This document shows positions 1 through 20,986 of a DNA stretch of 20,986 nt, piece by piece. The notes under the pieces are model-generated. The model searched no databases. It was not told where the DNA came from and saw nothing but the letters and a program-made list of their open reading frames with translations. This DNA is from a virus. The stretch spans positions 1 through 20,986 of IMG/VR virus record IMGVR_UViG_3300020220_000408, one strand, 5' to 3'. Numbering within the stretch: position 1 is the first letter of the stretch; each line of letters opens with the position of its first letter. The position numbers were made by a program, and so were the translations under genes.

Positions 1-448
1 ACAGGCCAGAATACAAATTAGGTAGATCATTTTCTATAAATGTTTTTCTGTAAACAGTATCTGTGATCAGTTGGCCCTTAAAATTTTTTACTGTACTAGT
101 AAAGAAAATAGTTTTATCTTCTAAATGCCGCCACAGTTTTGCTAGATCTGAAAATATCAACATATCAGCATCAAGCAAAATAGTTTTATCATATGGGCTG
201 GCGTGATAGGCCTTCCATCTGTTCTCAACTTTCCATTCACTATTTTTTGCGTGATCACCAAAAGGTATTGGAACTATGCTGTCAAATACATAATGGTATT
301 CTGTAGGCACACTGTCATTTGTCATTAATGACACTTTGTTAAAAGTCCTCTGACTACTACTAATACTTCTTGCTAGGAAATATGCCTGTCTTACATAGTC
401 CACTGTTGAACTATTTTGTGCTGTAATTAAGAATCCTCGATCTGTCAT
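1..448 (-). CDS. Glycosyltransferase-like protein, second of a tandem pair (3' end outside window)
   Basis: I translated this frame by hand. It starts at ATG 448-446 and stays open for 149 codons to the left edge, so the C-terminus is missing. An AAGG at 457-460 lies eight bases upstream as a ribosome-binding site, and the ATG overlaps the stop of the preceding gene as ATGA (448-445). The N-terminus (MTDRGFLITAQN) and the central SPYDKTILLDAD (residues 84-95) match the neighbouring 277-aa protein (MTKGFLIFAQN, SPYDKTIVIDSD), so the two genes are diverged paralogues. DAD at residues 93-95 sits after a hydrophobic strand, where GT-A glycosyltransferases carry the metal- and nucleotide-sugar-binding DxD. 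The visible part has no signal peptide or membrane segment, so a cytoplasmic enzyme is expected. Donor, acceptor and activity are unknown, and the catalytic C-terminal half cannot be judged. Confidence 0.8.
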   Translation of the reverse strand, partial: MTDRGFLITAQNSSTVDYVRQAYFLARSISSSQRTFNKVSLMTNDSVPTEYHYVFDSIVPIPFGDHAKNSEWKVENRWKAYHASPYDKTILLDADMLIFSDLAKLWRHLEDKTIFFTSTVKNFKGQLITDTVYRKTFIENDLPNLYSGL

Positions 449-1278
449 GTAATCAACCTTGCAAGACTATACTTGTTCATGACATGAACATCAACGTCGC
501 TGATACTAGTGCAAATATATTCACCGTGGTATTTCTCTTTCTCTACTAAGAATTTCATTGTGGAATCTTGTATGTCTAGTAATAAATCCTTATCCAAAAC
601 ATAAAACTTATATCCCGGAATCACTCCTATACTTGGCAAATCCACCTGTCCATTTAGCATGTGCACGGCTAAAGAAAATGCATAATCATTCCTATACATA
701 CTTGCATCTATGCGATATAACAAACGATAATATTGCCAATTTTCTCTTATTATTTTCACTAAGGTAAACAACATTTTTGACTCTTCATTTTTGGTAAAAT
801 ATAACACTGTGGCCCAATAAAAGGGTATAGATTGATTAATATAATCAAAAGAACTTGTATCCCGCCATTGAGCTAGATCATAACTTTTCCTGTATAACAT
901 AACATTGTGTGAACTGGAAAATAACTTTTCGAGAAAATTACTGGCTACAATATAATCACTGTCAATTACTATCGTTTTATCGTAAGGACTTAAATCATAT
1001 GCTTCGACCCTAGATAAATTTTTCCATTGCAATTTTTTATAAAACATGGATCCATCATGGAATTTTTTGGACTGAGTGGTATTTGAGAAACATGTAATTA
1101 TTTTATCAAACAGCGTCCCTGCTTCTGGTTGGCTAGAAAGTAACCATTCGGCACTATCAGTTACGATAGAAACTGGCAAATCCATATATGATTTCAACCT
1201 CTTTGCACAAAATACCGCCAGTTTACAGTAGTCAATATCTGGATTATTTTGAGCGAAAATTAAAAAACCTTTGGTCAT
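445..1278 (-). CDS. GT-A-type glycosyltransferase-like protein, 277 aa
   Basis: This is a complete protein of 277 aa with no signal peptide or transmembrane helix. The N-terminal strand GFLIFAQN, a later VSIVTD strand, and SPYDKTIVIDSD (residues 97-108) with the DxD at 106-108 fit the nucleotide-diphospho-sugar transferase (GT-A) fold. Downstream are a conserved-looking RNDYAFS (196-202) and a late DVDVHVMNK with His265. By analogy with GT8-type enzymes this His could be a third metal ligand, which is inference. The start ATG overlaps the stop of the 114-aa gene (ATGA, 1278-1275), and its own stop overlaps the next start (448-445). No good Shine-Dalgarno is visible at 1278, so translational coupling is likely. 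The position after the fibre genes suggests decoration of virion or host glycans. Substrate is unknown, and it could be a structural relative without activity. Confidence 0.85.
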   Translation of the reverse strand: MTKGFLIFAQNNPDIDYCKLAVFCAKRLKSYMDLPVSIVTDSAEWLLSSQPEAGTLFDKIITCFSNTTQSKKFHDGSMFYKKLQWKNLSRVEAYDLSPYDKTIVIDSDYIVASNFLEKLFSSSHNVMLYRKSYDLAQWRDTSSFDYINQSIPFYWATVLYFTKNEESKMLFTLVKIIRENWQYYRLLYRIDASMYRNDYAFSLAVHMLNGQVDLPSIGVIPGYKFYVLDKDLLLDIQDSTMKFLVEKEKYHGEYICTSISDVDVHVMNKYSLARLIT

Positions 1279-1619
1279 AGATCAACAAGATTTTTTACAT
1301 TACGCTTCTTTTTTAAGCTTTGATATTTTTTATTATAATCTTGCGATGCTCGATTGTAGGTATCAAAACAGGTCTGATAAAACTTTTCTAGATCATTGAC
1401 TGTACATGGTATGCTGTTGATATCCAATATGACCGCACTAGGTTGATTCTGTTTAATGCAATATATTTGTGAAATGAACTGCAAATCCGCAATGAAACTA
1501 CAGCCATTATGGTAAAAGATTAATTCTTGTTTATATTCTTCTAGCGTGTTTTTCCTTACTAGATTGAGACTGGCTAAAAAATTAGCCGTCTGTAGTGCTT
1601 TTTCTAACCGTTCGTCCAT
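1275..1619 (-). CDS. Small conserved-looking phage protein of unknown function, 114 aa
   Basis: I cannot assign a function. The protein is mostly helical in appearance: a charged N-terminal stretch (MDERLEKALQTANF), a middle part with three Cys (residues 40, 54 and 77), and a Lys-rich C-terminal tail (KKYQSLKKKRNVKNL) that could form a short coiled coil or bind nucleic acid or an acidic partner. There is no signal peptide or membrane segment. The ATG at 1619-1617 is preceded by AGGA with a spacing of six T residues, but that Shine-Dalgarno lies inside the 3' arm of an 11-bp-stem hairpin (1624-1658), so translation may depend on where the transcript begins. The stop overlaps the start of the glycosyltransferase-like gene, giving a three-gene coupled set. 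Small helical proteins in phage tail modules are often assembly chaperones, but nothing here proves that. Confidence 0.8.
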   Translation of the reverse strand: MDERLEKALQTANFLASLNLVRKNTLEEYKQELIFYHNGCSFIADLQFISQIYCIKQNQPSAVILDINSIPCTVNDLEKFYQTCFDTYNRASQDYNKKYQSLKKKRNVKNLVDL

Positions 1620-1623
1620 AAAA

Positions 1624-1658
1624 AATCCTAGATATTTACACAGTAATTATCTAGGATT
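1624..1658 (-). terminator. 11-bp-stem hairpin with T-run: weak terminator or RBS-masking element
   Basis: On the minus strand the arm AATCCTAGATA (1658-1648) is followed by a 13-base loop (1647-1635) and the perfect complement TATCTAGGATT (1634-1624). Six T residues (1625-1620) then run directly into the ATG at 1619. The shape is that of a Rho-independent terminator closing the structural operon, but the stem has only three G:C pairs, so termination would be partial. The AGGA in the 3' arm is the only Shine-Dalgarno for the 114-aa gene and would be paired in this structure. Either role, or both, is possible. Confidence 0.6.
1633..1640 (-). promoter_or_regulatory. Possible weak T4-type late promoter (TGTAAATA)
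   Basis: On the minus strand TGTAAATA differs at one position from the T4 late -10 octamer TATAAATA. It lies in the loop and 3' arm of the hairpin, with 13 bases between it and the ATG at 1619. The two exact octamers in this window have 19 and 20 bases, so a start here would give a very short leader, probably without the AGGA. I give it low weight. Confidence 0.2.
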
Positions 1659-1678
1659 GATGCGGGGAGTAAAATTTT

Positions 1679-2641
1679 CTACAATAAACCTGTGGCGGTA
1701 GCAGTAGGTGTTGGTACTGATACGTTTGATCCGGAAGGACGAATTATTCTAATCAAACTGTTTAGATTACCATCTACGTTTTCGTCAACATTAGGATCCC
1801 CAGCATCGTCGTCTCTAAATTGAATTGTTAGTATTAATTCAGTGCTAGCAGCATTCCGTCTGGCAAAAATTTCATAATCATTTTCTGCATAATTTCCACT
1901 GGGTCCTGGCTTTGTAAAAACTGTTTGGTCACTGGTAGTCAGATCAAACCATCCAATATTGTAGGTGGTGCCTGCGTTAGCAGCAGTGCCTGCTACAGTG
2001 CTTGTTTGTGTATAATTAAGACTCACAGTGCCGAATCCGCTTGGTGTGGTGCCGTCGCCTAACATCGTAGTCCAAGCAATGTTTTTGCTTGATCCGCCTG
2101 TGCCGCCTGTTCTCGATGCGCTTATTAATATCTGTCCGCCGGCATTAAAGAATGCTCTAGCATGATCCGCTGCGGGGACTGTTAGTGCTCCGGTGATATA
2201 TCCAGGAAATGAAACAGTCACGGTATGATTTATGGTACCGTTCCAAGAAGTCGTTCTTGTTTGATTTATTAATGTTTCTGTCGAACTGTTGCCAGAAGCA
2301 GCAAGAGTTAGCCTATTTGTTTGTACAACTGTTGCAAAATTATAGTATTGGTTAGCCACTGTGGCAGTAATCTGATTTGACGAAGATGCCACGTCAAGAT
2401 TGGCACTTTCATTATTGCCAGTTTGATGCTGTCGAGCTAATAATAAGTCAGTCCTGAGTCGAAGCCATTGTATTACTTGTGCTGTGGTACCTGGACTGAT
2501 TTGTGTACTAATAATAGCCTGTCCATAACCTGAATCGGAAGTTCCTATACCCATTACACTGTCAACAATACTCTGTACAGTATTGTAGTCAGCAGCAAAA
2601 ATTAATTCTCCAGCAACTTTCGGAAATACTCCAGATGGCAT
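1679..2641 (-). CDS. Virion structural protein, 320 aa
   Basis: The N-terminal region (MPSGVFPKVAGELIFAADYN, then GTSDSGYGQ at residues 33-41 and a short helix ending LLLARQHQTG at 66-75) reads like an attachment domain of phage tail structural proteins. The rest is Thr/Ser/Gly/Asn-rich beta sequence. It includes ARAFFNAGGQI (161-171), a motif I associate with phage appendage proteins, and ends in a low-complexity tail (SVPTPTATATGLL). There is no signal peptide or membrane helix. ATG 2641 is supported by TAAGGA six bases upstream, in which the TAA is also the stop of the 484-aa gene, so the two are tightly linked. The stop is TAG at 1681-1679. A minor tail, fibre or head-decoration protein is likely, but I cannot name the exact one. 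Confidence 0.8.
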   Translation of the reverse strand: MPSGVFPKVAGELIFAADYNTVQSIVDSVMGIGTSDSGYGQAIISTQISPGTTAQVIQWLRLRTDLLLARQHQTGNNESANLDVASSSNQITATVANQYYNFATVVQTNRLTLAASGNSSTETLINQTRTTSWNGTINHTVTVSFPGYITGALTVPAADHARAFFNAGGQILISASRTGGTGGSSKNIAWTTMLGDGTTPSGFGTVSLNYTQTSTVAGTAANAGTTYNIGWFDLTTSDQTVFTKPGPSGNYAENDYEIFARRNAASTELILTIQFRDDDAGDPNVDENVDGNLNSLIRIIRPSGSNVSVPTPTATATGLL

Positions 2642-2650
2642 TTTTATTCC

Positions 2651-4105
2651 TTACAATATAATAACTTCAACCATTTTTACGTCAGTATTTTGATTATCTT
2701 CTAATGCCATAGCGAATGCATCAGGATGTTGATGGAAACTAGCAGCAATTGCAGTGCCATTTTCAGTTCCAATTAAGCGATCGCCTTTACGCACTGATCC
2801 TGTGACCTTACAAGGCACACGACCCTTTAGGGCTATATAAGTACCACCTTCTAATTCTGAATTCATCATGTATGCAGGTTTAGTAGAAACCACACCAATA
2901 GCGCGGTCACCAAATACTGTAGCACGTACTTCAGCTGACCCGCCCACTGTGACTACTGTGCCTGGTTCGTATTCCCTATCTGTTAAATATTTTTCTGCTA
3001 AGTCAGCATATCTAGCGGCAGTGGCAGTGCCTTGAAATAATGTTGCAGTCAAATTACCACTTGAATCTCTTGCGGCAATGGTGTTTGCTGTTGCCGCTAC
3101 AGCAGCGGCTCGATAGGTTCCAGATACACTTAAACTATCTGCCTGTGTAGCAGTACCGTTAAAACTATTTGCAAAAACTGTAGCAAATTTCAAACTGCTC
3201 GAACCTAGATCACTGAAGCTATCTACACCAGGCAATATATCTTCTGCCACTAATTTTAATGGAGTGCGTGTGACACTAGCAGACGTAGTTTGAAATACTA
3301 TTGTATTTCCTACTTGATTTTGAATAGTTGGTGTATCACCGCCAGATATAAAAACTCTTAAATCGTTGTCGTTACCTACTCTAAAACCAGCATCTGCAAA
3401 ACTAACTAAGCCTGCAAAAGCGGCACTTGATGATAAAACAAAGTCACTGGACTGTAGTCCATTTAATTTTAGGGAATTACTAGCAGTGCCCCAATACACA
3501 TGATCAGTAGATGTAACACCGCTGGACGAATAAATTAACGTAATACCCTTTTTAATAACACTAAACCCGGTAATTGAATTACTTACATTAAGTGTGAATT
3601 CATCTGCTGAAATAATGTAAATTACTTCCCCGTCAACAATTGCTTCAATAACAGCGTGGTTACTACCTAAGGTGTCTAATAAATTTCGTGACCTAAATTG
3701 TGTAGTCCCAGCACTGGCCACCCCTAACGGGCCAATGAGTACAAACGCAGAGCCGTCCCAAGAATATAGTTGTTTATTGCCGCTGTCCCACCAAAAATCA
3801 CCCTGTGTAAGGCCAGAAGGTGCGCTGGTGCTAACCTCTGCGCCGCCAGTAGTTCTATATTTTGTTCCGTCATAAAACTTTAATTTGCTAGCTCCGCTGT
3901 CAAACCACAGTTGTCCGCTAATGGGTCTGGGAGGAGCATCCGCGCCCGAAAAATTTTCTAAAAGATGAAGTAAATTTTCATTTTGAATTTCACCATAGCC
4001 AGCATAATTTTTACCAATTAATTTTAGATCTAAACTGCTGTCGATCGTGCCGTCTTCCACGACGTATGATGCTGATCCGCGATATCTATCTACACTGTAA
4101 GGCAT
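2651..4105 (-). CDS. Tail-fibre-like protein with C-terminal 'ADLAEKY' domain, 484 aa
   Basis: Residues about 17-127 form the N-terminal module shared with the next two upstream genes: a VEDGTIDSSLDLKLIGKNY core, a LLHLLENF helix (residues 45-52), then two W-D-LK-YDG units (GQLWFD at 64-69 and GDFWWD at 102-107). The middle carries fibre-shaft features, including a DLGSSSLKFATVFANSF unit and a FNGTATQAD segment. Residues about 363-484 form a compact end domain beginning ARYADLAEKY, with GTVV, IGVVSTKPAYMMN and a GDRLIGTENG loop. It resembles the C-terminal intramolecular-chaperone/autoproteolytic domains (peptidase G2-like) of phage appendages, which is family-level inference. The start is set by AGGGG six bases upstream and by matching paralogue N-termini. 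An exact late promoter octamer lies 19 bases upstream, so this gene probably starts its own late transcript. Confidence 0.88.
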   Translation of the reverse strand: MPYSVDRYRGSASYVVEDGTIDSSLDLKLIGKNYAGYGEIQNENLLHLLENFSGADAPPRPISGQLWFDSGASKLKFYDGTKYRTTGGAEVSTSAPSGLTQGDFWWDSGNKQLYSWDGSAFVLIGPLGVASAGTTQFRSRNLLDTLGSNHAVIEAIVDGEVIYIISADEFTLNVSNSITGFSVIKKGITLIYSSSGVTSTDHVYWGTASNSLKLNGLQSSDFVLSSSAAFAGLVSFADAGFRVGNDNDLRVFISGGDTPTIQNQVGNTIVFQTTSASVTRTPLKLVAEDILPGVDSFSDLGSSSLKFATVFANSFNGTATQADSLSVSGTYRAAAVAATANTIAARDSSGNLTATLFQGTATAARYADLAEKYLTDREYEPGTVVTVGGSAEVRATVFGDRAIGVVSTKPAYMMNSELEGGTYIALKGRVPCKVTGSVRKGDRLIGTENGTAIAASFHQHPDAFAMALEDNQNTDVKMVEVIIL

Positions 4106-4124
4106 TACTTACCCCTTTATTTTG

Positions 4125-4132
4125 TATTTATA
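4125..4132 (-). promoter_or_regulatory. T4-type late promoter, exact TATAAATA
   Basis: In the 39-base gap between the 612-aa and 484-aa genes, the minus strand reads TATAAATA, identical to the T4 late promoter -10 octamer recognised by the gp55 sigma factor. Nineteen bases separate it from the ATG at 4105, with an AGGGG Shine-Dalgarno between. The same octamer at nearly the same spacing precedes the 203-aa gene. Confidence 0.75.
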
Positions 4133-4144
4133 CATAAACATATA

Positions 4145-5983
4145 TTACAAACCTGCCGGTAATGCCAGGTTACTGTTAAATGTCCAGTTTGATCCGTTAA
4201 ATTGATATAATTTAAACTGTCTTGTAACTGTAATTACTGCGCTTCCTGTTGGCACAGGATTTATTGCAAAATCTCCTAATACATTTTCTATTGTAGATCC
4301 GTCTGAACTTAATACTGCCGCAAAAGTCCTTGTAATCTGACTGGCCACATCAATAGCTGTAAACTGTGCTTGTGTGCTCTGGCACAAGACTCTACAATAT
4401 GTGCCAGTATCATAGTTGGCTGCTAGGAACAGATAATCTAATACTAGGCCAACTTTTGTATCAATATTTCCAACGGTAAAATCAGAACAATCTACGGTTA
4501 AGGCAATAGTCCTGCCTCTTATCTGTGCATCTACATAGTTTTTATTAGTAGCATCGGTGCCGGATGTTGGTGTAGAAAGATTAATAATTTTGCTGCTATC
4601 AACATCAATATTACCTGTTCCGCTAGGGCTGAGCACTAGATCATTGTTACTAGATAGTGTTCTAATATTATTATCATCTATTTGTATGTCATCGACAGTA
4701 ATTTGTGTCTGGGGACCAAAACTAGTAATACCAGGAGCACTGGTAATACTTGCTCCTAAACTGTTACTGCTAAGGACCAACAGACCATTGATTCGTATTT
4801 CTTTTCCTGCTGCCAAATTCACATTATCAGAGATATTAAACTGGCCTCCATGCACACCATTGTTCTTTTCCCACAACATCGAATGGTCAGTAGGAGACCC
4901 GGTAACTATGAATCCGCCGCCATCTGCATAATCCTCGCTTGCTGTACTATCACTAGATTTAGCCAGTGTTATGACTCTATCTTCGATAGTAAGATTTGTA
5001 GTTTCAATGGTAGTAGTTGCGCCTTTTACCGTTAAATCTCCGCTGATGAAAACACTGCCCGAAACATCTAAAGTTGCAACAGGATTAGATTTAAAAATTC
5101 CCACGCGCCGATCTGTAGCTCTAATCGTAAAAGCATCTTCTAGGCCAACGCCTGTTTTAGTTTTTATCTTAAAATCCTGACCTGTATTGTTACTGATAAT
5201 TTCTAATAATGTTAGACTGGTTCTAATTTCATTGTTTTGATTAGCACCAATAATTAACGGCGTGCTGTTCTGAATTGTCACTGTGCCCACCGTACTGGTA
5301 TTTTCTTCAGTAAGCATAAAACTGCTAACAGTTTTTAAACTGCCACTAGGCGCCACTAGACTGTCAGCGGAACTGGCTGTTATGTAAAATTTTTGTCCTG
5401 TTAGCGTTCCTGGGTTAAAGCCTCTGCGTATGGCACCGCTGTATCCAGTAATAGGATTAAGCGGAGTGTATGTGGTGTCTTTACTGAAAATACCTAATAG
5501 GCTAGCACCAACAAATAATTTTACTGCAACATGTTCTATCAAGACATTGTCGACTATGGTAACAACTTCAAATCCACTTTTACCTTGCGTACTTTTGTAT
5601 ATTGGTCCGGCTAATGTTAAATCAGTGCCGTCATAAAAATATAATTGATTGTTAGTACTATCTATCCAGAAATCGCCTTGCACAAATGATGTTGGTTGGG
5701 TGCCAGATACTATAGGGCCGCTTCCGACCGCAAAACTTGTACCATTATAAACTTTTAACCTACTGTTGGCAACATCGTACCAAATTTGTCCAGGTATAGG
5801 ATTATTTGGTTGTGTAGAGCTGGCAAAATTTTCTAAAATTTTTACAAAGTTTTCATTAATGTATTCTCCATAACCACTGACATTCTTACCTATAAGAGTG
5901 ATATCAGTTGAAGTTTGATCTATGGCAGCATCTGCTACCTGTGCTAGCAATGAACCATCTGTTTTGTTTATGTTATACGTCAT
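4145..5983 (-). CDS. Tail-fibre-like protein, 612 aa
   Basis: Residues about 20-127 repeat the shared N-terminal module (ITLIGKNVSGYGE, ENFVKILENF, GQIWYD at 65-70, GDFWIDSTNNQLYFYDG at 103-119). The central shaft has RRVGIFKSNPVATLDVSG (292-309), followed by SGDLTVKGATTTIETTNL and LTIEDRVITLAKS, then a GTGNIDVDSSKI...DATNKNYVDAQI segment (456-488). All are repeat types typical of trimeric phage fibre shafts. The last 120 residues (from about RTIALTVDCSDF) form a separate beta-rich end domain that I do not recognise and that is probably the tip. The start is at ATG 5983, only two bases after the collar gene's stop. The Shine-Dalgarno is poor, so coupling to upstream translation is likely. The start is supported by alignment with MSYSIQ and MPYSVD of the paralogues. 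Confidence 0.85.
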   Translation of the reverse strand: MTYNINKTDGSLLAQVADAAIDQTSTDITLIGKNVSGYGEYINENFVKILENFASSTQPNNPIPGQIWYDVANSRLKVYNGTSFAVGSGPIVSGTQPTSFVQGDFWIDSTNNQLYFYDGTDLTLAGPIYKSTQGKSGFEVVTIVDNVLIEHVAVKLFVGASLLGIFSKDTTYTPLNPITGYSGAIRRGFNPGTLTGQKFYITASSADSLVAPSGSLKTVSSFMLTEENTSTVGTVTIQNSTPLIIGANQNNEIRTSLTLLEIISNNTGQDFKIKTKTGVGLEDAFTIRATDRRVGIFKSNPVATLDVSGSVFISGDLTVKGATTTIETTNLTIEDRVITLAKSSDSTASEDYADGGGFIVTGSPTDHSMLWEKNNGVHGGQFNISDNVNLAAGKEIRINGLLVLSSNSLGASITSAPGITSFGPQTQITVDDIQIDDNNIRTLSSNNDLVLSPSGTGNIDVDSSKIINLSTPTSGTDATNKNYVDAQIRGRTIALTVDCSDFTVGNIDTKVGLVLDYLFLAANYDTGTYCRVLCQSTQAQFTAIDVASQITRTFAAVLSSDGSTIENVLGDFAINPVPTGSAVITVTRQFKLYQFNGSNWTFNSNLALPAGL

Positions 5984-5985
5984 TT

Positions 5986-8085
5986 TTATGCACCAGTGTA
6001 GATTATGTAATTTACAGTTAAGTAAGGATTGATAATGCTAAATGCTACACCTAAACTTCCAGATGTATCAATTCCTCCGCTGGTAGGTAGATATTGGCCT
6101 GTGCCTGCTGCGGTTGGCCCTTGGCCTGAAATAAAATTTGTGTCAGGTATAACTGTTGCAGAATTTCTAAATGCGAAAAACTGGGTGCCTGCATTAGCTC
6201 GCAAATCATGTTCGTGGTCTGGAATATTTGACAGTGTAAGCGATCTTTCGCTGGCTCCTGAACCTGAACCCAGTGTATCTGCTGCAACATCAGTAACTCT
6301 GTCTGCGTTGCCACCGCCGGCATCTATTAATGTGGTTGGATCTCCTATATCTGGCACTGTAGTGCCATTGTCCATATTATCTCTTCCTAGAGCAAAACGT
6401 CCCCGTAAGTCTGGTAACGCAAATGTAGCACTACCAATAAGCAAAGAAGTGGGTTTAAAACTGTAACCAACGACTGCGAATAATTCTGGGTAATCGCCGA
6501 CCCGTACTTCACTACCATCACATAGCAAGTATCCTGCAGGTGGTGTAGATCCGCCGTAGGCTAAAATTGTGCCGATGGGCATCAAAGCCACATTTGAGAA
6601 TACAGAATTTTTTGTGGTTTTTCTAAGCCCAATACCGGGTCTGTTAATTAAAAATTCGTCATTGTCTTGACTATCTAATACCGCGGTCTTCGTAGTAATA
6701 AAATCTAGGCTTATGGTTGTGTTGAAAACTGCTGTGCCAGATCCACTTTGCCCGTCAAAACTAACTGCATTACTACTAACTTCACCAGTTAAAGAAAATA
6801 CCGTAGGGCTAGATAATTTACTAGCAGAACCAGTAACGTTGCCGGTCACACTTCCAGTTAAATTTCCTACAAATTCTTGTGCAAGAATTTGGTCACCATA
6901 GATCCTTCGCCATGCTTTTCCACCTACTACAGAAGGATCTGTGCCAAGATCATAGGTTCCGTCGGCATCTGGGATAATATTAAAAGTAGTGCTGGTGTTT
7001 CTTACATTTAAAGTGCCGCCTACATTTAAATTTTTTGTAATAGCTGCACCGCCGGCTGTTCGAATACTTCCTGTTACTAAACTGGCACTGTCTGTGGTTG
7101 CAGTGATAATGAGATTGCCATCAGTTTTAATGTTACCAGACACATCCAATGCTTCAGACGGTGCTGTATTATTAATACCCACTGCTCTTGTAGAATCAAT
7201 TCTTAACACTGTTGAAGTGGTACCACCGCTCACGGTTTTGAAATCAAACGCACTACCATTTGTTTTATTATTAAAAGTTGGAATATTGTTGTCAATTGTA
7301 ATGCTTAATTCGCCACTGGAACCTATGGCTAATCCGCTAGCATTCCTTACATTAAATTGGAAATTAGTCGTGCTTGCTGTATCACTTCTTAAAAAATTAG
7401 TGGCAGGTACTGCATTTCCACCAATTACTAGCGCATCTGCTTTTTCACTTACCCCCCAAAATTTATTTGTTTCACTATTACTGTTAAAGTTCTTTGAAGA
7501 AAGATTTGTACCCTGCTTTATCTGTGTAAATCCTGCTATAGTAGACTTCGGAATAAATGCATCTTTGCTTATAATTGCAACTTTTTCGTCGCTGACAAAA
7601 AGATTTAGAACATTATGACTTATATTCGTAGTGTCTACTACTGTTTCAACTTCTGCGCCTGTTCTCAAACCACTGCTGAACTGTGGACCTACTAGGACCC
7701 AATTACTTCCAGTAAACAAATATAATTGTTGATTGTCTGTGTCTGCCCAAAGATCCCCTAGATTGCTATTTGCTACAGCAGGCGCTGAATTTGATTTCTT
7801 AATACTGCCGGCGGGAGCCCATGTAGTACCATCATAGACTTTAAGTTGATTTACACCAGCAGAATTATCATACCACAATTGTCCTTCAACCGGATTATTT
7901 GGAGCAGAATTTTTGGCAAAATTTTCTAAAAGATGTAAGAAATTTTCCGCAATAATCTGCGCATAACCTACATAATTTTTACCTATAAAAGAAACTGATA
8001 ATTGTTGATTAAGTGTGCCGTCCTCCACAGCAATGTCAGGTTTTGACACATTTCCAGCTTCGGTATATTGTATTGAATAACTCAT
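5986..8085 (-). CDS. Tail-fibre-like protein with phage tail-collar domain, 699 aa
   Basis: Residues about 20-135 are the shared N-terminal module (VSFIGKNYVGYAQ, NFLHLLENFAK, GQLWYD at 68-73, GDLWADTDNQQLYLFTG at 110-126). The shaft contains AVGINNTAPSEALDVSG (301-317), SLVTGSIRTAGGAAITKNLN and a YDLGT...AWRRIYGDQ unit. From about 502 the C-terminus is a tail-collar domain (T4 gp12 family): MPIGTILAYGGSTPPAGYLL, CDGSEV, LPDLRGRFALGRD (558-570), then IPDHEHDL with His624 and His626, and a final INPYLTVNYIIYTGA. In T4 gp12 an HxH pair binds zinc at the trimer axis, and HEH here is the likely equivalent. ATG 8085 follows GAGG at seven bases and overlaps the previous stop as TAATG. A gp12-like short tail fibre or baseplate collar protein is the best reading. 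Confidence 0.9.
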   Translation of the reverse strand: MSYSIQYTEAGNVSKPDIAVEDGTLNQQLSVSFIGKNYVGYAQIIAENFLHLLENFAKNSAPNNPVEGQLWYDNSAGVNQLKVYDGTTWAPAGSIKKSNSAPAVANSNLGDLWADTDNQQLYLFTGSNWVLVGPQFSSGLRTGAEVETVVDTTNISHNVLNLFVSDEKVAIISKDAFIPKSTIAGFTQIKQGTNLSSKNFNSNSETNKFWGVSEKADALVIGGNAVPATNFLRSDTASTTNFQFNVRNASGLAIGSSGELSITIDNNIPTFNNKTNGSAFDFKTVSGGTTSTVLRIDSTRAVGINNTAPSEALDVSGNIKTDGNLIITATTDSASLVTGSIRTAGGAAITKNLNVGGTLNVRNTSTTFNIIPDADGTYDLGTDPSVVGGKAWRRIYGDQILAQEFVGNLTGSVTGNVTGSASKLSSPTVFSLTGEVSSNAVSFDGQSGSGTAVFNTTISLDFITTKTAVLDSQDNDEFLINRPGIGLRKTTKNSVFSNVALMPIGTILAYGGSTPPAGYLLCDGSEVRVGDYPELFAVVGYSFKPTSLLIGSATFALPDLRGRFALGRDNMDNGTTVPDIGDPTTLIDAGGGNADRVTDVAADTLGSGSGASERSLTLSNIPDHEHDLRANAGTQFFAFRNSATVIPDTNFISGQGPTAAGTGQYLPTSGGIDTSGSLGVAFSIINPYLTVNYIIYTGA

Positions 8086-8696
8086 TATACTACCTCATTA
8101 AAGCCAGTAAGACTCTGGATTCGAACTGTGTAATCAATTTGAATTAATCTATTCAAACTTTTTTGCACCGGGTGGAAAATTACATGAGTCAGTAACTTGC
8201 TCTGTCCTGAACTACTGTAAGATTTCAAACCTAATTCATCAAAAACAAATGTTCCGTTGGTATCGTTGGCAGTATCTAAGGCATCCTGGCCATTAGGTTC
8301 ACCGTAATCTAACAAACAAGTGACAAAGACATCAGTATAATTTGTACCTGTGACATGTCTTGTTTCTATTTTATTTCTCGTTGGATCCACATTAACCACA
8401 GCGCGATCATCCACAACTTTACTGTAGGTTTGATTATACAGCGCAGCATTAGTGCCCACGCTGTTTGGAGTAAGGTATGTAATTATCCCCGTAGGATCCA
8501 CGGATGTACCCCCATTACCGAATGCCATAGTGTAGATAAATCCTTGTCCTGAATTAGATAGACTTTCGGCCATAGCAATGCTCATATTTTCATAATGAAT
8601 TGCATTCCGTTTATTAATGGCTATTTCACCGGATTCAGGATACCAAATTTTGATATGTCCTTCTATGCTGTAGCCGTAAAAATCTCTGTTAAACAT
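8085..8696 (-). CDS. Probable baseplate/tail structural protein, 203 aa
   Basis: I do not recognise a named family with certainty. The protein has no signal peptide or membrane helix and is a compact alpha/beta sequence. It has an early NAIHYENMSIAMAESLSNSG helix region, a Gly-rich FGNGGTSVDPTGIITYLTP stretch, TCLLDYGEP, FVFDELGLKS, and a C-terminal LLTHVIFHPVQKSLNRLI followed by an amphipathic strand (IDYTVRIQSL). It sits between the giant structural gene and the collar gene, the position of small wedge proteins after gene 7 in T4-type order, so a baseplate or fibre-docking role is inferred from context only. ATG 8696 is preceded by GAGAG at six bases and an exact late promoter octamer 20 bases upstream. 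Its TAA shares one base with the next ATG, so the two should be co-translated. Confidence 0.8.
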   Translation of the reverse strand: MFNRDFYGYSIEGHIKIWYPESGEIAINKRNAIHYENMSIAMAESLSNSGQGFIYTMAFGNGGTSVDPTGIITYLTPNSVGTNAALYNQTYSKVVDDRAVVNVDPTRNKIETRHVTGTNYTDVFVTCLLDYGEPNGQDALDTANDTNGTFVFDELGLKSYSSSGQSKLLTHVIFHPVQKSLNRLIQIDYTVRIQSLTGFNEVV

Positions 8697-8716
8697 GTTG
8701 TACTCTCATATTAGTA

Positions 8717-8724
8717 TATTTATA
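8717..8724 (-). promoter_or_regulatory. T4-type late promoter, exact TATAAATA
   Basis: The minus strand reads TATAAATA across the last codon and TAA stop of the giant gene (CTA TAA ATA). Twenty bases separate it from the ATG at 8696, and that stretch includes a GAGAG Shine-Dalgarno. Octamer, spacing and position match the element before the 484-aa gene and indicate that the 203-aa and collar genes have their own late transcript. Confidence 0.75.
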
Positions 8725-11700
8725 GTGGCCAAATACCGGGCACTGCCTTTATAAAATTAGTGATATTGTTATCACTATCAACTAAGCTAGTATTAGGATC
8801 ATTCCACACTTTACCTATCTTTTTCACTACAACTATTTTAGTATCGTCCGGTGGCGGACTTGTCAATCTAACTGCATTTGCATGGCTAGTCACGCTAAAT
8901 TCAGCTTCGTACTGAGCATCACCTTCGGGGCTTTCTGGATGCAGGACATTATTATGTAAAAGATACGGTTTTTTCTTTAATCTCCTACCTGCAACAAATA
9001 CTTCTATTTCGTCGCATTGTCCAAAATTATCGGGTATCGTATTCCTAAACCATTCGGTGTATGTGGTACTACCATCATCCACCGTACCCACAGTCACTAA
9101 TGGATCATAGTTTAAATAAAATACATTACTGCTATCAACCGCTACAAAGGTTTCGGTAATGTACTCATCCTTATAAGGTATAGTTTCACTGATACCAATA
9201 TTTAATACTTTAGTGCCCGAAGCATGTATTGTAGGAACTCCTGTGCCCAGCGTTCCTCTACGTAAACGATTGATAGTATTATCTGATTTACCAAAATATT
9301 CTATACGCTCGCCGTTGACATAAATTACGCCTGGAAGATTACCCTCCGGATTTGGTTCGTCTAAGATGCTAGCATTATCAACTGTAATGCTGACATCGAA
9401 TTGTCCAACATCATTTAATATAAAAGTTTGTTTATTTTTATTCAATCTTTTATATATTGTTCTATTCAGCATGTCTTTAAATTGCATGAACCCATATTGT
9501 TCTGCAGTGGTGTTAGGACTAAAACCTATGATACTGATTGTGTCAGTGTCATTTACATTTTTAACTTCTAAAGTCTGTCTATCATCAAGCAATCTCCAAT
9601 CTATGCTATGACTCAACAGAGTTCCATTCTTGATAACCCATACATAATCATCAGACAACGTGACTCTATCAAGCATGAACAGTCCGCGTTGTTTACGCCT
9701 AAAAGTGAAATAATCCACAGTGCCTGCAGTTAATGATATTGCAGGAGTTATGACTTCTTCCTTACGTTGAATATCTAGGATATCGTGATTAAAGAAACTG
9801 GTAATTTCAATCTCTGTACCATCAGGGTATAAAGTAGAATCTGTATTCAGTAATTCAAATTCAAGTCCGTTGATGGCATATTCTGCATTGACATCGACTA
9901 CTGCAACTAATTTCCCGCCTTCTAAGTAACTCGATGCACTTAATTCAATTTTGACCAATGAAAAATCGAATATGAAATCACTGCCGACGCTTAATCTTAC
10001 GCCATTGAGATAGACTTTTAAATTCGCAGGGGTAAAACTATACGGCGCATATTTGTGTTGCGGCAGTTCATATTCTAAATTGTTTCCGGAAAGAACAAAA
10101 TATTCTGCACTTGGAGCACGTAATACGCGCTGCCCCACTCTTACAATTACGTTACTCTCAAAAAATTCATTATATCCGATTTGATTTGACAGATAATATG
10201 TTAAGCTTGAACCATCTGCTACTATTATTTCTTTTTTAACAACACTAGTTTTAGTGAATTCAGTAGAATCATCGGCAAGAAATTGCTTTTGTACTAGATA
10301 ATTTACAATACTTCCTGCGGGAGGTGGCAGGGCAAATCTTACTCCTACTCTGAATGCACTCTCATATGTTATGTCAGTTTGGAATAAGTCATAATTAAAT
10401 ACTTGACCATTTACTAATACCACGCTGGTACAATTATCTGTCCATTTTGCATTAGTTATAAACTCAATGGTGCTGCCATCGCCGACAAAATAGTTCAAAT
10501 CCAGTATTCCTTCGCCATTGAATGACCAACTCGCCACAGAAACTTCTTCATTAGCTGGTGGTGTAATGGCCAGCGTTACAAGATTATTTTGCCAATCAAT
10601 TGAATAGTCTGTATCTAACTCCTTGATTATGCCCGCTACTAGAACAATAATAGCCGATCTAGAATTCGGATACTGGCCTATTGCAAATTGATTTTGACTG
10701 CCCGTGGCCTTGTAGTTTTTCCATGCTATTTTAGCACTACCATCTCTCGGCAGTGCAAATACCTTTATCGCCACAGTGTCTAAAATCTGTCCAGGAACTA
10801 ATTCTTCTGGCCCATGACTGGTGTTGGTAGATACAAAGTCATCACCATCAACTATAATATCTTCAGGTGCCACACCTGTAGCAGAGGAATAGGCTAAATT
10901 TCCTCCCTGTAATATCGTGTCATATTCATTGTCATTTGGCAAGAAACTACCGTCGCTGGTACTTCTACGGAATATTATCTTATCTCCATCATTGATATCA
11001 AGATAGATAGGATCTGAAGGATTTGGAAGATAGAAAGTGTTTGTACTTCCATCTGCAACTATGGTTTGCATAACTGCGTTATCTGGAGCAATGGTCCTAC
11101 CATTAGGTTGAACGGTAGATCCGTCGTATACATCATAGTATGGATCATCAATTCTTCTTCCATTTACATACACATTGATAACTGTGCCTGCCACTGGCGT
11201 GTAAGGAAGAGTATGCACATAGTGTGCGGAACTATCGTTGCCTACAACTTTAATATAATCGTCAAACGCAGCGTCAAAACCATCCCATTGATCACTAAAC
11301 CAAGGTAAGGCATCCCAACCTGCACCGCTGCCGAATCCAAGACCAGTGACACTTACACCTCCATAATCAATTCCATTAAACAATTGATTAATGTTTTTAC
11401 CTAATTGTCCTGTGGTAGGATTATAAAAGTGCTGCACTCTATCTAAAGCATTCAGCATTGAAATATCTTTATTATATGTGATTGCAACTGTTTGTCCGAC
11501 GCCAGGGGCTTCTTCTAATGTAAGGACACTGTAATAGTATGTGTATCCTTTTGATACATCACGTTTAGTCACTAAACTATAAGTTTCACGTAGAACTTCT
11601 TGACCGTCTACGGTGACTGAACTCCTTCCAACCTTAACATCGGCGGGCCATTTCAAAGAAAATTGCTTGAGGCTACCGGAACCTGTAAATGTTTGTGTTT

Positions 11701-14700
11701 CTTCCAGTTCAGTAATAAAATAATTATTAGTCGTCCGGTCAAATTTGACTGCTATGTGCATAGACCTTACAGATTCAGATTCTAGTATTGCTATTGCTTT
11801 CGCAGCAGTGCCATTTTCGTACAATCCGCCATCTAGAACAATAGTCGGAGCGGATAAAAAACCTGTTCCTGGATTAAGTAATTGGATTCTGTTAACTTGT
11901 CCGTTAGCAATATATGCTTTAGCAATAGCACCAGTACCATTGCCTGAAATTCTTACCACTGGCGGTGTTACATATCCACTGCCGCCACTACAAATTTCAA
12001 TTGACTTAATTTTAAACCCTACATTATCGAACCAGTTTTTCCAAGGATATTCTGTTACATCCGAATCTGACGTTTGAATTTGGTTGTCATAAAATATTGC
12101 TTGCAATGGCACTATTTGTCCGTTCTCCGTTATTTTTTGCGGTAAATCAAAATCTGTTACAACCGTAGGAGCATCATCTATTTTTGTGTAGGCACTGACG
12201 TATTCTCTTATTTTAGTTCTATAAGGTTTTACTTCATTGATATAATTTTCAAATGAAGATAAATTATCATTATTATAATTTACTTTTTGCCTTAAATCTC
12301 CAGCATTGTGCGTGGCCTTGATGAAACTAGTTTTCATAAGCCAATCTAAATATGACTGTTCACTCAACGCATATCTAAATCCTACAAACACAGTGTCTAT
12401 CCAATAGTTTTTAAGATTATCAACAAATATATTGTCGCGTAAAGTTTCTAAAATTATCCTTAGTTCTAGTGTTGCTGCATTATCATAAGTATCATTGTCA
12501 AACAATCCACCATCAAATGTCAGTAGACTATTTTGTAGTTTCCATAAGTTGTCTGAAAACTTTATAGTTCCGTTTTTCCTGCCTACAACTTTATAACTTT
12601 GCGTATAGTCTTGACTGTTGACATTGCTATATTTTTCTAAAAGTAACCAGCCGCCGCTGCCAACTTGCTTAACCTCAACTATATCTCCTATAGACGATGT
12701 TATCAAAGGTATCTGATATGTAAAATCTACAGAAAAATCTATTTTTGTAAATTGATTATAGCCACTGCTATACCAATCTATGTAAGACCAAAAAGTACTT
12801 ACGTCATAGCTCTGAGACTTTATTCTCGACCATAACTTTTTAATAGTGTCATATGCGTATATACTCCAACGGTTTAATGCGTCAGAATCATTGGTTACTA
12901 ACACACTGTACGATCTTACAGAAAGAGCTGTGGAACTAGTATAACCTTTGCCACTATGAATTACTTCTACTCCCGTAATCCTGCCCTGATTGTCTATAAT
13001 GGCCTTTAGTGAAGCTCCTAGGCCTGAACCTTTCACATTAATGAACGGAGCATTGGTATATCCTATTCCAGGATCATTTACCATTGCTCCAATTATAGCT
13101 CCATTAACAATAACCGGAGACAGTGAAGCAGTGCGGAGTGCACTGGTAGATATAAATCGCAACTCTCCAACAGAATCAATTTGTTTGTCAAATTTACCCG
13201 AAGATGCTGACGGAATATCTTCTTTCTCATTTAATCTTGATATATCAAAATCATCTACTATCAATATGGCTTTCAACACACTGTTAGCATACTCTAGCAC
13301 TTGTTTCAATGCTTCATACCTATAAACAAACATAGACTGCCTGGGCCTAAATTCTATTCCATATTTTTTCTTAACAGGCAGATTAATGTCAGGTACAAGC
13401 CTATCGTTTTTATCTTTTCCTACTAGACTGTCAATAAATTTATCTTGAATCAGCTTGGGTATCAGACAGTCTGCATCTTGTCTAATTATTTTCCATTGAC
13501 TATGAGTATTAATCCTATCTTTGTCAGTGATCCAATATTGCACATTTAATTTTACATCACTGTCATTTAATAGATCTTCACAGTTAAAGAAACTAACACT
13601 ATCTGTAGAAGTAAATGCAACAAATTTATATCCTTGTGCTTTAGGATCTGCTATCAAGGATGCAACGCTGGCCGCGCTTAATGTTCTTCCTTCGACACTA
13701 GGTATTGTTGATTTGTTTTTTACCCAAAAATAATATTGTTTTTTGAAGGTTTTTGTCTGTGTATCGTAACGTCTTTTTTCACTGACTATGCTGTTTCCAT
13801 ATCTAGCTCTACCGCTTATTCCCTGTGCCAACCCTTCTTCAGTGTCTGCAAGATTATTCCATTGCGAAGGAGTAAACTTTGATTTCACCCATTCATACAC
13901 GTCAACACTTGCGTTTTCATATAATCTATTCCATACACTGTTTCTGTAGGTAATGGCAGAATCATTGGGTTCTATAAATTTAGCTGTTGTCAAATCCCAC
14001 CACAGATATCCTACAAATTTATCTGTCCAATTCGCTCCATCATCTACATTTACTGTGGCATCTCCTATAGAATACACAGCAGGATCATAATACGTTTTAA
14101 ATTTTATTTCTTGATCCGCTGCACCAGCTATTTTTCCAGCGATAGGATCTAAACAATCCAAGTAGCTAATTAATTCATTAGAGTTAGAATTGTACAAATA
14201 TATTTTTTTAATTTTATTCGTGTCTACATAATCAATTTGTTCTGATTTTTTAGTCCAACTAAATTTATTTGCAGATTTGGAATAAATTAGTATACTTCCT
14301 GACTGGTTTGTGCCCTGATATGCCGCAGTTGGCGCAGAAACGTAAACTTTGTTTGGCACAGTTTGTATGTCGTCACCATAATTATCGTTAAGAATAGTAA
14401 CATAAGTTTGTAAATTTTCGGCGAAAATATAGTTATTAACATAACGATCATACACATCTATTCTACCGCTATCTAAGAAAATATCATTAAATTCCAAAGT
14501 AGCTTTGTCAAAGGTAGTGGTTAAATTGTCGAAACTAGATTTGATAAAACTATCTCCGTTGCGAGAAAAAATGACTATAGATTGATCGTCGTTAAGGAAT
14601 CTTACCCTATGCCCAAACTTTTCAAATTCTTCTGCTTGATTTCTAACAATAATTTGATGCAAGCTAAATGAATTGCTATCTTGCTGGCAGACGAACACTG

Positions 14701-17700
14701 CACCTTGATTTTCTAGTGCCGCAGTGTAACTTGCACCACTGATTGCAAGGAATCTGCCATTATCACTTAAGGATAAGCTTTCTCCTAATCTTAGGTCTTG
14801 ACTTAGATCAAAATTTCTGCCGCTGATTATATCTTGCAATACGAAATTAGTTTCTTGATAACTGTAGACAAAAACTTTTCCTCTGTTTATCTGTGCGTTC
14901 AATGGCGACCATCTTGCAGGATTCCATTCTTCAATGGTGAACATTGGAACTGTGGAATCTAATCTGCCCGCACTGTCCTCTAATTCATACTCGGAGTCGC
15001 TATATGGACCTTCAAAGACGTAGTAAATGCCTTGATAATTTACAACATCACCTTTGATGTAAGCCATGTCATTTCTAAATACGCCTTTGTATCTATCAAT
15101 GTTAATATCATCACCGTAGGGTGCAGATATTACCAATTTAGATCCGTCTTTACTGATATCAAAGTCATAGCCAAACTTACTACCTTGTAACACAGATTCA
15201 GCGGTCTCAGACTGCAGGATAAAAGAACTATCATCATCAGTGACAATCTCATCTTCAAAAGCCACTATATCTTTCGGAACAAAACACTGCACATCGAAAT
15301 TTGTAATTTCTTGCCACAGACTAGTATTATTTTCGAATGGATCTAATGGTACGTCAGCGTTTGCTTTGTATAATTTCTGATCATAAAATACTATGTCGCC
15401 CTCAATGTAGGTTTTATTTGCATTGTGTTTACCTTGGAATGCTCTGTTATAATCCATATGCCATTCAAACCCACTGGCATCTGACACCGCACCGTACCTA
15501 AAAAAGTAAATCCTTCCTTGATCATTGTTAAATCCAGAACTGCTTATTAGAGCTAGATATTCTCCGTTTTGTTCAACGATTTTAATTTTAGAACCAAATT
15601 TTTCATTATCTGAAGGATAAGGACTGACTATTACGTGTTGCATGAAATAATTACCGGCACCATCTTTCCTATACACGTAAACGAGTCCTTGATTAGAAAA
15701 AATGCTGGAAGTGCCTAATAAATTTACTTCTAGTAATCTAACCTGTTCCCAGTCTTCGCTGAATTCAGAAATAGTTGTGCTGTCAGCACCAACAGTATGT
15801 ACTGCTTTCCAATGAACATATCCTACTGTGACTATGTCACCTTCATAGTACGTTTCACCAACTATTAGACGCCCTCTATATTTTGTTCTCACATTGCTAG
15901 CTAATGGTTCTCCGATAAACAACCATTCACTGTCTGGACTGATGCACAATGTATTGCCGAATGAACCTGTGTTACTAGCTATTCCCACGTTTGCAGTAAG
16001 TTGCTGTTTTGGCAACCATACGGCATTGGCATCTAATTCAAAGATGTTTACCGTGCGGATTGATGAAGGCGTTAAAGAATCATCTAGCAGTTGTGCAACT
16101 GCTGCCTTATCGCCTCTTGCATTTATGGAAAATGCGACGCCGAACTGCTTATTAACCGTTGGAAACGTCTGTTCAAACTCTCGAAAATTAAACACTGCTT
16201 TGTTTTGCCACACTGTCCATTTGTTGTTATCTTGATTGTCGCTCCAGACCAATTCTCCAGACTTTAAACTGGACGGCAAAAAATCATTTGCATTGTCGAA
16301 TTCATTAATACGCTGTGATTCGAAATAAAATACCTGCGGTACTCCGTTTAATGTCACTTCTGCTTTGTTCGCAGTGTTAGCCACAAATACTTTCGACCCC
16401 TCTAATTTAGTGATTTTGTAATATCTGCTTAGATCGCCGCTATTAGTAAGAAATATTACTTGTCCAACAGACAAATTAGGTTGGGTTTTAAAATGAATTT
16501 GTACTTCTGTCGCTGTTGCAAATACCAATTCGATCTCTAATGGTACAGGACTATATCTGTAAATATTCCATGATAGTGCTTCAAATGCACACCACACATA
16601 ATCCCCTTCGACCAACTGTGTAAATGTAGAAAGTGTGGTTAATTCATCTAAATTATTCACATTCAATGCGACATCATCGTATCTTACGTAACCTGAACTT
16701 CTTAAAAGCCGCTTATAATCATAATTTTTTGGCCAGATATCATATTGGAAATTAATTGGTTTTACATGTACGGCATCAGCATTTTGTCGAATTACGAAAT
16801 CTGAAAAATTTTGTTGTGTTCCAGACCTTAACAACAAAGGTTGTGGATTTATTTTAAATAGACTTTCATCTAAAGTCAGCTCAATTTCATCAAAAGCTGA
16901 TATTCCCCCATAAGTACCAACTCTTACTGCCCATTCTTCGTCAAGACTTAAACTTTCTTGTTCAGCCGCACTGAGCACATCAAATAATTTACTTAAAACA
17001 TTTTGCGTGCCTTTTTCTAAAATCATTCCTTGATAGAATTTATATTGACTAACATCATCTTTGATTATGCTTTCTAAATATTCTCTCTTTTGATAGCCAA
17101 TTAAATGTTGCGCAATTTTCTGTTGATTCACATCAAAATTATCTGTATTCAAATCATAGAAATCATTAAATTGTTCTGCCTTGTAATCCCAATTAGGTAG
17201 TAGATCTTTTTCCGGTGGCTTATCTAACTTTGTCCAAAAATTATCATTAAACTCTGATTGCCCTGCAATAAATTTATTAGCGGAATAAAAAAACTGTTTG
17301 TAACGAACCGTATCGCCTAAATTATAATCGGTATTAGACTCCCACTCAGCTATTTTTGCCTCGTCGAATAATAAACCTGGTATATTAACTGTACCGTTCC
17401 ATCCGTCACTGATATAGCCTAAAACTTTAATTTTTTCTTGTCTATAGCCTGGTTGAGGATCGTAAATGACATCGTTGAAAAAAGTTGTATTATCTAATAT
17501 TAGTACGTGTTCTTTTTGTACAAGATAAAATGTCGCCGCATAAATGCCATCATTTAAATTTGCAGGCGATATCACATATGCACCATCTTCTCTGTTTACA
17601 TTTAAAAACTCACTGGCCAATGGGGTTCCATCACTACCAAGAATTAAATAGGGATAAAAAGGATCAGTAATACTATTAACCATTGATAGATTAGTGCGTA

Positions 17701-20700
17701 ACACTAATCTTTTTGCGGCAGGTGATAGACAAATTACGCTGCCTACAGTCCAATTTTGCGTTAGCCAAAATGCAAATTCTTTAGCGCTGGTAGTCCAATT
17801 TGATATTTGGTTTGTTTCATTGTCATACTCATCAAATTCGAAACCTAGTGTAGTTAAATATTTTTCATAGCCTATCAGGAAATCTACTAGCTCTTGGTAA
17901 TCGTATAATCTAGTTCCGTATGGTAATCTAGTCAATGTAGACGCAAATTTAGTTTTAATTTTTATTTCTTTTCCACCAACTACAGGTAATGAAGGAATAG
18001 ACACAAATTTTGAACTGTCGAAATTTTCAGAGCTGGTGTGATTTACTATGCAGCGATAATATCTATTATCGTTTTCAATTATCATACCTACCCTGTATAT
18101 TTGTCCGCTGGCGTATACCATAAATTTTTCCGATATTCCGCCGATGTTGATATTTCTTCCTGTGCCTGTTGGTCTGTAAAAATCAAAATAAGGATCTAAG
18201 TATGAATATCCTCTAATTTCATAACCGTCACTGAATTTTTGTATAATAACACCGCTATAGTTTATTTGCGCGATAGGTGAATTAGTGTTTAAAAATATAT
18301 CGAAGTTTTCTTCGGGCACGAATACATTTGATCTAGCAGCCGGACTTTTACTATCTAATAACAGTTTAAATTTGCTTTTGTTAGTAAATCCACCTAACTT
18401 ACTGGTTAGATTACAGCCGATGTTCATTAATGAAGCACTATATGCTTGATATGGTTTATCATTTGGACCAGTAAGTGAGTCAACGATGTAGTTAACAATG
18501 CCGCTGGTAAAATTTCTGGTTTCACTAAATGACGTCGACGGCAAAATGACATCTTGGAGATTAAATCTTAGATTTGTAGCTGCATACACGAATTGATTAT
18601 TTTGTGTTCTGTTAATCCTTGATTTATCAAAATATAAACCTAAAACTTTGTTAGGATACATTAATAACAATATTTCTAAAATTGAAAAAGCATAATAACT
18701 AGACCTTGCCCATGCAGTTTCAACTGGTGCACCATCACCAAATATATAATCATCTGATGCATTGTGTTTTACAAAACCAAATACAGAATTACTGCTAATT
18801 GGATCTAATAAGGCGCCGTATTCGTCTACAGGTATCCTGGTCAATAATTCGGGTCGTGTAAATTTATCTATTCTTATGACAGGCTTATTAGGTTCTCTAA
18901 TAATCCCTTCTTGAATATCTTCCCATAATATTAAATTATTATTTGTATATGGCCGAGGACCATAAACTTCCTGCCACCAAGAGGGCTCGATAGTAAAACC
19001 TAAACATTCCCAGGGATGCGTATGAGGTCTGTCAGTGTCAAAGAGGTACTTGTAAATGCCCCTCCAAAACCCTCTAGTAGATTCTCCGTTGCTAAAAATG
19101 TTGTCTTTAAAATTGTAAGTGAATGGATTAAGCTGATCAAAAAAATCGTTTGCCTTTAAATCAACGTCTAACAGCGTAGTCCATTGATAAAATCTACTAC
19201 TTAGAATGTCTAAAAATTCTTCCCTGGAATAATCTGTGGTTCTTGCATATCCAGGAATTATACTAAAGATATCAATAATAGCTGGATCGTAATTACACTT
19301 TATATTATTAAAAATTCTTTTTTCTAACTCTAACAATAATTGATCGCGATAATCACCATAACCTATTGTTATACTACCATCATGGCCTTGAACCACAGTA
19401 GCGTCAACTAGATAAGTGTCATCTATGTATATTTCAGGAACAAATTTAGGATATAATCCTAATTTAGTAGGTGTAGCAGGTACGAAACTACCATCGGTGT
19501 TTTCATACTCCGCTATAATAATTTTATCGTTTTCATTAATACTAGCAATTATAAAAACAAAACCTTCATTGGTAAATGTATAATCTTTTCCACTGATTAG
19601 CTGGATACCATTAAGATACACCAGCACAGCTTTATTAGATAATGTACTTAATGAATGATTAAATGATAATGGATAAGTTTTAATATCAGCATCTAAAACA
19701 TCAAACTCATATTTTTTACCGGCCCTATATGGTATCATATCACTTAGAAAATACTTTTCCGTGTTGCTTTTAGATTTGTTAATTTCATACAAAATAGCAT
19801 CAACAAATTCATCCACTGGAGCATCTATTCCTAATTTTTCTGCTGTAAGTAAAAAGTTTCTTTTAAATTTACCGTAATCATTTTTTGCAGTTTCTATGGA
19901 TTTAAGTGCGTTAGCATTCTTATCTCCGAGATGCAATAATGTATTAGCTGCTGGTCCGCTATGTTGTACAAAACGGGTGCCGTATTGGGCAACTAGGCCT
20001 AGATCTCTTAAGTTGCCGTCTCCGGGAAACTGGCCCTGGAAATTTTCATAATTGCTTACAATAGTGCCAACATGATCTATAACTTGCCCCAATGTAAAAT
20101 CAATCACTGGTTGATTCAAAGGATTATTTTGTAATACTATAGGTATTTCATAGTAGCCATTATTATTTTTAGCCTGTTTAGCTAGACTTTTAATTGTTAC
20201 GATATCAATATCTTTAACATCCTCAGTTAATATTATTTTTTTATATCTGATATCATCCACAACTGTGTATTGAGATGGATTAACTAATTCTCCGTTGACA
20301 TATAAATTGATCTTAAGATCAATTAAATCACTGATATTGTCATAGACATCTAGCAAAAAGTTATTTACAATCTGATTTCGTGTGCCATCTCTAGCTACAG
20401 AAAATTCTTCTTTGTATATTCTTACCACCCGTTGATAATCCTCGCGATGACCCGCAGTCCAGCCTGTTACATAGCTAGCCCCATTATCATACAATTTTAA
20501 ATAAAATTTCTTTAAATTCTCTGTCGTTATCTGCTGATCAACCTTATAGGAAAATGTATCTTTATAAAAATTATAGTCAAATAATATATCACCAATATTG
20601 TTTATATTCCTATAACTTAAAGAAAATCCTAATTCCCTATCGGTAATGCCCGTATTTCTTTTGTAGGAAAAAACTTTAGTACCCCTAAAGGTGGATCCCT

Positions 20701-20986
20701 CATAAGCAGCTACATTAGAAATCGAAACTCCATCGTTATCAAAGACATCAAATAACACATCTTGATTTGTTGTTGTTTTCTCTTGTCCTAGTCTCCACAC
20801 ATCGCCGTCAAACCAGTACATTTTACCTTGATTGGTGCCTAATTTTACCAGCACAGTTTCATCTACAATTGGCTGAGAGTCACTAGTATCTATTAACGTA
20901 ATTTGTTTTCTACGTCCTAATCCTGATTGCACATCAATAAATTTAACTTGAAATATTCTGCCGTTTACTCTAATATCTGTGTCGGC
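8720..20986 (-). CDS. Giant modular virion structural protein (5' end outside window), at least 4088 aa
   Basis: The frame is open from the right edge (first visible residues ADTDIRVNGRIFQVKF) to TAA at 8722-8720. The GTG at 20932 is inside continuous protein and is not the start. Modules in order: an N-terminal part with a VYLNG fibre-type unit (about 19630); a block with DTDRPHTHPWECLGF and YGPRPYTNNN (about 19040-18930); two carbohydrate-binding-like modules (about 18135-17985 and 17357-17210); an FG-GAP-like beta-propeller (about 16200-14240) with three more such modules inserted; two Gly-rich GxGY repeats (13118-12905 and 12012-11820) around an EVKPYRTKIREY motif (about 12225-12190); and at least six VNG/DGST beta units to the C-terminus, with an RRGTLGTG motif near 9250. 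There is no membrane segment. Order before a small gene and the collar gene suggests the gp7 place of a T4-like baseplate, or a baseplate-anchored fibre. The role is inferred; coding is certain. Confidence 0.88.
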   Translation of the reverse strand, partial: ADTDIRVNGRIFQVKFIDVQSGLGRRKQITLIDTSDSQPIVDETVLVKLGTNQGKMYWFDGDVWRLGQEKTTTNQDVLFDVFDNDGVSISNVAAYEGSTFRGTKVFSYKRNTGITDRELGFSLSYRNINNIGDILFDYNFYKDTFSYKVDQQITTENLKKFYLKLYDNGASYVTGWTAGHREDYQRVVRIYKEEFSVARDGTRNQIVNNFLLDVYDNISDLIDLKINLYVNGELVNPSQYTVVDDIRYKKIILTEDVKDIDIVTIKSLAKQAKNNNGYYEIPIVLQNNPLNQPVIDFTLGQVIDHVGTIVSNYENFQGQFPGDGNLRDLGLVAQYGTRFVQHSGPAANTLLHLGDKNANALKSIETAKNDYGKFKRNFLLTAEKLGIDAPVDEFVDAILYEINKSKSNTEKYFLSDMIPYRAGKKYEFDVLDADIKTYPLSFNHSLSTLSNKAVLVYLNGIQLISGKDYTFTNEGFVFIIASINENDKIIIAEYENTDGSFVPATPTKLGLYPKFVPEIYIDDTYLVDATVVQGHDGSITIGYGDYRDQLLLELEKRIFNNIKCNYDPAIIDIFSIIPGYARTTDYSREEFLDILSSRFYQWTTLLDVDLKANDFFDQLNPFTYNFKDNIFSNGESTRGFWRGIYKYLFDTDRPHTHPWECLGFTIEPSWWQEVYGPRPYTNNNLILWEDIQEGIIREPNKPVIRIDKFTRPELLTRIPVDEYGALLDPISSNSVFGFVKHNASDDYIFGDGAPVETAWARSSYYAFSILEILLLMYPNKVLGLYFDKSRINRTQNNQFVYAATNLRFNLQDVILPSTSFSETRNFTSGIVNYIVDSLTGPNDKPYQAYSASLMNIGCNLTSKLGGFTNKSKFKLLLDSKSPAARSNVFVPEENFDIFLNTNSPIAQINYSGVIIQKFSDGYEIRGYSYLDPYFDFYRPTGTGRNINIGGISEKFMVYASGQIYRVGMIIENDNRYYRCIVNHTSSENFDSSKFVSIPSLPVVGGKEIKIKTKFASTLTRLPYGTRLYDYQELVDFLIGYEKYLTTLGFEFDEYDNETNQISNWTTSAKEFAFWLTQNWTVGSVICLSPAAKRLVLRTNLSMVNSITDPFYPYLILGSDGTPLASEFLNVNREDGAYVISPANLNDGIYAATFYLVQKEHVLILDNTTFFNDVIYDPQPGYRQEKIKVLGYISDGWNGTVNIPGLLFDEAKIAEWESNTDYNLGDTVRYKQFFYSANKFIAGQSEFNDNFWTKLDKPPEKDLLPNWDYKAEQFNDFYDLNTDNFDVNQQKIAQHLIGYQKREYLESIIKDDVSQYKFYQGMILEKGTQNVLSKLFDVLSAAEQESLSLDEEWAVRVGTYGGISAFDEIELTLDESLFKINPQPLLLRSGTQQNFSDFVIRQNADAVHVKPINFQYDIWPKNYDYKRLLRSSGYVRYDDVALNVNNLDELTTLSTFTQLVEGDYVWCAFEALSWNIYRYSPVPLEIELVFATATEVQIHFKTQPNLSVGQVIFLTNSGDLSRYYKITKLEGSKVFVANTANKAEVTLNGVPQVFYFESQRINEFDNANDFLPSSLKSGELVWSDNQDNNKWTVWQNKAVFNFREFEQTFPTVNKQFGVAFSINARGDKAAVAQLLDDSLTPSSIRTVNIFELDANAVWLPKQQLTANVGIASNTGSFGNTLCISPDSEWLFIGEPLASNVRTKYRGRLIVGETYYEGDIVTVGYVHWKAVHTVGADSTTISEFSEDWEQVRLLEVNLLGTSSIFSNQGLVYVYRKDGAGNYFMQHVIVSPYPSDNEKFGSKIKIVEQNGEYLALISSSGFNNDQGRIYFFRYGAVSDASGFEWHMDYNRAFQGKHNANKTYIEGDIVFYDQKLYKANADVPLDPFENNTSLWQEITNFDVQCFVPKDIVAFEDEIVTDDDSSFILQSETAESVLQGSKFGYDFDISKDGSKLVISAPYGDDINIDRYKGVFRNDMAYIKGDVVNYQGIYYVFEGPYSDSEYELEDSAGRLDSTVPMFTIEEWNPARWSPLNAQINRGKVFVYSYQETNFVLQDIISGRNFDLSQDLRLGESLSLSDNGRFLAISGASYTAALENQGAVFVCQQDSNSFSLHQIIVRNQAEEFEKFGHRVRFLNDDQSIVIFSRNGDSFIKSSFDNLTTTFDKATLEFNDIFLDSGRIDVYDRYVNNYIFAENLQTYVTILNDNYGDDIQTVPNKVYVSAPTAAYQGTNQSGSILIYSKSANKFSWTKKSEQIDYVDTNKIKKIYLYNSNSNELISYLDCLDPIAGKIAGAADQEIKFKTYYDPAVYSIGDATVNVDDGANWTDKFVGYLWWDLTTAKFIEPNDSAITYRNSVWNRLYENASVDVYEWVKSKFTPSQWNNLADTEEGLAQGISGRARYGNSIVSEKRRYDTQTKTFKKQYYFWVKNKSTIPSVEGRTLSAASVASLIADPKAQGYKFVAFTSTDSVSFFNCEDLLNDSDVKLNVQYWITDKDRINTHSQWKIIRQDADCLIPKLIQDKFIDSLVGKDKNDRLVPDINLPVKKKYGIEFRPRQSMFVYRYEALKQVLEYANSVLKAILIVDDFDISRLNEKEDIPSASSGKFDKQIDSVGELRFISTSALRTASLSPVIVNGAIIGAMVNDPGIGYTNAPFINVKGSGLGASLKAIIDNQGRITGVEVIHSGKGYTSSTALSVRSYSVLVTNDSDALNRWSIYAYDTIKKLWSRIKSQSYDVSTFWSYIDWYSSGYNQFTKIDFSVDFTYQIPLITSSIGDIVEVKQVGSGGWLLLEKYSNVNSQDYTQSYKVVGRKNGTIKFSDNLWKLQNSLLTFDGGLFDNDTYDNAATLELRIILETLRDNIFVDNLKNYWIDTVFVGFRYALSEQSYLDWLMKTSFIKATHNAGDLRQKVNYNNDNLSSFENYINEVKPYRTKIREYVSAYTKIDDAPTVVTDFDLPQKITENGQIVPLQAIFYDNQIQTSDSDVTEYPWKNWFDNVGFKIKSIEICSGGSGYVTPPVVRISGNGTGAIAKAYIANGQVNRIQLLNPGTGFLSAPTIVLDGGLYENGTAAKAIAILESESVRSMHIAVKFDRTTNNYFITELEETQTFTGSGSLKQFSLKWPADVKVGRSSVTVDGQEVLRETYSLVTKRDVSKGYTYYYSVLTLEEAPGVGQTVAITYNKDISMLNALDRVQHFYNPTTGQLGKNINQLFNGIDYGGVSVTGLGFGSGAGWDALPWFSDQWDGFDAAFDDYIKVVGNDSSAHYVHTLPYTPVAGTVINVYVNGRRIDDPYYDVYDGSTVQPNGRTIAPDNAVMQTIVADGSTNTFYLPNPSDPIYLDINDGDKIIFRRSTSDGSFLPNDNEYDTILQGGNLAYSSATGVAPEDIIVDGDDFVSTNTSHGPEELVPGQILDTVAIKVFALPRDGSAKIAWKNYKATGSQNQFAIGQYPNSRSAIIVLVAGIIKELDTDYSIDWQNNLVTLAITPPANEEVSVASWSFNGEGILDLNYFVGDGSTIEFITNAKWTDNCTSVVLVNGQVFNYDLFQTDITYESAFRVGVRFALPPPAGSIVNYLVQKQFLADDSTEFTKTSVVKKEIIVADGSSLTYYLSNQIGYNEFFESNVIVRVGQRVLRAPSAEYFVLSGNNLEYELPQHKYAPYSFTPANLKVYLNGVRLSVGSDFIFDFSLVKIELSASSYLEGGKLVAVVDVNAEYAINGLEFELLNTDSTLYPDGTEIEITSFFNHDILDIQRKEEVITPAISLTAGTVDYFTFRRKQRGLFMLDRVTLSDDYVWVIKNGTLLSHSIDWRLLDDRQTLEVKNVNDTDTISIIGFSPNTTAEQYGFMQFKDMLNRTIYKRLNKNKQTFILNDVGQFDVSITVDNASILDEPNPEGNLPGVIYVNGERIEYFGKSDNTINRLRRGTLGTGVPTIHASGTKVLNIGISETIPYKDEYITETFVAVDSSNVFYLNYDPLVTVGTVDDGSTTYTEWFRNTIPDNFGQCDEIEVFVAGRRLKKKPYLLHNNVLHPESPEGDAQYEAEFSVTSHANAVRLTSPPPDDTKIVVVKKIGKVWNDPNTSLVDSDNNITNFIKAVPGIWPL
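11820..12012 (-). repeat. Gly-rich GxGY/GxGF beta-repeat pair B in the giant protein
   Basis: SIEICSGGSGYVTPPVVRIS, then GTGAIAKAYIANGQV, then LLNPGTGFLSAPTIVLDGG, repeats the two-half-unit scheme of pair A. The EVKPYRTKIREY segment (about 12225-12190) lies between the two pairs. Confidence 0.55.
12905..13118 (-). repeat. Gly-rich GxGY beta-repeat pair A in the giant protein
   Basis: Two half-units (NDPGIGYTNAPFINVKGSG and GVEVIHSGKGYTSSTALSV) are separated by a GASLKAIIDNQGRI stretch. The same scheme recurs about 900 bases downstream. Such units form short beta-hairpin stacks in phage and other surface proteins. Confidence 0.55.
14897..15090 (-). repeat. Carbohydrate-binding-like module 5, inserted in propeller blade 4
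   Basis: FRNDMAYIKGDVVNYQGIYY, then a longer acidic loop and ARWSPL. It sits between the LVISAPYGDD strand and the GKVFVYS strand, the same loop position as module 3. Its acidic loop makes it about 15-18 residues longer than the others. Confidence 0.55.
15300..15440 (-). repeat. Carbohydrate-binding-like module 4, between propeller blades 3 and 4
   Basis: NANKTYIEGDIVFYDQKLYK, then SLWQEI, is a complete CBM5/12-like pattern. It follows the GRIYFFRYG strand of blade 3 and precedes the SKFGYDFDISKDG blade. Confidence 0.55.
15735..15875 (-). repeat. Carbohydrate-binding-like module 3, inserted in propeller blade 2
   Basis: GETYYEGDIVTVGYVHWKAV, then a closing DWEQVRL. It interrupts the blade between its FIGEP strand and its GLVYVYRKDG strand, so it would project from a loop of the propeller. 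Confidence 0.55.
17210..17357 (-). repeat. Carbohydrate-binding-like module 2 in the giant protein
   Basis: AEWESNTDYNLGDTVRYKQF, then FYSAN, GQSEF and FWTKL, gives the full CBM5/12-like pattern (W, TxYxxGDxVxY, YxA, closing W). It is the clearest copy. It lies upstream of the propeller. Confidence 0.55.
17985..18135 (-). repeat. Carbohydrate-binding-like module 1 in the giant protein
   Basis: The unit reads MVYASGQIYRVGMIIENDNR followed by YYRC and a Phe-rich end (ENFDSSKF). It follows the CBM5/12-like scheme of an aromatic Y, GxxV/I, a second aromatic pair, and a closing bulky residue. It is the most degenerate of the five copies. Confidence 0.4.

Follow-up and report, generated by a model that had tools for sequence, protein, structure and literature searches.

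The window, a 20986 bp stretch of viral DNA that is an entire IMG/VR fragment, encodes a giant phage structural protein that almost certainly contains a seven-bladed FG-GAP-like propeller with CBM5/12-like units, as judged from structure prediction and homology (Table 1). The protein is an assembly of known parts, namely a propeller, CBM5/12-like units and a giant baseplate protein. In the literature that we searched, with incomplete coverage, we found no paper on this combination of propeller and CBM-like units.

Table 1. Features of the giant ORF. Amino acid i of the ORF starts at plus-strand coordinate 20986-3(i-1). AF2, AlphaFold2-type model; HMM, profile built in this work.
Feature	Coordinates	Strand	Residues (aa)	Remarks
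Giant virion structural protein ORF	8720..20986	-	≥4088	5' end lost at window edge
CBM5/12-like unit A	18002..18115	-	958-995	Conserved core; present in PA5oct and Atu_ph07, absent from RaK2
CBM5/12-like unit B	17225..17347	-	1214-1254	Conserved core; absent from PA5oct, Atu_ph07, SCTP-2 and RaK2
Propeller blade 1	15995..16132	-	1619-1664	Blade HMM, AF2
Propeller blade 2	15629..15952	-	1679-1786	Unit C splits B-C loop; HMM, alignment, AF2
CBM5/12-like unit C	15737..15880	-	about 1703-1750	Blade 2 B-C loop; weakest copy, HMM E 0.0077
Propeller blade 3	15455..15586	-	1801-1844	Blade HMM, AF2
CBM5/12-like unit D	15302..15439	-	about 1850-1895	D-A link, blades 3/4; resembles Milano tail-spike docking unit
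Propeller blade 4	14822..15163	-	1942-2055	Unit E splits B-C loop; HMM, alignment, AF2
CBM5/12-like unit E	14900..15091	-	about 1966-2029	Blade 4 B-C loop; HMM E 0.0025
Propeller blade 5	14648..14776	-	2071-2113	Blade HMM, AF2
Propeller blade 6	14411..14617	-	2124-2192	Blade HMM, AF2
Propeller blade 7	14240..14368	-	2207-2249	Blade HMM, AF2

We identified the giant ORF by its conserved core, which matched the phrog_10938 'virion structural protein' profile (E 1.7e-250). This places it with the virion structural proteins of jumbo myoviruses like RaK2, PA5oct and Atu_ph07. A full-length relative of 4552 aa (L002) was 62% identical to the window protein. The giant proteins of PA5oct, Atu_ph07 and SCTP-2 (28-33% core identity) and RaK2 (23%) are 3300-4450 aa long, and the PA5oct record carries an ESI-MS/MS note, from virion mass spectrometry, on its homologue. 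A gp6-type baseplate wedge gene lies directly upstream of the giant gene in PA5oct, Atu_ph07, RaK2 and L002, where it belongs to phrog_10646. In T4, gp7 directly follows gp6, which is the place taken by the giant gene. Three core alignments gave no match to gp7 in hhalign, a comparison of low sensitivity with a single-sequence template. Synteny and annotation thus point to a location at the baseplate rim, in line with the phage baseplate context proposed in the first-pass annotation. Few phage virion proteins are larger than the giant baseplate proteins of the RaK2/PA5oct type. Against PDB sequences, core segments A5 and A6 had no match, while segment A2 retrieved just the CBM-like unit and one insignificant match. 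Searches of NCBIfam and Rfam returned no match. Further along the ORF, G-x-G-Y repeats at aa 2640-2690 and 3001-3085 matched the profiles phrog_438 (baseplate wedge) and phrog_1922 (hub/lysozyme).

The propeller is predicted by both profile and structure. An iterated blade HMM recovered seven blades at aa 1614-2245, of which one fell under the counting cut-off (0.067) and two are broken up or lengthened by inserts, and had no matches in shuffled proteins. An AF2 model built from an alignment of 30 relatives (mean pLDDT 83.9, pTM 0.84) had 28 strands, or seven blades of four, at 16132-14240. The profile of the same alignment matched integrin alpha-4 in the PDB (E 2.6e-8), and integrin alpha chains were the top Foldseek matches of the model (E 1.2e-11). 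VIA aligned the model with integrin alpha-M (Z 23.6, 365 residues) and a G-beta chain (Z 22.9, 299 residues), lengths that omit most insert residues. These results uphold the FG-GAP-like propeller that had been proposed at 14240-16200 from the letters of the sequence. Against the FG-GAP_2 profile (PF14312), the window protein scored 16.8 bits, under the cut-off of 23, and L002 scored 34.3 bits, above it. A first, shallow AF2 model from three sequences was poor (pLDDT 50.7) and would by itself have suited a fold other than a propeller, but it is superseded by the deep-alignment model, which together with the integrin matches and insert-free homologues makes it hardly credible that there is no propeller or that the inserts are propeller strands.

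Integrin alpha propellers, including those with an alpha-I domain, also have seven blades and carry their binding modules on the B-C/D-A face. The integrin I domain sits between blades 2 and 3. The window propeller differs in belonging to a phage baseplate protein, in lacking the DxDxDG calcium sites (DINID at aa 1960 was the only loose match) and in having several small inserts of CBM fold rather than a single I domain. Viral FG-GAP proteins in BFVD, from uncultured Caudovirales, giant viruses and S-TIM5 (a virion structural protein), have the same type of propeller; here it is joined to a baseplate protein at the gp7 position and to CBM-like units.

Three such units interrupt the propeller, as the first-pass annotation had it, with the YxxGDxV motif at aa 1713, 1860 and 1976 (about 15850, 15409 and 15061). 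Two of them, C and E, occupy the same loop of their blades. Two further copies had been read upstream, at 18135-17985 and 17357-17210, and units A and B were found there, with motifs at aa 964 and 1221 (about 18097 and 17326). With an iterated HMM seeded from the five units, 82 related giant proteins yielded 282 copies (E<1e-3); shuffled and reversed sequences yielded no copy. By this HMM, PA5oct and SCTP-2 have one unit each, Atu_ph07 two and RaK2 none. The Pfam CBM5/12 profile (PF02839) recognised the window protein as a whole (34.9 bits in total, cut-off 26.2) but not its units one by one, which scored 13-25 bits, with no match for unit C alone; 39 of 40 tested units matched at E<=1. In the AF2 model, units C, D and E have a common pattern of four short strands, and unit E has an additional loop modelled at low confidence (model residues 407-426). 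Outside phages, chain AE of 7b5h (All3316, Cis13), from a cyanobacterial thylakoid-anchored contractile injection system, matched the unit profile (E 4.4e-6), which suggests that contractile machines may commonly contain this unit.

We examined where the units sit and how they have come and gone. Every one of the 28 units found in the 29 non-redundant propellers is in one of three loops, 2B-2C, 3D-4A or 4B-4C. The B-C and D-A loops are on one face in any beta-propeller, and integrins carry both their ligand site and their I domain on this face. Propeller topology thus puts units C, D and E of the predicted fold all on one face, although three sites on the same face are weak evidence alone (a 1 in 8 chance of this face). 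In the 30-row alignment, counted with its near-duplicate row L001 excluded, 12 phages cleanly lack unit C, nine have D and five have E, with the propeller continuous on both sides. In five relatives (L050, L028, L036, L042 and L082) the propeller is naked. A core tree built with the insert zone left out requires no fewer than three, four and three state changes for C, D and E, respectively. The unit tree indicates a single origin each for A, A2 and B, and unit B is a clean insertion relative to PA5oct, Atu_ph07, SCTP-2 and RaK2. The propeller units are the least conserved, with a mean identity within site of 26% for C-C against 53% for B-B. Units group by site across phages and those of the same protein are no more alike than others, so we rejected recent tandem duplication as their source. 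The strand pattern, the propeller alignments that skip the inserts and the insert-free relatives support the view that the inserts are separate, removable modules, as had been suggested, and in the model they do not form propeller strands. In relatives, the propeller carries anything from no unit to three, a natural series that makes the role of the phage CBM-like unit, docking bead or lectin, directly testable. Another type of insert, about 45 aa long ('PGMxIxGxGFTSGQTV...DSTTLxLS'), lies near the C-D turn of blade 3, apparently on the face opposite the CBM-like units, and recurs in L045, L072, L037, L039, L044, L052, L057, L078, L086 and L087.

At least 582 IMG/VR stretches encode a relative of the core. 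The propeller occupies a variable position between two conserved core segments, which measures 228 aa (RaK2), 341 aa (PA5oct), 875 aa (the window) and 1554 aa (Atu_ph07). Of 68 proteins spanning this position, all 64 from outside the four isolates had at least three detected blades; these 64 are the best matches to the window core and not a census of the family. The blade HMM detected no blades in the four isolates, RaK2, PA5oct, SCTP-2 and Atu_ph07, which have other or shorter sequences at this position and, in some cases, CBM-like units. A tblastn search of 50,697 phage records found no relatives of the window propeller; the propellers of two relatives gave weak FG-GAP matches only in one case and none in the other. 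A scan of genome contigs found two homologous contigs, L102 and L103 (153 and 335 kb), in one Neomarinimicrobiota MAG. These are probably jumbo-phage contigs that were mis-binned, and therefore we do not infer a host from this MAG.

The unit is clearly akin to CBM12, its profile matching the ChiA1 domain 1ED7 (E 4.7e-8) and the CBMs of chitin deacetylases (E 4e-10). The phage units share the sequence profile, the strand pattern and the core Tyr and Trp of CBM5 and CBM12 domains (1ED7, 2RTS and the deacetylase CBMs), whereas chitin binding has been shown for the enzymes and most ligand-site aromatics are gone from the phage copies. CBM5 binds chitin through an adjacent surface pair, Y-W or W-W, and the ligand residues named for ChiA1 CBM12 are Gln679 and Trp687 (PMC8449059). 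Among 288 family units, the positions of the CBM5 pair (columns 25/26) are aromatic in 1% and 10%. The Trp687 column (column 33, mapped by extension of an ungapped match with residues 2-29 of 1ED7) is Trp in 2% and Phe in 90%. Conversely, the core Tyr (Y265 of CjCBM5, column 8) is Tyr in 93%, and the core Trp (W299 of CjCBM5, column 38) is aromatic in 98% and Trp in 59%. The known chitin-binding residues are thus nearly absent from the units, while the core residues are kept. Considering the conserved Phe33 and the Trp that unit E, alone among the window's five, has at about the Trp687 position, a sugar site in the units is possible from sequence. The annotation 'chitin-binding type-3 domain-containing protein' is attached to one PA5oct-like record, and automatic labels of this kind may mislead when given to phage structural proteins.

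Solved phage tails offer another precedent for the unit. Its best PDB match was the Milano tail spike gp124 (8FQC, E 6.8e-14), the N-terminal module of which is wedged between two baseplate wedge proteins via proline-rich loops and binds the tail via 55-VPPGTP-60 and 100-RTDLPPGPFDPANWQ-115 (PMC10811340). In our reading of the unit-profile alignment, this tail-binding loop would correspond to the chitin-site loop; unit D has LYKANADVPLDPFENNTSLWQEI there. Head subdomain D2 of CBA120 TSP1 has the 1ED7 fold, and its authors note that polysaccharide binding by such heads was never reported (PMC3966878). Both modules are at the N-terminus of trimeric spikes, in contrast to the propeller loops here. 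The CBM5/12-like unit is thus a recurrent building block of phage tails, in solved examples a docking domain, and we rate docking as no less likely than the binding of glycans. This precedent and the loss of the CBM5 pair and Trp687 from nearly all copies do not bear out the idea of a glycan-binding head as first put forward.

We favour, with about even confidence and over a polyvalent lectin, a docking role suggested by analogy, in which portable units on the propeller platform would dock and present fibres. The giant baseplate protein would take the place of T4 gp7, with the propeller segment as a built-in accessory head. The propeller would be a rigid platform with CBM5/12-fold units grafted into the loops of one face. 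The units could act as portable interaction beads: their long loop, the site of chitin binding in chitinases, would now hold other proteins of the tail as candidate partners, for instance fibres or spikes. Gain or loss of units would then alter what docks at the baseplate rim. Against docking, the divergence of the propeller units also fits receptor-driven change.

The strongest alternative, which we consider possible but not probable, is a polyvalent lectin head, where the propeller would be a scaffold for three weak glycan-binding CBM units with avidity for capsule, LPS or exopolysaccharide. Their placement on the same face would be analogous to the ligand-binding elements of integrin alpha subunits, and their repeated gain and loss and fastest divergence are also consistent with this reading, as are the CBM12 kinship, Phe at the Trp687 position, a partly kept His-Thr-Ser and the Trp of unit E. 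Conversely, the CBM5 pair and Trp687 are rarely present in the family, phage head domains of this fold are those with no reported polysaccharide binding (PMC3966878), and no host binding was seen with a carbohydrate-binding module from the neck fibre of A-1(L). Somewhat more doubtful is an integrin-like receptor-binding head of a large group of uncultivated jumbo phages, in which interchangeable CBM-fold lectin units on the ligand face of the propeller would set polysaccharide specificity. Passive spacers or decorations, that is, neutral insertions with no ligand that are tolerated in the propeller loops of a very large protein, are improbable: naked propellers, poorly conserved units C, D and E, and loops that also take unrelated inserted domains would suit them, but the core aromatics and Phe33 are retained in about 90% of units, the units stay at fixed sites and cluster by site, and unit B is strongly conserved.

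Two adjacent ORFs at 2-1278 (minus strand) have glycosyltransferase-like DxD stretches (LLDADM, VIDSDY); the first had a weak GT8 match (E 0.003) and the second none. Three tandem genes on the same strand (2651-4105, 4145-5983 and 5986-8085) are alike at the N-terminus, being 33-40% identical over about 190-330 aa. Their C-termini differ, and the last gene has a Tail Collar domain. From their sequences, the three are possibly paralogous fibres with one attachment module.
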